From Amycolatopsis mongoliensis (GTDB lineage: Bacteria > Actinomycetota > Actinomycetes > Mycobacteriales > Pseudonocardiaceae): a stretch of 64,000 nt of DNA. The position numbers and the translations under genes are program-made. Within the stretch, counting starts at the first letter, position 1. Each line of letters begins with the position of its first letter. Positions 1-64,000 of this stretch are shown here, piece by piece. Below the pieces are notes generated by a model, which saw only the letters and a program-made list of their open reading frames with translations, had not been told where the DNA came from and did not search any database. Location of the stretch: contig NZ_CP127295.1 of assembly GCF_030285665.1 (NCBI RefSeq), positions 6,014,001 to 6,078,000 of the forward strand, given 5' to 3'.

Positions 1-2
1 AC

Positions 3-1478
3 GCCGGGCTGAACTCGGTCGTCTGGGTGATCAGCGTCTACCTGCTCACCTACGCCGTGCCGATGCTGTTCACCAGCCGCCTCGGTGACCGCTTCGGCCC
101 GAAGCGCGTGTTCCTCGCCGGGCTGGTCGTGTTCACCGGCGCGTCGCTGTGGTGCGGCCTGTCCGGCAACGTCGAGATGCTGATCGCCGCGCGCGCCGTG
201 CAGGGCCTCGGCGCCGCGCTGATGACACCGCAGACCCTCGCGTTCGTCAGCCACCTGTTCCCGCCCGCCGAACGCGGCCCCGCCATGGGCATGTGGGCCG
301 CTGCCGCCGGGCTGGGCACGATCGCCGGGCCACTGCTCGGCGGGGTGCTGGTCCAGCACCTCGGCTGGGAGTGGATCTTCTTCGTCAACGTCCCGGTCGG
401 CGGGCTCGCGCTCGTGCTGACCTGGCGGCTCGTCCCCGACTGGCAGCCGAAGCACGCCCATTCGTTCGACCTGGCCGGCATCCTGCTCTCCGGCGGGGGG
501 CTGTTCTGCGTCGTCTTCGGTGTCCAAAATGGACAGCACTACGACTGGGGCGCCGTGGTCGGGCCGGTTTCGGTGTTCGAGATCATCGGGCTCGGGGTGG
601 TACTGCTGGTCGTGTTCGTGTTCTGGCAGCGCGTCAACCGCAGGGAACCCCTGGTGCCGCTGTCGGTTTTCGGCAACCGGAACTTCTCCGCCGGCACGCT
701 CGCGTGGGTCACCGTCGGCTTCGCGATGACCGGCATGTTCCTTCCTCTCGTCGTCTACCTCCAGACGGTGCTGGGGCTGACCCCCACGAAGGCCGGACTG
801 CTCACCGCGCCGATGTCCCTGGTGACCGGCGTCATGGGGCCGTTCGTCGGTCGCGCCTCGGACAAGGTCAACGGCAAGCACCTGGTGGTGCTCGGCCTCA
901 CGACACTGGCGGCCGGGCTCGGCGTCATCGCGCTCCAGGCGGGCGCGGCCACCGACCCGTGGGCCCTGCTTCCCGCGCTACTGGTGTGCGGCCTCGGCTT
1001 CGGCTTCATCCTCGCGCCGATGAGCAATCTGGCCATGGGCACGGTCGAGCCGCGGCTGATGGGTACCGCGTCCGGCATCTTCAACACCGCACGCCAGGTT
1101 GGCGGTGTGCTGGGCAGCGCGGCGATCGGCGTGCTGTTCCAGACGAGGATCACCGCGGCGATCGCCGGCGAGGCGGACACCGCGGCGGCAGCGCTGCCGG
1201 AGCAGTACCGCGCCCCGTTCACCGAGAGCTTGACGAAGGCGGCCGCCTCGACCGGCCAGCTCGGCGCCGGTGGCGGGCGCGTGCCAACCCCCGGCCTGCC
1301 GGTGGACATCGCGACTCAGGCGGACCAGCTCGCCACTCAGGCTATCCACAATGGACTGACCGAGGCGGCGAGGCAGACCTTGCTGCTGCCGGTGGGAGTC
1401 CTGCTGCTGGGCGCCTTCGCCGCGGCGGCGATGCGCCGCACGGCGCCGGCGGTCGCGGAGCCCGTCGAAGCACCGTGA
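3..1478 (+). CDS. MFS drug/metabolite exporter, DHA2 (EmrB/QacA) type, 5' end missing
   Basis: This gene is cut by the window edge: the frame is open from base 3 (GLNSVVWVISVYLLTYA), so the GTG at 27 is not the real start. About 491 residues remain, with many hydrophobic segments as in 14-helix DHA2 proton-driven exporters. The loop SRLGDRFGPKR matches the family's conserved loop between helices 2 and 3, and GPLLGGVLVQHLGWEWIFF matches the antiporter motif around helix 5. A polar loop near the C-terminus (around bases 1150-1330) precedes the last helix. It lies about 275 bases upstream of the polyketide synthase operon in the same direction, so export of that product is a reasonable inference; the substrate cannot be read from sequence. 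Confidence 0.93.
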   Translation, partial: AGLNSVVWVISVYLLTYAVPMLFTSRLGDRFGPKRVFLAGLVVFTGASLWCGLSGNVEMLIAARAVQGLGAALMTPQTLAFVSHLFPPAERGPAMGMWAAAAGLGTIAGPLLGGVLVQHLGWEWIFFVNVPVGGLALVLTWRLVPDWQPKHAHSFDLAGILLSGGGLFCVVFGVQNGQHYDWGAVVGPVSVFEIIGLGVVLLVVFVFWQRVNRREPLVPLSVFGNRNFSAGTLAWVTVGFAMTGMFLPLVVYLQTVLGLTPTKAGLLTAPMSLVTGVMGPFVGRASDKVNGKHLVVLGLTTLAAGLGVIALQAGAATDPWALLPALLVCGLGFGFILAPMSNLAMGTVEPRLMGTASGIFNTARQVGGVLGSAAIGVLFQTRITAAIAGEADTAAAALPEQYRAPFTESLTKAAASTGQLGAGGGRVPTPGLPVDIATQADQLATQAIHNGLTEAARQTLLLPVGVLLLGAFAAAAMRRTAPAVAEPVEAP

Positions 1479-1523
1479 AACGCGCATAGCCTCAATGCAG
1501 TCCTTCGCTCCCGGAGGAAAACG

Positions 1524-1640
1524 GTGCGGTCCGCGCCGCCGTGCCCGAAACACCTCAGGAAATGCCGGCCCGAATGGGACGACAATGCCGATGGTCAGGT
1601 GCGGAATCACGGGCTGCCGCTCGGGTCGCGTGCCCGTTGA
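1524..1640 (+). CDS. possible 38-residue small protein or leader
   Basis: A GTG at 1524 follows a strong ribosome binding site (GGAGG at 1513-1517). The frame runs 38 codons to a TGA at 1638. The peptide has two cysteines and many basic residues; I recognise no family. It sits between the exporter and the polyketide synthase. It may be a leader peptide, a real microprotein, or chance; the good Shine-Dalgarno spacing is the only positive evidence. Confidence 0.28.
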   Translation: MRSAPPCPKHLRKCRPEWDDNADGQVRNHGLPLGSRAR

Positions 1641-1752
1641 GGCCGGGCTGCTGGACAATCGGACAGATTCGGTTGACCGACCGCCGGTCGCGCTCACATT
1701 CTGTATGCGTTCACGTACCCAGGGGATCGGCAACTGTCTAGGAGCGTAGTGC

Positions 1753-4700
1753 ATGGCGCCGTCCGAGCTTTCGCACACCGTCGCAGGATCCGCCAACTCC
1801 CGGCACACCGGCCGCGAGTCCGCCTCCGGCCCGGCACAGGCCGAGCCGGTCGCGATCATCGGCATCGGATGCCGCTTCCCGGGCGGCGTCGAAGATCTGC
1901 GCACTTTCTGGGAATTGATCGGATCCGGCACCGATGCGATCGGTGACATTCCGGCGGATCGGTGGCGCACGAGCGATTACTTCGACGAGGACCGCTCGAC
2001 CCCCGGGCGGATGTTCGTGCGCCAAGGCGGCTTTCTGCGCACGCCGGTCGACACGTTCGACGCCGGGTTCTTCGGGATGTCACCGCGCGAGGCCGCGGCG
2101 CTGGATCCTCAGCAGCGGCTGTTGCTCGAGGTCACCTGGGAGTCACTCGAGGATGCCGGCATCCCGCCGAGTTCGACCGCGGCCGCCGACGTCGGGGTCT
2201 ACATCGGCGGTTTCACCTTCGACGCGGCGACGCTGCAGCTGGGCGAGCCGAACCGGCACCTGGTCAGCTCGGCCACGCCGACCGGGGTGAGCATGACCAT
2301 GCTGGCGGCCCGGCTGTCGTACGCGTTCGACTGGCGCGGCCCGGCATTCACCGTCGACACCGCTTGTTCGTCGTCGCTGGTGGCGCTCCACCAGGCCTGC
2401 AACGCCCTTGCGCTCGGCGACTGCGAGCTCGCGGTGGCCGGCGGGGTGAACGTCATGGTGAACCCGGTCACGACCATCCTGATGTCCAAAGGGCAGTTCC
2501 TGTCGCCCGACGCCCGGTGCAAGTCGTTCGACCACCGGGCCAACGGTTACGCCCGGGGCGAAGGCGCGGGCATCCTGGTGCTGAAGCCGCTGTCCGCGGC
2601 GGTACGCGACGGCGACCGCATCCACGCCGTCGTGCGCGGTACCGCGGCGAACCAGGACGGGCGTACCCCTGGCATCACCGTGCCGAGGGTGGAGTCCCAG
2701 CGAACGCTGATCGAGCGCGCGTGCCGGGTCGGCGGCGTCGAGCCGGCGTCGGTCGGCTATTTCGAAGCGCACGGAACCGGCACGGCGGCGGGAGACCCGG
2801 TCGAAGCGACCGCGATCGGCGAGGTGCTCGGCGATTCCACCGGCACGCACTGGCTGGGGTCGGTCAAGTCGAACTTCGGTCACACCGAGGCGGCAGCCGG
2901 GGTGGCCGGTGTGATCAAGGCGGCCATCTGCCTGAAGCGGGGAACCATCCCGCCGAACCTCCACTTCGAAAAGCCGAACCCCCGGATCCCCTTCGACCAG
3001 CTGCCCATCCGGGTTCCCACCGAGACGGTCCCGTTCCCGGAGCGGCCGGGACCGCGGCGGGCCGGGGTCAACTCCTTCGGGTTCGGCGGAACCAACGCCC
3101 ACGCCATTCTCGAGCAATGGCCGGACCGCGAGACCGCCGGGCACGCGGAAGGCGACGACGGCAGGCCGCTGCTCCTGCCCCTGTCGGCGCGAAGCCCGGA
3201 GGCGCTGCAGTCGCTCGTGGAGTCCTACTCGGCCCTGCTGGAAGCAGAAGACGCTCCCGCACTGCGGAACCTCTCCCGCGCGGCCTCGCGGCACCGTGAC
3301 CACCATCCGATGAGGACCTTCGTCGTCGCCGGAGACCGGGCAGAGGCCGCGGAGAAGCTGCGGGACCTCACCGTCGCTCCCACCCGGGTGACGCGCCCGG
3401 CGATCGCCTTCGTCTACACCGGAATGGGACCCCAGTGGTGGGGCATGGGACGGGAACTCCTCGAAGAGGAGCCGCGTTTCGCCGAAGTGGTCGCCGCCTG
3501 CGACGAGGTGCTCGCGCGCTTCGGTCTGTCGATCGGCGACGAGTTGCGCCGTGACGAAGCCGAGTCACGGCTGACGAAGACGCTGTACGCGCAGGTCGCC
3601 AACTTCGTGGTGCAGGCGGGGCTCACTGCTCTGTGGCGCGACTGGGGGATCGAACCCGCGGTGGTCGTGGGACACAGCGTGGGTGAGGTGGCCGCGGCCT
3701 ACGCCGCCGGTGTGTACTCGCTCGAGGACGCGCTCACGGTGAGCTTCAACCGGGCGAACCTGCAGGCACGGCTGGCCGGGCGCGGCGCGATGGCGGCGGT
3801 CGGCCTGCCCGCCGAGGCGGTGGTTCCCCACCTCGTCGACGGCGTCGCGGTGGCGGCGATCAACAGTTCCCACGCCACGACCATCGCCGGTGATCCCGAA
3901 GCCGTGGCGGCCGTGACCGCCGAGCTGACGGCGGCCGGTGCGTCGGTGAAGCAGCTGCGGGTCGAAGTGGCCTACCACAGCCCCCAGATGGACGAGATCC
4001 GTGAACCGCTGATGGCCGCCCTGCAGGACATCCGCCCGCGCAGCGCTCAGGTTCCGCTGCTCTCGTCGGTGACCGGCGAGCGGGTGGACGGTGCCGAACT
4101 CGACGCGGACTACTGGTGGCGGAACGTCCGCCTGCCGGTGCGGTTCGCGGAGGCGTTCCGCAGCCTGCTCACCCGGGGTGGCAGCACCGGCGCCATCCTG
4201 GAGGTCGGCCCCCACCCGGTGCTGGCCCCGTCGATCGACGAAGCGCTGGCCGAGCGCGCGGACGGCGTGGTGCGCCTGGCGTCGCTGCGCCGGGACCGCC
4301 CGCAGCGCGAGCACCTCCTGGCGACCCTCGGCCGGCTGTACGAGGCCGGCGCCGACCCCGCTTGGGAACGTGTCCACCCCGGCCCTCGCGAGCACCTGGA
4401 CCTGCCGCGGTACCCGTGGCATCGCGAGCGGCACTGGATCGAGTCGGCCGTGTCCCGGCAGCGGCGGCTGGGTACCGACGGCCTGAAGCTGACCGGACGG
4501 GCCGTCGCCGCCACCACGCCCATCCGGGACGTGGAGCTGTCCGCTTCCGCGTTCCCGTACCTCGGTGACCACAAGATCGGCGAGTCCGTCGTGTTCCCCG
4601 GCTCCGGATATCTCGAAGCCGCGCTGGCCGCTTTCCCGGACGACGCACCGTGCTTCCTCGAGGACGTCGTCTTCCACCGCCCGCTCGAGCTCCCGCCTTC

Positions 4701-7700
4701 GTCGGTCACGACGCTGCGAGTGGGTTACGACCCGTCGCGGCAGCTGGTCACCTTGCACAGCCGCATGCAGCCCGATGACGCCACCTGGACGTTGCACGCC
4801 GAACTCCGCCGCACCCACGTCGCCCAGGCACGGACCACGCTGCCCCGCACCGAGACCCTCGCCGAACTCACCGACGGGCTTCCGGAACTCGGCCACGACG
4901 ACGTATACGCGCGACTGACCGGCACCGGCCTCAACTACGGGCCCGCCTTCCGGGTCGTGCGACGCCTGTGGTGGCGGACGGAGACGCGTGAGGTCTTCGG
5001 CGAACTCCGGCTCGACACCGTCGAGCAGGAAGCGCACCGCCTGCACCCGGTCCTGCTCGACGGTGCCCTGCAGGCGGCCATCACCGGAGCGCACCTGCTC
5101 GGCGACGAGGCGGAACCCGGTACGTACGTGCCGGCCCGCATCGACGCGCTCCGGTTCTTCCGGTCTCCCGGCACCCGGTTGTGGATCCACGGCCGCGGCC
5201 GGGACGCCGGCACGCCGGGGACCATCGAATGCGACCTGACCCTGGTGACGGACGACGGCGAGGTGGTCGCCGAGGTGCAGGGCCTGCGGGCCAGGCGCCT
5301 GGCGGAGGCCCAGGAGCGGCCGGCGAAGCTCGTCTACCGGCACGCGTGGCAGGAGGAACCGCTGGAGCGGGAAGCCGGCGCCGAGGGCCGCTGGATCGTC
5401 GTGGGTTCTTCGGCGACCGCGACCGACCTGGCTCGCGGGCTGTCCGAACTCGACGCTGAGGTCATCCGCGCCGACACCGCCGACGACCGCTGGCTCGAGC
5501 GCGTCCTCGCCGGGGCGGCCGGCGAGCCGCCGTGCCGCGGGGTGGTCTACGTCGAGGGCGCCCCTGCCGAAGGCACGCCCTCCTGCGGCTCGGTCGCGGC
5601 GCCGCTGCGGCTCGTCCAGGAGCTTCCGGCCGAGGCCCGGCCCCTTTTCCTCGTCACCACGGGCGCGCAGAGCGTCTCCGCCGACGACCCGACGACCGCG
5701 CCGGCGGCCGCGGCGTTGTGGGGCTTCGGCCGGGTCGTGTCCGCGGAACGGCCCGAGCTGCGCTGCCGCCTGATCGACGTCGCTCCGGCCGATTCCCAGG
5801 TCGGCACCGACGGCAAGCTGCTCGACGCGCTGCTCACCGAGCTCACCCAAGACAGTCTCGACGAGGTCGCCCTACGCGCCGAAGGCCGGTACGTGCGGCG
5901 CCTTACGCACGCCGAAGAAGGCTCCGACCTCGACCACGTCACCACGCGCACCGACCTCACCCCGGTGCGCCTGCGGCCCCTCGAGGGAGCGGGGGCCGAC
6001 CTCCGCTTCGTCGCGACCACCCGCCGGCCACCGGGGTCCGGCGAGGTCGAAGTGGAGGTCTCCCACGTCGGCCTGAACTTCAAGGACGTCCTCAAGCAGA
6101 CCGGGCTGATCTCGCCCCGGGCCATCGAAGGCAGCCACTCCGGGGAAACGCTCGGTCTGGAGTGCTCGGGCACCGTCGTGGGCGTCGGTGCGGGAGTGAC
6201 CGGCCTTCAGGTGGGGGACGAGGTGTTCGCGCACAGCCGGGACCTGTTCGTGTCCCACGTGACGCTGGAGGCCGTCCGCGTGGTGAAGAAGCCGGCGACG
6301 CTGACCGGTGCCCAGGCCGCGTCGCTGCTGCCCGTGGTCACCGCGCACCTTTCCCTGGTACGGCTGGCCAACCTGCGGAGCGGGGAACGCGTGCTGGTCC
6401 ACTCGGCCGCCGGGGGTGTCGGACTGGCGGCGGCGCGGATCGCGCAGTGGCTCGGTGCCGAGGTGTTCGTCACCGCGGGGAGCGAGCCGCGGCGGGAACT
6501 CCTGCGCCGCGAGGGCTTCACCCGGGTCGCGGACTCGAGGTCCACGTCCTTCGCCGACGACGTCCTCGGCTGGACCGGTGGCGAGGGCGTCGACGTCATC
6601 GTCAATTCGCTGCCGGCCGACATGATCCACCACAGCCTCCGGACGCTGCGCACGTTCGGGCGCTTCGTCGAGCTGGGCAAGCCCGGCGACGTCGCGGACC
6701 ACGCGGTACGGCTGGCCTCCGCGCAACGAGCCCTGTCGTTCCACTCCTTCGACTACGACCAGATGATGGCCCTGCGGCCGGACGACGTCCGGGAGTGCAT
6801 GCGCGCCGTCGCGGAGCTCCACGAGCAGAACGCGATCGATCCCCTGCCGTGCACGGAGTTCCCGGCCGGCGAGGTGGACGAAGCCTTCCGCGTGATGGCG
6901 CGCCCCGAGCACCACGGCAAGATCGTCGTGCGGATGGCTCGCGAAGCGGTGCGCGTCCCGGCGGCGTCACTCCCCGGATCGCCGATCCGGCCGGACGTCA
7001 CGTACGTCATCACCGGTGGCCTCGGCGGCCTCGGCCGCACCGTGGCGCGCTGGCTCGCCGACCACGGCGCCCGGTACCTCGTGCTCGCCGGCCGGCACGG
7101 GGTCACGACGTCGGCCGCGGCGCAGGACGTGGCGGAGCTGACCGCGCGGGGCGTCAAGGTGCGGGTCCACAAGGTCGACGTCAGCCACCGCGACGAGGTG
7201 CGCTCGTTCCTCTCACGGGTCCGCGCCCACCTGCCGCCGATCGGCGGGATCGTGCACGGCGCGGCCGACTTCGACGACGTCGTGCTTTCGGACACCGATG
7301 CGCCGCGGCTCGTCGGGGCCACGCGCCCGAAGGCGGACGGGGGGTGGCACCTGCACCGCGAAACCTCGGCCGACGACCTCGACTTCTTCGTGCTGTTCTC
7401 GTCGGTTGCGGCGCAGCTCGGGGCGCTCGGGGCCGGCGCCTACGCGACGGCGAACGAATTCCTCAACGGCCTGGCACGCTACCGGCGCGCCCAAGGGCTG
7501 CCGGCGACCAGCGTCGGCTGGGGGATGGTCGACGAGGTCGGTGTCGCGGTCAGCCGCGAAGGCCACGTCGGCAACGTCCTGCGGCGCAACGGTCACCGCG
7601 GGATGCCGCCCGCGCGGCTCGTCGCCGAGCTGGGGACGTTGCTGCGGACCCGGCCGACCGAGGTGTCGGTCGCCGACGTCGACTGGCCGCGGTGGGCACG

Positions 7701-8871
7701 CGCCAACCAGCAGCTGGCGCCGCTGCCGAAGTTCCGCGGGGTGGTGCCGGAAGGCGCGGCGGGCGGCGATGGTGACTTCGGCGGGGAGGACTCGGTCGCC
7801 AAGCTGTTGCGGGACGCGAGCCCGGCCGAGCGTGCGGAGATGTTGCCCGCCCTCGTCACCCCGCTGCTCCAGCGGACGACCGGTCTCGGCGAAGACCGGC
7901 TCGGCGAGCAGGAGGCCGTGGACGTCGACTCGCTGACGGCGGTCGAGCTGCGGGTCCTGCTCCAGAAACAGCTCGGCGTCCCGGTCCCGGCGGCGAGGCT
8001 GCAGCGAAGCCTCAGCGTCGACGTGCTCGTCGACCTCCTCGCCGACGAACTCGACCGGGCCCGGCCCGACGCGGTCGCGCTGACCGAGCGCCTCACCGTT
8101 CACGAGATCGCCTCGGCCGACGGGACGGTCGTCTACGGCCACCTCAGCCTGCCGGCCGGGCTCGGACCGCATCCGGCCGTGGTGGTGTGCATGCCGGGCG
8201 ACGGCGGCGTGCTCGACGCCGACGGCGACTACCGGCACATCAGCGAACACGCACCGCTGAACGCGGCGGGTTTCGCGGTCCTGTCCGTCGACCAGCGCGG
8301 CGCCCCGGGGCACGGCCCCGAGTTCAGGGCGCTGGCCGAAATCGGCGGCAAGGACGTCGACGACGTGGTGGCCGCCACCCGGTACCTCGCGGGGCTGCCC
8401 GAGATCGACGACACGCGGATCGACATCCTGGGCACCAGCCGCGGCGCGTATTCGGCGCTCCTGGCGCTGGAGCGCGGGCCCGGCCTGTGGCGGCACGCCG
8501 TGCTGCTCATGGGTTTCTACGACCCGGCCAGGTTCGTGACGGCCGACCAGCTGCGACCCGGCTCGCTGCTGCCGTCGCGTTCCGAGAGCGACCCGGCCGA
8601 GGTGGAAGCGTACTTCGCGGCACCGGAGCGGCAGCCGCTGAGCGCGCTCGGCGAGGTCACCGCGCCGCTGCTCATCGTCCACGGCGACAACGATCCGGTG
8701 GTGTCCTCGGCGGAGTCCGCGGAACTGGCCGCCCGGATGCGGCATGAGGGCCTGCCCGCGGAACTGATCACCGTGCCGGGGCTCGCGCACGACATCGATC
8801 ACGAGGACGTGGCCTGGGCCGACCTGTGGCCGCGGATCAGCGACTTCCTCCAGGAGGGTGGTACACGATGA
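1753..8871 (+). CDS. highly reducing type I polyketide synthase (KS-AT-DH-ER-KR-ACP) with C-terminal alpha/beta-hydrolase
   Basis: A 2372-residue single-module synthase. KS (about 35-460) has the full triad C205 (DTACSSS), H340 (EAHGTGT) and H377. AT has nucleophile S642 (GHSVGE) and AYHSPQM at about 740, unlike the common bacterial HAFH or YASH specificity motifs. DH keeps H940 (HKIGESVVFP) and D1103 (LLDGALQ). ER (about 1420-1720) has a nucleotide loop HSAAGGVG. KR has TGGLGGLG near 1754, S1884 and Y1897. ACP has S2060 (DVDSLTAVEL). Residues 2110-2372 are an S9/dienelactone-hydrolase-like domain with GTSRGAY (S2229), D2314 and H2346. All reductive domains look intact and there is no loading or C-methyltransferase domain, so an iterative enzyme making a reduced chain, released or edited by its own hydrolase, is inferred. 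The start follows AGGAG at 1740-1744. Confidence 0.95.
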   Translation: MAPSELSHTVAGSANSRHTGRESASGPAQAEPVAIIGIGCRFPGGVEDLRTFWELIGSGTDAIGDIPADRWRTSDYFDEDRSTPGRMFVRQGGFLRTPVDTFDAGFFGMSPREAAALDPQQRLLLEVTWESLEDAGIPPSSTAAADVGVYIGGFTFDAATLQLGEPNRHLVSSATPTGVSMTMLAARLSYAFDWRGPAFTVDTACSSSLVALHQACNALALGDCELAVAGGVNVMVNPVTTILMSKGQFLSPDARCKSFDHRANGYARGEGAGILVLKPLSAAVRDGDRIHAVVRGTAANQDGRTPGITVPRVESQRTLIERACRVGGVEPASVGYFEAHGTGTAAGDPVEATAIGEVLGDSTGTHWLGSVKSNFGHTEAAAGVAGVIKAAICLKRGTIPPNLHFEKPNPRIPFDQLPIRVPTETVPFPERPGPRRAGVNSFGFGGTNAHAILEQWPDRETAGHAEGDDGRPLLLPLSARSPEALQSLVESYSALLEAEDAPALRNLSRAASRHRDHHPMRTFVVAGDRAEAAEKLRDLTVAPTRVTRPAIAFVYTGMGPQWWGMGRELLEEEPRFAEVVAACDEVLARFGLSIGDELRRDEAESRLTKTLYAQVANFVVQAGLTALWRDWGIEPAVVVGHSVGEVAAAYAAGVYSLEDALTVSFNRANLQARLAGRGAMAAVGLPAEAVVPHLVDGVAVAAINSSHATTIAGDPEAVAAVTAELTAAGASVKQLRVEVAYHSPQMDEIREPLMAALQDIRPRSAQVPLLSSVTGERVDGAELDADYWWRNVRLPVRFAEAFRSLLTRGGSTGAILEVGPHPVLAPSIDEALAERADGVVRLASLRRDRPQREHLLATLGRLYEAGADPAWERVHPGPREHLDLPRYPWHRERHWIESAVSRQRRLGTDGLKLTGRAVAATTPIRDVELSASAFPYLGDHKIGESVVFPGSGYLEAALAAFPDDAPCFLEDVVFHRPLELPPSSVTTLRVGYDPSRQLVTLHSRMQPDDATWTLHAELRRTHVAQARTTLPRTETLAELTDGLPELGHDDVYARLTGTGLNYGPAFRVVRRLWWRTETREVFGELRLDTVEQEAHRLHPVLLDGALQAAITGAHLLGDEAEPGTYVPARIDALRFFRSPGTRLWIHGRGRDAGTPGTIECDLTLVTDDGEVVAEVQGLRARRLAEAQERPAKLVYRHAWQEEPLEREAGAEGRWIVVGSSATATDLARGLSELDAEVIRADTADDRWLERVLAGAAGEPPCRGVVYVEGAPAEGTPSCGSVAAPLRLVQELPAEARPLFLVTTGAQSVSADDPTTAPAAAALWGFGRVVSAERPELRCRLIDVAPADSQVGTDGKLLDALLTELTQDSLDEVALRAEGRYVRRLTHAEEGSDLDHVTTRTDLTPVRLRPLEGAGADLRFVATTRRPPGSGEVEVEVSHVGLNFKDVLKQTGLISPRAIEGSHSGETLGLECSGTVVGVGAGVTGLQVGDEVFAHSRDLFVSHVTLEAVRVVKKPATLTGAQAASLLPVVTAHLSLVRLANLRSGERVLVHSAAGGVGLAAARIAQWLGAEVFVTAGSEPRRELLRREGFTRVADSRSTSFADDVLGWTGGEGVDVIVNSLPADMIHHSLRTLRTFGRFVELGKPGDVADHAVRLASAQRALSFHSFDYDQMMALRPDDVRECMRAVAELHEQNAIDPLPCTEFPAGEVDEAFRVMARPEHHGKIVVRMAREAVRVPAASLPGSPIRPDVTYVITGGLGGLGRTVARWLADHGARYLVLAGRHGVTTSAAAQDVAELTARGVKVRVHKVDVSHRDEVRSFLSRVRAHLPPIGGIVHGAADFDDVVLSDTDAPRLVGATRPKADGGWHLHRETSADDLDFFVLFSSVAAQLGALGAGAYATANEFLNGLARYRRAQGLPATSVGWGMVDEVGVAVSREGHVGNVLRRNGHRGMPPARLVAELGTLLRTRPTEVSVADVDWPRWARANQQLAPLPKFRGVVPEGAAGGDGDFGGEDSVAKLLRDASPAERAEMLPALVTPLLQRTTGLGEDRLGEQEAVDVDSLTAVELRVLLQKQLGVPVPAARLQRSLSVDVLVDLLADELDRARPDAVALTERLTVHEIASADGTVVYGHLSLPAGLGPHPAVVVCMPGDGGVLDADGDYRHISEHAPLNAAGFAVLSVDQRGAPGHGPEFRALAEIGGKDVDDVVAATRYLAGLPEIDDTRIDILGTSRGAYSALLALERGPGLWRHAVLLMGFYDPARFVTADQLRPGSLLPSRSESDPAEVEAYFAAPERQPLSALGEVTAPLLIVHGDNDPVVSSAESAELAARMRHEGLPAELITVPGLAHDIDHEDVAWADLWPRISDFLQEGGTR

Positions 8872-9809
8872 AGTTCAGCATCTTCCTGCCCACCGGCTTC
8901 GCCCAGGAGTTCGCGGGCTTCACCGATCCGGTCGCGGCGTACTTCCGGCTGACGGAGATCGCCAAGCTGGCCGACGACGCCGGCTACCACGCGTTGCTCG
9001 CGCCCGATCACCTCACCACGGTTCTGCCGTCGAACGAAATGGTCTTCGAAGCGTGGACGCTGATCACCGCGCTGGCGCGGGAGACCTCGAACGTGCGGAT
9101 CGGTCAGCTGGTCACCGCCAACGGCTACCGCAATCCCGCTCTGCAGGCGAAGATGGCGTCCACTGTGGACGTCATCTCCGGGGGCCGGCTGGACTTCGGC
9201 ATCGGCGCGGGCTGGCTGGAGCCGGACCACCTGCAGTACGGCTACGACTTCGGCACCACCGGCGAGCGGCTGCGCAAGCTCGACGAGGCGGTACAGATCA
9301 TCCTGTCGCTGTGGACGGAAAAGAAGACCACGTTCGAAGGCCGGTACCACCAGGTTCGCGACGCGGTCAACGAGCCCAAGGGAGTGCAGCGCCCGCACAT
9401 CCCGCTGATGATCGCGGGCGGGGGCGAAAAGGTGACGCTGCGGCTCGCCGCCCGGTACGGCGACGCCTGCAACATCATGGATTCCCCCGAAGTGGCCAAA
9501 CGCAAGTTCGCCGTCCTGCGGGACCACTGCCAGGACGTCGGACGGGACTACGGGGCGATCAACCGGACGGTCACGACGCTGTGCGTCATCCGGGACACCG
9601 ACGCGGAGGCGCGGTCGCTGATCCCCCTGTCGTCGAAGTTCGTCTTCCCCGGCGATCTGGGCTCGTACGGGCTGGTCGGCACCCTGGACACGGTGAAGAA
9701 GCGCATCGCCGCGTACGAGGAAGCCGGAGTCCAGGAACTGATCGTCTATTTCGAGGATCCGACCAGCGTGCGGCAGGTCGCCGAATTCGCTCAGCTTTTC
9801 GTCCGGTAG
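8868..9809 (+). CDS. LLM-class flavin/F420-dependent oxidoreductase
   Basis: A 313-residue TIM-barrel luciferase-like monooxygenase or F420-dependent oxidoreductase. Typical family segments are visible: an N-terminal FSIFLPTGF strand, LLAPDHL, VISGGRLDFGIGAGW and GERLRKLDEAV. The ATG at 8868 overlaps the stop of the synthase gene (ATGA), and an AGGAGGG lies at 8852-8858, so translation is coupled and this start is preferred over the upstream in-frame ATG at 8826. In context it probably oxidises or reduces the polyketide or a late intermediate. FMN and F420 use cannot be told apart by eye. Confidence 0.92.
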   Translation: MKFSIFLPTGFAQEFAGFTDPVAAYFRLTEIAKLADDAGYHALLAPDHLTTVLPSNEMVFEAWTLITALARETSNVRIGQLVTANGYRNPALQAKMASTVDVISGGRLDFGIGAGWLEPDHLQYGYDFGTTGERLRKLDEAVQIILSLWTEKKTTFEGRYHQVRDAVNEPKGVQRPHIPLMIAGGGEKVTLRLAARYGDACNIMDSPEVAKRKFAVLRDHCQDVGRDYGAINRTVTTLCVIRDTDAEARSLIPLSSKFVFPGDLGSYGLVGTLDTVKKRIAAYEEAGVQELIVYFEDPTSVRQVAEFAQLFVR

Positions 9810-9824
9810 CCGGTGGGAGACATG

Positions 9825-11090
9825 ATGGAAAAAGAGGCCGGCCGGGTACTGGTCGTCGGGACGGGTGTCAGCGGGATCGCCACGGCGGCGCGGCTGCGGA
9901 GATCCGGCTGGCGGCCCGTGCTCGTCGAAAAGGCGCCGGCCAGGCGCTCCGACGGGTACTTCATCGTCCTGTTCGGGGCCGGCCAGGCGGCCGCGGACCG
10001 GCTGGGCATGCTCGACGCCGTGCACGACCGGGCGACGACGACGCAGAAGCTCGACATCGAACGCGACGGCTCCGGCCGGCCGGGGATGTCCTTCTCCGAC
10101 CTGCCCGGCAAGCCGTGGACGATGCTGCGGGGCGACATCGAGAAGGCCGCGTTCTCGGTCCTGCCGGACGATGTGGAGATCCGCTACTCGACGGTGCCCA
10201 CCGCGATCGACCAGGACGCGGACGGGGTCGACGTCACGTTGCTCGACACCGTGACCGGTACGTCGGTCACCGAGCGATTCGACTTGGTGGTGGGCGCGGA
10301 CGGGCTGCGCTCGACGGTCCGGTCCCTCGTGTTCGGCCCCCACGAGAAGCATCTCCGGCGACTGGACTACATGGTCGCCGCGTTCCAGTTCGACGGCACG
10401 CCGGCCGGTCTCGTGCCCGGGCAGGCCGTGACCCTGCTCGAACCGGGCCGCTCGATGTGGGTTTTCGCGTACCGGGACCACGACCCGACGGTCATGATGA
10501 CCTATCGCACCGACGACGTCGATGCCGAGTTCCGCCGGCCGCCGGTGGAACGGCTCCGGGCCGTTTTCGGCCCGCGGCCGCTGGGGGAGACGCTCGGCGA
10601 TGTCATCGGCGCACTCGATCGCGCCGACCGGATCCTGTTCGACTCCGCCGAGCAGGTACGGATGGACGCCTGGCACAAGGGACGCGTGGTCCTCGTCGGC
10701 GACGCCGCCTGGTGCGTCACCCTCTACGCGGGCATGGGGGTGTCGTCGGGACTCACCGGGGCCGAACTGCTCGGCGTGATGCTCGACCGGCACGGAGCCG
10801 ACGTCGGTGCCGCCCTCGACGCCTGGGAACAGGCTCTGCGTCCCTATGTCGACCACTACCTGGACGGCGCGTTCGCCGACCGCAAGGTGTTCGTCGTGAA
10901 CACCCGCCTGGAGATCCTGTTCCGGCGGATGGTGCCCCGCCTGCGCCGGTTCCGGCTCGGCAGGCGGCTCGTCGACCGGATGGTGCGGATCGACGAGATC
11001 GCGAAGTACAAGAACGTGGACATCGTCGGCGCGGTGCTGGCCGACCGGGCGGAGCGGAGCGACGTCGGCGGCGTTGTCCGGACCCGGTGA
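9825..11090 (+). CDS. FAD-dependent monooxygenase (PHBH fold)
   Basis: About 421 residues. The FAD-binding dinucleotide fold GTGVSG lies near the N-terminus, followed by the mid-protein VVGADGLRSTVR motif and the GDAAWCVTLYAGMG motif that contacts the FAD ribityl chain, in the order expected for group A flavoprotein hydroxylases. The basic C-terminus (RFRLGRRLVDRM) has no extra domain. The gene starts 15 bases after the luciferase-like gene; GGGAG at 9815-9819 favours ATG 9825 over ATG 9822 or GTG 9813. It is the third gene of the polyketide operon and likely hydroxylates or epoxidises the product. The substrate is unknown. Confidence 0.92.
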   Translation: MEKEAGRVLVVGTGVSGIATAARLRRSGWRPVLVEKAPARRSDGYFIVLFGAGQAAADRLGMLDAVHDRATTTQKLDIERDGSGRPGMSFSDLPGKPWTMLRGDIEKAAFSVLPDDVEIRYSTVPTAIDQDADGVDVTLLDTVTGTSVTERFDLVVGADGLRSTVRSLVFGPHEKHLRRLDYMVAAFQFDGTPAGLVPGQAVTLLEPGRSMWVFAYRDHDPTVMMTYRTDDVDAEFRRPPVERLRAVFGPRPLGETLGDVIGALDRADRILFDSAEQVRMDAWHKGRVVLVGDAAWCVTLYAGMGVSSGLTGAELLGVMLDRHGADVGAALDAWEQALRPYVDHYLDGAFADRKVFVVNTRLEILFRRMVPRLRRFRLGRRLVDRMVRIDEIAKYKNVDIVGAVLADRAERSDVGGVVRTR

Positions 11091-11751
11091 GCCGGCCGCG
11101 GCGTGCTCGTCCCACCTCGATGTCCCGTCCGCACCGCTCAGCGTCACGATGCCCGACACCGCGGCACCACGCCGACGACGAGGTCGCGCCGACGCGACCA
11201 GGCCGCCTCGGAGGCGACGTGCCCGTGGGTTCGTGCAGCCACCTTGGTCTCCATCGACGGTTCACCGGGAAACCTTCCGCTGCGAGCAGGGAAGCAAACG
11301 GGGGTCCGCGGTCACGGGACTGCCACGTACTCTTCGACCGCGCCTGCCGGTCGGTGAGGGAAGTCCTCCCTTTTCGGATGGCCGGCGGAATGGCCGCCCC
11401 GCCACGCGGCGGCCGGTGTACAAAGACGCGGGTTGCACCTCTCTCCCACGGTGCGACTTCCGGGCTTCCGATCCTCGGCGAGAGGATAGCGGTTTCCCGG
11501 TGACGGAGGCCGGGATGCGTGCTCCGAGGCAGCGATCCACAAGATCGTGAGCACGCTCCCGGCCTCCGTTCTGCTGCGCCACTTCCGCCTGGATCAGCCG
11601 ATTTCGGTACCGGTGAAGAGTAAATGGCCATTCTTCTGTGGTCTCTGCCCGAAAGCGCCGTCCGAGAGCTGCTTTGAACCGCGCTGCGCCGGACATCCGT
11701 GTCGGTGGTGAAGGGGATCCACAATGGATCCCGGGGTGCAGGGAGAACGAC
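11091..11751. other. 661-base intergenic region with a long inverted repeat
   Basis: No convincing gene is present between the monooxygenase and the lipoprotein; open frames here are arginine-rich and look like noise. It contains the long inverted repeat at 11503-11569, a TGCCCGAAA motif at 11646-11654 and the ribosome binding site of the next gene. The stretch 11590-11640 is locally AT-richer and may hold the promoter of the lipoprotein gene. Confidence 0.6.
11503..11569. repeat. long near-perfect inverted repeat (hairpin, possible operon terminator)
   Basis: The left arm (11503-11524, beginning ACGGAGGCCGGG and ending GTGCTC) pairs with the right arm (11549-11569, beginning GAGCACG and ending CCCGGCCTCCGT). 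About 21 pairs form with one bulge, around a 24-base loop. It lies about 410 bases after the polyketide operon. A transcription terminator is possible, but the arms are longer than usual and no T tract follows, so a remnant of a small mobile element or a regulatory RNA hairpin is also possible. Confidence 0.6.
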
Positions 11752-12657
11752 ATGTTCAGCAAACGGATCGGCTCGGCCGCTGTCCTTGCCGTCGCCGGAG
11801 CGGTGGCACTGACGGCTTGTGGAGCGCGTACCTCGCCGCCCGCGCAGACGCGGGCTCAGGTCGAGCGAAGCGACACAGCGGCAGACACGAGCCTCGCGTT
11901 CCTTTCCGGAACAGCCAAGGCCGGCAATGCGCAGCCGAAGACGGGCGACTGGGCGACCGGTGCGGACGGAACGCCCAATTCCGCGAACCAGCAGGTCGCG
12001 CGGCGGTGGGTGCAGCTGAAGGCGGCTCCGGCCGGCGGGCTCGACCCGGTCGTCGTGAACGGAGCCGGATTGACCCTCTATCGCTTCGACAAGGACACGG
12101 CCCAGCCGTCGAAATCCGCGTGCTCCGGCGAATGTGCCAAGACCTGGCCGCCTGTGCTCGTGACGCCGGCGAGCAAGATCTTCCTCGCCGGCGTCCGGAA
12201 GTCCGCGGTCGGCACGGTCGAGCGTGCCGACGGTTCGCTCCAGGTGACGATCGGCGGGTGGCCCGTCTACCGGTTCGCCAAGGACACCAAGCCCGGTGAC
12301 ACCAACGGTCAGGGCGTCGGCGGGACGTGGTTCGCCGTCTCGCCGAAGGGACAGAAGGCGGTGGAGCAGGGCGAGCCGTCGGAACCGGGAACGGTCGCGA
12401 CCGGCCCGGCCGCGACCAGTGGGATCTTCTTCGACGGCAAGAACTTCGCCGACGACGAGGCCTCGCAGGGAACTTCGGGATCCGGATGCCGGAACCTCGC
12501 GCGGCCGGGCGTGACGTCGTCGATCAGCGCGTCCGGCCACCTGAAGCTCTGGAGCGAGAAGGACTGCCGGGGCAGGTCCGTGGTCATCGACGGCGATGTC
12601 GCCGACCTCGGCACGGTCGGGTTCGACAACACGGCCGCGTCCGTCTTCTTCGGCTGA
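11752..12657 (+). CDS. secreted lipoprotein with lipoprotein_15 (SCO0930-like) repeats and crystallin-like tail
   Basis: A 301-residue protein with a lipoprotein signal: MFSKR, a hydrophobic stretch and the lipobox LTAC, so Cys23 is the expected lipidation site. Residues about 90-205 hold two tandem segments (DPVVVNGAGLTLYRFDKD and GGWPVYRFAKDTKPGD), typical of the secreted repeat family PF03640. The C-terminal 80 residues (FFDGKNF, LKLWSEKDCRG, FDNTAASVFFG) look like a beta/gamma-crystallin fold. The start follows AGGGAG at 11740-11745; an in-frame upstream GTG at 11638 would bury the signal peptide. Such proteins are cell-surface lipoproteins of unknown function, sometimes linked to electron transfer or metal handling. 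Confidence 0.88.
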   Translation: MFSKRIGSAAVLAVAGAVALTACGARTSPPAQTRAQVERSDTAADTSLAFLSGTAKAGNAQPKTGDWATGADGTPNSANQQVARRWVQLKAAPAGGLDPVVVNGAGLTLYRFDKDTAQPSKSACSGECAKTWPPVLVTPASKIFLAGVRKSAVGTVERADGSLQVTIGGWPVYRFAKDTKPGDTNGQGVGGTWFAVSPKGQKAVEQGEPSEPGTVATGPAATSGIFFDGKNFADDEASQGTSGSGCRNLARPGVTSSISASGHLKLWSEKDCRGRSVVIDGDVADLGTVGFDNTAASVFFG

Positions 12658-13204
12658 GCGACGCACCACGCGAGCCCAGGTGGCGCGTTCGGACCGTGCC
12701 CGGTTCACCCGGGTGCGGTCCGTTCCGGCGCAGGTACCGGTCCCGGATATTCGGGCGGTCGGCGGGGCCGGTCGCGGTCGTCGGCCCGTCAAGTTCGTCC
12801 GCGAGTGGCACTTCCTGGCGTCTCCCGCGCATTCGGCCTCCTGCGCCGGGACTCCCCGAAGCCGCGGTGGAGCGCGGGAAGAGCGCCGCTCCAGTACTCC
12901 TGTGCTGCCTGTCGGCCAAGACGCCGAGACGGTGTGCAGGAGTCCCGAGGTGCTCGAGAGCGCCAAGTCACTGCACGAGGCCTGGGCGGAGCCGGACGTC
13001 AAGCTGGCCCCGCGGGCAAAGGAAGAAGCTTGGTACATCCAGGGTTTCGACCTCGAGGCCGGACCGTCCCCGGCTCGCCGCCCTCCGGGAACGAAAGCCA
13101 GCGAAAAGTGTCCCTTCGGGCACGTACCACCCGGTAAGCGCCCGTCGCGGCGGCTGGAGCGGCCAGAATGGGCCGGTAGGCCGGCCGACCGCAGGGAGCA
13201 TTGG
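12658..13204. other. 547-base intergenic region
   Basis: A reading frame stays open through the whole stretch, but its translation is low in complexity and resembles no family, so I do not call a gene. It holds a CTTCGGGCA motif (13114-13122) that recurs in other intergenic regions of this window, and the AGGGAG ribosome binding site of the next gene at about 13193. Confidence 0.5.
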
Positions 13205-14278
13205 ATGAGCCACCCCTTCACTTCCGAGCTGCACGAGATCCTCCTCCGTGTCGCCGGCTGGCTGCCCGATGACGTGCTCACCCGGGCTCGCAGCACACTC
13301 GCGGACGATCGCTGCGCCGACGTCGCCCGGCTCCTGGCGTTCGCCGGGAGGCGGAATGTGCTGCCGCTCGACGAGGACGATCTCGACGCGCTGGCCGAAC
13401 TGCTGGAGTCCGAGGGGCTCGACCCCGCCGTGCTCGACGCGATGGAGCTCATTCCCGAGAGCTCGCCCCTGCTGTGGCAGTTCTCGCCGGAGTGGAGCAG
13501 TGCGGGTGACGGCGAGGGCGACGAAGGCGCCGACGGCGCGATGCTGATCTCCGCGCTCGCGGAGCAGGACCTCCTTGCCGAGATCATCGAGGAGCCCGGT
13601 GTCCGTGGCCTGTGGAGTGCGGTGCGGCGACCTGCCAGTGGGGTGCCCTACCCGGAACCGCGGGTGGTCTACGTCGCCGAGGTCGACGACGACGCCGACG
13701 ACGTCGGCGAGCCGGCCGAGCTGAGCGCGCGGTTCCAGGACACGCTGAGCGCCGCGGGCGAACGGGACCCGCAGGTCGAGGTCGTGTCCATGCACGGGGC
13801 GCGGCCCCGCTACCAGCGGGCCGCCCAGCTGGGCGGCAAACTGCTCTGGTCGCCCCACGAAGACGTCGAGGTCAGGGTCGCGAGGGTCTTCGACGAGGTC
13901 GATCCCGACGAAGGGCCCCGGTTCGCGCCGGACCACGCGAAGATCCCCGACGAGGACGAGCGTGCCCGGCTCGTCGAGTACCTGGAGACGGGCACCGAAC
14001 TGCTCGTCACCACCGGCACGATGGCCGACATCGTCGACCCGGCACAGGCTTCGGTCGTGCCGATGAACTTCCGGACGGACGGCACGTGGGTCTGGACGGA
14101 CACGGTCACCTACTACCTCCGGACCCACCACCTCGCGCCCGACCCCGAACTGCTCGAGCACATCCGCGAAGTCGGCGGACCGCCGTCGCCGCTGGACACG
14201 GTGACCCTCGGCCGCGCCATGGCGGCCCTGGAGCCGTCCCAGGACAACGAGCCGGTGTGGACGAGTTCGCCGGCTTGA
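13205..14278 (+). CDS. hypothetical protein (357 aa), acidic
   Basis: The ATG at 13205 follows AGGGAG with 6-base spacing. The protein is acidic and soluble, without signal peptide or membrane helix. The N-terminal half is helical (HEILLRVAGWLPDD, LDALAELLESEGLD). The last ~60 residues (VVPMNFRTDGTWVWTDTVTYY, HHLAPDPELLEHIRE) resemble a C-terminal module I associate with many actinomycete hypothetical proteins; that recollection is not a database result. It converges on the GntR gene with a 28-base gap. Function unknown. Confidence 0.85.
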   Translation: MSHPFTSELHEILLRVAGWLPDDVLTRARSTLADDRCADVARLLAFAGRRNVLPLDEDDLDALAELLESEGLDPAVLDAMELIPESSPLLWQFSPEWSSAGDGEGDEGADGAMLISALAEQDLLAEIIEEPGVRGLWSAVRRPASGVPYPEPRVVYVAEVDDDADDVGEPAELSARFQDTLSAAGERDPQVEVVSMHGARPRYQRAAQLGGKLLWSPHEDVEVRVARVFDEVDPDEGPRFAPDHAKIPDEDERARLVEYLETGTELLVTTGTMADIVDPAQASVVPMNFRTDGTWVWTDTVTYYLRTHHLAPDPELLEHIREVGGPPSPLDTVTLGRAMAALEPSQDNEPVWTSSPA

Positions 14279-14306
14279 GACGACTGATCCGCCTGGCCCG
14301 GCCACC

Positions 14307-15020
14307 TCAGCGTCCCGTCGCCGACCTTTGCCTAAGCATCAACCGGTCCGCCCGATAGCAGGTGCGGACGTACACCGGGGTCTCCGCCGGAGGCAGCCGT
14401 CGTACACGTTCGACGACGAGCAGCGGCTGGGCGACGGGGATCCGGAGGACGCGGGAAAACTCACCGGCGGCCAGTTCGCACGAGATGGTGGAACTGCTGA
14501 TCGTCCGCCCCCGATCGAGCAGGTCGAAGAAGGCGGCGCCGGTCGTGTCCGGAATCGTCGACTGCGCAAGGATCGCGCTCTCGATGGCCACCGGAGCGGA
14601 ATCGTGGACGAGCAGCCGCCGGAACTCGGTGGTGTGTTCGCCGGCCGCGACCCGGATCGCGCCCGCGAGTTCTGCCCCCGCGGTGCCCTCCCTGGTGTCC
14701 AGGACCAGGTACCCGAACGGCCGGCGCCCGGTGTCGTCGGCCGGCCCACCCGCCGGCTCGTCGAGATAGGTGATCGCCTTCGGCGCGGCGACGAACATCC
14801 CGCTGCCGTGCCGGGGCGTCAAGAGCCCGGCCGCCACCAGGTGCTGAACGCTCGTGCGCACCGTGGTGCGGGCGATACCCAGCCGCTGGGCCAGCTCTCG
14901 CTCGGAAGGTACGCGAGTGCCGGGAGCCTGTCCGCTCATCAGCTCGAGCAGGTAGCTCATGACGTCGTCGACGGCGCCCACGGATCCGGTCACGTCCCTT
15001 CGGCTTGTCGAAATCGGCAC
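14307..15020 (-). CDS. GntR-family transcriptional regulator (HutC/UTRA type)
   Basis: A 237-residue repressor. The N-terminal winged helix has the classic GntR signature (PSERELAQRLGIARTTVR, about residues 38-56), followed by a wing (LLTPRHGSGMFV). Residues about 80-235 fit the UTRA ligand-binding domain, ending in LLVVERVRRLPPAETPVYV. The start is a GTG with no clear Shine-Dalgarno, so it may be leaderless; internal starts would still keep the HTH. It is divergent from the DUF6879 gene across about 290 bases and may control it or itself. The ligand is unknown. Confidence 0.93.
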   Translation of the reverse strand: MPISTSRRDVTGSVGAVDDVMSYLLELMSGQAPGTRVPSERELAQRLGIARTTVRTSVQHLVAAGLLTPRHGSGMFVAAPKAITYLDEPAGGPADDTGRRPFGYLVLDTREGTAGAELAGAIRVAAGEHTTEFRRLLVHDSAPVAIESAILAQSTIPDTTGAAFFDLLDRGRTISSSTISCELAAGEFSRVLRIPVAQPLLVVERVRRLPPAETPVYVRTCYRADRLMLRQRSATGR

Positions 15021-15309
15021 GATGCGTGGCGTGGCCGGCGAAGACCGGAGAACGCTCCGGGCAAGAGTGCCCCATCAGGCCCTGATCGCCGAAACCCCGC
15101 GGTGACGGTCGTGTCCTTCGGGCACATCTGCTAGCGGAATACCCCGTCGGCGCGCTGCCAGCGGCGTGATCACCCGTGCCGGCGGTGAATGTGCCCGATG
15201 ATGGGCTGGTGTAGCCCGCTCGGCCATGGTCGTCCCGGCCGGCCGCTGGCACGATCGAGAAATGACGGGAGTCACCATGGAACCCGTCCGAAGCACCCGG
15301 AGGAAGCAC

Positions 15310-15867
15310 ATGTACCAGGTTGAAGGGACTCACGAGGCCGGAAGGGAATTGTCCTCGCCCACGGAGTACTTGGACTTGATGGCCTTCAAGCGCACGAGTT
15401 TTCGCTTCCAGCTGCTTCAGGCGTACGGCATCCACAGTGAGCGGGCGGCGTTCGAGGAGTTCAAGGCGAAGGGAAGCTACCGCGTCCCGTCGGACGATCC
15501 GCGGCTGATCCGGCAGCGGCAGCAACTCTCCGGGGGCCGGGTGCTCCAGCGGGTGCAGGTGGTCATCCCGCCCGTCTCGGACTACCTTCGGTTTTCCTTC
15601 GGCTACTTCCGGCACTTCGCCGCGGCAGGTGAAGACATCCGGATTCTCGACACTGCGCGGGTCTCGGCCGACTGGCTGCCCGACCACGACTTCGTCCTCC
15701 TCGACGACGAGGTCGTGATCAAGCTTCGCCACGCACCCGGGGACGGACGTGCCACCGGCCGCGAGCCCCTGGTGAACGTCGACATCGCGGAATTCCGCGC
15801 CTACCGGGACCGTGCGCTGGAAGCGGCGATCCCGTTCGCCGAATACGAAGCCCGGATCCGGAGCTGA
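15310..15867 (+). CDS. DUF6879 family protein
   Basis: A 185-residue cytoplasmic protein. The pattern SFRFQLLQAYGIHSERAAFEEF, a basic middle, and the C-terminal DWLPDHDFVLLDDEVVIKLR followed by FRAYRDRALEAAIPFAEY is characteristic of DUF6879, common in Streptomyces and Amycolatopsis and usually found near HTH regulators. ATG 15310 is preferred because GGAGGAAG lies directly upstream (15299-15306); in-frame ATGs at 15262 and 15277 lack one. It diverges from the GntR gene. Function unknown; a role with regulatory proteins is only inferred from general context. Confidence 0.88.
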   Translation: MYQVEGTHEAGRELSSPTEYLDLMAFKRTSFRFQLLQAYGIHSERAAFEEFKAKGSYRVPSDDPRLIRQRQQLSGGRVLQRVQVVIPPVSDYLRFSFGYFRHFAAAGEDIRILDTARVSADWLPDHDFVLLDDEVVIKLRHAPGDGRATGREPLVNVDIAEFRAYRDRALEAAIPFAEYEARIRS

Positions 15868-16501
15868 TCCATGGCGCCGACACCGTCGCGCTCAGCACCG
15901 TTTCCCGCGGCGTCGAGCGCGACCGTGTGGCTTGATCCGGCCCGCCGGGACCGAGTGCGGATCCCGCGGCGCCGGCGGAACCGCGCCGTTGCCCCGTCGC
16001 GGAGTTCCTCGAGACCGGTGGCCCCGGATATCGGCTCGCCGGTGCTGGGCGGCCTGCTCTCCGTCGCGGGAATTCCTGCCGTGACAGGTGTTGTCCCGAC
16101 CACCGTCGACGGGCGGTGGCCGGCGTCCAGGGGATTCGGCCGGAACATGCGACGTCGCCGGACCCGCTTCGGCGGCTGGTTCTCGCCATCGGCGATGGTG
16201 GTCACGACGACGGCAGAGCCGATCGGGTACTGCTGCGCGTATTTCGCGGCAGATCGGCGCTGTTTCCGACCGGCGCCGAACGGCCGCCGCCGCATCATCC
16301 GGCCCAGTGCGGCGTCGATTTCGATTTCGTGATCGTGATCGGGGCACGAGCCGCGCCAAACGCATCCGTTGATCGGGCACCGGCGAAGGCGTACGGGCGA
16401 GATGTCGGAGTCCGCGACCATGCCTCACGCTACGACGGTGGCGGCCGAGGGGTCTCGACAAATGCGCGAACTTCATGCTGCGGTGCCTCTTCGACCGGCC
16501 G
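15868..16501. other. 634-base region without a confident gene
   Basis: Two open frames compete. Plus strand 15871-16332 starts just after the DUF6879 stop, but has weaker codon bias than neighbouring genes and an arginine/serine-rich product. Minus strand 15801-16421 encodes a 206-residue frame whose start has a small cysteine cluster (CPINGCVWRGSCPDHDH) and a plausible middle (VVVTTIADGENQPP), but it overlaps the end of DUF6879 and decays into low complexity. Neither has a good ribosome binding site at usual spacing. A decayed gene is possible. Confidence 0.35.
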
Positions 16502-17101
16502 CTACCGGCCGAATTGTTCGGTCACACAGGCGATACGGGCGCCCGCCTTCCCCGCCATCCCCGGCTCGGTGTGAGTCTTGGCGGCGTGCAGGACGAGCGA
16601 ATTCGCCTCGCCCTTCCGGAAGAACCAGGCTGTCGTCACCGTCGCGGTGCCGCGGCCGTCCCCGTCCGTCACCAGATCGAGCCACACTTCGTTGGCCGGG
16701 TTTGCGAACGCGGGATCGACGGACGGCTGGTGGCTGTCCTTCTCTTCCTGGTAGTGCGGACCGGATCCGCTCGGATCGGCACCACAGGCCCCGGTGTGGA
16801 CGTGGGCGGTGTAAAGGCGGTTCGGGATGACGCCCGCCAGGGTGACGGTGAGACTGGCGCCGGCCCCCGAACGTTTCGTCACCAGCGTGATTTCCGCGCC
16901 TACCGGGACGAGCTCCGGCTGGTAGGTGCGCAGATCCGGAAGCGGAAGGGCCGCGGTCGGCGCGGCAAACCTGCCGTGGGTCGTCCAGGCGGTGGTACCG
17001 GCTGCCACGCCGGCAGGGACGACTGTCCGTGCGGAGCCCGCTGAACAAGCGGCGAGCGCGGACATGATCACGGCGCCCAGGACTGCACTGGAGGTCTTCA
17101 T
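16502..17101 (-). CDS. Cu/Zn superoxide dismutase-like lipoprotein
   Basis: A 199-residue protein with a lipoprotein signal (MKTSSAVLG, lipobox LAAC). The mature part resembles periplasmic SodC: AHVHTGACG supplies the first two copper histidines, GPHYQ the bridging one, DSHQP a further one and LVLHAAKTH the last copper ligand, and the closing AGARIACV matches the family end. The loop that normally carries the remaining zinc ligands (HVGDLGN in classical enzymes) reads FANPANEVW, so zinc ligands seem incomplete and a copper-only enzyme or a binding protein is possible. The start has GAAGGGG just upstream; a longer in-frame ORF from 17356 is not supported. Expected role: superoxide defence at the outer face of the membrane. 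Confidence 0.82.
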   Translation of the reverse strand: MKTSSAVLGAVIMSALAACSAGSARTVVPAGVAAGTTAWTTHGRFAAPTAALPLPDLRTYQPELVPVGAEITLVTKRSGAGASLTVTLAGVIPNRLYTAHVHTGACGADPSGSGPHYQEEKDSHQPSVDPAFANPANEVWLDLVTDGDGRGTATVTTAWFFRKGEANSLVLHAAKTHTEPGMAGKAGARIACVTEQFGR

Positions 17102-17172
17102 GATGCCCCTTCGGTAGTGGGTCTCCTTGCGGCTGTCGGAAAACCACCTGGCGGATCGGCCGGGTGCGAGCC

Positions 17173-17625
17173 CTAGCCGGGAATGAGCCGGGACAGCTCG
17201 AGGTCGAAGTCGACCCGGGAGAGTTCCTCTCCCGGCGGGACGACGTCGTAGGTGCAGTACAGGAAGCCGGCCAGGTCCGCGGTGTCGGCGGTGAACGTCG
17301 CGCGACCGGCCGGCGAGCTCAGTTCGATCAGGACGAAGACCGGGTCGCCCGGGCACGGGCGGACTCTGACGTCGCCTTCTCCGGCTGGGGTGAACAGGCC
17401 GTCAGCCAGCAGTTCACGGGAGAAGAGCCAAGCGATCTCGTGCGGTGCCCCGACTTCGAAGACGGCCTTGACCGCGAACGGATCGCCGGAATCGTAGTGC
17501 AGAGCCACTTCGATCGGAACGTGCCGGCCGTTCGGCAGCCGGTGCCGGAAAACGGCGAAGTGGCGGTAGGCCGCGGCTTCCGATGGCGGGTCTTTTCGGG
17601 CGTGGAAGTGTGCGTCGTCGTTCAT
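17173..17625 (-). CDS. SsgA-like sporulation/cell division regulator (SALP)
   Basis: A 150-residue protein covering the whole SsgA/SsgB fold: VPIEVALHYDSGDPFAVKAVF, IAWLFSRELLADGLFTPAGEGDVRVRP, VFVLIELSSPAGRATF and a C-terminal FLYCTYDVVPPGEE. SALPs are restricted to sporulating actinomycetes, where they position septa and act in cell-wall remodelling with FtsZ. It lies about 70 bases upstream of the SOD-like lipoprotein on the same strand and may be co-transcribed with it. A second, frameshifted member lies at 52565. Confidence 0.9.
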   Translation of the reverse strand: MNDDAHFHARKDPPSEAAAYRHFAVFRHRLPNGRHVPIEVALHYDSGDPFAVKAVFEVGAPHEIAWLFSRELLADGLFTPAGEGDVRVRPCPGDPVFVLIELSSPAGRATFTADTADLAGFLYCTYDVVPPGEELSRVDFDLELSRLIPG

Positions 17626-17919
17626 GAACCGACTGTCGACGACCAGACTTCGTTTTCGCTCTACGGACCCCCGCCGACGCCGGCCGGGTACTTTCGGGCA
17701 GACTCGTTGACTGCCGGGGCAGTCCGGTGTTGCCGGGTTCGCCGGGCTCGTAGTCTACGCTGGGTTTTCAACGCGTCCCGCGCCGGTTCCGGTAGGGCGA
17801 AGCGCAGCACGCCGAGCAAGCGGGACTGGGGGAACCGGTGGAGAGACGACTTCCTGGCCGACGCCGGTGCGTCAGTGCCCTCGACCGGCCCGCTGCCCGC
17901 GTATGAGTGGACTGTGGCG

Positions 17920-18984
17920 ATGAGGGACGAGAACGGGTGGCTGCCGGCCACCATGCAGGCGGTCCGATTCGACTCGGTGGCCGGAACGCTGACCCTCGAC
18001 GAGGTGCCGACGCCGACGCCGGACATCGACGAGGTCGTGGTCAAGATCGTGGCTTGCGGTATCTGCAAGTCGGACGTGAACCGGATCGACGGGGTCGTCC
18101 GGCCCCGGATGCCGGTCTACACGCCGGGACACGAGGCGGCCGGGGTGGTCGCGGCCGTCGGGGAACGGGTGGTGCGCTGGGCTCCCGGCGATCGCGTGGT
18201 CATGGCCGCCGGGCGGCCGTGCGGCGAGTGCGCCACCTGCCGGGGGGGCGCCGGTTCGGATGGCTGCACCGATCTCCGGATGATGGCGATCCACTACGAC
18301 GGCGCGTGGGCGGAGTACGCGGTCACGTCCGCGACCTCGCTGGTCGCCGTGCCGGATTCCCTCCCGATGGAGCAGGCCACGGTTCTCTCGGGCGCGGTTT
18401 CGACACCCTATGGCGCGATCGACACCGCGCGGCTGCGCCCGGCGGAAGCCGTCGGGGTGTGGGGCCTGGGTGGGCTCGGCACGCACCTCGTCCAGCTGGC
18501 CCGGGTCTGCGGCGCGTCACCGATCATCGCGCTCGACACCCGGCCGGCGGCCCGTGAGCTGGCGCTGATGCGAGGGGCGGACATCGCTCTCGACCCCGCC
18601 AACACCCGCCTGGAGTCCTACATCAAGGCGATCACCAAGGGGCGGGGCCTGGACGTGGCCTTCGATTTCGTCGGCAGGGCGCGGTCGTTCAGCCAAGCGC
18701 GCACCGTCCTCGGCGACCGGGGCCGGCTGGTCGTGGTGGGCACCTCGCTGGACGTGGACGAAGCCGGGCCGGAGTTCGCCCTCACGCGCAACAACCAGAC
18801 TGTCGTCGCTCACACGGGTTACCGGGTCAAGCACCTCGAGGACCTGGTCGAGCTCGTGGAGCGCGGCCGCCTCGACGTGTCGGCGTCGATCAGTGCGGTC
18901 CTGCCGCTGTCGCGGGTCGCCGAGGGACTGCAGCGGATGCGGGAATACGACGGCAACCTGCTTCGCCTGCTGCTCCGGCCCTGA
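17920..18984 (+). CDS. zinc-dependent alcohol dehydrogenase (MDR superfamily)
   Basis: About 354 residues. The catalytic zinc site is C49 (ACGICKSD) and GHE at 70-72. A structural zinc lobe is present: C101, C104, C107, C116, with a slightly longer last spacing than usual. The Rossmann loop WGLGGLG lies near 182, and an acidic residue after the second strand (IIALDTR) favours NAD over NADP. The C-terminal half (FDFVGRARSFSQARTVLG, HTGYRVKHLEDLVEL) is typical. Start uncertain: ATG 17920, ATG 17953 (MQAVRF, closest to most family members) or upstream GTGs; none has a strong Shine-Dalgarno. Substrate unknown. It converges with the small gene at 18997. Confidence 0.92.
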   Translation: MRDENGWLPATMQAVRFDSVAGTLTLDEVPTPTPDIDEVVVKIVACGICKSDVNRIDGVVRPRMPVYTPGHEAAGVVAAVGERVVRWAPGDRVVMAAGRPCGECATCRGGAGSDGCTDLRMMAIHYDGAWAEYAVTSATSLVAVPDSLPMEQATVLSGAVSTPYGAIDTARLRPAEAVGVWGLGGLGTHLVQLARVCGASPIIALDTRPAARELALMRGADIALDPANTRLESYIKAITKGRGLDVAFDFVGRARSFSQARTVLGDRGRLVVVGTSLDVDEAGPEFALTRNNQTVVAHTGYRVKHLEDLVELVERGRLDVSASISAVLPLSRVAEGLQRMREYDGNLLRLLLRP

Positions 18985-18996
18985 ACCGGGCCGGCT

Positions 18997-19254
18997 TCAG
19001 GCCGACTGCCGGCGCGGGATTCCGAGCGCTTCGGCCGCGCCCTCGGTGAGCCGGGCGGGAACCCGCTCCCCGGCGACCGCCGGGCGCGCCGGACGGATCC
19101 AGCCCTCCGAGACGAGCCGGGTGACGGCCGTGTGATCGCACCACCCCCCGTCGATCAGCAGGTCCGGCGCGCAGCTGATGAGCAGCTCGGCGCGGCCCGC
19201 GGCGACGGCCCGCAGAATGGCGTGCTCACGGCGGTTGAGCGTGCCGGCGTCCAT
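18997..19254 (-). CDS. small hypothetical protein, winged-helix-like (85 aa)
   Basis: Starts at an ATG preceded by a strong GGAGGAGG. The peptide LNRREHAILRAVAAGRAELL ... HTAVTRLVSEGWIRPARP followed by ARLTEGAAEALG looks like a degenerate winged-helix or MarR-type fold: helix, recognition-like helix, wing, final helix. The extended frame to 19305 is less likely given the ribosome binding site. Similar short proteins are common in actinomycetes; function unknown. It converges with the dehydrogenase gene (12-base gap). Confidence 0.78.
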   Translation of the reverse strand: MDAGTLNRREHAILRAVAAGRAELLISCAPDLLIDGGWCDHTAVTRLVSEGWIRPARPAVAGERVPARLTEGAAEALGIPRRQSA

Positions 19255-19884
19255 GGTGTCCTCCTCCAGCTCGTGCAGCTCCCCTTGATGGCGGAGCCGG
19301 CACATCCATGGTTCGCCGTCGCGTGGTCATCGGCCCCGAACCGGGGGCTTCCGGGCAGCTCCTGAGCCTCAAGAGGCAAACCGGCGTTCCACGCCGATCG
19401 CCGGCCGGCGCTCCCGGCCGGAGCCGACGGACTGCTTCGGCCCGGCTGGCGCGCGGGCGCTTCCTTCCCACTGCCGGTCACCGCACCGGTTCTGCCGGCT
19501 GCCGCGCCCTCTCCGCGGGCGGACCCAGATCGCTTTCCCCGCGGCGCAGGACGTCCTCGACACCGCGGGGCAGCACCTCGACGTCCACTGTCGCCTTCGC
19601 CGATTGGTGGGGGAACATTCCGGGCCGGCCACCAGGCGTCAGCGGGCTCCACCGTGGTGAGCGTCTACGCCGGCGAAGGTCCCGCTGGTCCGGGGAAGAC
19701 TGTCGCGTACCGCAGAATCCCGGAACGGGCCTGGGCTGTCCCTGATCGCTTCGGGGTCACCGGCTTACCGCCACTCCGCCTGTGAAGGATTTCCCCCTCC
19801 GCACGAGCCGGCGCCGCCGCCGATCCCAACGTGACGCTGCGGACGGTAGTTGTGGGGGCGAGGAGTACAGACACGGGAGGAACG
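19255..19884. other. 630-base intergenic region, no gene seen
   Basis: The region lies between two divergent genes. Open frames on both strands are arginine/serine-rich, lack ribosome binding sites and resemble no family. The last ~80 bases contain the ribosome binding site GGGAGG for the next gene. It is unusually long for this compact genome and could hide an RNA or a decayed gene, but no specific signal was found. Confidence 0.5.
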
Positions 19885-20688
19885 ATGGCCAGGGAACAAC
19901 TGGTGCGGATGTCCGAAGAAGGCGTCGCGCCGATGGAAGCTCGGCCGAGCTTCACAATTGCCGAGGGGCTGGCCGATATCCGGCGGAGGCAGGACTCCAG
20001 GACGGTCAAGTACCGGAACGCCAAGTTCCTTTCGGTCACGGTGCCGGTGGACCGGGACCGGTGCGACCGGCTGCTGCCGGCGGGCGTGCGGATGGCGGAG
20101 GACTCGACCGCGCTTCTGTTCGTCGCCGATTACCCTTGGACGAATTTCAACAGCGTCTACCGCGAGGCGGCGATCTTCCTCAACGTCAAGCACGGGCCGT
20201 TCCGCGCGGCGCACTGCCCGTGGATCGTGGTCGACGACGACACCGCCATGATCGGTGGGCGCGAAACGCTCGGTTTTCCGAAGAAGATCGCCGAGATCGA
20301 CTGGGAAGAGGCCGGTGACAGCGTCCACGCCACGGTGCGCCGGCGCGGCGTGGAACTTCTGCGCCTGCACGGGACCAAGGGTGGTCCGAGGTCCTCACTG
20401 CCGCCGATCTTCAACCAGCCGTTCCGCAACGTGCTCGGCACGCTTGGGCTGTCCGTGCCCCGCCTCGTCACGTTCAAGACGACGGACGAGCCCCGGGAAC
20501 TGCGCGCGGCCGAGGTGGAACTGGCGGTCGGCGGCTCCTTCACCGACCCCCTTGACACGATCGTTTCCGGCCCGCCGCTGGAGGGGCATTTCCGCCGCGT
20601 CGACATGCGGGTCGGCCGGCTGCCGCTGCCGGTGGGGCTCGTCTCACCGACCTACCTGCTGCGCACCCACCCGATGCGCGCCAGCTGA
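19885..20688 (+). CDS. acetoacetate decarboxylase family protein
   Basis: A 267-residue protein. The motif GRETLGFPKKIAEI at about 127-140 holds the Schiff-base lysine region of acetoacetate decarboxylase (K133 or K134, equivalent to K115/K116 in the clostridial enzyme), and the flanking segments YREAAIFLNVKHG and HGTKGGPRSSLPPIF fit the family. ATG 19885 has GGGAGG at 19875-19880. True acetoacetate decarboxylases and secondary-metabolite enzymes of this fold (aldolase/dehydratase activity through the same lysine) cannot be separated by eye. It is followed, after about 140 bases, by a LuxR-type regulator in the same direction. Confidence 0.87.
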   Translation: MAREQLVRMSEEGVAPMEARPSFTIAEGLADIRRRQDSRTVKYRNAKFLSVTVPVDRDRCDRLLPAGVRMAEDSTALLFVADYPWTNFNSVYREAAIFLNVKHGPFRAAHCPWIVVDDDTAMIGGRETLGFPKKIAEIDWEEAGDSVHATVRRRGVELLRLHGTKGGPRSSLPPIFNQPFRNVLGTLGLSVPRLVTFKTTDEPRELRAAEVELAVGGSFTDPLDTIVSGPPLEGHFRRVDMRVGRLPLPVGLVSPTYLLRTHPMRAS

Positions 20689-20825
20689 ACTTCCTCGCGG
20701 CTTCGGACGGTCGGCTCGGTGTGCCGCCGTTCCGCGGCCGGTACCCCGGCCGGCCAGGGCGTTTAGAGATCGTGAAGTCCGCTGCACAATGCTTCGCCCA
20801 GGGGTACGAGGCAGGAGGAACCACA

Positions 20826-21449
20826 GTGGAACCTGTACATGTCGCGGTGTGGACGGCCGACCCGATCATGCACGCGGGACTCACGAGCTTCCTGCGGACC
20901 CGCACCGAACTGGTGGTCGTCGAGCCGGGTGAGCTGGCCGGCCAGGGCGTGCTGGTCGCCCACATCGATCGGATGACCCCGCAGGTGGTTGCGGAACTGC
21001 GCGGCGACGGTGCCCAGGCACGCGTTCCCAAGGTACTGCTGGCCGGCGAACTGGGGGAGAACGACATCCTGACTGCCGTCGAATGCCGGGTGGTGGCCGT
21101 GCTGCCGCGGGCTCGGACGTCGGGTGACAGCCTCGTCGAAGCCGTGCTGTCCGTGGTGCCCGGACGGGGCCTGCTGCCCGCCGAACTGCTCGGACAGCTG
21201 CTCGACAGCGTGCGGCAGCTGCAGTCCGAACCACCCGCCTCGTGCGGTCCGGGCTCCGCCGGGCTGACCCCGCGCGAAGTGGACGTGCTCCGGTTGATGG
21301 CGGAGGGGTGCGACACCGCCGAGATCGCGGACAAGCTGTGTTACTCCGAGCGCACGGTCAAAAACACCGTCTACGGGCTGACCAACCGCCTGAACCTGCG
21401 GAACCGGCCCCACGCGGTCGCCTACGCCATGCGCGCGGGCGTGATCTAG
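20826..21449 (+). CDS. LuxR/NarL-type regulator with atypical receiver domain (paralog 1)
   Basis: A 207-residue protein starting at GTG 20826 with AGGAGGA upstream. The C-terminal 65 residues are a LuxR HTH (LTPREVDVLRLMAEGCDTAEIADKLCYSERTVKNTVYGLTNRLNL). The N-terminal ~120 residues have the alternating strands and helices of a receiver, but the phospho-acceptor region reads VLVAHIDRMTPQ, with the aspartate one place off the usual LLDxRMP pattern, and the usual acidic pocket is weak; phosphorylation is doubtful. It is strongly similar to the protein at 48188 (shared ending NLRNRPHAVAYAMRAGVI-like) and to that at 47474, so the three are a paralog set. Confidence 0.9.
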   Translation: MEPVHVAVWTADPIMHAGLTSFLRTRTELVVVEPGELAGQGVLVAHIDRMTPQVVAELRGDGAQARVPKVLLAGELGENDILTAVECRVVAVLPRARTSGDSLVEAVLSVVPGRGLLPAELLGQLLDSVRQLQSEPPASCGPGSAGLTPREVDVLRLMAEGCDTAEIADKLCYSERTVKNTVYGLTNRLNLRNRPHAVAYAMRAGVI

Positions 21450-21525
21450 TGTCGCGCGTCGCGAGTTGTTTGACGGTCGAGGGCAGTAGGAGCTCGCCCG
21501 CCAAAGCTCCGGCGACGGTTCCGCC

Positions 21526-21570
21526 CCAAGGTGGCCTTCCGTGCGTCAGACGCAACCAACGCCGCCTTGG
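21526..21570. terminator. composite hairpin between convergent genes
   Basis: CCAAGGTGGC (21526-21535) pairs with GCCGCCTTGG (21561-21570) apart from one wobble position, and the loop contains an inner hairpin TGCGT-CAG-ACGCA. It sits between the stop of a LuxR gene (21449, plus) and the stop of a SARP gene (21728, minus), where a bidirectional terminator is expected. No T tract is present, which is usual in high-GC actinomycetes. Confidence 0.55.
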
Positions 21571-21727
21571 CGCACAGGGCTGGGCCGCTGTCAGCAGATC
21601 CCGGACGCGCGACGCTCGAGCGGTGCCGCGTACCGACCACGAATTTTCCAGCCCGTTGAGAGATGCGGCGTCTCTTGGCGGGCAATTCACGGCCGGCGAG
21701 AACCGGCAGACGCGCTGCCGTCCGCCA

Positions 21728-24700
21728 TCACCGTGATCGCGGCGACGCCGGCTCCGCGAGGCCACTGCGCGACGACAGGCCCAGTTTGGCGAGCACCCGG
21801 GTGACGTGCGCCTGCACCGTGCGGCGGGGAATGGCCAGCGCGGCGGCGATCTCCGGGTTGGAGCGGCCCTGACCGACCAAGGCGGCGATCTCCCGTTCCA
21901 TCGGCGACAACGACGACCAGCCGCTCGTCGAATGCCGCGCTTCGGCTTCACCGGACGCGATGCCGAACTTCCGCATCCGGATGCCGAGGTGCCGCACATC
22001 CCAGGCCGCGCCCAGTCCGTTCAGGTGCGCGACCGCGTCGTCCACCGCGGTCTGCGCGTCTTCGCGGCGCCCCGCTTCGGCCAGGAGGAGGGCGACGTCG
22101 GCCAGGGCCGACGCCATTTCCACGACGCGCCCCACCTTGCCGTAGTGCGCGATCGCCTGCAGCAGGGGTTCCGGATCCCCGGAGACGAGCGCCTCGCACC
22201 ACTGCGCGGCGGCGGTCGCCCGCGCCGGTACGATCTCCTTGCCGGCTTCCTCGCGGCAGACGTCCAGGGCCTGGGCCGCGATGTCCGCCCGCCCGTGCTC
22301 CCGCGCCAGGCGGCCCAGTCTCGGCAGCCATTGGTGGCGAAGCATCATCCGCGCGTAGGCCGGATCCATGATCGGCGCCAGCACGTCGATGGCCTGTTCC
22401 GGCTTGCCTTGCTGCTCGGCCCGCAGAGAACGGGCGACGAGCAGGAAGTCGCAGTTCTCCCGCTCGGCGTCGGTGACGGCGAGGCGCTCTTCGGCGGCGA
22501 GGAGGTGCGCGGCCGCTTGCTCGGCCTCCCCACGACGGCCGTGGATCAGCCCGGCGAGCCCGTGGAGCAACAGGGCGGCCGGGCCGGGCTCCCGGAGTCC
22601 GTGGAACGTGATCGCCGGACCGTCCTCGGTCACGCTGTCCAGCTCCACCAGCGCGTCGTCCCAGCTGCCGGTCCAGTAGTCGTGGACGGCCGAGGAGACC
22701 TGGAGCCCGTGTGGCCGCGAATACGCCGAGGCCGCCCGCCAGGCGGTGCGGAGCGTCTCCTGCGCTTCCTCCATGCGGTCGAGGTTCTGGAGGGTGAACA
22801 TCTTGTTGTCGAGGAGGTCGAAGTACAGGCCCGCCTGGTCGGCGCGACCCTCGACGGCTTCGACCGCGTGGTCGATGTGGCGCAACGCGGCGCCGTGGTC
22901 CCGTTCGATCGACTTGATGAGCCAGAGGGTCTGGAGGGCGTGGGCGATCGGATACGGCTCTCCGGCCGCCACCGCGGCGCGATAGGTGCGCCGGGCCCTC
23001 CGCGCGGCGCGGCCGAGATCGTCGAGGCTGCCCCGGCTGAAGTTCGCCAGGAGCGAGCGCCGCCGTTCGCGCCACAGAGGCGGGGTTTCCGGCGAATCGT
23101 TGCCCGCCAGCAGGGCGATCGCCCCCTCGGTGTCGCCGCGGCGGTGCGTGATCGCCGCCGCGATGTGCCGCATTTCGGCAGCCCGGGCGGGGTCCCGGCT
23201 GAGGACCATGGCTTCTTTCGCGGATTCGAGCGGTTCCTGGCCGAGCCCGAACACCACGAGGACGTTCGCGGCCAGCAGCACTTCCCGGCGCGGGTCGCCG
23301 GTGCCGCACACGTCCAGCACCCGCCGCAACAGCACGGCGGCGATAGAGGGGGCGCGGGTCGACAGGGACACGTGATGATCGGCCAGCCAGTCGATCACCC
23401 AGTCGTCCACCACCGCGGGGACGGCGACGAGCTGCTGGGCGACGTGCTCGACCCCCGCCCCGGTGTCCGCCAGAGCCTCGGCGGCACGCCGGTGCCACGC
23501 GGCCCGCACGGTCCCGGCGATCTCGTTGTACAGCGTCCACCGGAGCAGGGGGTGGCGGAACGCGAGGTGCGTCCCTGCGTCGACGACGATCCCCATCGCC
23601 ATCACCTCGTCGAACGCGCCGAGCAACGCCGACGGCATCACGCCCATCGTGGCCGCCACCTGCGTCAGCCCGAACTCCATGCCCAGCACCGCGGCCCGGC
23701 GCACCGCTTCCCGGGTGAGCTCGTCCAGCTGAGCCAGCGTCCGGGCCACCGCACCGAACAGAGACTCGGGCACGGCCAGTTCCGCGCCTTCACGCACCTT
23801 CGCGATGCCGTCGACGATCTCGACGGAGTCCTCGCGCACCAGCGCCGCTGTCACCTCGCGGAGGTAGAGGGGATTGCCCGCGGTCTTGTCGACCAGTGAC
23901 CGCAATTCCTCGTCCGGACGTCCCCCGACGACGTCTTCGATCAGGGCCTCGGCATCGGCGGGGAGCAGGGGGCCCAGCGTGATCAGCTCCAGACCGCGCA
24001 GCTCCGCCGCGCGGCGCACCCGGGCGAGGTCCTGCCGGCGGTGGGCCGGCCGGGACGTCGCGATCAGCAGCAGCGGGAGCTGACGCGCGGCGGCGGAAAG
24101 CCGGTTCCAGATCAGCACGCTGGCCTCGTCCGCCCACTGGAGGTCGTCGACGACCACCACGAGAGGTGCAGACCCGCAGAGCCGATCGACGTACGCGAGC
24201 ACTCGATCCGCGGTCGCGGCCACCGGGTCGACGTCGGCGGCCACCGCCGACGGCTCGTCGGTACCGAGTCCGAGGCACTCGGTGATCACCTGCAGCGGGA
24301 ACGACTGTCCCAGCTCGCCGGCGGCGCCCCAGGCGACGTGGCACCCGCCGCCGACGACGTCCGCCAGTGCGGAGGTGAGCAGCTCCGACTTCCCGATACC
24401 GGGCTCACCTTCGATCCAGACCGTCCGGCCGGACCCCTTCAGGACTGCGTCGGCCAGCTGCCGGAGCCGGCCGATCTCGTGTTCGCGCCCGCGGCAGGCG
24501 GACGGCCGGTCCCGGTGGCCGGCGATGGCGTGGGCGACCTGCCCGGGCAGTACGTGCAGGAGCGGGTCGGCGTGTTCGGGAGCCGGCGGGGCGACGGCCG
24601 GGTCGTTCGTCAGGATCTGCTGGTGCACTCGGGTGAGTTCCGGGCCGGGGGCGACGCCCAGTTCGTTGCGCAGGACTTCGCGGGCGCTGCGGAAGGTGTC

Positions 24701-25366
24701 CAGGGCCTCGGTGGTCCGGCCGCTGCGGTGCAGGGCGGTCATCAGCAGCCGCCACAACGGTTCGCGCAGCGGGTGCTCCCGCACCAGCACGGTCAGTTCC
24801 GGGACGAGATCTTCGTGGGAACCCCGGTCCAGCAGGGCGTCCGCGCGCAGCTCGAGGGCGAGGACCCGCTGTTCGGCCAGGTTCGCCCGGAGGGATCCGG
24901 CGTACGGCCCGGGAACGCCCGACAGGGCTTCTCCGCGCCACAGGTCCAGCGCGCGGTCCAGCGTTTCGACCGTGCCGGCGGCGTCGCCGTTCTGCCAGAG
25001 CGACTGGGCCGTTTCGCGCAGCCGGGTGAACACCTGCAGATCGAGAGCTTCGCCGTCGAGCCGGAGGCGGTAGCCCGCCGCGTCCGACAGGAGGAGGCCG
25101 CCGGTCGACCAGCGGGCCCGGTCCGGCTCCAGGATCCGCCGCAGCCCGGAGATGTAGGTGTGGACGCTGCCCTTCGCACTCGCGGGGGCGGCCTCGCCCC
25201 ACACGCCGCGGATCAGCTCGGCCCGGCTGATCGGCCGCGTCACGGCCCCGGTCGCCAGCGCGGCGAAGACCGCTCGCTGGCGGGCGGGCCCGAGCGCGAG
25301 TTCGTCGTCACCGAGCCAGGCACGCAGGGAGCCGAGCACTTCGACCCGCAGCCGTTGCTCGGTCAT
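21728..25366 (-). CDS. SARP-type regulator with AAA ATPase, TPR and C-terminal LuxR HTH
   Basis: A 1212-residue regulator. Residues 1-95 are an OmpR-like winged helix (SRAELIRGVWGE, GSVHTYISGLRRIL), followed by a bacterial transcriptional activation domain to about 250. The ATPase has Walker A EGEPGIGKS near 320 and Walker B VVVVDDLQWADE near 407. A long helical TPR-like region follows, and the last ~65 residues are a LuxR HTH (LSPMEREIAALVGQGRSNPEIAAAL). Two DNA-binding ends in one protein is unusual. Its ATG overlaps the stop of the upstream SARP gene (ATGA at 25363-25366), so both are made from one transcript; the longer frame starting at 25618 lies inside the neighbour and is rejected. 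Likely a pathway activator of specialised metabolism or development; target unknown. Confidence 0.92.
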   Translation of the reverse strand: MTEQRLRVEVLGSLRAWLGDDELALGPARQRAVFAALATGAVTRPISRAELIRGVWGEAAPASAKGSVHTYISGLRRILEPDRARWSTGGLLLSDAAGYRLRLDGEALDLQVFTRLRETAQSLWQNGDAAGTVETLDRALDLWRGEALSGVPGPYAGSLRANLAEQRVLALELRADALLDRGSHEDLVPELTVLVREHPLREPLWRLLMTALHRSGRTTEALDTFRSAREVLRNELGVAPGPELTRVHQQILTNDPAVAPPAPEHADPLLHVLPGQVAHAIAGHRDRPSACRGREHEIGRLRQLADAVLKGSGRTVWIEGEPGIGKSELLTSALADVVGGGCHVAWGAAGELGQSFPLQVITECLGLGTDEPSAVAADVDPVAATADRVLAYVDRLCGSAPLVVVVDDLQWADEASVLIWNRLSAAARQLPLLLIATSRPAHRRQDLARVRRAAELRGLELITLGPLLPADAEALIEDVVGGRPDEELRSLVDKTAGNPLYLREVTAALVREDSVEIVDGIAKVREGAELAVPESLFGAVARTLAQLDELTREAVRRAAVLGMEFGLTQVAATMGVMPSALLGAFDEVMAMGIVVDAGTHLAFRHPLLRWTLYNEIAGTVRAAWHRRAAEALADTGAGVEHVAQQLVAVPAVVDDWVIDWLADHHVSLSTRAPSIAAVLLRRVLDVCGTGDPRREVLLAANVLVVFGLGQEPLESAKEAMVLSRDPARAAEMRHIAAAITHRRGDTEGAIALLAGNDSPETPPLWRERRRSLLANFSRGSLDDLGRAARRARRTYRAAVAAGEPYPIAHALQTLWLIKSIERDHGAALRHIDHAVEAVEGRADQAGLYFDLLDNKMFTLQNLDRMEEAQETLRTAWRAASAYSRPHGLQVSSAVHDYWTGSWDDALVELDSVTEDGPAITFHGLREPGPAALLLHGLAGLIHGRRGEAEQAAAHLLAAEERLAVTDAERENCDFLLVARSLRAEQQGKPEQAIDVLAPIMDPAYARMMLRHQWLPRLGRLAREHGRADIAAQALDVCREEAGKEIVPARATAAAQWCEALVSGDPEPLLQAIAHYGKVGRVVEMASALADVALLLAEAGRREDAQTAVDDAVAHLNGLGAAWDVRHLGIRMRKFGIASGEAEARHSTSGWSSLSPMEREIAALVGQGRSNPEIAAALAIPRRTVQAHVTRVLAKLGLSSRSGLAEPASPRSR

Positions 25367-28300
25367 CGGCGCGTCCGGTGGTGCTCTGGCCGGATCCGCC
25401 GTTCGGCCCGCTCGGCGTCCAGCACGGCGCCCAGCTCGGCGTAGGCGTTCAGCGCCGCGTGCAGGGCCGCCTCGGCCTTGACCGGCTTGCCGTCGTCGGC
25501 GAAGAGCTTGGCGGCGTCCTCCATCGCCTGTGCCTCCCCGAACCGGTTGCCCGACTCGCGCGCCCGGGCTGCGGCGGTGAGCGCCGCGACGGGGTCGGCA
25601 TCGAGCAGTGCCCGGCACCGGAGGGCGGCGGTTTCCTGATCGGGGGTGCGCTCACACAGCAGCGTCGCCAGTTTGGCCCGGTCGTGCTCGCCCAGGTCGA
25701 TCGCGAGGCGGACGAGGTCGGGCATCCACGGGCAGACCACCGGATCCTCGACCTCCAGCATGCTCGAAAGCAGGCTCAAGGCGAGCTCCGGCTGCCCCTG
25801 CAGCTCGGCGAGCAAGGCGTTGGCGGCGAGGATGAAGTCCGTTCCGTCCGCGCCGAACTCCCCGGCGGGCGCCAAGGACCAGACGGACATCAGGTGCGCC
25901 CGGGCGTCGTCCGCCCGGCCCCGGTGGGCCGCGATCACCGCGGCGACGCCGCTGAGCCGCCGCAGGGCCGTCGGGCGGCCGAGAGTGTGCTTCACGAGCG
26001 TCGGACCGCCGTGCAGCCGCTGGGTCAGCTCGGTCAGGCAGGCTTCCCAGCGGCCCAGCCAGAACGCGTCGACCGTGCTGAGGCCGGGAGTGGTCCGTTG
26101 GGCCGGGATCGGTGCGACCGGTTGGTCCGGAGCGGACGTGCAGACGGGCCACCAGCCGACTCGCGTCCGGGACAGCAGAGCCTCGTGCATGCCGCGCCAG
26201 TTCGCCGGGATCGCCGGATCGCGCAGGGCCTCCTTGATGCCTTTCGCCGCCAGGTCCACGTCGCCGCACACCAGGCGCGCGTAGGCGAGGAGCCAGCGCA
26301 TCTCGGCGACCACGGCGGCGTCCTTCGTCCGGGTCGCGAGCATGCCGGCCCCGGCGGCGAGGTCGCGCTCGAGCCAGAGCGTGGTCCGCGCCGTGGCGAT
26401 CGCGAAGCCCTCGCGGAGGGCGGCCGGGACGGTGGTGGCGGTGTTCACCCGCCGGAGCAGCCGCATCGCCGACAGGGGCGAACGCGCCGCCAGGGGGTAG
26501 ATCTCCCGCGTCAGCCACTCGCACTGCCACCTGTCCACCGGGAGGGGGGCAGCGAGCAGGTGGAAAGCCACGCTTTCCACGGGGGCGTCCGCCTCGGCGA
26601 GTGCTTCGGCGAGCTGCCGGTGCAGCGCGAGGCGGATCGCCGCAGGAGTCCGGGCGTAGAGCGCCTCGCGGACTGCGGGGTGCCGCATGGTGAGCTTGCC
26701 CCGCGCGCGGACCACGAGGCCGAGAGCCACGACTTCGCTCAGGACGTCGTCGAGCTCGTCGGCCGGGCGGCCCAGCGCCGCGGCGAGCTCGCCGCGGGTG
26801 AAGTACCGGTCCAGCAAGGCTGCCCAGCGGAGCACTTCCGCCGCGGCGGCGGAGAGGATGCCGAGCCAGCGGCCGATGACCTCGAGCACCGCCGGGGGGA
26901 TGGCCGGCCGGGCTCCCGGGGCCGCGGGCTCCGGCGCTTCGTTCCCGGCGAGGGCACGGATGATCTCGCGGACGAGGAGGGGGTTCCCGGCCGCGGTCCG
27001 CGTGAGTTCGAGGAGCGCGGGCCCCGGCTCGGCACCGGTGAGCGCGGCAACGAGGTCCCGGACCTCCGCGTCGGGAAGCGGCTTCAGGACGTGGACGAGC
27101 GTGCCGCCGGCCGCGAGCTCGCGGCGCAGATCGTTGAGCCGGTGCCGCCCGGGCACCGGCCGGCACACCCCGATCAGCACCAGTGGGGACCCGGCGCAGT
27201 CGGCCGCGAGCCGGCGCCAGAGCTCGAGGCCGGCGTCGTCCGCCCACTGCAGGTCGTCGAGCACGAGGACGAGCGGACGTTCGCGGCACAGTGTCCCGAC
27301 GAGCCCGACGACCAGGTCCACCGCGGCGGCGATGCCCGGCGGCTCGTCGAGGGAAAGCCGCCGGATCTCCCTCGCCACCGCGCTCCGGCGCGGGTCGGCC
27401 GAGTTCGTCGTGACGTCCAGGCGGTCCAGCAGCACTTGCAGCGGAACGTGCCGGGTCAGCTCGTCCGCGCCGGCGACGGCGACGGTGCACCCGGTCGCGG
27501 TGGCGAGCCCGGCGGAGATCAGAGCCGACTTGCCGATGCCGGGTTCGCCTTCGAGCAACACGGAGGTCCCGCGGCCGGTGGCGAGCCCGCTGAGCGCCGA
27601 CCGGAGCGACCGCAGTTCGCAGCTGCGGCCGACGAACGACCCGGCGTCGTCGGCCGCCGAGGGCGGCTGCACGGCGGCCGACGTACGCGAAGCATTGGCC
27701 AACCCTCGCCAGAGGGCCGGATCGTCGGCCTTGATCTGTTCGTAGCGCAGGGTGAGTTCGCTCCCCGGCTCGATGCCGAGTTCGTCGACGGTGTCGGCAC
27801 GCAGCCGCTCGAACAGCTGCACCCCTTCGTCGCGGTACCCGCATCGGTACAGCGCGAGCAGGTGGAGGCTCTGCAGTCCGTCCCGCATCCGGTGTTCCGC
27901 GGCGAACGGGCGCAGCTCGGCCAGCACCTGCTGGTGCTCTCCCATGTCGAGCATGATCTTGGCTCGTCGCTCGACGAGCTCGAGGCGCAGTTCCCGCAGG
28001 CGCTCACGCTGAGCCGCGGCGTAGGGACCGGGCAGACCGGCCAGCGGCTCGTCCTCGCCGAGGCTCAGGGCGCTCTCCAGCGCCGCGAGGGCTCCCGGGA
28101 AATCATTCGCGCGCTGGCACAACCGAGCCCGTTCGCGAAGGCGTTCGAACCGGACGACGTCGATCGATTCCGCGTCCACCCGGAGGCAGTAACCGGGCCC
28201 GCTGGAGGTCAGCACCTCGGCGGCCCCACCGTGGGTTCGCTCCGGGTCGAGTGCCGAGCGGAGGGAAGAGACGTACGTGTAGATGCTGCCGCTGGCACTG

Positions 28301-28473
28301 GCCGGCGCCTTTTCACCCCAAACGGCGTCGATCAATTCCGAACGAGTGATGACCTGGTTCGCCTTGAGGGCCAGGATGGCGAGCAGAGCCCTGCGCTGCG
28401 CCGAACCGAGCGCCATCTCCTGGCCTCCACGCCAGGCGCGGACCGGGCCGAAGAGTTCGAGCTTCAACCGCAT
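25363..28473 (-). CDS. SARP-type regulator with AAA ATPase (AfsR-like)
   Basis: A 1036-residue protein. The N-terminal OmpR-like DNA-binding domain (RSELIDAVWGEKAPASASG, YTYVSSLRSALDP) is followed by a BTAD helical domain to about 255, Walker A EGEPGIGKS near 312, Walker B VLVLDDLQWADD near 408, and a TPR-like C-terminal half without the LuxR HTH of its partner. GGAGG lies 2 bases before a first ATG (28476) and 5 before a second (28473), favouring the second. It is first in a two-gene operon with the regulator at 21728. A perfect palindrome lies at 28493-28506 in the expected promoter. The two proteins share architecture (duplication, or a heteromeric pair by inference). Confidence 0.92.
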   Translation of the reverse strand: MRLKLELFGPVRAWRGGQEMALGSAQRRALLAILALKANQVITRSELIDAVWGEKAPASASGSIYTYVSSLRSALDPERTHGGAAEVLTSSGPGYCLRVDAESIDVVRFERLRERARLCQRANDFPGALAALESALSLGEDEPLAGLPGPYAAAQRERLRELRLELVERRAKIMLDMGEHQQVLAELRPFAAEHRMRDGLQSLHLLALYRCGYRDEGVQLFERLRADTVDELGIEPGSELTLRYEQIKADDPALWRGLANASRTSAAVQPPSAADDAGSFVGRSCELRSLRSALSGLATGRGTSVLLEGEPGIGKSALISAGLATATGCTVAVAGADELTRHVPLQVLLDRLDVTTNSADPRRSAVAREIRRLSLDEPPGIAAAVDLVVGLVGTLCRERPLVLVLDDLQWADDAGLELWRRLAADCAGSPLVLIGVCRPVPGRHRLNDLRRELAAGGTLVHVLKPLPDAEVRDLVAALTGAEPGPALLELTRTAAGNPLLVREIIRALAGNEAPEPAAPGARPAIPPAVLEVIGRWLGILSAAAAEVLRWAALLDRYFTRGELAAALGRPADELDDVLSEVVALGLVVRARGKLTMRHPAVREALYARTPAAIRLALHRQLAEALAEADAPVESVAFHLLAAPLPVDRWQCEWLTREIYPLAARSPLSAMRLLRRVNTATTVPAALREGFAIATARTTLWLERDLAAGAGMLATRTKDAAVVAEMRWLLAYARLVCGDVDLAAKGIKEALRDPAIPANWRGMHEALLSRTRVGWWPVCTSAPDQPVAPIPAQRTTPGLSTVDAFWLGRWEACLTELTQRLHGGPTLVKHTLGRPTALRRLSGVAAVIAAHRGRADDARAHLMSVWSLAPAGEFGADGTDFILAANALLAELQGQPELALSLLSSMLEVEDPVVCPWMPDLVRLAIDLGEHDRAKLATLLCERTPDQETAALRCRALLDADPVAALTAAARARESGNRFGEAQAMEDAAKLFADDGKPVKAEAALHAALNAYAELGAVLDAERAERRIRPEHHRTRR

Positions 28474-28492
28474 CATCGCCTCCGCGGTACAG

Positions 28493-28506
28493 CGGTAAAA
28501 TTACCG
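28493..28506. promoter_or_regulatory. palindromic operator candidate CGGTAA-AA-TTACCG
   Basis: A perfect 6-base inverted repeat with a 2-base centre lies 20 bases upstream of the SARP operon start. In a GC-rich genome this AT-rich core is conspicuous and may coincide with a -10 region. It would suit a dimeric repressor, or autoregulation. A second, looser repeat (TCGGGTG at 28534-28540 and CACCCGA at 28557-28563) lies just upstream. Confidence 0.5.
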
Positions 28507-29151
28507 AGCGTAGTCATCGGTGGGGATTCTGTCTCGGGTGTAGTGGGTAAGTGGTTCACCCGAAGCGGCTAGTAATGGGTGTTTTCCATGATCGGTCGAC
28601 TACGCGGGGTACGGGGCATCCCTGGCGAGATACTGTGGTTTGTCCCCAGGAGTGGCGGTGGAGGGGCGGAAATCCATGTCGTCCTCCAGGTGAGCGTGCC
28701 GCCGGGGGTGTCCACGAGTGGTCGGCGAAAGTCCAACAGGGTGGTGGCCGCTCTGGCGATTTCACTTTCTGTCCATAAGTCATCACTCAAAGTATCGATG
28801 TCACCGAGGGGACGGTCTTGCTCGGTGCTCCGTTCGGTGCGGGGGGTCGGCGGGCGGCGTGCGCGGGGCCTGCCGGGTCCGGCGGCAAGCCTCGCGGCGT
28901 GGTCCGACGGTGCGGGCCCGTCGCCGTGGTGGTCGTGAATACCGTGCGCCACGCGTCTTCAGAGATTCTCAATCCTGCGCATCCGGGTGATTCGTGTCGC
29001 AAAGCGACTACTTGTCGTGGTCATTTTGATGGAGTCTGTCACTCGATCGATACCTCTGGCGTGGGAATTGCTTCGTTACCGGTGGTTGTACGGTGGCCTG
29101 AAGTGGGCGATGCCCCCGTAGGTGCCAAAACCTTGCGAGGGGTGGTGCAGT
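28507..29151. other. intergenic region between divergent regulators
   Basis: About 650 bases separate the SARP operon (minus) from the TPR-LuxR gene (plus). The stretch is AT-richer than its surroundings, fitting promoters in both directions. A minus-strand open frame (28579-28952, 127 codons, GTG start) has no ribosome binding site, includes a TTA codon and loses codon bias halfway; I do not call it a gene with confidence. A looser inverted repeat lies at 28534-28563. Confidence 0.45.
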
Positions 29152-30369
29152 GTGGAGAACGGCCGCGTGTTGCCGGAACTTGTGACGACCTGGCCGGGGC
29201 TGCCCGAGCCGCACGAGGGCTCGTGTCCGGCGGAAGAGGCGCTCACCCTGCTGGCGCGCGGAACCGACCGGTCGACGGCCGTCCGGTTGGCCGATTTCGC
29301 GCTCGACGCGGACGCCTGCCTGGCCCACGCGCGGTGCCTGTGGCGTGCGGTGACCGTATTGCTGTGTGCCGGAGAGCTGGTCAGCGCGGATGCCCGGCTG
29401 CGCAGGCTGGAGGGCACCTGCGACGGTCGTGCCGCCGAGCTGGTGGCAGTGCTGCGGGCGCAGCACGCGAGGCTCGTCGGAGACCTGGCCGGTGCGCGGA
29501 AGGCGCTGGCTCCGCTCGCTTCGGCCGAGGCGTCCCCGTTCGCGCGCCGGCTCGCGGTGCCCTTTCTCGCCGAAGCGCTCGTCGCGGCCGGTGAGGTTGC
29601 GGACGCCGAGGCGGTGCTCGCCGGGGACGACTCCGACCGGGCGCCGGCCGCTCGGTTCACCCGTCCGCTGCTGCTCGCCGCCCGTGGCGCGGTCCACCTG
29701 GAAGCCGGGCGGCCCCGGGAAGCCCTCGAGGACTTCCTGGCGTGCCTGAGGTTCCCGGCCGCCGAGCTGTCAGCCCACTTCGCGGTGATGCACTGCCGGG
29801 GGCTGGCCGCCCTCGCCGCGCGGGCCGGTGGTCGCGCCGAGCGCGCCGTCGACCTGGCGGCGCGGGAACAGGAAGCCGCGCTGGCGTGGGGGTCCCCGGC
29901 CTACGTCGGCTGGGCGCTGTACGTGCGCGCGATCGCCGGAGGGCCCGATGGTGCCACCGGGCTGCTCGTCGACGCGATCGACCTGCTGGAGGTCGCGCAA
30001 GCGCGCGTCGTCCTGGCCGCGGCGGCGCACGAACTGGGGCGGCGGCTCGCCCGCGCCGGCGACGTCACCGCGGCGAGGCGCGAACTCGAGCGAGCCGGGC
30101 GATGGGCGGGGCAGATCGGCCACGGACGTCTCGCGGCGAAGGTCCAGGCCGCGTCGCAGGACGTGGCGCACGTCGTCCCACGGAGTTCGCTGACCACGCA
30201 GGAGGCCAAGATCGCCGAGCTCGCGCGCGCCGGCTACAGCAACAAGCAGATCGCCGAGAAGCTGTACCTCACCGTTCGCACGATCGAATTCCACTTGTCC
30301 AATGTGTACCGGAAGTTGCGGATTTCCAGCAGGCGCGAGCTGATGGACGGCACATCGAGATCGCAGTGA
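29152..30369 (+). CDS. LuxR-family regulator with TPR-like N-terminus
   Basis: A 405-residue protein. The first ~330 residues are alanine/leucine-rich repeated helices (LADFALDADACLAHARCLWRA, LLLAARGAVHLEAGRPREALED), as in the TPR half of LAL regulators but without the ATPase. The C-terminus is a LuxR HTH (LTTQEAKIAELARAGYSNKQIAEKLYLTVRTIEFHLSNVYRKL). GTG 29152 has GAGGGG at 29137-29142 and is preferred over GTG 29122. It resembles a LAL protein that lost its NTPase. Divergent from the SARP operon across a shared promoter region, it may cross-regulate with it. Confidence 0.88.
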   Translation: MENGRVLPELVTTWPGLPEPHEGSCPAEEALTLLARGTDRSTAVRLADFALDADACLAHARCLWRAVTVLLCAGELVSADARLRRLEGTCDGRAAELVAVLRAQHARLVGDLAGARKALAPLASAEASPFARRLAVPFLAEALVAAGEVADAEAVLAGDDSDRAPAARFTRPLLLAARGAVHLEAGRPREALEDFLACLRFPAAELSAHFAVMHCRGLAALAARAGGRAERAVDLAAREQEAALAWGSPAYVGWALYVRAIAGGPDGATGLLVDAIDLLEVAQARVVLAAAAHELGRRLARAGDVTAARRELERAGRWAGQIGHGRLAAKVQAASQDVAHVVPRSSLTTQEAKIAELARAGYSNKQIAEKLYLTVRTIEFHLSNVYRKLRISSRRELMDGTSRSQ

Positions 30370-30571
30370 CCGCGTCGGCCGGGGGTCCGTCGCGGCGTCG
30401 GTGTGATCGGTGGCGGTAAGTTCACGTCGCGTGGCCGGCGTATCACCGTATCGGGCGCGTGCTGCCACTGAATGGCGGTGTACGAAATCTTGGCGCCGGG
30501 CAACATAGTATGTTGCCCGGAACTCCGGGCCTTGTCGGCGGACATCGCAAGCGATCCAGCGGGTAAGGGGC

Positions 30572-30916
30572 ATGGTGGAAGCAGAAGGCGCGGAAGTGGG
30601 CTACCGGACTTCCCTTGACGGAGACGGCACGGGACTCGCCACGGCGCTCGAGGTTTCGGGGAGAATCGTTCCCGTTTTGGTGCTCGCGGATTGGCTCGAG
30701 CGATATGTCGACACTTTGCTGCGGAACGGGCTGCGGTCCGGCTTTCCGAGATGCTGTCAGCGGTGCGTCGATCTCATGGACGGCTTGTCCGGCGCCGCGG
30801 AGGCACTTCGTTCGTCGGGCCGGTGCGATGACGAACGGGCCGAACAGCAGTTGCGGCTCGCTGTTTCCCTGCTCCGGAGTGTGGACCAGGGAGAAATCGT
30901 TGCCGTCCATCGGTGA
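30572..30916 (+). CDS. small hypothetical protein (114 aa) with cysteine cluster
   Basis: Starts at ATG 30572 behind AAGGGG. The sequence is mostly helical, with a central CCQRCVDL cluster (three cysteines in four positions) that could bind metal or respond to redox state. There is no signal peptide or membrane helix. It lies 200 bases after the TPR-LuxR gene in the same direction. No family recognised. Confidence 0.65.
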   Translation: MVEAEGAEVGYRTSLDGDGTGLATALEVSGRIVPVLVLADWLERYVDTLLRNGLRSGFPRCCQRCVDLMDGLSGAAEALRSSGRCDDERAEQQLRLAVSLLRSVDQGEIVAVHR

Positions 30917-31128
30917 CGAACGATTGGCCCGTCCACTTCGGCGCGACCGCAATTCCTGACTTCATCGGGGACCGCTGCCGGACGCGCCGGCTCGCATGCC
31001 TCCTCTGGTGTTCCTGCGGACGATCGGCCGGTGGTGCGTGGTGTCTTTCGGGCAGAAGGGTATGACGGAAGTCTCCCGTTCGCGAGCGGAGGGGGGAACG
31101 GTGCGGAATTCCGGTAAAAACAGTTTCC

Positions 31129-31677
31129 ATGTCTGCCAGTGAAAGCGCGGCGACCTACCCCGGTCGCGTGGAGTTTGACCTCGATGCCGAGTACCCGTAT
31201 TTCTACATCAGCGAGAACACCTCGCTGATCAATCATCGCGTGTCGACCTGGTCGGGCATGGTGACGGCTTCGGCGGGCAAGCTGAAACTGCAGCTGCCAT
31301 CGTGTGCGAGCGTGGCGAGCGTCGCGGTGGAGATGCACCACGCCGAGCCCGCCGACTTCCTCGACTGCTTCGAAGACGTGGTCGAATTCGGGTATCCGTC
31401 CGCGACCGGCTGTCCGGCGATGCTGGACTGGTCGCGCGCGCTGGTGTGCGAGCTCAGGCCGTTGCCCGGGGGGCCGGGGGACTACCGCATCCGCTACCAC
31501 GTGAAAGGACCCGCCGGTTCGGCCGGCCGGTCCGACTTCCGGTCGTCCGAAAAGGCGGAGGCGCTGGTGCAGATCTGGCCCGGATCGCCCGGGCAGCTGA
31601 AAGAACTCAAGATCACCGGCGTGCTGGGGAGTTTCTGGCATCCAGGTGACCGGTTGCGCCGCGCCCTGGAGTTCTGA
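31129..31677 (+). CDS. hypothetical protein (182 aa)
   Basis: A beta-rich soluble protein: VEFDLDAEYPYFYISENTSL opens a probable sandwich fold, and the end LKELKITGVLGSFWHPGDRL is well ordered. Codon bias is strong throughout, supporting a real gene. No good ribosome binding site precedes the ATG; a purine-rich GGAGGGGGGAA lies about 30 bases upstream. A TTTCGGGCA motif lies about 80 bases upstream (31046-31054). Function unknown. Confidence 0.75.
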   Translation: MSASESAATYPGRVEFDLDAEYPYFYISENTSLINHRVSTWSGMVTASAGKLKLQLPSCASVASVAVEMHHAEPADFLDCFEDVVEFGYPSATGCPAMLDWSRALVCELRPLPGGPGDYRIRYHVKGPAGSAGRSDFRSSEKAEALVQIWPGSPGQLKELKITGVLGSFWHPGDRLRRALEF

Positions 31678-31901
31678 GATACCGGGCACCGGAAGGATCT
31701 CCCACACGGCACGAGACGCCGGGATCGCGCGGGACCGGTGCGAGCGCCCGGTGGAGTACCTCGGCGCCGAGCGGCCGCCTCTGCCCCGGCGCACCCCAGC
31801 TGTTCGCAGTTCGGACATAGATCCCGGGCAATGCTGGGCATCTCACGTTCCCGCCCCGCAGACTGCGGATGTCCGCTGGACTGCTCCCGGAGGTGAAGGC
31901 G

Positions 31902-32522
31902 ATGCGACTGGTCGTTCCCGTGGTGCTGCTCGCCGTTCTCGGCTGCGCCGGGTGCGCCGTCGGAGCTCCCGCGCCTCGGGGCGCGGGAGAACAGCCCACA
32001 TCGCAACGACCGGTGGGAACCACGACCCGGGTGCCCGTCGCGACAGTGGGACCCCGGACACCGGCGCGGTCCGGCTCGTCGTCCGTTGCGCCGCTTTCGC
32101 CGGAGACCTCGCCTCGACGCGGTGCGGACGCGGTTTTCGCAACGCCCTCGGCCGTGGGTGCCGAGTGGTTGCGTGAATGGTGCGCCCTCGACTGGCACGA
32201 GCCGATGAATGCGAACCTCGATCGTGCTTCGCGTTACCAGACATCCGCCGCGGCCGAAGAGGATCGCCGGAAGGGCGACGACGACAACACCTACCGGACC
32301 GCACAGGCCCAGCGGTTGAGCAGCGGCTGTGACGAGATCACCGCGGCTCCGAGTCCGGAAGCACCGCGCAGCGCGGACGTCGCATTCCTGGTGCTCTCGG
32401 CCCGGCGCGTCAACTCGGCGTCGGGTGTGGCGTTCGAAAGCGAGCAGGTGCAGTCGGTGCGGCGGGTCGTCCGGCAAGCGGACGGCCGCTGGCTCGTCGA
32501 TGAACAGGTGGAGGCGGGCTGA
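31902..32522 (+). CDS. lipoprotein at the head of a T4SS-like operon
   Basis: A 206-residue protein with signal MRLVVPVVLLAVLGCAGC (lipobox at the end), a Pro/Thr/Ser-rich linker, then a small folded domain (GAEWLREWCALDWHEPMNANL ... VQSVRRVVRQADGRWLVDEQ) that looks NTF2-like or VirB8-like in general shape. GGAGGTGA precedes ATG 31902. Its TGA overlaps the next ATG by one base (TGATG). Position and coupling suggest a surface or assembly factor of the secretion channel encoded downstream; the assignment is by context. Confidence 0.83.
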   Translation: MRLVVPVVLLAVLGCAGCAVGAPAPRGAGEQPTSQRPVGTTTRVPVATVGPRTPARSGSSSVAPLSPETSPRRGADAVFATPSAVGAEWLREWCALDWHEPMNANLDRASRYQTSAAAEEDRRKGDDDNTYRTAQAQRLSSGCDEITAAPSPEAPRSADVAFLVLSARRVNSASGVAFESEQVQSVRRVVRQADGRWLVDEQVEAG

Positions 32523-33631
32523 TGCGCTTGCGGACCTTGCTCGTCGTCGTGGCGACCGCCGTGGCGGCCCTGCTTCTGCTGCTCCCGCGAACGGACCGTG
32601 CGGACGCGCTCGACTGTGCCGGTACCGTCGCGTCCCCGACGACCGGGGAAGCCGATTCCCTGAATCTCGCCTTGCCGCAGCTCGACGTCGCGAAGCGCAT
32701 CGTCGCCACGGCGAAAGGCATGGCGATCACCAAGCGGGGTGCGGTCATCGCCCTCCAGGTGGCGAGACAGGAGTCCACTTTCGATCCGGCAGCCACCGTC
32801 GGCCGGGCGACCGGTGCTTTCCAGCAGATCGCCCCGGGCCCGGCCGATGCCTACGTCGGGTACGACCGGACGGATCCCGGCATGGCGGCCAAAGGATTCT
32901 TCACCGTGCTCCTGGCCAGGGTGCCGGGATACGACTCGGATCCACGGTCCAATGCGGACATCGGGCAGGTGGTGCAGGCCAGCGGCGCGGGGGCGGGCAA
33001 GTACGCGCCGTGGCAGCCGCTGGCCGAATCGCTGGCCGACGTCCTGTACGACGGCACGGCCGCGATGACCTGTGCGGCCGGAACGAGCGGGCCGACCGCG
33101 ATCCGCACCGACGGGACCGACGTGGAACTGCCGCCGGCGGCGGGGGTCACCGGGTCCGTCAAGGCGCCGACGCCCGAAGCTGCGCGCGCACTCGCCGCGG
33201 CGCTCTCCTGGCTAGGCACTCCCTATGCCTGGGGCGGCGGCACCACGGCCGGTCCGTCCCGCGGCATCCGCGACGGCGGTGTGGCCGATGCGCATGGTGA
33301 CTTCGCCAAGGTGGGTTTCGACTGCAGCGGCCTGATGGTGTATGCGTACGGACAGGTCGGGGTCTCCTTACCGCGTACTTCCCAGGCACAACGCGCGGGT
33401 GGGGGGACGGTGGTTCCGTGGTCCGCGGCGCTACCCGGTGATCTCGTGTTCTACGGCTCCGTCGTGCACCACGTCGCGATGTTCCTCGGTGTCGTCGGCG
33501 GTGTCCCCTACATGGTCGAAGCTCCGCAAAGCGGTGACGTGGTCAAGGTTTCCCCAGTCCGAACGGGTGGTGACTTCCGGTCGGAAGCCGTCCGGCCGAT
33601 TCCAGGAGAAGGGCCCGATCAGCATGCATGA
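32522..33631 (+). CDS. NlpC/P60 cell-wall peptidase with lysozyme-like N-terminal domain
   Basis: A 369-residue exported protein: signal peptide, then a region resembling a transglycosylase fold (ALQVARQESTFDPAATVG, ATGAFQQIAPGPADAYVG), then a C-terminal NlpC/P60 domain with catalytic Cys in GFDCSGLMVYAYGQ and His in VVHHVAMFLG. Such bifunctional hydrolases open the peptidoglycan for secretion or conjugation channels (the VirB1 role). It contains one TTA leucine codon (33368-33370, in VSLPRT), the only TTA I found in a confident gene here, which in filamentous actinomycetes implies dependence on the bldA tRNA. It overlaps the next gene by 8 bases. Confidence 0.92.
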   Translation: MRLRTLLVVVATAVAALLLLLPRTDRADALDCAGTVASPTTGEADSLNLALPQLDVAKRIVATAKGMAITKRGAVIALQVARQESTFDPAATVGRATGAFQQIAPGPADAYVGYDRTDPGMAAKGFFTVLLARVPGYDSDPRSNADIGQVVQASGAGAGKYAPWQPLAESLADVLYDGTAAMTCAAGTSGPTAIRTDGTDVELPPAAGVTGSVKAPTPEAARALAAALSWLGTPYAWGGGTTAGPSRGIRDGGVADAHGDFAKVGFDCSGLMVYAYGQVGVSLPRTSQAQRAGGGTVVPWSAALPGDLVFYGSVVHHVAMFLGVVGGVPYMVEAPQSGDVVKVSPVRTGGDFRSEAVRPIPGEGPDQHA

Positions 33632-34409
33632 GAACCCGCCGGGCTACGAGGTCGAGCAGCCCATCGATCTGAGCAAGCCAGTCGCCCTGGCCGCGCAGGT
33701 GGGCACGGATTCGCCGCGCGCGGAACGACGCGCGGCGGCGCGCAGGCCGAAGAGGGCCCAGGAAGCACCACCGCAGCCGGAGCCGGCCGTCCCACCCGAA
33801 CCCGCGGCCGTCGCGAAGCCCGCGCTCTCCGGCCTCGTCGCCGTGGTCAACCCGCAATCCCGGGCCGGCAAGAGCCTGGTGGCGCGGATGCTCCACAGTG
33901 TCATCGAAACCACTCAGGCGAACGTGCAGCTGTGGAACGGCATCGGCGAAACCCGGCCGGAGGGCCTGGTCATCGCGGACATGCCCTCCGATCCGAGCGG
34001 TGCCGACTGGCGGCGGCAGACCGCGATGGCCGATCAGCTGGTGATCCCGGTGCCCGACGACGTCCAGGCGGCGTGTGCCGCCCAGTGGCTCCTGGACCGC
34101 TTGACCGCCGAAGGCCGATCCGGGCTGGCCGCGTCGGCGGTCGTCGCGGCCATCCGGACCGGTCGCGACCGGAAGCTCGCCCGCAAGATCGTCCGGTACT
34201 TCGAGACGCGGACGGCGCAGGTCGTCCGCATCAAGCTGCCCGGGGACACTCCGCCGGCCGATGACCACGGGCCTTGGCAGCCGCTCGCCAAGGTGGCCCT
34301 GCGGGCGTTGGAGCGCCCCGGGCCGTCCGAACGCGCCGCCCGGCCCGCGGCCGGACGGCAGCGGATCGTCCCCCTCGATGTCCGTGACTACGGGAAGGCC
34401 GTGAGCTGA
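33624..34409 (+). CDS. MinD/ParA-like protein of T4SS operon
   Basis: A 261-residue protein. A Pro/Ala-rich leader of about 70 residues (PQPEPAVPPEPAAVAKP) precedes a P-loop fold: LVAVVNPQSRAGKSLVARML is a deviant Walker A (the family norm is KGGxGKT), followed by LVIADMPSDPSGADW as the switch/Walker B strand and VIPVPDDVQAACAAQWLLD. This suggests a MinD-type ATPase of the kind found in actinobacterial conjugation-like clusters; the first signature lysine is missing. AGGAGAAGGG lies upstream. It couples to the next gene (TGATG). Confidence 0.8.
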   Translation: MHENPPGYEVEQPIDLSKPVALAAQVGTDSPRAERRAAARRPKRAQEAPPQPEPAVPPEPAAVAKPALSGLVAVVNPQSRAGKSLVARMLHSVIETTQANVQLWNGIGETRPEGLVIADMPSDPSGADWRRQTAMADQLVIPVPDDVQAACAAQWLLDRLTAEGRSGLAASAVVAAIRTGRDRKLARKIVRYFETRTAQVVRIKLPGDTPPADDHGPWQPLAKVALRALERPGPSERAARPAAGRQRIVPLDVRDYGKAVS

Positions 34410-34711
34410 TGATCGTCCACCTGCTCAGCCAGTCGCCGAATCCGTTCGACGGCGTGGTCCCCAACTTCGATGTCTTCGGCGTCGAATTCAACTCCGCTTG
34501 GAAGAAGCTGCTGGGTGGGGTCTGGGGCCTGGCGTTCGTCGTGTTCGCCTTCGGCACCATCCGGGCGACGCTGGAGCTGCAGTCGGCGAAACGCCACGGC
34601 TACCACACGTCGGTCGCGGACCATTCGGCGTCGCTCAAGCGATCGGTGATCGGGCTCGGGGTGCTGACCAGCCTCGGCTTGATCTTCGGTGCCGTCCTGG
34701 CTGTGTTCTGA
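34409..34711 (+). CDS. small two-helix membrane protein of T4SS operon
   Basis: A 100-residue protein with two hydrophobic helices (LGGVWGLAFVVFAFGTI and VIGLGVLTSLGLIFGAVLAVF) joined by a basic loop. Size and topology match VirB2/TrbC-like subunits or the small membrane protein that precedes the VirB6-like component in actinobacterial clusters. Its start overlaps the preceding stop (TGATG). No signal peptidase site is obvious, so pilin function is uncertain. Confidence 0.85.
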   Translation: MIVHLLSQSPNPFDGVVPNFDVFGVEFNSAWKKLLGGVWGLAFVVFAFGTIRATLELQSAKRHGYHTSVADHSASLKRSVIGLGVLTSLGLIFGAVLAVF

Positions 34712-34720
34712 GGTCACGGC

Positions 34721-35830
34721 ATGCCCGGCATCGGTGACCGCTTCCACTCGGCCGACTTCGTCGCCGACCCGTCGACCCCCCTCGACGAGCTGGCCAACTC
34801 GGTCCACTCCTCGGCGTTCGACCTGGTCAAACAGGTCTTGAACGGGCTCGGCGGGCAGGGCGACGTCGACCCGGCGTCGCCCGGATTCCTGACCCAGTAC
34901 GCCGCGGCGGCCGGCATCGGCCTGGTGATCATGGCGTTTTCCGCGGTTTTCGCGGTCGTGCACAGCATGCGGCGCGGCGGACGGGACGACCTGCGGGAGT
35001 CGCTGTTCAAGTACCTGCCCTCGGCCGTCTTCCTGATCACCTTCTCCCCGGCGATCGGGGTTCTGGTGATCAACGCCGCGAACGCGGCCACCCAGGGGAT
35101 CGCCGACTGGGGTGCGGCCACGATCGGGAAGACCGGCTCCCGGGTGGACACCCTCGCCGGGATCACCGCGGACAAGCTGCCCGGCGGCACCTTCGTCGGG
35201 CTGATCGTCTCCGTCCTGATCGTCGCCGGCGCGCTGGGTGTGTTCATCGTGCTCGCCGTCGAGAAGATCGGGCTGCCGGTCGCGGGGATCATCGCCGGCG
35301 TCGGCTGGGGCATGCTCGTGCACCCGCTGTGGCGGCTGAAGGCACTGCGGGCACCGGCTCTCTGGCTCGGCCTGGTGTTCGCCAAGCCGGCGCTCTTCCT
35401 GCTGCTGGCCGCGGCCTTCGGCGCGTTCGGGGCGGCAGGTGCGGAGCCGGACGGTGTCGCCGGCCTCATCCAGCTGTGCCTGCTGGTGGTCGCGCTGGCT
35501 CTCGCCGGCGCCGGGCCGCTCCTCCTCGTGCGCAAGTTCCCGGTGCTGGGCAGGGGGACCGGGGAACGCCCCGAGACGGCGGGCTCCGCACCGGTCGGCG
35601 TCCGCGGCCCCGCGGCCGCCTCGCTGGACCGGGTGACGGTGGTCGCCTCGCCGCTCGTCGAGCGGGATCCGGCGCAGCCGGGTATGGCGCGCACGATCGA
35701 GCAGACCTACGAACGCGGACAGCGGGATCGCGGCCGGCCGAAGGAACGGCCGGGGCCGCCCGAGCGGAGCCACCTGGACGAGGCCGGGCGCACCGAGGTG
35801 ATGGCCCCACCGGTCAGGGGGACGGCCTGA
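34721..35830 (+). CDS. polytopic membrane protein, VirB6/TrbL-like
   Basis: A 369-residue protein with about six membrane helices (for example GIGLVIMAFSAVFAVV, GLIVSVLIVAGALGVFIVLA, LIQLCLLVVALALAGAG) and a charged cytoplasmic tail of about 100 residues rich in Arg/Pro/Glu. The N-terminal soluble part before the first helix and the central loop (GKTGSRVDTLAGITADKLPGG) fit VirB6/TrbL channel proteins. It lies between the small membrane protein (9-base gap) and the SCO6880-like gene (1-base overlap). Confidence 0.85.
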   Translation: MPGIGDRFHSADFVADPSTPLDELANSVHSSAFDLVKQVLNGLGGQGDVDPASPGFLTQYAAAAGIGLVIMAFSAVFAVVHSMRRGGRDDLRESLFKYLPSAVFLITFSPAIGVLVINAANAATQGIADWGAATIGKTGSRVDTLAGITADKLPGGTFVGLIVSVLIVAGALGVFIVLAVEKIGLPVAGIIAGVGWGMLVHPLWRLKALRAPALWLGLVFAKPALFLLLAAAFGAFGAAGAEPDGVAGLIQLCLLVVALALAGAGPLLLVRKFPVLGRGTGERPETAGSAPVGVRGPAAASLDRVTVVASPLVERDPAQPGMARTIEQTYERGQRDRGRPKERPGPPERSHLDEAGRTEVMAPPVRGTA

Positions 35831-37302
35831 TGCGCACGTCGGTACTGGGCGGGGAGATCGCCGGCCGCGGCCTGCTGGGCAAAGTGGACAGTCGCACCGG
35901 CGTCGCGCTCGGCGCGACCGCGTTGGTCGCCGTCTGGCTGTGGCTGGGGATCGGCGGCGCCGCGGGGACCATCGCGGGTGCCGGAGTCTTCGCGCTCGGC
36001 GTGGCCGTGCTGTACCCGTGGAACGGGCAGCGCTCGCCGGCGGCGGGCTGGGTGCGCGGCTGGCGGTTCCTCTTGCGCCGGCGGCGGGGCGTCACGGCGT
36101 ACACCGCCGATCCCGCGGGGGGAGAGCCGGTGCTGCCTCCGCCGGTCGGCCGGGTGGTCCCGCTGGACCTCGCCGGCACGCCGCACGCGGACATGTTCGT
36201 GCTCCGCCACGCCAATCCCGGTGAGCCGCCCTATCTTTCGGTGGTCATGGAGGTCGAGGGGCAACCGCAGCGCCTGCGGACCGTCGCCGAGTTCGAAGCG
36301 GCTTCGGCACGGTACGGGGTGATGCTGTCGCAGCTGGCCCGGGACGGCTCCTTCATCCGGGGTCTCCAGCAGATCAACCGCATCCTGCCGCACGACCCCG
36401 CGCGTCACCGCGCATTCGTCGCGGCCAGGGTCGCCGGCCGGCCGGGGATCGAAACACTCGTCAGCTCCTACGAGGATCTGATCGACCTCACCACGCACAC
36501 CGCGGAGCAGCACCGGAACTACCTGGTGGCCCGGTTCCCGCTGACCGGCGAGTTCGCGGCCGCCGCGCGCCGCTACGGCCAGGGCGACGTGGGCTGGGCC
36601 GGGCTGGTGCGGGAAGAACTGGCCCGGCTGGCCGAGCTGGTGAGCCGGGCCGATCTGGTCCGGCCGCGAGTGCTGGGGGAGCAGCGGACCTGTGCCGTCC
36701 TGCGCTCGATGCAGGACCCGGGCTACCCGGTGGATCAGCACGAGGGCGTCCGCTGGAGCAACTGCTGGCAGGACTATCAAGCGGAGCGGGGCCACGTGAC
36801 GGTCAACGGCCGCTGGCTGCACCGGGTGGCGACGGTGCCGCCGGACGCGATCGCCGCGGTGCCCCTCGGGCCGCACTGGCTCGCGCCGCTGCTGGTGGAG
36901 GTCAACCCCGCGGTGATCCGCACGCTGAGCGTGCGGCTGGAGTTCGTCCCGGCGCGGATCGCCCGGGCGCGAGCGGTCCGGGACGTCGCGGTGGACGGCG
37001 CGAGCCGGCACAACGCGGCCGCCAAGGGGCAGGTCGGCGACGGGACGGACGAAATGCTGCTGTCGGCGTCGCGGCGGCGCCTCACCGACCTGACGCCCGG
37101 CAGCGGCCACCACGGTGTCAACTGGACGATGGCGCTTTCGGTCACCGCCGCGGACCCCGCCGAACTCGCCCGGGCGTCCACGCGGGTGGCGAACGCGGCC
37201 GCGAACTGCGCGATCGGCCGGCTGGAGTGGCAGGACACCTGGCACGACGCCGCCGCGATCGCCACCTATCCGCTGGCGCGGGGAATGGCGGTGACCGGAT
37301 GA
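35830..37302 (+). CDS. SCO6880-family T4SS-like protein
   Basis: A 490-residue protein with two helices near the N-terminus (GVALGATALVAVWLWLGIGG and AGVFALGVAVLYP) and a long soluble domain. The layout matches the SCO6880 family, which combines a PrgI-like membrane part with a domain related to the N-terminal part of VirB4. It has no Walker motif; the ATPase is the next gene, overlapping by ATGA (37299-37302). It probably anchors that ATPase at the membrane. ATG 35830 is chosen because it overlaps the previous stop; an open frame extends further upstream without support. Confidence 0.87.
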   Translation: MRTSVLGGEIAGRGLLGKVDSRTGVALGATALVAVWLWLGIGGAAGTIAGAGVFALGVAVLYPWNGQRSPAAGWVRGWRFLLRRRRGVTAYTADPAGGEPVLPPPVGRVVPLDLAGTPHADMFVLRHANPGEPPYLSVVMEVEGQPQRLRTVAEFEAASARYGVMLSQLARDGSFIRGLQQINRILPHDPARHRAFVAARVAGRPGIETLVSSYEDLIDLTTHTAEQHRNYLVARFPLTGEFAAAARRYGQGDVGWAGLVREELARLAELVSRADLVRPRVLGEQRTCAVLRSMQDPGYPVDQHEGVRWSNCWQDYQAERGHVTVNGRWLHRVATVPPDAIAAVPLGPHWLAPLLVEVNPAVIRTLSVRLEFVPARIARARAVRDVAVDGASRHNAAAKGQVGDGTDEMLLSASRRRLTDLTPGSGHHGVNWTMALSVTAADPAELARASTRVANAAANCAIGRLEWQDTWHDAAAIATYPLARGMAVTG

Positions 37303-38726
37303 CGGTACGAGCGTCGGAAGCTTCGGCCGAGTCCCCGCTCGACCCGGCGGCCCGGCCGCCGGAACCCGAGGCGGCCAAGAAGGGCCGCCGGGAGCCCCGG
37401 CGCGCTCACTGGCTGGACCGGGCCGGGTGGTACGAGCCACGGGAAGCCGGGGCGAGGTCGACCACCCGGCAGGCCGAAGCCCTGAACCTGGCGTTGTCGT
37501 CGCCACCGACGACGCACCGAGGCCTCATCCTGGGCACCGACCGGCTGTCCGGCCAGCTGGTGTGCCACGACCCCTTCATCGCCTATGCCGACAAGCTCGT
37601 TTCGGCGCCGAACGTCGCGGTGGTCGGCGACGTCGGCAAAGGCAAGAGCTCCCTGCTGAAGACATGGGGCACCCTTCGCCAGCTCCTGCTCGCCGGACGC
37701 CGCGTGGTCGTGCTCGACAAGAAGACGCAAGCGGGCCAAGGGGAATACACCCCACTCGCGCGGGCGGTCGGAGCGCCGTCGATCCGCTTCACCGTCGACG
37801 GCACCGGCAGCAGGCTCAACGTGCTCGACCCGGTCATCGCGCTGGGCGAGCCGGGCCGGCCGACCGGGGCGGCGGGCCGGCCGACCGGTCAGATGATGCT
37901 GCTCCGCGCCGTGCTCGCGGAGGCGCTCGGGCGAGGGGTGACCGAACGCGAGGGCAAGGCGCTGCGGATCGCCTTGCTCGCTGCCACCGCGGACGCGCGG
38001 GAGCGGGGCCGGATCCCGGTCATCGGCGACGTCGTCCACCACCTGGTGCATCCCGCCGAAGACGCGGCGGACGGCATCGGTGTTCCCCGCACCGAGCTGC
38101 GGGAATGGGGTTTCGACCCGGCCTTCGCCCTGGAGCGGATGATCGAAGAGGACCTTGCCGGCCTGGTCGACGAGGAGACGTCGCCCGACGTGCAGCTCGA
38201 CCACCCCAGCGGGCTCGTCCACTTCGACATCTCGAGCCTGCCGGTGGAGGGGCCCGCGCTGCGGATCGTGATGACCGTGATCAACACGTGGCAGACCAAC
38301 ATGCTCGCGCGGCGGTCGGAGCAGCTGATGCAGACCGTCAACGTCGTCGAGGAGGGCTGGCACGTGGCACAGGGGGCGCTCGGCCGGGTCTTCCAGCGCA
38401 ACACCAAGCTCGCGCGCGGCCTCGGCCTGGCGACGCTGGCGGGGTTCCACCACGTGTCGGACCTGCCCGCCGGTTCGGCCGCACGCGCGCTGCTGCAGGA
38501 AGCCGAGACGGTGTTCGTCTTCGGGCAGTCCCTGCGCAGTGACGCCCTCGCGTGTGCCGAGCTCTACGATCTCCCGCCGGGGACGGAAGAGACGATCATG
38601 GGGCTGGGCCGGGGCACGTTCCTGGCCAAGATCGGTTCGGAAGCCCCGCTGCTGGTGCAGCACGTCCGCTCACCCACCGAGGTCCGGCTGACCGAGACCG
38701 ACGCCGCGCTGACCGGGCGTCCCTGA
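37299..38726 (+). CDS. VirB4-like ATPase of T4SS-like operon
   Basis: A 475-residue ATPase. Walker A GDVGKGKSSLLKT lies near residue 110, and VVVLDKKTQAGQGEYTPLA follows as in VirB4/TraC. Further conserved strands include GLVHFDISSLP, VNVVEEGWHVAQG (Walker B region) and FHHVSDLPAGSAARALL (a motif IV-like glutamine/asparagine strand is not obvious). Together with the preceding gene it would make a split VirB4. It ends the operon that starts at 31902. No VirD4-type coupling ATPase or relaxase follows within the window. Confidence 0.9.
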   Translation: MTVRASEASAESPLDPAARPPEPEAAKKGRREPRRAHWLDRAGWYEPREAGARSTTRQAEALNLALSSPPTTHRGLILGTDRLSGQLVCHDPFIAYADKLVSAPNVAVVGDVGKGKSSLLKTWGTLRQLLLAGRRVVVLDKKTQAGQGEYTPLARAVGAPSIRFTVDGTGSRLNVLDPVIALGEPGRPTGAAGRPTGQMMLLRAVLAEALGRGVTEREGKALRIALLAATADARERGRIPVIGDVVHHLVHPAEDAADGIGVPRTELREWGFDPAFALERMIEEDLAGLVDEETSPDVQLDHPSGLVHFDISSLPVEGPALRIVMTVINTWQTNMLARRSEQLMQTVNVVEEGWHVAQGALGRVFQRNTKLARGLGLATLAGFHHVSDLPAGSAARALLQEAETVFVFGQSLRSDALACAELYDLPPGTEETIMGLGRGTFLAKIGSEAPLLVQHVRSPTEVRLTETDAALTGRP

Positions 38727-39180
38727 CCCGCGGACGCCCGTCCCCAACGGATCATCGTGCCCTGCGCGTGTGGTGTGGCTGATCGCTTCCCCGCGGGGGC
38801 ACAACCGGTGTCACCGTCCACGTGCGGCCGCTCCGCGCCCGCTTCCGGGCCGGTACCCCGTCGCCGAGTGAAACCGTTGGCCGGCACCGAAGCTCGGGCC
38901 GCTCGGCGCCCTCGACCCGGGCGGCCGGGCCTCGTGCCCTTGAGGGCATACCGCTTGAACGAACTAGCCAACCGTGCACCAGCCCACTTCCACCAAGCTT
39001 GCAGACGGTGCGTAATTGGGTGCACCAAGTTCGTGGCCTGCACGACTTGAGCCACTGGCACACCGGAAGGGAGTGCGGAGCCATGAACAGCCGCCACAGT
39101 TCAGATGCCGGTGCCGGTGCGGAACGAGCGTGCGAACCGGCCCCCGGCGGGAGCACCGCGTGTTCCCGTTCGGAGTGGAC
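38727..39180. other. 454-base intergenic region ahead of the redox-conservon operon
   Basis: No gene on the length scale of its neighbours. The second half is AT-richer (38950-39010), fitting a promoter, and ends in a possible leader ORF (39083-39187) with a strong ribosome binding site overlapping the start of the DUF4142 gene. No tRNA or clear hairpin was seen. Confidence 0.5.
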
Positions 39181-39187
39181 GTGCTGA
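39083..39187 (+). CDS. possible 34-residue leader peptide overlapping the DUF4142 start
   Basis: ATG 39083 follows GGAAGGGAG at good spacing. The 34-codon frame ends with TGA at 39185-39187, overlapping the GTG start at 39181 in the arrangement GTGCTGA. The peptide holds three cysteines (RACEPA, TACSRS, WTC*). The overlap suggests translational coupling to the lipoprotein gene; whether the peptide has its own role is unknown. Confidence 0.38.
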   Translation: MNSRHSSDAGAGAERACEPAPGGSTACSRSEWTC

Positions 39188-39963
39188 CCCGTGGTGCCGC
39201 CGGTCGGCGGACGCGGGTCTGCCGGCTGCTTGCCGTGCTCACCTTGATGGGCGCGCTCTCCTCCTGCGGTATCTCGGTGACGTCCGGCTACAACGGACAG
39301 GTTCCCGGCAGGGAAGAACAGAAGCGCACCAATATGGACGCTCCGTACGGACCCCTGTACCCGTCCGACGTCGCGGTGCTCGTGGCGGTGGCCCAGGCGG
39401 GGTACTGGGAGGCGCCGACCAGCGAGCTGGTGGCGAAGGAGAGCAAGAACCCCCGGGTCAAGGCGGTGGCTGCGCAGCTGGCCCGGGAGCACCACGCGCT
39501 CAACATGTACAACGAGCAAGCCGCCACCCGCCTCAACGTCCAGCTCCCTGAAGCCGCGACGCCCCAGCAGCAGAGCTGGCGGGAGCAGATCGAGGCGGCG
39601 AGCGGTGACGAACGCGACCGGCTGTACGTCACTCTCACCAGAGCCGCGCACGGCTCGGTCTACATGAAGGTCGCCACGGTCCGGGCCACCACCCAGAACG
39701 ATGTGGTCCGCTCACTCGCCCAGGTCGCCACCGAGTACGTCGCCCGGCACATGGCCTTGCTGGAGAGCACCGGGCTGGCGAACTCCGACTCGGTCGCCGT
39801 GCACGCCGGAACCGATGCGCCGTACCAGCCCACGCCGACGATCGCGGAAATCGTGATGGGGATCGGCCTGGCGCTGGTCGCGGCGTTCGGGACGTTGGTG
39901 CTCGTCCGGCTCGCCGCCCGGCAGGCCCTGGAGACGGCGGAAGAGGGAGTGGCAGTCGAATGA
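39181..39963 (+). CDS. DUF4142 lipoprotein with C-terminal membrane anchor
   Basis: About 260 residues. A basic N-terminus (TRGAAGRRTRVCR), a hydrophobic stretch and the lipobox LSSC form a lipoprotein signal. The central domain (DVAVLVAVAQAGYWEAPTSEL, AREHHALNMYNEQAATRL, ATEYVARHMALLES) is a DUF4142 ferritin-like four-helix bundle. A further hydrophobic helix (IVMGIGLALVAAFGTLVLVRL) lies at the C-terminus. GTG 39181 has GGAG at 5 bases and overlaps a leader stop; GTG 39160 with GGGAG is an equally possible start. It opens the redox-conservon operon and overlaps the next gene by ATGA. Function unknown; extracytoplasmic metal or stress role is typical of the family. Confidence 0.87.
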   Translation: MLTRGAAGRRTRVCRLLAVLTLMGALSSCGISVTSGYNGQVPGREEQKRTNMDAPYGPLYPSDVAVLVAVAQAGYWEAPTSELVAKESKNPRVKAVAAQLAREHHALNMYNEQAATRLNVQLPEAATPQQQSWREQIEAASGDERDRLYVTLTRAAHGSVYMKVATVRATTQNDVVRSLAQVATEYVARHMALLESTGLANSDSVAVHAGTDAPYQPTPTIAEIVMGIGLALVAAFGTLVLVRLAARQALETAEEGVAVE

Positions 39964-40811
39964 CCGGAGTCCTCTCGAGCGTGCCGGACACGTTCCTGGC
40001 CGCCGGATACACGTCCAACGACGCCGGTGTGCGTTCCGTGGTCGCCCTTTCCGCACGGCTCGCTTATCTGACCATGTGCCTGACGCTGTGCTGGGGCATC
40101 CTCACCGCCACCGGGTGGATCCAGCGCATGACCGGTCATCAGGCATTGCGCACCGGCCACGTGATGCTGGCATCGTTCGCCATCGCAACGGCGACGGTGC
40201 ACGGGTTCGGCATGCTCTTCCTCGACGAGCAGATCATCGTCGGGACCCAGGTGGTCATCCCGTTCCTGAACGGCTACGTGCGGCACGGCCTCGGCATTCT
40301 CTCCTTCGACATGATGGTCGCCATCGTCATCACGGCGGGAATGCACCGATTCATCCGGTATCGCAACTGGTTGCGCTTTCATCAGACGGCGTACATCGCG
40401 ATCGCCCTCGGTGTCGTGCATTCCTGGTGGGGCGCGTGGTCGAACGGCAATTTCCAGGTGATGTGGCTCGCCGGGATCACGGTCCTCGCCCCGGTGATCG
40501 CACTGACCACGGTCCGGTTCCTGCCGGTGTCGCTGCTGGTGAAGCTCGGCCTCGTCGGGGACAAGGCTGCCGCCGTCGCGCAGAAGCAGGTCGCCAAGAC
40601 TGCGCCCCTGAAGGTCAGCGTCGACAACCAGCGTTGCCACCGTTACGGCTTCTGCCAGGCGGAAGCGCCGGACGTGTTCCAACTGCGCGAGGACGGCCGA
40701 CTCGCGTACCGGCAGACCCCCGAGCTGACGCGGAACCTGGACGTCATCTCCGCGGCCCGGGCCTGCCCGATGCGAGCGATCCAACTGGAAGGGACGAACC
40801 ACCATGGGTGA
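39960..40811 (+). CDS. ferric reductase-like heme membrane protein fused to a ferredoxin domain
   Basis: A 283-residue fusion. Residues about 30-190 have five hydrophobic helices with histidines placed like heme ligands (GHVMLASFAIATATVHGFG, ALGVVHSWWGAW), as in ferric-reductase-like or cytochrome b membrane domains. Residues about 215-283 are a small ferredoxin: C226-x5-C232 in RCHRYGFCQAEAPDVFQL and C269 in ARACPMRAI, three cysteines as in the [3Fe-4S] ferredoxins that feed P450s. This would pass electrons from the cytoplasmic ferredoxin domain into the membrane hemes. ATGA overlap upstream; 8-base overlap with the FAD reductase downstream, its likely electron donor. Confidence 0.9.
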   Translation: MTGVLSSVPDTFLAAGYTSNDAGVRSVVALSARLAYLTMCLTLCWGILTATGWIQRMTGHQALRTGHVMLASFAIATATVHGFGMLFLDEQIIVGTQVVIPFLNGYVRHGLGILSFDMMVAIVITAGMHRFIRYRNWLRFHQTAYIAIALGVVHSWWGAWSNGNFQVMWLAGITVLAPVIALTTVRFLPVSLLVKLGLVGDKAAAVAQKQVAKTAPLKVSVDNQRCHRYGFCQAEAPDVFQLREDGRLAYRQTPELTRNLDVISAARACPMRAIQLEGTNHHG

Positions 40812-42093
40812 GCTGCCGCGAATCGTGATCGTCGGAGCCGGGTTGGCCGGCATGTGCGCCGCCGAACGATTGCGCGAACTGGGGTTCGACGGGGAAATCG
40901 TCATCATCGGCTCGGAATCGACCATGCCGGTGTACCGGCCGGCGCTGACCAAGCAGTTCTTGACGGGGGAACTCGGCCTCAAGGAGATCATCACCGCGCC
41001 GACACACGACCTCGACGTCCTGTGGCGGTTGAACACCGTGGCGTCGCAGCTGGACGCCAAGCGGCGCGTAGTCCACCTGCCCGGCGGTGAAGAGCTCGAA
41101 TACGACGGTCTGATCATCGCCAGCGGGGTCGAAGCCCGCAGGCTCCCCGGCGCGATGCGGGCGGGTTCGCGCGTCGCCGTGCTCCGCACCATCGCCGACA
41201 GCAAACGCCTGCGGCAAGCCCTTACCGGTGCGCGGGATCCGATCGCGGTGATCGGCACCGGCTTCATCGGCTGCGAGGCGGCCTCCAGCATCCGGTCCCT
41301 CGGCCAGAACGTCGTCCTCATCGGGAATTCGAAACTGCTGATGAGCAATCTGCTCGACGCCGGGCACGCGCAGCGGCTGACCGAGCTGCACCGCCGGCAC
41401 CGCGTCCAGCTGCAACTCGGCACGCGGGTCGAGCGGTGGGCCTCCAGCGGGTCATGCGTCCACCTGCGGCTGTCCAACGGAAGGCAGCTGGACGCAGCCT
41501 TCGTGGTCGCCGCGGCGGGCTCGGTCCCCGCGGTCTCGTGGCTACGTGATTCGGGCGCCCAGCTGGACAACGGCGTGGTGTGCGAAGCCACCTGCCACGT
41601 GGCCGGGCTGGACGACGTCGTCGCGGCCGGGGACGTCGCCAGCTGGCCGAACCTGAGGTTCGACACCAAGCCGCGCCGCGTCGAGCACTGGACGAACGCG
41701 ATCGAGATGGGACGCGCGGCGGCGGAGAACCTCCTGACCGGGCGAGGCTCGGCCGCGCCGTTCATGCCAGTGCCGCGATTCTGGTCCGAGCAGCACGGGC
41801 TGCGTATCCAGGCGGCGGGCATGCCCGCTGTCGGCACGAAGCGCGACCCGATCGATCCCGCCACCCCGGGCGGGCATTCCCTGACCGGGTACTACCGGGA
41901 CGACACTCTGGTCGGAGTCATCGGCTTCGACAACTCGACGGCGGTCCTGAACTACGCCAAGACCTTCGTGGACAAGGCTCCGCTGGCCCAAGCGGACCGG
42001 CAGGCACCGGCCGGGCGCGCTCCGGAGTCCGGCGAGGTCGTGCCGGCCAGGACACCGAGACGGGATCCGCGGCCCGAGTTTCTCCGGGTCTGA
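40804..42093 (+). CDS. FAD-dependent NAD(P)H:ferredoxin reductase
   Basis: A 429-residue pyridine nucleotide-disulfide oxidoreductase family member: FAD loop IVIVGAGLAGMCAAERL, YRPALTKQFLTGE, the nucleotide loop AVIGTGFIGCEAASSI, and VVAAGDVASWPN, which contacts FAD. There is no CxxxxC active site, so it is of the ferredoxin/rubredoxin reductase type, not the disulfide type. The tail after residue 400 is Pro/Arg-rich and probably disordered. It overlaps the ferredoxin-fusion gene and is its probable reductant. Confidence 0.92.
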   Translation: MGELPRIVIVGAGLAGMCAAERLRELGFDGEIVIIGSESTMPVYRPALTKQFLTGELGLKEIITAPTHDLDVLWRLNTVASQLDAKRRVVHLPGGEELEYDGLIIASGVEARRLPGAMRAGSRVAVLRTIADSKRLRQALTGARDPIAVIGTGFIGCEAASSIRSLGQNVVLIGNSKLLMSNLLDAGHAQRLTELHRRHRVQLQLGTRVERWASSGSCVHLRLSNGRQLDAAFVVAAAGSVPAVSWLRDSGAQLDNGVVCEATCHVAGLDDVVAAGDVASWPNLRFDTKPRRVEHWTNAIEMGRAAAENLLTGRGSAAPFMPVPRFWSEQHGLRIQAAGMPAVGTKRDPIDPATPGGHSLTGYYRDDTLVGVIGFDNSTAVLNYAKTFVDKAPLAQADRQAPAGRAPESGEVVPARTPRRDPRPEFLRV

Positions 42094-42126
42094 CTCGAAC
42101 GCCGACGAATTCGAAAGGACGATTGC

Positions 42127-42543
42127 ATGCGACCGAACGTAGTGGCGATCTTCTCCGTCGTCGCGCTGGCTGCCGCCGCTGCCCTCGCCGTCCAGCAGTC
42201 ACCGAACTTCACTTCGCAGACGACCGGGTTCACCATTCTCACCGCGGACGCGGCGGACTATCACTCGGTGGTCGTCCCCCTGCCCTACCGCGAGCAACCG
42301 CGGACCATCCGCGCCCCGGTGCCGGAGACGGAGATCGCCACGGCGTGGTCGACCTCGGCACAACCTGCCGGGCATCCCGAGTCCATGAGCGGCATGACCA
42401 TGGAGCCGTCTGCCGGACAGCAGGCGGAGCCGCCCGCAGTGAGCCGACCGACCTCCACATCGGCCGACGCGGCGCCGGAGCGGCCCGCGGACACCACGCC
42501 GGCACAGACGACTTCCGCCCAGCCACCGGGGGGCCGACGATGA
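42127..42543 (+). CDS. exported Pro/Thr-rich hypothetical protein (138 aa)
   Basis: GAAAGGA precedes ATG 42127. A signal-anchor or cleavable signal (VVAIFSVVALAAAAALAV) leads into an extracytoplasmic, disordered region rich in Pro, Thr, Ala and Ser. A short Met-rich segment (MSGMTMEP) next to a histidine is reminiscent of copper-binding peptides. Its stop overlaps the DUF742 start (ATGA). It may be an extracytoplasmic partner of the membrane redox chain; no family recognised. Confidence 0.72.
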   Translation: MRPNVVAIFSVVALAAAAALAVQQSPNFTSQTTGFTILTADAADYHSVVVPLPYREQPRTIRAPVPETEIATAWSTSAQPAGHPESMSGMTMEPSAGQQAEPPAVSRPTSTSADAAPERPADTTPAQTTSAQPPGGRR

Positions 42544-43223
42544 GTCACGACCGGCCGGTTACGGCCGTGACGGCCGGACGACCGCACGCTGCGCCCGGAC
42601 GGCCCCCGGCGGGAGCGGGGGAGCCGGTCCGCTTCGGCGGCTGGTCCGACTACGGCGAGTGGGCCGATCACGACTTCCGGGAACGGAGTCCTGCGGAAGA
42701 AACGGTGTTCAAGGGCAACCAGCCCGTGGTGGTGGAGGTCATGACCGCGGTGGCGCCGATCAGGCTGCCCGACGAGCCGGAAGACGACTCCCAGCTCAGA
42801 GGAGCCTGCCGGATCGTGCCTCCCGACGAGTACGACAATGTCGAGGGAATCGACTTCGTGCTCGAGATCGATCATCCGTCCGCCTTGGTCCGGCCGTACC
42901 TCGGGACCGGCCAGTCGGCTGAGATCAGGGACGACCTCGAACTCGAGACCATGATCGAGACCGTCCAGCCGTACGCCACACTGCCGCTCAATTCGCTCAG
43001 TGCCGAGCAGCGGCTGGTGTACCGGACCTGCTCGATGCCGCAGTCGGTCGCGGAAATCGCGGTGGCGATCGAGGCGCCGATCGGACTGGCGCAGATGATC
43101 ATCACCGACGGTATCGACCGGGGCTTTCTTCGCGTGCACAGCATCGCGACCCCCACCGTGGACGGCCTCCCCTCGATCGAGCTGCTCCGGCGGGTCCACC
43201 GGGGAATCTCGCGGCTCGCCTGA
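42540..43223 (+). CDS. DUF742 protein of a conservon (CvnC-like)
   Basis: A 227-residue protein. The N-terminal ~120 residues are divergent. The rest fits DUF742: SALVRPYLGTG, LPLNSLSAEQRLVYRTCSMPQSVAEIAVAIEAPIGLAQMIITDGIDRGFLRV, a winged-helix-like domain. In Streptomyces conservons, DUF742 (CvnC) sits with a sensor ATPase (CvnA), a roadblock protein (CvnB) and a GTPase (CvnD). Here it comes first. A much longer open frame upstream overlaps the reductase and is rejected; ATG 42540 overlaps the preceding stop. Confidence 0.88.
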   Translation: MSHDRPVTAVTAGRPHAAPGRPPAGAGEPVRFGGWSDYGEWADHDFRERSPAEETVFKGNQPVVVEVMTAVAPIRLPDEPEDDSQLRGACRIVPPDEYDNVEGIDFVLEIDHPSALVRPYLGTGQSAEIRDDLELETMIETVQPYATLPLNSLSAEQRLVYRTCSMPQSVAEIAVAIEAPIGLAQMIITDGIDRGFLRVHSIATPTVDGLPSIELLRRVHRGISRLA

Positions 43224-43245
43224 CACGCTTTCCGACGGAGGAACG

Positions 43246-45090
43246 ATGACCATCGACGCGGTACGAGGACGCGGCACCGAGCCGCTGTTGACGAAGTTCA
43301 TCGTATTCTGCGCTCTTCAAACCACTTCGGCAGGCCTGATCGCGGTCAGTCTGCTGTGGACGCCCTCGTGGCCGCGCCTCGCCGCCCTGCCGGTGCTTGC
43401 GGGTGCGATCGGTGCCGGCGTGCTGATGTTCTCGGAGGCCCGGCGGCAGCGGCGATCGCTCGAAAAGCTGCACCGGGGACTCGAGCTGCTCGGGCGGCAG
43501 CGGTTGCCGGACATCGTGGACAACGTAGTGGCGAGCCGGAATGCGAACCACGTCCGGCTCCAGCTGCCGACCGTGTCGGACGAGAAGCTGGCCCACCTTG
43601 TCGGCGACGTCGAGCAGGTGTGCACCAACGCGGTCCGGCTGGCGCAGGAGCAGGACGAGATCCGTTCCGGCTACGCGGAAGTGTTCTTGAACATGTTCCG
43701 CCGGACCCAGACCTTGCTGCTACGGCAGCTGAAGATCATCGAAGGGCTCGAGCAGGAGAACCGGTCCGCCTCGGACCTGAATCGCTTCTACCAGCTCGAC
43801 CACCTCGTCATGCGTATGCGCCGGAACAACGAGAACATCCTCGTGCTCTCCGGCACCGAACTCGTGCGCAAGACGAAGGATCCGGTGCCGATCGACGACC
43901 TGCTGCGCGCGTCGATCTCCGAGATCGACAGCTACCAGCGGGTCCGGCTGATCAACACGCCGTCGGTCCGGATCGCGAACACTGCGGCCGGCGACCTCAT
44001 CCGCATCGTCGCCGAGCTGCTCGACAACGCCACGTCGTTCTCGCCGCCGGACAAGCCGGTCACCGTGAAGGCCGAGCTGGCCCGACACCGCGGATTGTCG
44101 ATCGGGGTGATCGACAACGGGATCGGAATGTCCGATGCCGACATCAGCAGCGCGAACGAGCAGTTGCGCAAACTGAGTTCCGTGGAGATCGCCCGCTCCC
44201 GCCGTCTCGGCCTGCTCGTGGCCGGCCGGCTGGCCGGTCGGCACGGTTTCCGGGTCGAATTGTTCGGCGGCGACGACGTCGAAGGGGTCTCGGCTCTCGT
44301 TTCCGTGCCGAGCTCCGTGTTGCTGAATGAGGACGCTGTGCGTGCCGCATTGCCGGGCGATGCGAGCCGCGGCTCGACCATGGGGGCCACGGGTGGCATC
44401 ACGAATCGTGCCGGACGTGGCGGCTCGGCGGTTCCCGTGACCATCACGGTGCGGCGCCAGGAAACGCAAGCGTCCGACGGCGCGACCGAGCGGCGGCCGT
44501 CCTCGTGGCACAACCGGACGAAGGTGCAGGCGACCCGCAAGCAGGCCACGGGACTGTCTTCGTCCGACCTGGTGGCGCAAGCTCATTCCGATGTTCCCGG
44601 TGAGCTGCCCACCCGGATCCCGAACAAGCGGATCGCGGCTGCCGAGACCGCGAAGCCGTCCGTTCCCCGGAGAACTTCGCGGTGGTTCCAGGCACCGAGC
44701 AAGATCCGGCAGAAGGGACTGCCTTCGGCCGGCAGCGCCGGGGACCTCTCCGCGAACTCCGGGGGCGATGCGGCGGACAACCGGCGCTCGAAAGTGGACC
44801 AGACGTGGCAGATGGCGGAGAAGTCCCAGCACCAGCAAGACTACACCTACACCGACGACGGCTTGCCGCTGCGAAAGAAGGGGGCGCACCTGTTCGTCGG
44901 GAGTGCGGACGGTGGCCTGGCGGCAGATCCGGTGCAGAATCCGAAACCAATCGAACGCGACCCGAAGCACACGCAGCGTCGGCTGTCCAGCTACCAGCAG
45001 GGAGTGCAGAAGGCCAAGGAGCAGGAAGCTCGCCTTCGCGGTACCCGGCACACCGGCGGATGGACTGTTCTCGAGGTCGGGCAAAAGTAA
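43246..45090 (+). CDS. sensor histidine kinase-like ATPase (CvnA-like)
   Basis: A 614-residue protein with two N-terminal membrane helices (about 15-62) and almost no extracytoplasmic loop. H186 lies in a dimerisation-like helix (QLDHLVMRMRRN). The HATPase_c domain has an N box ELLDNATSF near 259, DNGIGMSDAD near 290 and a G2-like GLLVAGRLAGRHG near 323. The last ~240 residues are a long polar tail with basic patches (RTKVQATRKQATG). Classical CvnA proteins carry a large sensing (nitrate-type) domain, absent here, so the input may come from partner proteins. GGAGGAACG precedes ATG 43246. Confidence 0.9.
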   Translation: MTIDAVRGRGTEPLLTKFIVFCALQTTSAGLIAVSLLWTPSWPRLAALPVLAGAIGAGVLMFSEARRQRRSLEKLHRGLELLGRQRLPDIVDNVVASRNANHVRLQLPTVSDEKLAHLVGDVEQVCTNAVRLAQEQDEIRSGYAEVFLNMFRRTQTLLLRQLKIIEGLEQENRSASDLNRFYQLDHLVMRMRRNNENILVLSGTELVRKTKDPVPIDDLLRASISEIDSYQRVRLINTPSVRIANTAAGDLIRIVAELLDNATSFSPPDKPVTVKAELARHRGLSIGVIDNGIGMSDADISSANEQLRKLSSVEIARSRRLGLLVAGRLAGRHGFRVELFGGDDVEGVSALVSVPSSVLLNEDAVRAALPGDASRGSTMGATGGITNRAGRGGSAVPVTITVRRQETQASDGATERRPSSWHNRTKVQATRKQATGLSSSDLVAQAHSDVPGELPTRIPNKRIAAAETAKPSVPRRTSRWFQAPSKIRQKGLPSAGSAGDLSANSGGDAADNRRSKVDQTWQMAEKSQHQQDYTYTDDGLPLRKKGAHLFVGSADGGLAADPVQNPKPIERDPKHTQRRLSSYQQGVQKAKEQEARLRGTRHTGGWTVLEVGQK

Positions 45091-45111
45091 CCCTGTGAAT
45101 GGAGATGTGTT

Positions 45112-45555
45112 GTGATGGTTGAAAAAGACGATTCCATGAACGAGTACGCGTGGCTCATCAACGATTTCGTGGACCGCGTGCCCGGGGTCGCACACGGTGT
45201 CGCCGTGTCCTCCGACGGTCTGCTCATCGCGGCGTCGAGCACGCTGCCGCAGGATCCGGCCGACCAGCTGGCGGCGGTCGCGTGCGGGCTGGTGAGCCTG
45301 ACCGAAGGGGCGGCTCGCTGCTTCGACGCCGGCAACGTCAACGAGACCATCGTCGAGATGGACGCGGGAACGATGCTGCTGATGTCGATCAGCGACGGTT
45401 CGTGCCTGTCGATCCTCGCCGACCCGGGGTACGACATCGGCCAGATCGCGTACGAAATGGCGTTGCTCGTCGACCGGTTCGGGCACATGCTGACCCCGGA
45501 GCTCCGGGCGAAGGAAGAGGAAACCGCAGCCGCCTCCGGCACCCCGGCGAACTAG
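45112..45555 (+). CDS. roadblock/LC7 domain protein (CvnB-like)
   Basis: A 147-residue protein with the complete roadblock/LC7 fold: YAWLINDFVDRVPGVAHGVAVSSDGLLIA, AAVACGLVSLTEGAARCF, GTMLLMSISDGSCLSILADP, IGQIAYEMALLVDRFG. These proteins regulate small GTPases such as MglA and CvnD. GTG 45112 (GGAG at 45101-45104) is favoured over ATG 45115. It lies between the sensor ATPase and the GTPase. Confidence 0.93.
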   Translation: MMVEKDDSMNEYAWLINDFVDRVPGVAHGVAVSSDGLLIAASSTLPQDPADQLAAVACGLVSLTEGAARCFDAGNVNETIVEMDAGTMLLMSISDGSCLSILADPGYDIGQIAYEMALLVDRFGHMLTPELRAKEEETAAASGTPAN

Positions 45556-45580
45556 TTTCCTGCATCGGAAAGGAACTCAG

Positions 45581-46192
45581 ATGATAAACCACAGGGTCGG
45601 TGCGGCCGCTGACTCTTCGGAGAAGTCCGTGATTACTTCGAAGATCGTCGTGGCCGGAGGGTTTGGTGTGGGAAAGTCGACGTTCGTCGGTTCGATTTCC
45701 GATATCAAGCCGCTGACCACCGAAGCGATGATGACCGTCGCGAGCGGGAAGCTGGACGACACCGAACGCCTCCCGTACAAAGGGTCGACCACGGTGGCGA
45801 TGGACTTCGGCCGGGTCGCCCTCGACGACGAACTGCTGCTGTACATTTTCGGAACCCCGGGACAGGAGCGCTTCTGGTTCATGTGGGACAGCTTGGTGCG
45901 CGGCTCGATCGGTGCCGTTGTCCTGGCTGACACCCGGCGGCTCGCCGACTCCTTCTCGTCGGTCGACTTCTTCGAAAACCGCAACATTCCTTACGTCATC
46001 GGAGTGAACACGTTCGACGGGATCCTCCACCACCCGCTCGAACACGTCCGCCGGGCCATGGCGCTCGATCCGTCGGTCCCGGTCTTCCGTTGTGACGCGC
46101 GGGAGCGGGAAGAAGTCAAGGAGACCGTGCTGGGCCTCATCGAGCACGTCATGAGGCGGGTCGAACAGGTCGCCGAACCCTCGATGACCTAG
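45581..46192 (+). CDS. conservon GTPase (CvnD-like)
   Basis: A 203-residue Ras-like GTPase of the bacterial MglA/CvnD group: P loop GGFGVGKST with K32, switch region KGSTTVAMDFG, G3 GTPGQERFWFMWDSLVRG, G4 VNTFDG. The base-specificity motif NTFD fits the NxxD rule. GGAAAGGAA lies just upstream of ATG 45581. It is the output of the roadblock/DUF742/sensor set and is followed by two thiol-redox genes. Confidence 0.93.
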   Translation: MINHRVGAAADSSEKSVITSKIVVAGGFGVGKSTFVGSISDIKPLTTEAMMTVASGKLDDTERLPYKGSTTVAMDFGRVALDDELLLYIFGTPGQERFWFMWDSLVRGSIGAVVLADTRRLADSFSSVDFFENRNIPYVIGVNTFDGILHHPLEHVRRAMALDPSVPVFRCDAREREEVKETVLGLIEHVMRRVEQVAEPSMT

Positions 46193-46247
46193 AAGTCGGG
46201 GTGGCGAAGAAAGTCCCTGGGTTGCCGAGAAACAGGATGGTTGATGG

Positions 46248-46634
46248 GTGATGGCTGACGAGGTGTCCGGTATCGTCGCTCTTGACGTGGCCAAGTTCAA
46301 TGAGATCACGAAGTCCGAAGATGTGATCGTGATCCATCTTTCGGCGGACTGGTGCAGTCCGTGCAAGGCGTTCAAGGCTGTCTTCCGCGCGACGGCGGAA
46401 AGTCACGACGACGACGTCGTCTTCGCATCGCTCGACACCGACTCTCAGCCGGAGCTGGGTGCGGCGTTCAACGTGAAGTCGATCCCGACCATTGCAGTGA
46501 TGCGCGGTGGTGCCTTGATTTTCACGCACGAGGGCTCCCTTAGTGAGAACGCGCTCAACGATGTGATCCGGCAGGCGCGCGAGATCGACATTGATGCCGT
46601 CCGCAAGTCGGTGGCCGCCCGTGCGGCGAAGTGA
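46248..46634 (+). CDS. thioredoxin-family protein (WCSPC)
   Basis: A 128-residue thioredoxin fold: VIVIHLSADWCSPCKAF with active-site cysteines C36 and C39, VFASLDTDSQPELGAAFNVKSIPTIAVMRGG with the cis-proline SIPT, and a C-terminal helix. The active site is CSPC, not the usual CGPC, which changes redox potential. GTG 46248 or ATG 46251 may be the start. It follows the GTPase by 55 bases and precedes a peroxiredoxin it may reduce. Confidence 0.9.
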   Translation: MMADEVSGIVALDVAKFNEITKSEDVIVIHLSADWCSPCKAFKAVFRATAESHDDDVVFASLDTDSQPELGAAFNVKSIPTIAVMRGGALIFTHEGSLSENALNDVIRQAREIDIDAVRKSVAARAAK

Positions 46635-46665
46635 GCTCTAGGGTGTATACGGAAAGGAAACGCTG

Positions 46666-47205
46666 GTGAGTGTCAAGATCGGTTCTCGAGCTCCGGATTT
46701 CACGCTCGACAGTAATCAGCTTGAGCCAATCACCTTGTCCTCCTTCGTGGGAGACAAGAACGTCCTGCTTGTGTACTATCCGCGCGCTTTCACGCCGATT
46801 TGCCGGGGTGAGCTGTGCCAGTTGCGCGATGAAGTCGAGATCTACCACAATTACGATGTCCAGGTGATCGGGGTATCGGTGGACTCCCCGTTCTGCCTCA
46901 AGGCGTGGGCAGACGTGCAGGGCTATCCGTTCCCGCTGCTGTCCGATTTCTGGCCGCACGGTGAGGTGGCGACGACCTACGGGTCGTTCGACGACGCGGC
47001 CGGCGTCGCCCGTCGGGGTACGTTCCTGATCGACACCGAGGGAATCATCCGCTTCGCCAAGGTCCAGGAAGAGGACGTGGCTCGCGACCAGAGTGAGTGG
47101 AAGAACCAGGTGGCGAGCATCTTGGGGCCGCACGGCCGGGATCTCTCGGATATCGCGATTCCCTCGGCGCCCGGCAACTGGATCACCGTCCGCGACGACG
47201 CCTGA
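46666..47205 (+). CDS. peroxiredoxin (AhpE/BCP-like)
   Basis: A 179-residue peroxiredoxin. YPRAFTPICRGELCQLRD holds peroxidatic C46 in the PxxxTxxC pattern (with the first proline preceding the cited segment's AFT), and C51 five residues later, as in AhpE/BCP types. GVSVDSPFCLKAWAD and RRGTFLIDTEGIIRFA are typical. The start is GTG with GGAAAGGAA upstream. It is probably reduced by the adjacent thioredoxin and closes the redox-conservon operon. Confidence 0.93.
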   Translation: MSVKIGSRAPDFTLDSNQLEPITLSSFVGDKNVLLVYYPRAFTPICRGELCQLRDEVEIYHNYDVQVIGVSVDSPFCLKAWADVQGYPFPLLSDFWPHGEVATTYGSFDDAAGVARRGTFLIDTEGIIRFAKVQEEDVARDQSEWKNQVASILGPHGRDLSDIAIPSAPGNWITVRDDA

Positions 47206-47473
47206 GGGCGAGCCGCCGTGGCGCGGCCGCGCTCCGGGGAGACGCTGTACGGCGGCTGCCGCCGGGTGGCGCCTTTGCCGACGGTTGAATTGTACCGATC
47301 GATTCACGACAGTGCGGACGGTGTGGCTCGGTCGGTGCTCCCGTGTTCCTGAGCTGCGCGAACTGTGGCAGGCGAGGTGGCCGGGCGAGGCCGGGATCGG
47401 CAATAGAGGGTTTATGAAGCAGCACGCGCCACGCTCGGTACCGGGTTCGAGACAGTGCGGAGGGAGCGGTGGC

Positions 47474-48109
47474 GTGGATGTCGTGAAGGTGCTGGTGCAC
47501 GCGGCCGACGAGATCAGCGAGGCCGGGGTCAAGGCAATGCTGAGCGGGCGTGAGCAGTTCCGCGTCGTACCGGACGACCCGGGCTGCCGCCCGGACGTTC
47601 TCGTCGTCGTCGTGGACGGAGTTGTCGGAACGAGTACGTTCGCCCTGCTCAGGCGGTTGCAGGACGGCGGTTCGGCAGACAGCCCTCGCGCCGTGCTCGT
47701 GGCGGACCGGTTCAAGTCCGAGGACCTCCTGCTGGCTGTCGAATGCGGGGTGGCGGCATTGCTGGCCCGCAACGAACTCAAAGATGGAACCCTGGCCTCC
47801 GCGGTCGGAGCGGTCGGCCGGGGTGCCGCGCTCCTGCCGTATCGATTGCAGGGCATCCTCCTGGACCAGATAAGCCAGTTGCGTTCGCAGGTGCTGGCGC
47901 CGGCGGGTTTGACCCTTTCCGGAATCGAGACGCGCGAGCGAGACGTGCTGCAGCTGATCGCGGAGGGCTACCAGACCGACGAAATCGCGAACCGGCTCAC
48001 TTACTCCGAGGGCACGGTCAAGAACGTCCTCTACGGTCTCATGGCCCGGCTGCGGCTCAATTCACGGTCCCACGCGGTCGCCTATGCGATGCGCGCCGGC
48101 GTGATCTGA
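47474..48109 (+). CDS. LuxR/NarL-type regulator with atypical receiver (paralog 2)
   Basis: A 211-residue protein from GTG 47474 (AGGGAG at 47461). The N-terminal receiver-like domain (VKVLVHAADEISEAGVKAML, VLVVVVDGVVGTSTF, LLAVECGVAALLARNEL) lacks the conserved acidic pair at its start. The HTH is IETRERDVLQLIAEGYQTDEIANRLTYSEGTVKNVLYGLMARL and the end SHAVAYAMRAGVI is shared with the paralogs at 20826 and 48188. It is about 80 bases upstream of the next paralog in tandem. Confidence 0.9.
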   Translation: MDVVKVLVHAADEISEAGVKAMLSGREQFRVVPDDPGCRPDVLVVVVDGVVGTSTFALLRRLQDGGSADSPRAVLVADRFKSEDLLLAVECGVAALLARNELKDGTLASAVGAVGRGAALLPYRLQGILLDQISQLRSQVLAPAGLTLSGIETRERDVLQLIAEGYQTDEIANRLTYSEGTVKNVLYGLMARLRLNSRSHAVAYAMRAGVI

Positions 48110-48187
48110 AAAGACGGCTTCGGCAAGAAGCCGGGTTTGTTCCGACCGACGGCTCGCCCGGGCCGTCGCCGATGGTGGAGGACCGAG

Positions 48188-48808
48188 ATGGAACCGGTGC
48201 GAGTGGGTGTCCAGGCCGCCGATTCGATCACCGAGGTCGGGCTGGCCAGCTTTCTGCGGACCAGCCGGCGGCTCGAGGTCGTCGACCCCGGCACGGTGAC
48301 CGAGCGGGACGTGCAGGTGGTGCAGGCGGACCGGTTGACACCGCAGGTCGCCGCCGACCTCAGGGCCGAGCACTGCGCGGCGGTGCCCAAGGTGCTGCTG
48401 ATCGACGACCTCAGGGACAGCGACGTGCTCAGCGCGGTCGAGTGCGGGGTCGTCGTGGTGCTCCCACGGAGCCGGACCTCGGGCGACGGCCTGGTCGAAG
48501 CCGTGGTCGCCGCCGCTTCGGGCCGCGGCCTCCTGCCGCCGGACCTACTGGGCCGGCTGCTCGACGGCATCCGGCGGCTGCAGCACGACGTGCTCACTCC
48601 TCGCGGGCTGGGTGCCGCGGGGCTGACCGCGCGCGAGGTCGACGTGCTCAGGCTCATGGCGGAGGGGCTGGACACCAGTGAGATAGCGGGCGAGCTGTGC
48701 TATTCCGAGCGCACGGTCAAGAACGTGATCTACGAGATGACCAGCAGGCTCAACCTGCGCAATCGTCCGCACGCGGTGGCGTACGCCATGCAGGCCGGCG
48801 TCATCTGA
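48188..48808 (+). CDS. LuxR/NarL-type regulator with atypical receiver (paralog 3)
   Basis: A 206-residue protein, ATG 48188 after GGAGG. It is closest to the protein at 20826: both begin (M/V)EPV, share FLRT, DRLTPQV/DRMTPQV, GRGLLP, LTxREVDVLRLMAEG, LCYSERTVKN and NLRNRPHAVAYAM. The phospho-acceptor position is again displaced (QVVQADRLTPQ). Probably arose by duplication; both tandem genes may respond to signals other than phosphorylation. Confidence 0.9.
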   Translation: MEPVRVGVQAADSITEVGLASFLRTSRRLEVVDPGTVTERDVQVVQADRLTPQVAADLRAEHCAAVPKVLLIDDLRDSDVLSAVECGVVVVLPRSRTSGDGLVEAVVAAASGRGLLPPDLLGRLLDGIRRLQHDVLTPRGLGAAGLTAREVDVLRLMAEGLDTSEIAGELCYSERTVKNVIYEMTSRLNLRNRPHAVAYAMQAGVI

Positions 48809-49140
48809 CGTTCGCGCCCGGATTTTCCTGCTCGGACCCGGCGACGGTGGCGACCAACTCGTCGTAGATCGGTGTTGCCTCCACGCGGAATAGCTCTCCG
48901 CGTGGACGCTTTTCGTCTTCATCCGGCTCGGGGATCACCCGTCCATTGTATCGATTGCCGACGCCGGCAAAGTGAAAACACCGGATATCGGTATCCCTGT
49001 CCAGTGAAAATGCCCTCCTGGAGTGCGCCGGCGGGCGGATAGAGGATTCGTTGAGTCGTCTCTGGTGATCTCGGTGAGAACCGCGGGAGGAGCGGTCGGC
49101 CCGGGTGAGGCCCGGCAGGTCGAGATTGGAAGGACGGGTG
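48809..49140. other. 332-base intergenic region
   Basis: It contains the terminator hairpin at 48880-48906 and an AT-richer stretch (48950-49010) that probably holds the promoter for the LuxR-ATPase gene at 49141. No gene is seen. Confidence 0.55.
48880..48915 (+). terminator. rho-independent-like terminator after the tandem LuxR genes
   Basis: TCCACGCGG (48880-48888) and CCGCGTGGA (48898-48906) form a perfect 9-base stem with a 9-base loop, followed by the T-containing CGCTTTTCGTC. It lies 70 bases after the stop of the regulator at 48188. Confidence 0.65.
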
Positions 49141-51777
49141 ATGGCGCGTCAGCGTGGTGGGCTCGTGGGGCGGCGAACGGAACTCGACGCCCTCGTCGAG
49201 GAGGAGGCCGTCGGCTCGACTCTGGTCCGCGGCCTTCCCGGCAGCGGGAAGACTGCTCTGCTGCGCGAGGCGCGCCGTGTCCTGGCCGGCCGGGCGGCAC
49301 CGGTTCTCGATGTGCCGTTTCCCGCGGACGGGCCGGCGTGGGATCTGTTCGGCTTCCGGGCCGTGCTCAGGGCGGTGCGCGAGCAGTACGAACTCTTCGA
49401 CGCCGACCCCCGGCTGCCGGATTCCCTCGACGACGTGAGCCGAACGTGCACCGAGGAAGGCTACGCCGACCCGTGGGCGAGGTTCTGCTTGCTGCACACG
49501 ATGAGCACGCTGTTCACCCGGCTGAGCACGACCGCTCCGGTGACGGTCCTGCTCGACGATCTCGACCGGCTCCCCGAGCCGGTGCTGGCAGCGGCGCCGA
49601 TGCACCGGGCCGGGCACGCTGTGATCGCCTCGTGCCGCCTGCCGCCGGCGGACACAGTGGACTCACTCGGCGGCGCGTTCCCGCGGACGATCGAGCTCGG
49701 CCCCCTGCCCCCGGACAAGACCGCGGACCTCCTCCGGCGGGTGGCGAAGGTGCCGGTCACGCCGGCTGCCGAGCAATCCGTCCGGGAATCCCTTGGCCCG
49801 TGGTGGGGCAACCCGGGTGCGGTGATCGCGACGGTGATCGACCTGCGCGACCGCGGCAGGCTCGAGACGGCGGACGGTCTCGCCCGCCTGCGTGATCCGG
49901 AGCTGCCCGTCGCCCTGCCGGCCGGGCACCCCGCGCTGGCGGAACTCGCCAGGTTCGGGGACGTCGGCAAGCAGGTCGTGCTCCTCGCCTCAGGGCCGGA
50001 CGGCTTGTCCGTCGACGACGTTCCGTTCGTGGCCGGTGGTGGGCACCGTGCTGAGGCCGCCGGCCGAGCGGTCGACGCGCTGGTCCGGGACGGCGTCCTC
50101 GAGTGCGGGCCGGCCGGGACGCTCCGGTGCCGAGTACCCGGGATCGGCGCCGCGGTGGCCCAGGAGGCCGGGGATCAGGCACGGGCGAGGCTGCACCGCG
50201 GGATCGCCGAGCGCCTCCTGGAAGACGGCGACGCGCGCGGGTCTCATGGGGACACCTTGGCCAGACACGTTGCCTCGGCCGGACGGGAACTGCCTCGCCG
50301 GGCGGAGTTCGCCCGCGTGCTCCGGGACGCCGAGTGCGTGCTCGCCGCCGATTCGCCCGCGCGGGCTCGCCACCTGTACGCCGCGTGGTGGCACGCCGGG
50401 CCGGGGGCCGACCGCGCCGCCCGGCAGACCGAGATGGTCCGCCACCTGGTCCGCGTCGCCGACTACCCGGCCATGGCCGCCTTCGTGGCCGAAGCGTCGG
50501 ACGACGTGGAGGGCGCGACCATGACGGAACTCGCCGCCGGAGCCGTTCTGGCGGCCGTCCACCTCGGCCGCCCGGTGCCGGGCGATGTCCGCGAAGAACT
50601 GGGCCGAGGCGACGCGGCCCGCGTGCTGCTGGACCTGGCTGATCGCTGGTTCGCCGGCGACCGGGTCGAGCCGGCCGACGTCAGTGCCTGCTTCGTCCCG
50701 GTGTGGCAGCAAGACGGCTTCGTCGCGCCCGAGCCGGGCCCGCGTACCTGGCGCGGACGGCGGTCCGGCACCCTGCTCGCCGACGCCTGTGCCGTGCGGG
50801 ACCTCGCTCCGGTGCTCGGGGTGGTACTGGGCGGGGACTACCGGGTACCTGCGTCCGGGCCGCTGTCGGCGTACCACCGGGCCCGTACCGGGTACGCCGA
50901 GGGACGCTGGGCCGAAGCACTCGCCGCGGTGGCGGAGCTGGAGGCCCTGGACACCGTGGACGGGCTCGTCCGCGAGCACGCCCGCTTGCTCGCGGCGGAA
51001 ATGTGTGGCTGGCAGGGCGACGGGCAGCGGGCGGCCGGCTGGCTGGCAACGGTGCCGGAAGCCGGGTACTTCCCGCTCCTGAGGGCCTGGGTGGAAGCCG
51101 GCTTGCACCACCACGCGAGAGAAGACGAAGAGGCGTTCGAAGCCGGCCGGCGCGCTTTCCTCGCCCACCCGTTCTCGCGCGACGAAATCGGTGCTTCGCG
51201 GCTGCTGTGCCGGCTGGCCTGGCTCGCCGGCCGCATCGAGGACACCGGCGGGCGCCGCACCGTCGTCGACGTGGCCGAGACCTACCACGAGGTCCGGAAT
51301 TCCCCGCGTTCGTTCGGGGTGCTCGCCCTGGTGCGCGGCCTGGCCGGCGGCGACGAGACGCAGATCCACACGGCCGAACGGCTGGTCCGCAGGCGCGGCG
51401 GCCACGAGCTCGTCCTGCTCGGCGAGTCGGCCGCCCGGTTGTCCGAGTCGCCGCGGGGTTGGTTGCGGGAGGCGGCCGAGCACACCCGTCCCGGTTGTGC
51501 CGCCCGGCCGGCCGGGAACGCCCGGGAAGTCGTGAACTCCGGCGTCCGGGTGGCGGTCGGGCGGCCGGAGTCCGACGTGCTGTCCGCCACCGAACACGAA
51601 ATCCTCGAGCTCATCCGGACAGGACAGACCAATCGGCAGATCGCCCGGGTGATCCGGATGAGCGAGAAGACGGTCGAGAAGCACCTCTCCCGGCTCTTCG
51701 TGAAGGCGGGCTGCCGGACCAGATATGGCTTGGCGACGTCGGGCCTGGGCCGCCACCACGACGCGATCGGCGCGTAG
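49141..51777 (+). CDS. LAL-type regulator: AAA ATPase with C-terminal LuxR HTH
   Basis: An 878-residue large ATP-binding LuxR regulator. LVGRRTELDAL begins the ATPase, Walker A RGLPGSGKT is near 32-40, and Walker B VTVLLDDLDRLP is near 140. A long helical middle with TPR-like character follows, and the LuxR HTH (LSATEHEILELIRTGQTNRQIARVIRMSEKTVEKHLSRLF) occupies about 813-855. ATG 49141 follows GGAAGGACGG. It may control the block of unusual proteins downstream; the related gene at 56068 lies inside that block on the other strand. Confidence 0.92.
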   Translation: MARQRGGLVGRRTELDALVEEEAVGSTLVRGLPGSGKTALLREARRVLAGRAAPVLDVPFPADGPAWDLFGFRAVLRAVREQYELFDADPRLPDSLDDVSRTCTEEGYADPWARFCLLHTMSTLFTRLSTTAPVTVLLDDLDRLPEPVLAAAPMHRAGHAVIASCRLPPADTVDSLGGAFPRTIELGPLPPDKTADLLRRVAKVPVTPAAEQSVRESLGPWWGNPGAVIATVIDLRDRGRLETADGLARLRDPELPVALPAGHPALAELARFGDVGKQVVLLASGPDGLSVDDVPFVAGGGHRAEAAGRAVDALVRDGVLECGPAGTLRCRVPGIGAAVAQEAGDQARARLHRGIAERLLEDGDARGSHGDTLARHVASAGRELPRRAEFARVLRDAECVLAADSPARARHLYAAWWHAGPGADRAARQTEMVRHLVRVADYPAMAAFVAEASDDVEGATMTELAAGAVLAAVHLGRPVPGDVREELGRGDAARVLLDLADRWFAGDRVEPADVSACFVPVWQQDGFVAPEPGPRTWRGRRSGTLLADACAVRDLAPVLGVVLGGDYRVPASGPLSAYHRARTGYAEGRWAEALAAVAELEALDTVDGLVREHARLLAAEMCGWQGDGQRAAGWLATVPEAGYFPLLRAWVEAGLHHHAREDEEAFEAGRRAFLAHPFSRDEIGASRLLCRLAWLAGRIEDTGGRRTVVDVAETYHEVRNSPRSFGVLALVRGLAGGDETQIHTAERLVRRRGGHELVLLGESAARLSESPRGWLREAAEHTRPGCAARPAGNAREVVNSGVRVAVGRPESDVLSATEHEILELIRTGQTNRQIARVIRMSEKTVEKHLSRLFVKAGCRTRYGLATSGLGRHHDAIGA

Positions 51778-51840
51778 CCCGGGTCTGACGGCGATGCAGC
51801 GGTTGCGGCTGCGCGAAGTTCGCGTGGACGAGAAGGAATC

Positions 51841-52497
51841 ATGAGAGAGGTTGTCATGCCGACGCCCGGTTTCCCGCCGGATGTCCTCGACGAGGACGGC
51901 GAACCCAGCTGGATCAGTGCGCTGGCCTGTTCCGGCCCGCACCACGCCGTGCACGTCGTCCGGGACCTCGAACCGGCGACCGCGCTCGAACGGCTGGGCG
52001 CGAAGGCGGCGGGGATCCGGCCGGGGGCGCTGCCCGCCGCCCGGCCGGATGAGCTGACTTCCCTGCCGGCCGCTTCCCTCGGTGCCGACGCGGGTGGTGC
52101 CGCGACGCTCACGGCCGGCCGGATCGGATCCTGGACGTTCGTCTACGACGACTCCGCGATCACGGCCGATCGTGGGCCGCTGTTGTCCGTCGGCGGGCGG
52201 ATCGCGGCGACGGGCCGGTACACCATCAACGCCGATGCCGGCCTGACCTACGCCGCCGACGGCGAGACAGTTGCCTGGATCACCGTCGACGACCTCGATC
52301 TCGAAGCAGACCTTCCCGGCCTGCCCGCCGAGCTGCGCGCGGCCTTCGAATCCGCCGGCACCTTCGATGACGGCGAACTCGACCCCGGCGAACCCGACCC
52401 CCAGATCTGCATGCGGGCCGTCTGCGCACTCGCCGGGCTGCACTGCACGATCGAGGATCTGCGCGAGATCCCGCTGCTGATCGCGGTTTTCCCGTGA
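51841..52497 (+). CDS. DUF6461 family protein
   Basis: A 218-residue soluble protein. The segments ISALACSGPHHAVHVVRDLEP, GRIGSWTFVYDDSAITADRG, GETVAWITVDDLD and a C-terminal CMRAVCALAGLHCTIEDL fit DUF6461, a family of unknown function common in actinomycetes. ATG 51841 follows GAGAAGGAATC. It stands 63 bases after the LuxR-ATPase. Confidence 0.85.
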   Translation: MREVVMPTPGFPPDVLDEDGEPSWISALACSGPHHAVHVVRDLEPATALERLGAKAAGIRPGALPAARPDELTSLPAASLGADAGGAATLTAGRIGSWTFVYDDSAITADRGPLLSVGGRIAATGRYTINADAGLTYAADGETVAWITVDDLDLEADLPGLPAELRAAFESAGTFDDGELDPGEPDPQICMRAVCALAGLHCTIEDLREIPLLIAVFP

Positions 52498-52564
52498 ACT
52501 CCGCTTCTGCGCTCCGGGCCGGCGAGTCGAGGTGGAATGAAGCCCCAGTCCGGAGACCGGCGGC

Positions 52565-53024
52565 ATGAATGAGTTCTCGCGAGAGCGGGCGGGTGGCGGG
52601 CCTCGACGCGCTCACGCCGTTCACCAGCACACCACGGTCTTCACCCTGCTTTCCTCCGAATGGCGGGCGGTTCCGGTGGACGTCGACCTTCGTTACGACA
52701 CGACCGATCCCTTCGCCGTCACCCTTTCCTTCTGCCACGGCGGTACCGAGTGGATCGATTGGACTTTCTCCCGGGAGCTGCTTCGCGACGGCGCGACCGC
52801 TCCCGCGGGTGAAGCCGACGTCCGCGTCCGTCCGTCGGCGCTCGAACCCGATCTCGTCCTGCTCCACCTGGAATCACCCGCCGGGCACGCGGACTTCAGC
52901 GCCGGCCGGGCGGCAGCTGAGCGAGTTCCTCGACTGCAGCGCCGGTCTGGTGCCCTTCGGGCACGAGCCGGCGTGGCTGGAGATCGACTCGTCGATCGCA
53001 CAGGTGCTCACCGGAAAACCTTGA
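52565..53024 (+). pseudogene. SsgA-like gene with a +1 frameshift near the 3' end
   Basis: From ATG 52565 the first ~115 codons encode an SsgA-like protein: VPVDVDLRYDTTDPFAVTLSF, DWTFSRELLRDGATAPAGEADVRVRP, LLHLESPAGHADFSAGRA. The family C-terminus continues in a different frame (QLSEFLDCSAGLVPFGHEP ... LTGKP, stop TGA 53022-53024), one base downstream. One extra G in CCGGGCGGCAG (about 52906-52914) explains the switch; in the original frame the protein runs on into nonsense to 53236. Without the extra base the protein would be about 152 residues, like the intact family member at 17173. A real lesion, a sequencing error or (less likely) programmed shifting are all possible. Confidence 0.82.
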
Positions 53025-53189
53025 CCGGCGTCGTTCGTGAGGGATCTCCGCCGGAAACCCCGTGCGCGGGCGTTCCGCGGTCCGGCCGCCACACCGGCGC
53101 GTCACAGTGGAACTCCGGACGGGCAGTGCTCCGCCGGAGGTCGATCCGGATCCCCGTTGGTCCTCCGCCGATATCGGAAGGCGAAATCG

Positions 53190-55508
53190 ATGTCGCTCCT
53201 CAAGATGCCGCGCCTCGGCAGGCGCAAAGCGAGTGAGTCCTGCCGAAGGGTCGGCGAGGCACTGGTCGTCCACGGACCCGACGGGATGACGGCGCAAGCC
53301 GGCCAGTTGGCGTCGTCGTTGCAGGGTGAGCCGGACTGCGTCCTCGTCGTCGTGGACTTCCCGGCCGCCGGCTCGTCGCTGCGAGGCTGGGAAGCCGTCG
53401 CGGCCGCCGTCGCGGAAGACGAGCGAGCGCTCCGGCTGTTCCCCGCCGAGTCGGCCGGTGAAATCACGCTCCCGGCCGCGCAGTGGCTCGCCGATCGGAT
53501 CAGTCGTCCCGTGTGCTACCCAGATGGCGTGATGCCGGCCGGCTCGAGCGGCCTGGTCTTCCTGCCCCCCGCCGGGAGCAAGGGATGGGCCGTGTGTGTG
53601 CCTGGCCAGGCACCGAACTGGCGTGGGCGGCGCTTCCCGGTCCCGGAGTGGGAGGAGCCGGCCAACTCGAGCCCGCATCGAGTGGGGCGGTCTGCGACCG
53701 CCGAACCGTTGCCGGCCGGGCTCTGGATCCGCTCCGACGGTTCCGACTCCTGGCTGGAAGCCGGCCGCGCGAAGCTGACGCGCTGGCTCAGCGTCTCGCC
53801 CCGAGAGCTGACGGTCGTGCTCGGAGCCCACGGCGTGCCACCCCTGTCGCTGGCGGATGTCGCGCGGTGGTGGGTTTCTCTCCCACCCGGTACCCGGGCG
53901 AAGGTCCGGTTCTTCTGCTTCGGCGAGTTCCTGAACGCGGGCAAGGTCTCGCCCGGGCAAGCATTGGCGGATGCCCTCGGCGAAGAAGTCGTGTGCCACG
54001 GCGGGTTCCCGGCCGGAAGACCGGACGCGCCGATGGTGTTCGCGCTGCGCCAGGACGGATCGCACGGCGTCCGCATGTTCGCCGAGCAGCTCGCCTTCCG
54101 CCCTCGGCGGGACCCGGCAGCCGGAGCCGAACCTCCCGCACCACGGGTCCGGCGCTCCCAGCCGCCCGGTGGGGGCCTGACGGAGAGTGAACCCGGGGTC
54201 TACCGGCACGCCTCGGGAGCGGTTGTCGAGGTAGTGCAGGCCGGTCTGTGGCTACGAGCTGCAGACGTACCCGCTCACGCGACCGCGATCAGGACCACCC
54301 CGCCCGAGCCGACGGCACTTCTCGTGTTCCACGATCCGGCGGACGACCGGCTCATGGCAGGGGTGCTCGATCAGCTCGACGACAAGGTTCGCGCCGTGGC
54401 CAAGCCGGTGCCGGTCACCGCACCGGCCGAACCGCCGCGGACGCCCTTCGGCTCCGGGGCCGACCTCACGATGCCCCTGACGCCGCTTCCCCGGCTGTCC
54501 CGGCTCTTGCAGCGGGCACCGGTGTCGGTGGCCGCGCCCGCGGCGGACCAGGCGAGGTCCGGCCTCTCCGCGCGCTTGGAGCCCCAGGAGGACATCACCC
54601 TGGAAGACGACGCGGTGCGCGTCACCACGAAGATCCGCCATCCGGCCGTGAAGCCACGCCGTCGGGGGAGCGGAGCGGCCCCGAGAGCCGCGCGAGCCGA
54701 GGCGGCGGACGAGCGGCCGGGGCGGCAACAGGCGCCGGACCCGCAGCTGCGGGTCTGGCCCGCACCCGCCGGGTTCACCGCCGAACCGGCCATGGTCCGC
54801 ACCGGGCGGGAGACGGCCTTCGACGCCCTGTCGGACCGGGTCGGTGCTGTCATGCGCCGGTTCTCCCCGCACCGGCCGGTGCCCGAGAGCGGTCTCACGG
54901 CGGCCGTGGCCGCCGGCCTCTATCTGGCCGGGGAGGATCCGGACGTCGACGCCGGCCTGCGCACCGGGACCGCGGGTCCCCATGTCGACTTCGGCCGGTG
55001 CGTGGCCGGCGGTCTGCAGAAGCTGCCTCCGCACCGCAAAGCCACGGCAACGGTGCTCGCACCCGGTCCGGGCTTGTGGGAACTGCTCGAGACCGGGACG
55101 GTGCTGCGTGAGTGGGGCTTCTTCCACGCGCGTACGGTGCTCGGTCCGGTCGAAAGCGGTTCGACCGACCTGATCGTCTGGTCGCTCACCGGGCGGCTGA
55201 CGACCTCCATCGAGCCGGCGGAGGGCGGCGTCGCCGACCGGGTGGTCTTCCCGCCCGGAACCGCCTTCAAGGTTCTCGAGGCCAGGGAGCCCGACGACGT
55301 GCGGCGGGGCCGGATCCTGCTCCGCGAGCTGACGGCTGCCGAAGCCGGCGAGAACGGGGAGGCCGCCGACCGTGACGACCTCGTCCGGGCTGCCCTGCAG
55401 ACGTTCGCCGACCGGGGGACCAGGGCCGTCGACCCGGTGCCAGCCGCTCAGGCGGGCAGGCTCGGCCGGCTGCCCGGCGTCGTCGACGCCCTGACCGGTG
55501 AGGAGTGA
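53190..55508 (+). CDS. large hypothetical protein with degenerate ADP-ribosyltransferase-like C-terminus (paralog A)
   Basis: A 772-residue protein from ATG 53190 (GGAAGG at 53176). The N-terminal half contains two alpha/beta segments with a repeated theme, AAQWLADRISRPVCYPDG and GQALADALGEEVVCHGG, seen in my experience beside polymorphic toxins. A disordered Pro/Arg-rich linker (about 390-560) follows. The last ~180 residues resemble an ADP-ribosyltransferase fold: LRTGTAGPHVDFGRCVAGGLQKLPPHRK, SGSTDLIVWSL, DRVVFPPGTAFKVLEA. The expected arginine is a threonine and the catalytic glutamate is R684, so activity is doubtful. It shares PVPEWE and LPAGLWIR with the protein at 61467 (PVPHWE, VPAGVLVR). 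It is coupled to the SseB-like gene. The fold call is an inference. Confidence 0.72.
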   Translation: MSLLKMPRLGRRKASESCRRVGEALVVHGPDGMTAQAGQLASSLQGEPDCVLVVVDFPAAGSSLRGWEAVAAAVAEDERALRLFPAESAGEITLPAAQWLADRISRPVCYPDGVMPAGSSGLVFLPPAGSKGWAVCVPGQAPNWRGRRFPVPEWEEPANSSPHRVGRSATAEPLPAGLWIRSDGSDSWLEAGRAKLTRWLSVSPRELTVVLGAHGVPPLSLADVARWWVSLPPGTRAKVRFFCFGEFLNAGKVSPGQALADALGEEVVCHGGFPAGRPDAPMVFALRQDGSHGVRMFAEQLAFRPRRDPAAGAEPPAPRVRRSQPPGGGLTESEPGVYRHASGAVVEVVQAGLWLRAADVPAHATAIRTTPPEPTALLVFHDPADDRLMAGVLDQLDDKVRAVAKPVPVTAPAEPPRTPFGSGADLTMPLTPLPRLSRLLQRAPVSVAAPAADQARSGLSARLEPQEDITLEDDAVRVTTKIRHPAVKPRRRGSGAAPRAARAEAADERPGRQQAPDPQLRVWPAPAGFTAEPAMVRTGRETAFDALSDRVGAVMRRFSPHRPVPESGLTAAVAAGLYLAGEDPDVDAGLRTGTAGPHVDFGRCVAGGLQKLPPHRKATATVLAPGPGLWELLETGTVLREWGFFHARTVLGPVESGSTDLIVWSLTGRLTTSIEPAEGGVADRVVFPPGTAFKVLEAREPDDVRRGRILLRELTAAEAGENGEAADRDDLVRAALQTFADRGTRAVDPVPAAQAGRLGRLPGVVDALTGEE

Positions 55509-55510
55509 CG

Positions 55511-56059
55511 GTGATCGGAGTGCCCGAGGCCGGCGAAGCCGCCGGAAACCGGTTGCTGCTCCTGCTCGATCCGGCGTTCGTCCCGGGCGACGATCAGCCG
55601 GACGTTCCGGCGCATGCCATCCTGGGCGCGTGGCTCGCCGACGAAGCGGGCAAGCCGAGCCGGTTCCACCCCAACCCGGCCTACCGGCCCAGTGCGCCGG
55701 ACTCCCCGCTCGATCCCGTGGACGCGGTGTTGCGCGCGCTCGCCGACGGCAAGGACATCGCGGACCAATTGTCCATTGTGCTGCGTGACACCGTCCTCGG
55801 GATCGCCACGGAGAAGGACGGGACCGCGGTGGTCCGGCCCGCGCCGGACGGCGTGCCGTCGGTTCAGGTGACCACCGCCTACGGCCACCGCGCCGGTGTC
55901 GGCGAGGAGGTCCACTGGCTGAACGTCACCGTCGAGGAATTGGCCGAGGCGTTGCCCCCGCAGGGCGTGGACGTGCTGCTGAACCCCGGCTCGCCGGCGT
56001 CGATGCGGGTGCTGGCGGAGACGATCCGCGCGGTGGCGAACGACGCCGGCGAAGCCTGA
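55511..56059 (+). CDS. SseB-like / type VII secretion-associated protein
   Basis: A 182-residue soluble protein. VDAVLRALADGKDIADQL, VPSVQVTTAYGHRAG, WLNVTVEELAEALPPQGVDVLLNPGSPASMRVLAETI recall the SseB N-terminal domain and actinobacterial proteins labelled type VII secretion-associated. GTG 55511 is chosen because AGGAG at 55501-55505 gives a 5-base spacing; the earlier GTG at 55505 overlaps that site. It follows the large ART-like gene with 2 bases between and faces the LuxR-ATPase convergently (8-base gap). Confidence 0.75.
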   Translation: MIGVPEAGEAAGNRLLLLLDPAFVPGDDQPDVPAHAILGAWLADEAGKPSRFHPNPAYRPSAPDSPLDPVDAVLRALADGKDIADQLSIVLRDTVLGIATEKDGTAVVRPAPDGVPSVQVTTAYGHRAGVGEEVHWLNVTVEELAEALPPQGVDVLLNPGSPASMRVLAETIRAVANDAGEA

Positions 56060-56067
56060 ACGGCACT

Positions 56068-58869
56068 TCAGAGACTCAGCTCGCCGTTCACGATCGCCGC
56101 GGACAGTTCGATGCGGGAGCGGTACCCGCTCCGGGTGAACAGCCGGCTCAGCCGCCCTTCGACGCTCTTTTCGCTCGTGTTCAGCGCCGCGGCGATCTGC
56201 TTGTTGCTCAGGCCTTCGGCCGCCAGCGTCGCCAGCAGCCGCTCGTTCTCTTCCACTGTGTTCCGGCGGCCGGGGACGACAACGCCGTGTTCTCGCATCA
56301 GGGTCCTGGCATGCGCTCGGTGGAGGAGGGCGCCGATCCGGCCCATCAGCTCGTAGGCCTGGCCGAGCAGGACAGGCTCCGCCATCCCGTGCCGCACCAG
56401 GCGCACGATGGTGCGCGAAAGCTCGAACGGCTGGTCGCGTTCCCGAGCCGACCGCAGGCACGCGGCAGCCGCGGCCGGGTCCCGCGCGACCACCGCGCGG
56501 ATCAACTGCGCGAGCAGTGCGGCGCGGCCCGTTGCCAAGGTCCCGGCCAATCGCTCGGCGGCCGCCAGACAGTTTTCCGCCGTCTCCCGGTCGTCCAGAG
56601 CGAGAGCCAGATCCGTCAGTTCCGCGTAGGCGACATCGCAGCCGACCACCAAGCCGCGTTCGCCGGCCGCGTCCAGGGCGGCGCCGAGCCGGTCGGCCGC
56701 CCGCCGGTCGTCGCCCAGGGCGCGGTCGACCCATGCCTCGGTGAAGTCCAGCAGGTGAGCGAGCGCCGGGGTGGTCTCCCGGGCCGCGGTCACCACTTCC
56801 CGCGCGGTCGTGAGGCGTCCCTGGGCAACCAGCGCGGAGACCGTCGCGTGGAACATCCCGGTCGTCGCGGGAGCGAAGCCGGGAGCCGCTCGGCACGCCA
56901 CGCTCCGGCAGGCCAGTCCGGTCGCGAACCAGAAGTCGCCGCGCAGGACCGCGGCCATCGTCCGGTTGGCGGGTCCGGCGCTGTCCCACGACAGGCCTTC
57001 TTCTTCCAGCAGCTCCTCGGCGCGGCCGAGTTCCCCGTTCACAAGCAAGCCGGTCAGATGCGTGTTGACCTGCTCGACGTGGTGGCGCGGGACCTCGCGC
57101 AGCGGCCACTGTGCCCGGTCGAGGAGGCTGTGCTCGAAGAACTCGGGCCGGCCCTGCCACAGGACGCCGAGCGCCTTGACGAGACGCGCGAGCACGGCCT
57201 GCGACTGTCCGTCGTGGACCGCCGGGTCGCCGGCGTCCGCCCACCGCTCGGCTTCCGCCCAGCGGTCGAGCAGCCCGCAGGCGAGAGCGCGCAGCACCGT
57301 CGGGGAGCCGGGATCGCCGGGCAGCCGCCGCTTCCCGTCCGCGATGTCGCGCAACGAAGCAGTGTCACCGAGGCCGGCGAGGCCGCGGACGAGCAGCGAC
57401 TGGGCCTCGAGGACGGCATCCGGGCCCAACCGGTCCCCGAACTCGCTCAAGACCAGCCGTGCGGTGTGCAGGCTTCGCTCGTAGTCCCCGCGGTGGTGAT
57501 GGGCGGCGGCGAGCATCAGGAGCACTTGCGCCCGGTCGCGGCCGAGTCCGGCCGCGGCGTCGAGCCACCGGACAGCTGATTCGGGGTCGGTCTCCCTGGC
57601 TTCGGTGGCGCGGCCGAGCAGCTCGTTCGCTGCCCGCGTCGGATCGACCAGCCGGCCGGCGTCGGCCACGAGGTTCGTCCGGTGGTCCGGGTCGGGGCAC
57701 ACCGCGGCGTTCGACCACAGGGCACCGACGGCGGCCGCCGCCAGCGTCCGGCGCTCGTAGGGCCCGCAGGACTCGGCCAGCGCGGTGGCGAGGAAGGGGA
57801 CGGTGAAGCGCCACGTCGCACCGCCGCGCCCGCGGTGGAGCACGCCTGCCGCGCGCAAGGCTTCCCAGCGCTCCAGTACCTCTTGCCCGGTGATGCCGAG
57901 CACCTCGGCGGCCGGACCGGCCGCGGCCGCACCGAGCGGAAACAGCAACGCCATCGCTTTCGCCGCTTCCCACGCCGCCGGACCCAGATCCCGGACCGCC
58001 TTGACGCACTCGCCGGGTGGGGGCGGCTCCGCTGCGGCTGTTCCGGGAGCGAGGTACGCGGACCGGTCCAAAACCCGGATGGCGCCGCGCCGGCGCAGGG
58101 CCTCCGTCGCTTCGCCCACCGCGACCGGCACGCCGCGGCTCAGCGCGTGCAGGTGGTCGACGAGCGCGGGTTCGGGAGCGGCCTGGAGCGTCGCCCTCAG
58201 CCGGCCCGCCAGCTGCTGCTTGGTCAGCGGCCGCAGGCGCAGCGTGTGCACCAGGTTCTCCTTGCGGAGCCGGGCGAGCACCTCGGGACCGTACCGGGCG
58301 GCGACCCCGTTGGCCGGGACCCGCAGCGTGCCGACACACGTCAGCCGCCGACCGTCGGACATCCGGATCAGCGCTTCCAGCACCGCGAGGGAATCCCGGT
58401 CGATCCAGTGCAGGTCGTCGAGCAACAGGACCGTGCCGTCGCCGGCGCGCCGCAGGGCCGCGGCCGCGGCGTGAGCCGCCCGCACCGCCACCGCCGGCTC
58501 GTCGGCGGCGCCGGCGACCGGGCCGATCGTCGCCCACGCGGGTTCGCCGCGGACCGGCCCCCGCAGCCCGGCGGCCGCGCCGTCACGCCTGCCCTCCGGC
58601 ACGAGGGTGAACCGGGTGGGAACGACGTCCCCGGCCGGAGTGAACCGCAACGCCGAAACGTGCCTGCCTTCGGCTTCGTAACGCTCGCAGAGCTGGGCGA
58701 GCACGGTCGTGCGCCCGGTGCCGGGGAGCCCGGTGAGCAAGACCAATGGTGTGTCCGCCGCCTGGACGGCGCCGAGGATGTCCGCCATTTCGCCATCATC
58801 GACGCGCTCCGGTGCGGAAACGGGACGGGGAGGGGACGTTCGTCCGAGATCCTGCCCGAAGTTCTCCAT
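56068..58869 (-). CDS. LAL-type LuxR regulator with altered P loop
   Basis: A 933-residue protein with the large LuxR layout. The P loop is TGLPGTGRTT, with arginine (R53) where the catalytic lysine belongs (CGC codon); Walker B TVLLLDDLHWID is intact. A long TPR-like region follows, and the C-terminal HTH is EENERLLATLAAEGLSNKQIAAALNTSEKSVEGRLSRLF. The start is ATG 58869 with GGGAGCGGA upstream; a longer frame to 59058 would run into the promoter of the divergent beta-helix gene. Only about 130 bases separate the two starts, so this regulator may control the beta-helix-AAA gene. ATP hydrolysis may be lost or reduced. Confidence 0.9.
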   Translation of the reverse strand: MENFGQDLGRTSPPRPVSAPERVDDGEMADILGAVQAADTPLVLLTGLPGTGRTTVLAQLCERYEAEGRHVSALRFTPAGDVVPTRFTLVPEGRRDGAAAGLRGPVRGEPAWATIGPVAGAADEPAVAVRAAHAAAAALRRAGDGTVLLLDDLHWIDRDSLAVLEALIRMSDGRRLTCVGTLRVPANGVAARYGPEVLARLRKENLVHTLRLRPLTKQQLAGRLRATLQAAPEPALVDHLHALSRGVPVAVGEATEALRRRGAIRVLDRSAYLAPGTAAAEPPPPGECVKAVRDLGPAAWEAAKAMALLFPLGAAAAGPAAEVLGITGQEVLERWEALRAAGVLHRGRGGATWRFTVPFLATALAESCGPYERRTLAAAAVGALWSNAAVCPDPDHRTNLVADAGRLVDPTRAANELLGRATEARETDPESAVRWLDAAAGLGRDRAQVLLMLAAAHHHRGDYERSLHTARLVLSEFGDRLGPDAVLEAQSLLVRGLAGLGDTASLRDIADGKRRLPGDPGSPTVLRALACGLLDRWAEAERWADAGDPAVHDGQSQAVLARLVKALGVLWQGRPEFFEHSLLDRAQWPLREVPRHHVEQVNTHLTGLLVNGELGRAEELLEEEGLSWDSAGPANRTMAAVLRGDFWFATGLACRSVACRAAPGFAPATTGMFHATVSALVAQGRLTTAREVVTAARETTPALAHLLDFTEAWVDRALGDDRRAADRLGAALDAAGERGLVVGCDVAYAELTDLALALDDRETAENCLAAAERLAGTLATGRAALLAQLIRAVVARDPAAAAACLRSARERDQPFELSRTIVRLVRHGMAEPVLLGQAYELMGRIGALLHRAHARTLMREHGVVVPGRRNTVEENERLLATLAAEGLSNKQIAAALNTSEKSVEGRLSRLFTRSGYRSRIELSAAIVNGELSL

Positions 58870-59002
58870 TCCGCTCCCGCTTGCGGGCTCCAGGGCCGGT
58901 GGTGCGTCTATCGCGTGGATAGAGATTTCCTTGAGTCCCAAGTGGTCGTCTGGTGCTCGGACCGACCGCAGGTGAGCGTGACCGACAAAGGAGAGCCGCA
59001 GC

Positions 59003-61396
59003 GTGAGCCAGAACGTCATCATGGTCACCCCGACGCCGGGACGCGGGTACCGGCGCATCGGTGACGCGGTGGCCGGAGCACCTGAGGGCGCCCTGATCGT
59101 CGTGGCACCAGGGCGCTACACCGAGAACCTGACGGTTTCCAAGCCGGTGACCATCACCGCGGAAGACGGCGCCGGGACGGTGACGATCCTCGCCAAGACC
59201 GGGGTCGCGGTGACCCTGACCGCCGCGTCCGCCGCGCTGTCCGGCATCTCGGCAGTGTCCACGGACGCCGACAACCCGGCGGTCTTCGTGGCGCAGGGAC
59301 AGCTCAGCCTCACGGAATGCTCCTTGCAGGGCGCCGGCTGGTCCACGGTCTTCGCCTCGGGGGAAGGCACCATCCTGATGCGCGGTTGTGCGGTGCGCAA
59401 CGACACGGGGGCGGGTGTCGTGGTCACCTCACCCCACGGAGGTGTCCTCGAGTCCTGCCGGTTCGACGAGATGGGGACGTCCGCGGTCGTCGTCGCCGAC
59501 GACGGCACGCTGCTGATGCGCGCCTGCACGGTCGGCAAAGCGGCCGGCAACGGCATCTGCCTGAACGGCCGTGGCCGCCTGACCGTCGAGGACACCACGA
59601 TCTCCGGCACGGCCAAGCCCGCCGTGGCGGTGGAACAGCAGGCGATGATCGCCGCGAAACGGCTGACGGCGTCCGATGTGGAGGGAATCGGGTTCTACCT
59701 CGCCAGCGGCGGCGAGGTCGCGCTCGAAGACTGTCTCGCGGAGCGCGTGGGAGCCGAGGGCGTGTTCGTCGCCGAAGGCTGCAAACCGGTTTTGCGCGGA
59801 TGCCGGGTACGCGGAGCCGGTTTGCATGGCGTGCACTTTTCCGCGCGCTCGGGCGGCATCGTCACCGACTGCGAGATTTCGGAGGTGACCGGGATCGGGG
59901 TGAACGTGACCGAACGTTCCGCGCCGGAGTTCGATCAGCTCCTGGTCTCCGGGTGCACCGCTGCCGGGCTGCGGGTGTCCGACGCCGCCGATCCGTTCTT
60001 CCGCAGGCTGCGAGTGCTCGGCTCGGACGGGGCGGGCATCGAGGTCGAGGACGGCGGCCGCGGCACGATGGAGAACGTCGAAATCGACGGCGGCGCCGTG
60101 GGGCTGCGGGTCACGGGCGGTTCGCGGCTGTCGGCGAGCGGCTTCAGCGTGCGGAACACCGCGGGCGCCGCGGTGGAAGTCTCCGAAGCCACGTTGTCGC
60201 TGGTCGACAGTGCGATCGACGGCGCCGGCGGGGACGGCGTCCACGCGGGTCCCGGAGCCACCCTGTCGATCCTGCGCTGCCGCGTGCACAGCAGCGCGGG
60301 CGCGGGCTGCCGATTCGTCGAAGGCGCGTCGGGAACCGCGACCGAGTCCGAGTTCTCGAGCGGTAAGTCGGACGGGATCGTCCTCGACACGGAGGAAGCC
60401 GTGCGGGTGACGTCCTGCACCGTGCGGGACAACCACGGCAGCGGCGTGCGCCAGGTCCGGCCGGGCACGGCGATCGAGGTGCTCGGCCTGATCACCAGCG
60501 GGAACTTCAAACCGGACGCCTACGGGACGTCCGCGTCCGCGGGGGCCGCGGAACCCGTGCCGGCGGCGGCCGAGCGCCCCAAGCCCGCCGATGACCCGCT
60601 CGAGGAACTGCAGAAACTGGTGGGACTGGCCGGGGTGAAGCGCGAAGTGACTTCGCTGATCAACCTCAACAAGATGGCCAAGCGACGGCGGGACGCCGGG
60701 CTGTCGGCGCCGCCGATGGCTCGTCACCTGGTGTTCGCCGGTGCGCCCGGCACCGGCAAGACCACGGTCGCGCGCCTCTACGGCCAGGTTCTCGCGCAGC
60801 TCGGGGTACTGCGCGAAGGTCACCTCGTCGAGGTGGCCCGAGCCGATCTGGTCGCGCAGATCATCGGCGGTACCGCGATCAAGACGACGGAGGCGTTCAC
60901 CACCGCGCTCGGCGGCGTCTTGTTCATCGACGAGGCCTACACGCTGAGTTCCGGCCAAGGCGGCAGCGGACCGGACTTCGGCCGGGAGGCGATCGACACC
61001 CTGGTCAAGCTGATGGAGGACCATCGGGAGGACGTCGTGGTCATCGCCGCCGGCTACAGCACCGAGATGCAGGAGTTCCTCTCGGCGAACCCCGGCATGG
61101 AGTCCCGGTTCAGCCGGACGATCGAATTCGCCAACTACACCGCGGACGAACTCGTCACGATCGTCCGGTCGCAGTGCGGGAAACACGACTACCACCTCGA
61201 AGGCGACGCGGCCGAAGCGTTGCGGGAGTACTTCGAGGCGATCCCGAAGGACGGCACGTTCGGCAACGGCCGGACCGCGCGGCGGGTGTTCGAGCGGATG
61301 ACCGACCGGCAGGCTTCGCGTCTCGCCGAGGCGCCGTCGGCGAGCCCGGCCGATCTGACGCTCCTGACAGCCGACGACCTCGATACCGGTGCCTGA
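59003..61396 (+). CDS. right-handed beta-helix repeat protein fused to CbbX/EccA-type AAA+ ATPase
   Basis: A 797-residue fusion. Residues 1-510 are many short repeats with regular strands and G/D-rich turns (GAGVVVTSPHGGVLESCRF, GNGICLNGRGRLTVEDTTI), the pattern of pectate-lyase-like beta helices. Residues about 535-797 are a classical-clade AAA+ domain: LVGLAGVKREVTSLI, Walker A GAPGTGKTT near 580-588, Walker B GVLFIDEAYTL near 640, SRFSRTIEF and GNGRTARRVFERM. The AAA part is closest to CbbX/SpoVK and to the C-terminal half of EccA of type VII secretion. There is no signal peptide, so the beta helix is cytoplasmic and may be the substrate-recognition part. GTG 59003 follows GGAGAG. It lies between the two ART-like paralogs. 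Confidence 0.9.
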   Translation: MSQNVIMVTPTPGRGYRRIGDAVAGAPEGALIVVAPGRYTENLTVSKPVTITAEDGAGTVTILAKTGVAVTLTAASAALSGISAVSTDADNPAVFVAQGQLSLTECSLQGAGWSTVFASGEGTILMRGCAVRNDTGAGVVVTSPHGGVLESCRFDEMGTSAVVVADDGTLLMRACTVGKAAGNGICLNGRGRLTVEDTTISGTAKPAVAVEQQAMIAAKRLTASDVEGIGFYLASGGEVALEDCLAERVGAEGVFVAEGCKPVLRGCRVRGAGLHGVHFSARSGGIVTDCEISEVTGIGVNVTERSAPEFDQLLVSGCTAAGLRVSDAADPFFRRLRVLGSDGAGIEVEDGGRGTMENVEIDGGAVGLRVTGGSRLSASGFSVRNTAGAAVEVSEATLSLVDSAIDGAGGDGVHAGPGATLSILRCRVHSSAGAGCRFVEGASGTATESEFSSGKSDGIVLDTEEAVRVTSCTVRDNHGSGVRQVRPGTAIEVLGLITSGNFKPDAYGTSASAGAAEPVPAAAERPKPADDPLEELQKLVGLAGVKREVTSLINLNKMAKRRRDAGLSAPPMARHLVFAGAPGTGKTTVARLYGQVLAQLGVLREGHLVEVARADLVAQIIGGTAIKTTEAFTTALGGVLFIDEAYTLSSGQGGSGPDFGREAIDTLVKLMEDHREDVVVIAAGYSTEMQEFLSANPGMESRFSRTIEFANYTADELVTIVRSQCGKHDYHLEGDAAEALREYFEAIPKDGTFGNGRTARRVFERMTDRQASRLAEAPSASPADLTLLTADDLDTGA

Positions 61397-61466
61397 GACG
61401 ACGACGTTGCCCGTGCGCGGGTGTTCGCCTCCGCCAGGAGGACGCACTGCCGGGGCAGGAGGCAAG

Positions 61467-63965
61467 ATGAACAGCTCCGTTCACCAGCAGGCCGGTGGCC
61501 TCGTCGCCGAACGACGAGGCCCGCACCTGCTGATTCGCCGGCACGACGAGGCTGAGTCGCCTGGGAGTGCGATCGGCTGGCCGGCGCCCGCGCCGGGGCA
61601 CGCTTTCGTGCTGGTGTCCGCCGGTGCGGCGGGAGAGTCTTCGCTCGTCACGCTCCTGCCTTCGTTGCTGCATCGGACTCTCGTGGCGGACGGTGACATC
61701 AGTTCCGTGCGGATCGGCCTGCCGGGTCTGGGAGCCGACTCGCTGGTCTCGCAGGCCCTGGCCGACGCGCTCGGCGTGGAGATCTTCGCCCCGGACGGAG
61801 ATTTCGCCGGGCATCCCGGGGCCGCGCTCTACGCCGCCCACGGCTGGCTGCACTTCCGTCCCGGCTCGGCGTCCGCGCCGGCGGGGCGCCGGCACCCGGT
61901 GCCGCACTGGGAGGCATCGATGCCCGCTGGGCCGGTGGCCGTGGGCGGTGCGGCGATCGAGCCGGTGCCGGCGGGCGTGCTGGTGCGGGGCGTCGACGAC
62001 CGGCCGGCGGCGCCCGGCGATGCCGCCTTCGCAGTGCCGGTCGACCCGGGCGTGGCGAGGATCGTCGTGGGCGCCGACGGCCGGGTGCCGGAGCCCGCCG
62101 TGGTCGCCGCGGCGGTCGCCCGGTTGCCGCGCGTTCCGACGCAGCTCGTCGTGCTGCCCTCGCGGGCCCGCACGCACTCCTGGCTGTACGAGTTCGCGAG
62201 GGTGCTCGCGCGGGACGTCGTCGTGGCGGCCGTGCCTGCCGCGGGAAGCGGCAAAGCCTGCTTCCCGCCGTTCGCCTCGTTGATCCGGCAGCGCGTGGAC
62301 GGCTCCCAGGAGGTGCTCGAGGCGGTTTCGCCGCCGCGGGGCTGGGAGCGTCGTGACCGCACCGGCTACCGGTTCCGGAACGTCGTGGCCGATGTCGTGC
62401 CGTCCGGTCTGGCCCTGCGGACCGGGGCGGCCGATCCCGCCGTGGCCCGGGCGCCGTTCGACCCCGGCGGCTGGACGGTGCACCTCGGAACTGCGGGCGA
62501 GCCGGTCGGGCCCGAACTGCTCACCGCGGCGGAGGCGCTCCTCGGGGAACTCCACCCCGTGGTCCGGGACGCGGCTTGCCTGCGGCTGGCCGGGGTGCTG
62601 GACGACCGGGCGCGCGAGCTGCTCGGCGAACCGCCGGCGCCGCCGGTGGCCGGGGTGCCCGCGCCGGTGCGCCGGCCCGAGTCCCCGACGACACCCGGCC
62701 ACGAACGCCCGCGGTCGCCGGCCGCGGGCGAAGAGCGGCCTCCGGCAGCGGAGATCGCCCGTGGCCCGGTGATGCCCCCTTCGCTCCTGGTCTCCGGGCC
62801 TCCGGTCCCGACGGTGTCGGGTGCGCCGGGTGTTCCGGGGCCCGCCCCGGCGCTGCCGCAGGCGGACGCCATTCCGTCCGTTCCGCAGGACGAACCGGCC
62901 GAACGCGGTGCCGGCACCCCGGCGAGCGCGGCGGGCGTGGCGGGCGAACGCCCACCGAAACCCGCGCGACCGGCGGAGCCGACCCCGGAAACCGCTGCCG
63001 ATCCGGTCGGCACCGAACTCGCGCGCACGCCCGGTGCCGAGCCCATTCCGGAGGTGCCCGCCCTCGCCGAGCCGCCCGAGGCCGATGCCTCACCGGTGGC
63101 CGAGCGCACGATTTCCACGGGCAGGGAGCTCGTGGTCACGGACCGGCCGAGCACTGCCGCGGAGCAAGCCCGGTTCACCACGGCGGCCGGCGAGGCCTAC
63201 AGCGAAGCGCTCGCCACGGTGAACGCGGCGCTCGCGACCTGGCCGTCGATGCGCCAGGCGGAAGCCGGCGCCAAAGCGGACTTCGTGGCAGTATGCCTCT
63301 ACCTGGGACGCGGCGCGGGCAACTCCGCCGAGCTGGATGCCGCCGTGCGAAGCGGGACCGGCGGCGAGCTCGACGGGCAGGTCCCCTGTCTCGTCTCGGG
63401 ACTGCGGCGGCTGCCCATCCACCGGCGGGCGGTGCTCCGGCAGAGCAGAACCGGGCAGCCGCCGGAAAGCGCGGTACAACCGGGTGCTGTCCTGACCGAG
63501 CCGGGCTTCCTGGTCGGGAGCACGGACCTCGACGTGACTGTGCCGGACGCGGACCTCGACGTCCTCATCTGGCCCGCTTCGGCCAGGCGGACCTCGGAGC
63601 TGCGGATCGGCCAAGCGGTGAGCGAGGTGGTCTTCTTCGCCGGCGCGCGCTTCAAGGCGCTGGCCGTCCGGACCACCGATCCGGCCGAAGACCCGGCGGA
63701 CGGCAGCACCGCCACGCCGAGAACGGCGGCGCTGTTCCGTGAACTCGACCCGGGTGAGCAAGTGTCGGCCACCGGGGAGCTCGACGAACACGACCTCGCC
63801 GCGCTGGCCAAGCTCGACCAAGCGCTGGATCGCAGGCGCCGCTGCACCCTGCGGGTCGTCGACGAGCCCGAGGTGCTGGCCCGGATGACTACCTCCCTGC
63901 TCGAGTGGCGCGAGGAAACGGCTTCCCGGGCCTCGGCGAACCACACCATCACGCTGGCTTCGTGA
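61467..63965 (+). CDS. large hypothetical protein with ADP-ribosyltransferase-like C-terminus (paralog B)
   Basis: An 832-residue protein, ATG 61467 after AGGAGG. The N-terminal part has alpha/beta segments (HAFVLVSAGAAGESSL, SQALADALGVEIFAPDGD), a Pro/Ala-rich low-complexity linker (about 390-560) and a C-terminal domain matching the ADP-ribosyltransferase pattern: AAVRSGTGGELDGQVPCLVSGL, RRLPIHRRAVLRQS with R658, EPGFLVGST with S685, SEVVFFAGARFKAL with E720. Unlike the paralog at 53190 it keeps an R-S-E set, so enzymatic activity is possible. No signal peptide. It is 70 bases after the beta-helix-AAA gene in the same direction, presumably one operon. The fold assignment is an inference from motif spacing. 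Confidence 0.74.
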   Translation: MNSSVHQQAGGLVAERRGPHLLIRRHDEAESPGSAIGWPAPAPGHAFVLVSAGAAGESSLVTLLPSLLHRTLVADGDISSVRIGLPGLGADSLVSQALADALGVEIFAPDGDFAGHPGAALYAAHGWLHFRPGSASAPAGRRHPVPHWEASMPAGPVAVGGAAIEPVPAGVLVRGVDDRPAAPGDAAFAVPVDPGVARIVVGADGRVPEPAVVAAAVARLPRVPTQLVVLPSRARTHSWLYEFARVLARDVVVAAVPAAGSGKACFPPFASLIRQRVDGSQEVLEAVSPPRGWERRDRTGYRFRNVVADVVPSGLALRTGAADPAVARAPFDPGGWTVHLGTAGEPVGPELLTAAEALLGELHPVVRDAACLRLAGVLDDRARELLGEPPAPPVAGVPAPVRRPESPTTPGHERPRSPAAGEERPPAAEIARGPVMPPSLLVSGPPVPTVSGAPGVPGPAPALPQADAIPSVPQDEPAERGAGTPASAAGVAGERPPKPARPAEPTPETAADPVGTELARTPGAEPIPEVPALAEPPEADASPVAERTISTGRELVVTDRPSTAAEQARFTTAAGEAYSEALATVNAALATWPSMRQAEAGAKADFVAVCLYLGRGAGNSAELDAAVRSGTGGELDGQVPCLVSGLRRLPIHRRAVLRQSRTGQPPESAVQPGAVLTEPGFLVGSTDLDVTVPDADLDVLIWPASARRTSELRIGQAVSEVVFFAGARFKALAVRTTDPAEDPADGSTATPRTAALFRELDPGEQVSATGELDEHDLAALAKLDQALDRRRRCTLRVVDEPEVLARMTTSLLEWREETASRASANHTITLAS

Positions 63966-63991
63966 GCAGCCGGTCGGAAGGACATCGGGCG

Positions 63992-64000
63992 ATGAGCGAG
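63992..64000 (+). CDS. start of a further gene, cut by the window end
   Basis: An ATG at 63992 follows GGAAGG at 63976-63981, and the three visible codons read MSE. It probably continues the operon that includes the genes at 59003 and 61467. Nothing else can be said. Confidence 0.4.

Follow-up and report, generated by a model that had tools for sequence, protein, structure and literature searches.

Signal reception by conservons is described as largely unexplored in passages of a 2026 mBio article (PMC13343842). An operon of Amycolatopsis mongoliensis bears on this subject: genes for electron export share an inherited operon with a G-protein set, which makes the locus a concrete and testable case of what bacterial G proteins may control. 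The question is whether the G-protein set regulates the electron chain, reports its state, or only travels with it. The window analyzed was a stretch of 64,000 nucleotides (contig NZ_CP127295.1, positions 6,014,001 to 6,078,000), and coordinates are given within it. No description of an operon joining a conservon to an electron chain was found in the titles, abstract starts and passages of the open-licence literature covered.

Composition and conservation of the operon

The open reading frames and Pfam agreed with the preliminary description in placing ten genes, all on the + strand, in one tight operon (39181–47205). Two probable associates lie downstream, outside the tight operon.

39181..39963, +, DUF4142 exported protein (Pfam PF13628, 8e-15; alignment of 12 homologues)
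39960..40811, +, ferric-reductase/NOX-type bis-heme membrane domain fused to a [3Fe-4S]-type ferredoxin, FR/Fd (Pfam Ferric_reduct and Fer4_15/Fer4_13)
40804..42093, +, FAD-dependent ferredoxin reductase of the BphA4/TodA/putidaredoxin-reductase type, FdR (Pfam Pyr_redox_2 and Reductase_C; NCBIfam)
42127..42543, +, small exported or membrane-anchored protein (no Pfam family; 8 clear homologues)
42540..43223, +, DUF742 protein with an N-terminal extension, FGGWSDYGEWADHDFR (PF05331, 4e-16; alignment, tree and motif)
43246..45090, +, CvnA-type histidine-kinase-like ATPase (PF02518, HATPase_c; hydropathy and alignments)
45112..45555, +, CvnB-type roadblock/LC7 protein, RB (PF03259 Robl_LC7, 5e-20)
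45581..46192, +, CvnD-type Ras/MglA-like GTPase (Pfam ATP_bind_1/Ras; clade with the other block GTPases)
46248..46634, +, thioredoxin (WCSPC), an optional member (PF00085, 3e-20; alignment)
46666..47205, +, AhpE-like peroxiredoxin, an optional member (PF00578 AhpC-TSA, 4e-36; PDB match and alignment)
47474..48109, +, small LuxR-type regulator 1 with a GerE HTH (PF00196)
48188..48808, +, small LuxR-type regulator 2 with a GerE HTH (PF00196)

Three junctions overlap: DUF4142/FR by 4 nt, FR/FdR by 8 nt and exported gene/DUF742 by 4 nt. The remaining gaps are 33 nt (FdR to exported gene), 22 nt (DUF742 to CvnA), 21 nt (CvnA to RB), 25 nt (RB to GTPase), 55 nt (GTPase to thioredoxin) and 31 nt (thioredoxin to peroxiredoxin); 268 nt then separate the peroxiredoxin gene from the next gene downstream.

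A module was defined as the DUF4142–FR/Fd–FdR genes, and a block as a locus with both the electron module and a conservon. Twelve blocks from twelve Pseudonocardiaceae species were collected by FR/Fd identity to the A. mongoliensis protein (at least 63%); they comprised 11 of the 390 genomes of the family and Saccharothrix coeruleofusca. The order DUF4142–FR/Fd–FdR–DUF742–CvnA–RB–GTPase was kept in 12/12 loci. A reciprocal search of the 390 genomes with a profile of the block DUF742 proteins recovered the same 11 genomes, each scoring at least 267 bits, against 190 for the highest-scoring genome outside this set. When 396 genomes from across the phylum were searched at E 1e-50, the A. mongoliensis genome was the sole match at that cut-off; related modules that are not blocks occurred in other families of the order (G039, G045, G047, G056). 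The survey thus answered the concern that redox and conservon genes might lie together by chance in one strain, which their co-occurrence in 12 species rules out. By simple arithmetic, with 13 DUF742 genes in the 10.8 Mb genome, the chance that any particular gene has a DUF742 neighbor within 10 kb is about 2%.

The blocks share one descent. Block FR/Fd sequences formed a single clade (SH-aLRT 100) against 39 other copies, which were the 42 non-block modules minus L058, L061 and L063, where two distinct genes encode FR and ferredoxin. Concatenated trees of the redox proteins (DUF4142, FR/Fd, FdR) and of the conservon proteins (DUF742, CvnA, RB, GTPase), restricted to columns with residues in no fewer than 11 of the 12 rows, had identical topologies (RF distance 0, nine splits each); single-gene trees were less congruent (RF 0 to 6). 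Since the 12 blocks stem from one event, their co-occurrence counts as one origin retained, not 12.

Outside the coding genes, a palindrome at 38935–38948 was rejected as a conserved upstream operator, being present in only 3/12 blocks. A promoter scan at the operon did not find a sigma-70-type site, and an Rfam search gave no match. The pair of LuxR-type genes sits downstream in 5/12 blocks.

The electron-transfer genes and the G-protein set

The DUF4142 protein has a signal peptide with a lipobox (LSSC), from which the GTG start at 39181 was chosen, a ferritin-like domain and a C-terminal membrane helix. Its HH, AHG and RHM histidines were invariant among the 12 homologues. It had been called a lipoprotein, and the lipobox Cys is present in 8/12 homologues and so does not extend to all; a C-terminal hydrophobic stretch occurs in 12/12. 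In FR/Fd, residues H67, H81, H141, H154, C226, C232 and C269 were invariant across 28 aligned homologues (11 of the 12 block sequences, with G475 left out, and 17 of the 42 other modules), and the four heme-ligand candidates were the only invariant histidines. They pair on two predicted helices with spacings of 14 (67/81; H-x13-H) and 13 (141/154; H-x12-H). The C-terminal domain is a Fer4_15-type ferredoxin, with no fused FAD/NADPH dehydrogenase domain. An AlphaFold2 model from four sequences was too poor to use (pLDDT 47). In profile searches against the PDB the ferredoxin part gave a clear match to a CYP51-ferredoxin fusion (6mcw), and the membrane part matched very weakly (E 0.09) an FAD-binding FR-type protein, 8qta, presumably the NOX protein of the bacterium S. 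pneumoniae. PDB relatives of FdR included 3lxd, 3ef6 and 1q1r.

The small exported protein has an N-terminal anchor and QSPN and LPYRE stretches, all conserved in its eight homologues; the other four blocks have different exported-looking, candidate coding ORFs in this slot. It had been described as Met-rich, a property that is not conserved: its tail holds three Met in A. mongoliensis and in G514 and two in G014, but at most one in each of the remaining five. The corresponding metal-binding reading was rejected.

At the level of sequence the predicted trans-membrane electron path is complete, as previously proposed, to judge by the protein families and invariant residues. NAD(P)H would donate electrons to FdR, from which they would reach the [3Fe-4S] ferredoxin domain and then a pair of b hemes with H67/H81 and H141/H154 as their ligands. 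The final acceptor would lie outside the membrane; the probable candidates are the DUF4142 protein with its ferritin-like domain and the small exported protein, singly or together, or else a metal or O2.

The G-protein set resembles the conservons cvn1–13 of Streptomyces coelicolor and mfp of mycobacteria in having an LPxR-bearing CvnA, a CvnB roadblock protein, a DUF742 protein and a CvnD GTPase in one operon. The DGLPxR motif of CvnA aligned in 12/12 blocks; a C-terminal LPxR motif defines CvnA in the passage cited (PMC4316618). The set differs from those conservons in its order and partners. DUF742–CvnA–RB–GTPase (C-A-B-D) was found in 12/12 blocks, so the typical cvnA-B-C-D order, as given in the Figure 1 legend of PMC13343842, was not. 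It is accompanied here by genes for membrane electron transfer, an exported protein and thioredoxin/peroxiredoxin, and its DUF742 protein, with an N-terminal extension, groups with orphans. In an unrooted tree, one branch (98/95) united the block DUF742 proteins with 14 orphan DUF742 proteins, which had been selected for having the highest scores with the block profile, and separated them from 11 A. mongoliensis DUF742 proteins encoded at other loci; the genome's twelfth such protein had no match and was absent, and two of the genome's own rows were entered twice. The CvnC position therefore seems to be taken by a putative orphan-lineage DUF742 protein. Block GTPases grouped in a single clade (99/99) to the exclusion of 10 GTPases from other conservons, eight of them from the A. 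mongoliensis genome, and the A. mongoliensis block GTPase is 50–62% identical to the GTPases of eight other conservons in the same genome.

By hydropathy and Pfam, the A. mongoliensis CvnA lacks an extracellular sensor domain, its two membrane helices directly following each other. The gap between the helices is 1–5 residues in eight blocks, including A. mongoliensis (short CvnA), and the other four have a longer extracellular loop; a gap of fewer than 20 residues is taken as lack of an extracellular sensor domain in a passage of PMC8510531. The S. coeruleofusca CvnA bears a NIT domain (PF08376, 2.8e-23), and the redox module is still present there. The preliminary description named cytochromes P450 as the electron-transfer partners of conservons, which holds for the accessory CvnE proteins but omits the GAF proteins (CvnF) also reported in the portions of PMC13343842 cited. 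The blocks are like CvnE/CvnF conservons in placing an accessory gene beside a sensorless CvnA, and P450s are themselves redox proteins that use ferredoxins. The blocks are unlike them in that the electron-chain genes lie upstream and also accompany the NIT-bearing CvnA, and in that no P450 or stand-alone GAF gene was found among the ten genes or the next three downstream; in the G475 block a GAF-SpoIIE gene lies about 0.5 kb downstream.

The heme spacing invites one rather improbable reading, that the GTPase, when GTP-bound, docks on the membrane redox complex and so acts as a switch of electron flow, as a bacterial counterpart of Rac–NOX2. The 14 + 13 spacing equals that of His101/His115 and His209/His222 in NOX2, which shares the Pfam Ferric_reduct family with FR/Fd, as do FRE proteins, and NOX2 is activated by recruitment of cytosolic subunits including Rac (PMC9568551, in the passages cited). 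Co-location in one operon, with genes that overlap where the redox genes meet the GTPase set, would also suit assembly of a complex. The donor modules differ, however: NOX2 and FRE have a fused FAD/NADPH domain, whereas electrons here would have to travel by way of an FAD reductase encoded on its own and the [3Fe-4S] ferredoxin domain. The very weak match of the membrane domain to 8qta and the conservon outputs described in passages of PMC8510531 and PMC4316618, namely gene expression, or DNA gyrase via MfpA, also argue against gating. It is accordingly doubtful that the conservon is an on/off switch of NOX-like electron export and not a transcriptional relay, with thioredoxin/peroxiredoxin reporting or buffering peroxide made by the chain.

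Regulators at other copies of the module

The 42 other modules, likewise from Pseudonocardiaceae, keep the same electron-transfer genes in the same order, with FR and ferredoxin separate in L058–L061 and L063 (by stops and frames). An ECF sigma gene lay within 6 kb at 37 of these 42 modules, which were chosen and not random and of which five supplied the five ECF queries; 35 of the 37 genes were upstream on the opposite strand. Pfam confirmed all but one of the five ECF queries and all but one of the four anti-sigma queries. Anti-sigma genes (often zf-HC2) occurred in 26/42 and Lipoprotein_15 in 27/42, and the five modules with no detectable ECF gene were L056, L057, L061, L121 and L148. The blocks, in contrast, have the conservon in place of these genes, and had an ECF gene within 6 kb in 0/12 cases (Fisher 2e-8 against the other modules, with relatedness ignored). 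The A. mongoliensis genome holds both kinds of locus, the conservon block and two ECF-linked modules (L049, L058).

The conservon thus seems to have taken the place of the ECF system at this module, suggesting that the two kinds of system, G-protein and ECF sigma, are able to substitute for each other at a single module. Of 25 control loci (421 kb), which surround other conservons and orphan DUF742 genes, none had an ECF gene; absence is therefore the background state, and fits loss of the ECF pair as well as a block that has moved away. At two of the 42 other modules (L143, L145) an unrelated conservon lies on the opposite strand at a distance of about 4–7 kb, and at three (L122, L127, L128) there is an isolated DUF742 gene 3–4 kb upstream; therefore some proximity arises otherwise.

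We hold with moderate confidence that a lineage-specific conservon is an integral part of a trans-membrane electron-export module and most likely its regulator. Contiguity, gene order, shared phylogeny, invariant redox residues and the ECF contrast are the observations behind this reading. CvnA, the roadblock protein and the DUF742 protein would set the GTP state of the GTPase, and the GTPase would in turn set expression or activity of the electron module; at other copies an ECF sigma gene would fill the place of the neighboring regulator. A regulator inside the operon of its client is an unusual logic if the output is transcription.

That the operon travels as a unit whose two halves are functionally independent appears very unlikely. 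The single origin, the life of other module copies without a conservon, and the coming and going of the LuxR pair, thioredoxin and peroxiredoxin among blocks are all compatible with mere co-inheritance. Yet the order is unchanged despite a divergence of DUF742 and CvnA among blocks that reaches about 40% identity, in 8/8 short-CvnA blocks the end of the exported gene and the start of DUF742 share 1 or 4 nt (starts chosen by script), the tree topologies are identical, and the blocks have no ECF neighbor.

The thioredoxin and peroxiredoxin genes

Thioredoxin was present in 9/12 blocks and peroxiredoxin in 7/12; the thiol pair is therefore optional and was rejected as a defining part of the operon. 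The proposal that redox and thiol genes bracket the conservon stands in its first half, redox genes and conservon being one conserved unit. The CSPC motif reported for the A. mongoliensis thioredoxin is correct and is one of three CxPC forms (CSPC, CTPC, CGPC) among the nine thioredoxins. In the peroxiredoxin, the peroxidatic C46 (CP) and a second cysteine, C51 (CP+5), were invariant in 7/7. This matches the cysteine pattern of the thioredoxin-dependent 2-Cys PrxQ type, with C51 the putative resolving cysteine; CP with a cysteine at CP+5 is the arrangement of thioredoxin-reduced PrxQ in the passage cited (PMC5811025).

These genes bear on the possible but unlikely reading that the electron chain and the thiol pair act as a sensor, passing redox or peroxide state to the sensorless CvnA and so to the GTPase. 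The two adjacent helices of the A. mongoliensis CvnA suit this reading, and described conservons pair accessory proteins with a sensorless CvnA, CvnF8 stimulating CvnA8 (passages of PMC13343842); the PrxQ-like cysteines are a further point in its favor. Peroxiredoxin also tracks short CvnA, in 7/8 such blocks against 0/4 with the longer loop (Fisher 0.010). That association amounts to one or two events, however, because sensor loss and peroxiredoxin presence each need only one or two changes on the tree, and thioredoxin does not follow it (7/8 against 2/4, Fisher 0.24). G475 lacks both thiol genes despite its short CvnA, and the redox module is equally present beside the NIT-bearing CvnA of S. 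coeruleofusca. With 37 of 42 other chains beside an ECF gene, the chain looks like a regulated client at least as much as a sensor.

In the A. mongoliensis lineage the extracellular sensor domain of CvnA has been lost, and the operon as a rule includes both thiol genes. Under the preferred reading of the conservon as regulator, thioredoxin/peroxiredoxin may supply the input, by analogy with CvnE/CvnF. One operon, in 12 species, ties a conservon to a partner with measurable activity, trans-membrane electron transfer, and an ECF-linked chain lies in the same genome; the direction of signaling is therefore directly testable.

The peroxiredoxin is like M. tuberculosis AhpE, its best PDB match (E 3e-45), and in its CP/CP+5 cysteines like C. 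glutamicum PrxQ. It differs in a C-terminal tail of about 27 residues, which is absent from an AhpE paralogue encoded in the A. mongoliensis genome (63% identity); the paralogue also has the CP+5 cysteine.

Operon structure and distribution

The preliminary description placed ten ORFs of one operon at 39181..47205; this placement was confirmed, and all ten are on the forward strand. The ORFs encode, in order, a DUF4142 protein; a ferric-reductase/NOX-type bis-heme membrane domain fused to a [3Fe-4S]-type ferredoxin (FR/Fd); an FAD-dependent ferredoxin reductase (FdR); a small exported protein; a DUF742 protein; CvnA; a roadblock protein; a GTPase; a thioredoxin (Trx); and a peroxiredoxin (Prx). 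Family scans agreed with the names originally assigned. Three junctions in the window were overlaps and the other gaps were 21-55 nt. The genome (10.8 Mb, one contig) contained 13 DUF742 genes. Among named genomes, the block's closest relatives were in Amycolatopsis sp. A133 (G514) and A. oliviviridis (G015), both Pseudonocardiaceae.

The FR/Fd fusion was sought in 60 relatives, 397 order genomes, 390 family genomes and 396 phylum genomes. At E 1e-70, 114 of the 390 family genomes contained matches. A copy with at least 63% identity was present in 11 of the 390, and the next copies stood at 56%.

Family genomes containing an FR/Fd copy of at least 63% identity
Same genus: G000 (the window's own genome), G014, G514, G015, G516
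One genus group: G460, G475, G466
Another group: G534, G536
Yet another group: G527

A twelfth block, from Saccharothrix coeruleofusca (Pseudonocardiaceae), came from a pattern scan of named genomes. The proposed association of redox and conservon genes extended well beyond one strain: DUF4142, FR/Fd, FdR, DUF742, CvnA, roadblock and GTPase genes occurred in the same order and orientation at 12 of the 12 loci read out. The slot between FdR and DUF742 held a homologue of the small exported protein in eight blocks and a different putative ORF with a hydrophobic start in the remaining four (approximately 57 residues in G516). Downstream of the GTPase, Trx was found in nine blocks, Prx in seven and a pair of small LuxR regulators (LuxR1 and LuxR2) in five. 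A third small LuxR-type gene was located at 20721-21449 of the window; LuxR2 in the blocks of G014 and G015 matched its 3' part at approximately 67-71% identity.

At the A. oliviviridis locus, conservation began with the DUF4142 gene; that locus lacked the genes preceding DUF4142 in the window and G014. These upstream genes (31.1-38.7 kb of the window) were common to G014 and largely not beside the A. oliviviridis block; one had a weak AAA_10 match and is presumably conjugation-like. A perfect palindrome, TGCCCTTGAGGGCA, was located at 38935-38948, approximately 310 nt upstream of the DUF4142 gene. It was exact in G514, had one mismatch in G014, and was absent from the other nine blocks in a search allowing up to two mismatches. 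A right-handed beta-helix fused to an AAA ATPase with AAA_lid_6 (59003-61393) was conserved in G014 and A. oliviviridis.

Phylogeny of the redox and conservon genes

The twelve block FR/Fd proteins formed one clade in a tree with 39 other copies. The twelve block GTPases likewise formed a single clade when compared with ten further conservon GTPases, of which eight came from the own genome and two from loci L143 and L145. So did the twelve block DUF742 proteins in a tree with 27 additional rows (25 distinct). The 12-row topology was the same (RF 0) whether built from the concatenated redox proteins or from the concatenated conservon proteins; for single-protein trees, the distance to the conservon tree was RF 0 to 6. 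On the 12-row tree, G516 lay apart from the other four members of its genus, and G466 from the other two of its genus group; genus labels required five changes, the least possible being four. We infer that the redox-conservon unit stayed whole, either by moving or by being retained as an old duplicate. The block is a real, conserved conservon variant whose partner is a trans-membrane electron chain, and no description of such a variant was found in the literature searched.

The block departs from a typical conservon in its order, DUF742-CvnA-roadblock-GTPase rather than A-B-C-D. Its DUF742 protein, in the CvnC position, had an extended N terminus containing a GGWxxYxEWAxxDFR motif. In a reverse search, the block DUF742 profile recovered the same 11 of 390 family genomes at 267 bits or more, and 24 further genomes at 190 bits or less. 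Fourteen of those 24 loci were read out, and with the window's proteins as queries none of the 14 showed CvnA, roadblock, GTPase or redox genes; the same search, applied to 11 other own-genome DUF742 loci, revealed conservon partners at nine. The block DUF742 grouped among the proteins of these 14 orphan loci. A 98/95 branch set the group off from 11 of the other 12 DUF742 proteins in the own genome; two of them (L073, L074) themselves lacked conservon neighbours. By the pattern used, the motif occurred in 7 of the 14 orphans. MfpC, a CvnC homologue, is reported as the probable exchange factor of its GTPase (PMC13343842); given this role and the grouping of the block protein with orphans, a protein of another lineage may have taken over the exchange-factor position. 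A LuxR2-like gene adjoined DUF742 at two of the 14 orphan loci (L185, L186), beside GGW-type proteins without a conservon, a hint that the lineage works with small LuxR regulators.

A separate own-genome conservon (L070, 1606-2890; at 10.22 Mb) had ferredoxin and ferredoxin-reductase genes approximately 3 kb off on the opposite strand. These were 31% and 38% identical, respectively, and came without the membrane part.

The electron module and its ECF neighbours

An alignment of 28 homologues, 11 from blocks and 17 from elsewhere, showed H67, H81, H141 and H154 as the only invariant histidines in FR/Fd; ferredoxin C226, C232 and C269 were also invariant. Human NOX2 hemes are held by His101/His115 on TM3 and His209/His222 on TM5, and both pairs are spaced equally to those of FR/Fd (PMC9568551). 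The closest solved relative of the ferredoxin part was a ferredoxin fused to CYP51, and FdR was of the BphA4/TodA/putidaredoxin-reductase type. Together, the invariant residues and family assignments make a complete path on paper, in which electrons would pass from NAD(P)H to FAD, Fe-S, heme, heme and the outside. DUF4142 in another organism is termed ferritin-like and exported (PMC11317620). In all 12 block DUF4142 proteins the HH, AHG and RHM histidines were invariant and may mark a site for a metal or heme.

The family contained numerous further copies of this module that had no conservon. Forty-two non-block modules (L046-L063, L119-L130, L139-L150) were examined: 18 from relatives, 12 from the order and 12 from the family search, chosen by score and spread and far fewer than all listed. 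An ECF sigma gene lay within 6 kb of 37 modules, 35 of these upstream on the opposite strand. A zf-HC2-type anti-sigma was found at 26 of the 42, a Lipoprotein_15 gene at 27 and DUF1996 at 11; example genes were confirmed by Pfam. The ECF-linked set of DUF4142, FR, ferredoxin, FAD reductase and Lipoprotein_15 is a widespread surface electron-transfer module in this bacterial family, and the window's own genome contained two (L049, L058). A Lipoprotein_15-like gene was also present at approximately 11850-12400 of the window (tblastn E 4e-38), far from the block.

The 12 block modules gave no ECF match (at least 4.6 kb upstream and at least 11 kb downstream of FR; all 64 kb in the window), except for a weak one in G475, 9.8 kb downstream. 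The same search found none at 25 control loci, 421 kb in total, taken from the surroundings of orphan DUF742 genes and of the remaining DUF742 genes in the own genome, so the ECF link of non-block modules is far above background. The blocks lost this link or never had one, and the conservon appears to sit where the ECF/anti-sigma pair stands elsewhere. Because ECF factors usually transcribe their neighbours, this swap favours the electron chain as a client of the conservon, a role we consider somewhat probable. Direct gating of the chain, as an enzyme, by the G-protein system is improbable.

CvnA and the thiol pair

A third role for the chain, as a sensor for the conservon, is rather unlikely. 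By hydropathy, the CvnA helices were 1-5 residues apart in eight blocks, including the window. The inter-helix stretch was approximately 240-260 residues in S. coeruleofusca, G527 and G466, and approximately 120 in G516. In a domain scan of S. coeruleofusca and G516, the former loop was a NIT domain and the latter gave no NIT match. Accessory proteins occur with sensorless CvnA proteins, and CvnF8 stimulates CvnA8 (PMC13343842). Short-CvnA blocks contained Prx in 7 of 8 cases (others, 0 of 4), the exported-protein homologue in 8 of 8 (0 of 4) and Trx in 7 of 8 (2 of 4). This distribution fits the published accessory-protein pattern, but as non-independent evidence, because the tree needs only one or two changes for each trait.

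The block Prx was AhpE-like with C46 and C51, spaced as in the Trx-reduced PrxQ of C. glutamicum (PMC5811025). An own-genome Prx paralogue carried both cysteines too, so this pair is not a peculiarity of the block. G475 had neither Trx nor Prx; there, the first gene found downstream of the GTPase encoded a GAF-SpoIIE protein (L134, 11762-13261).
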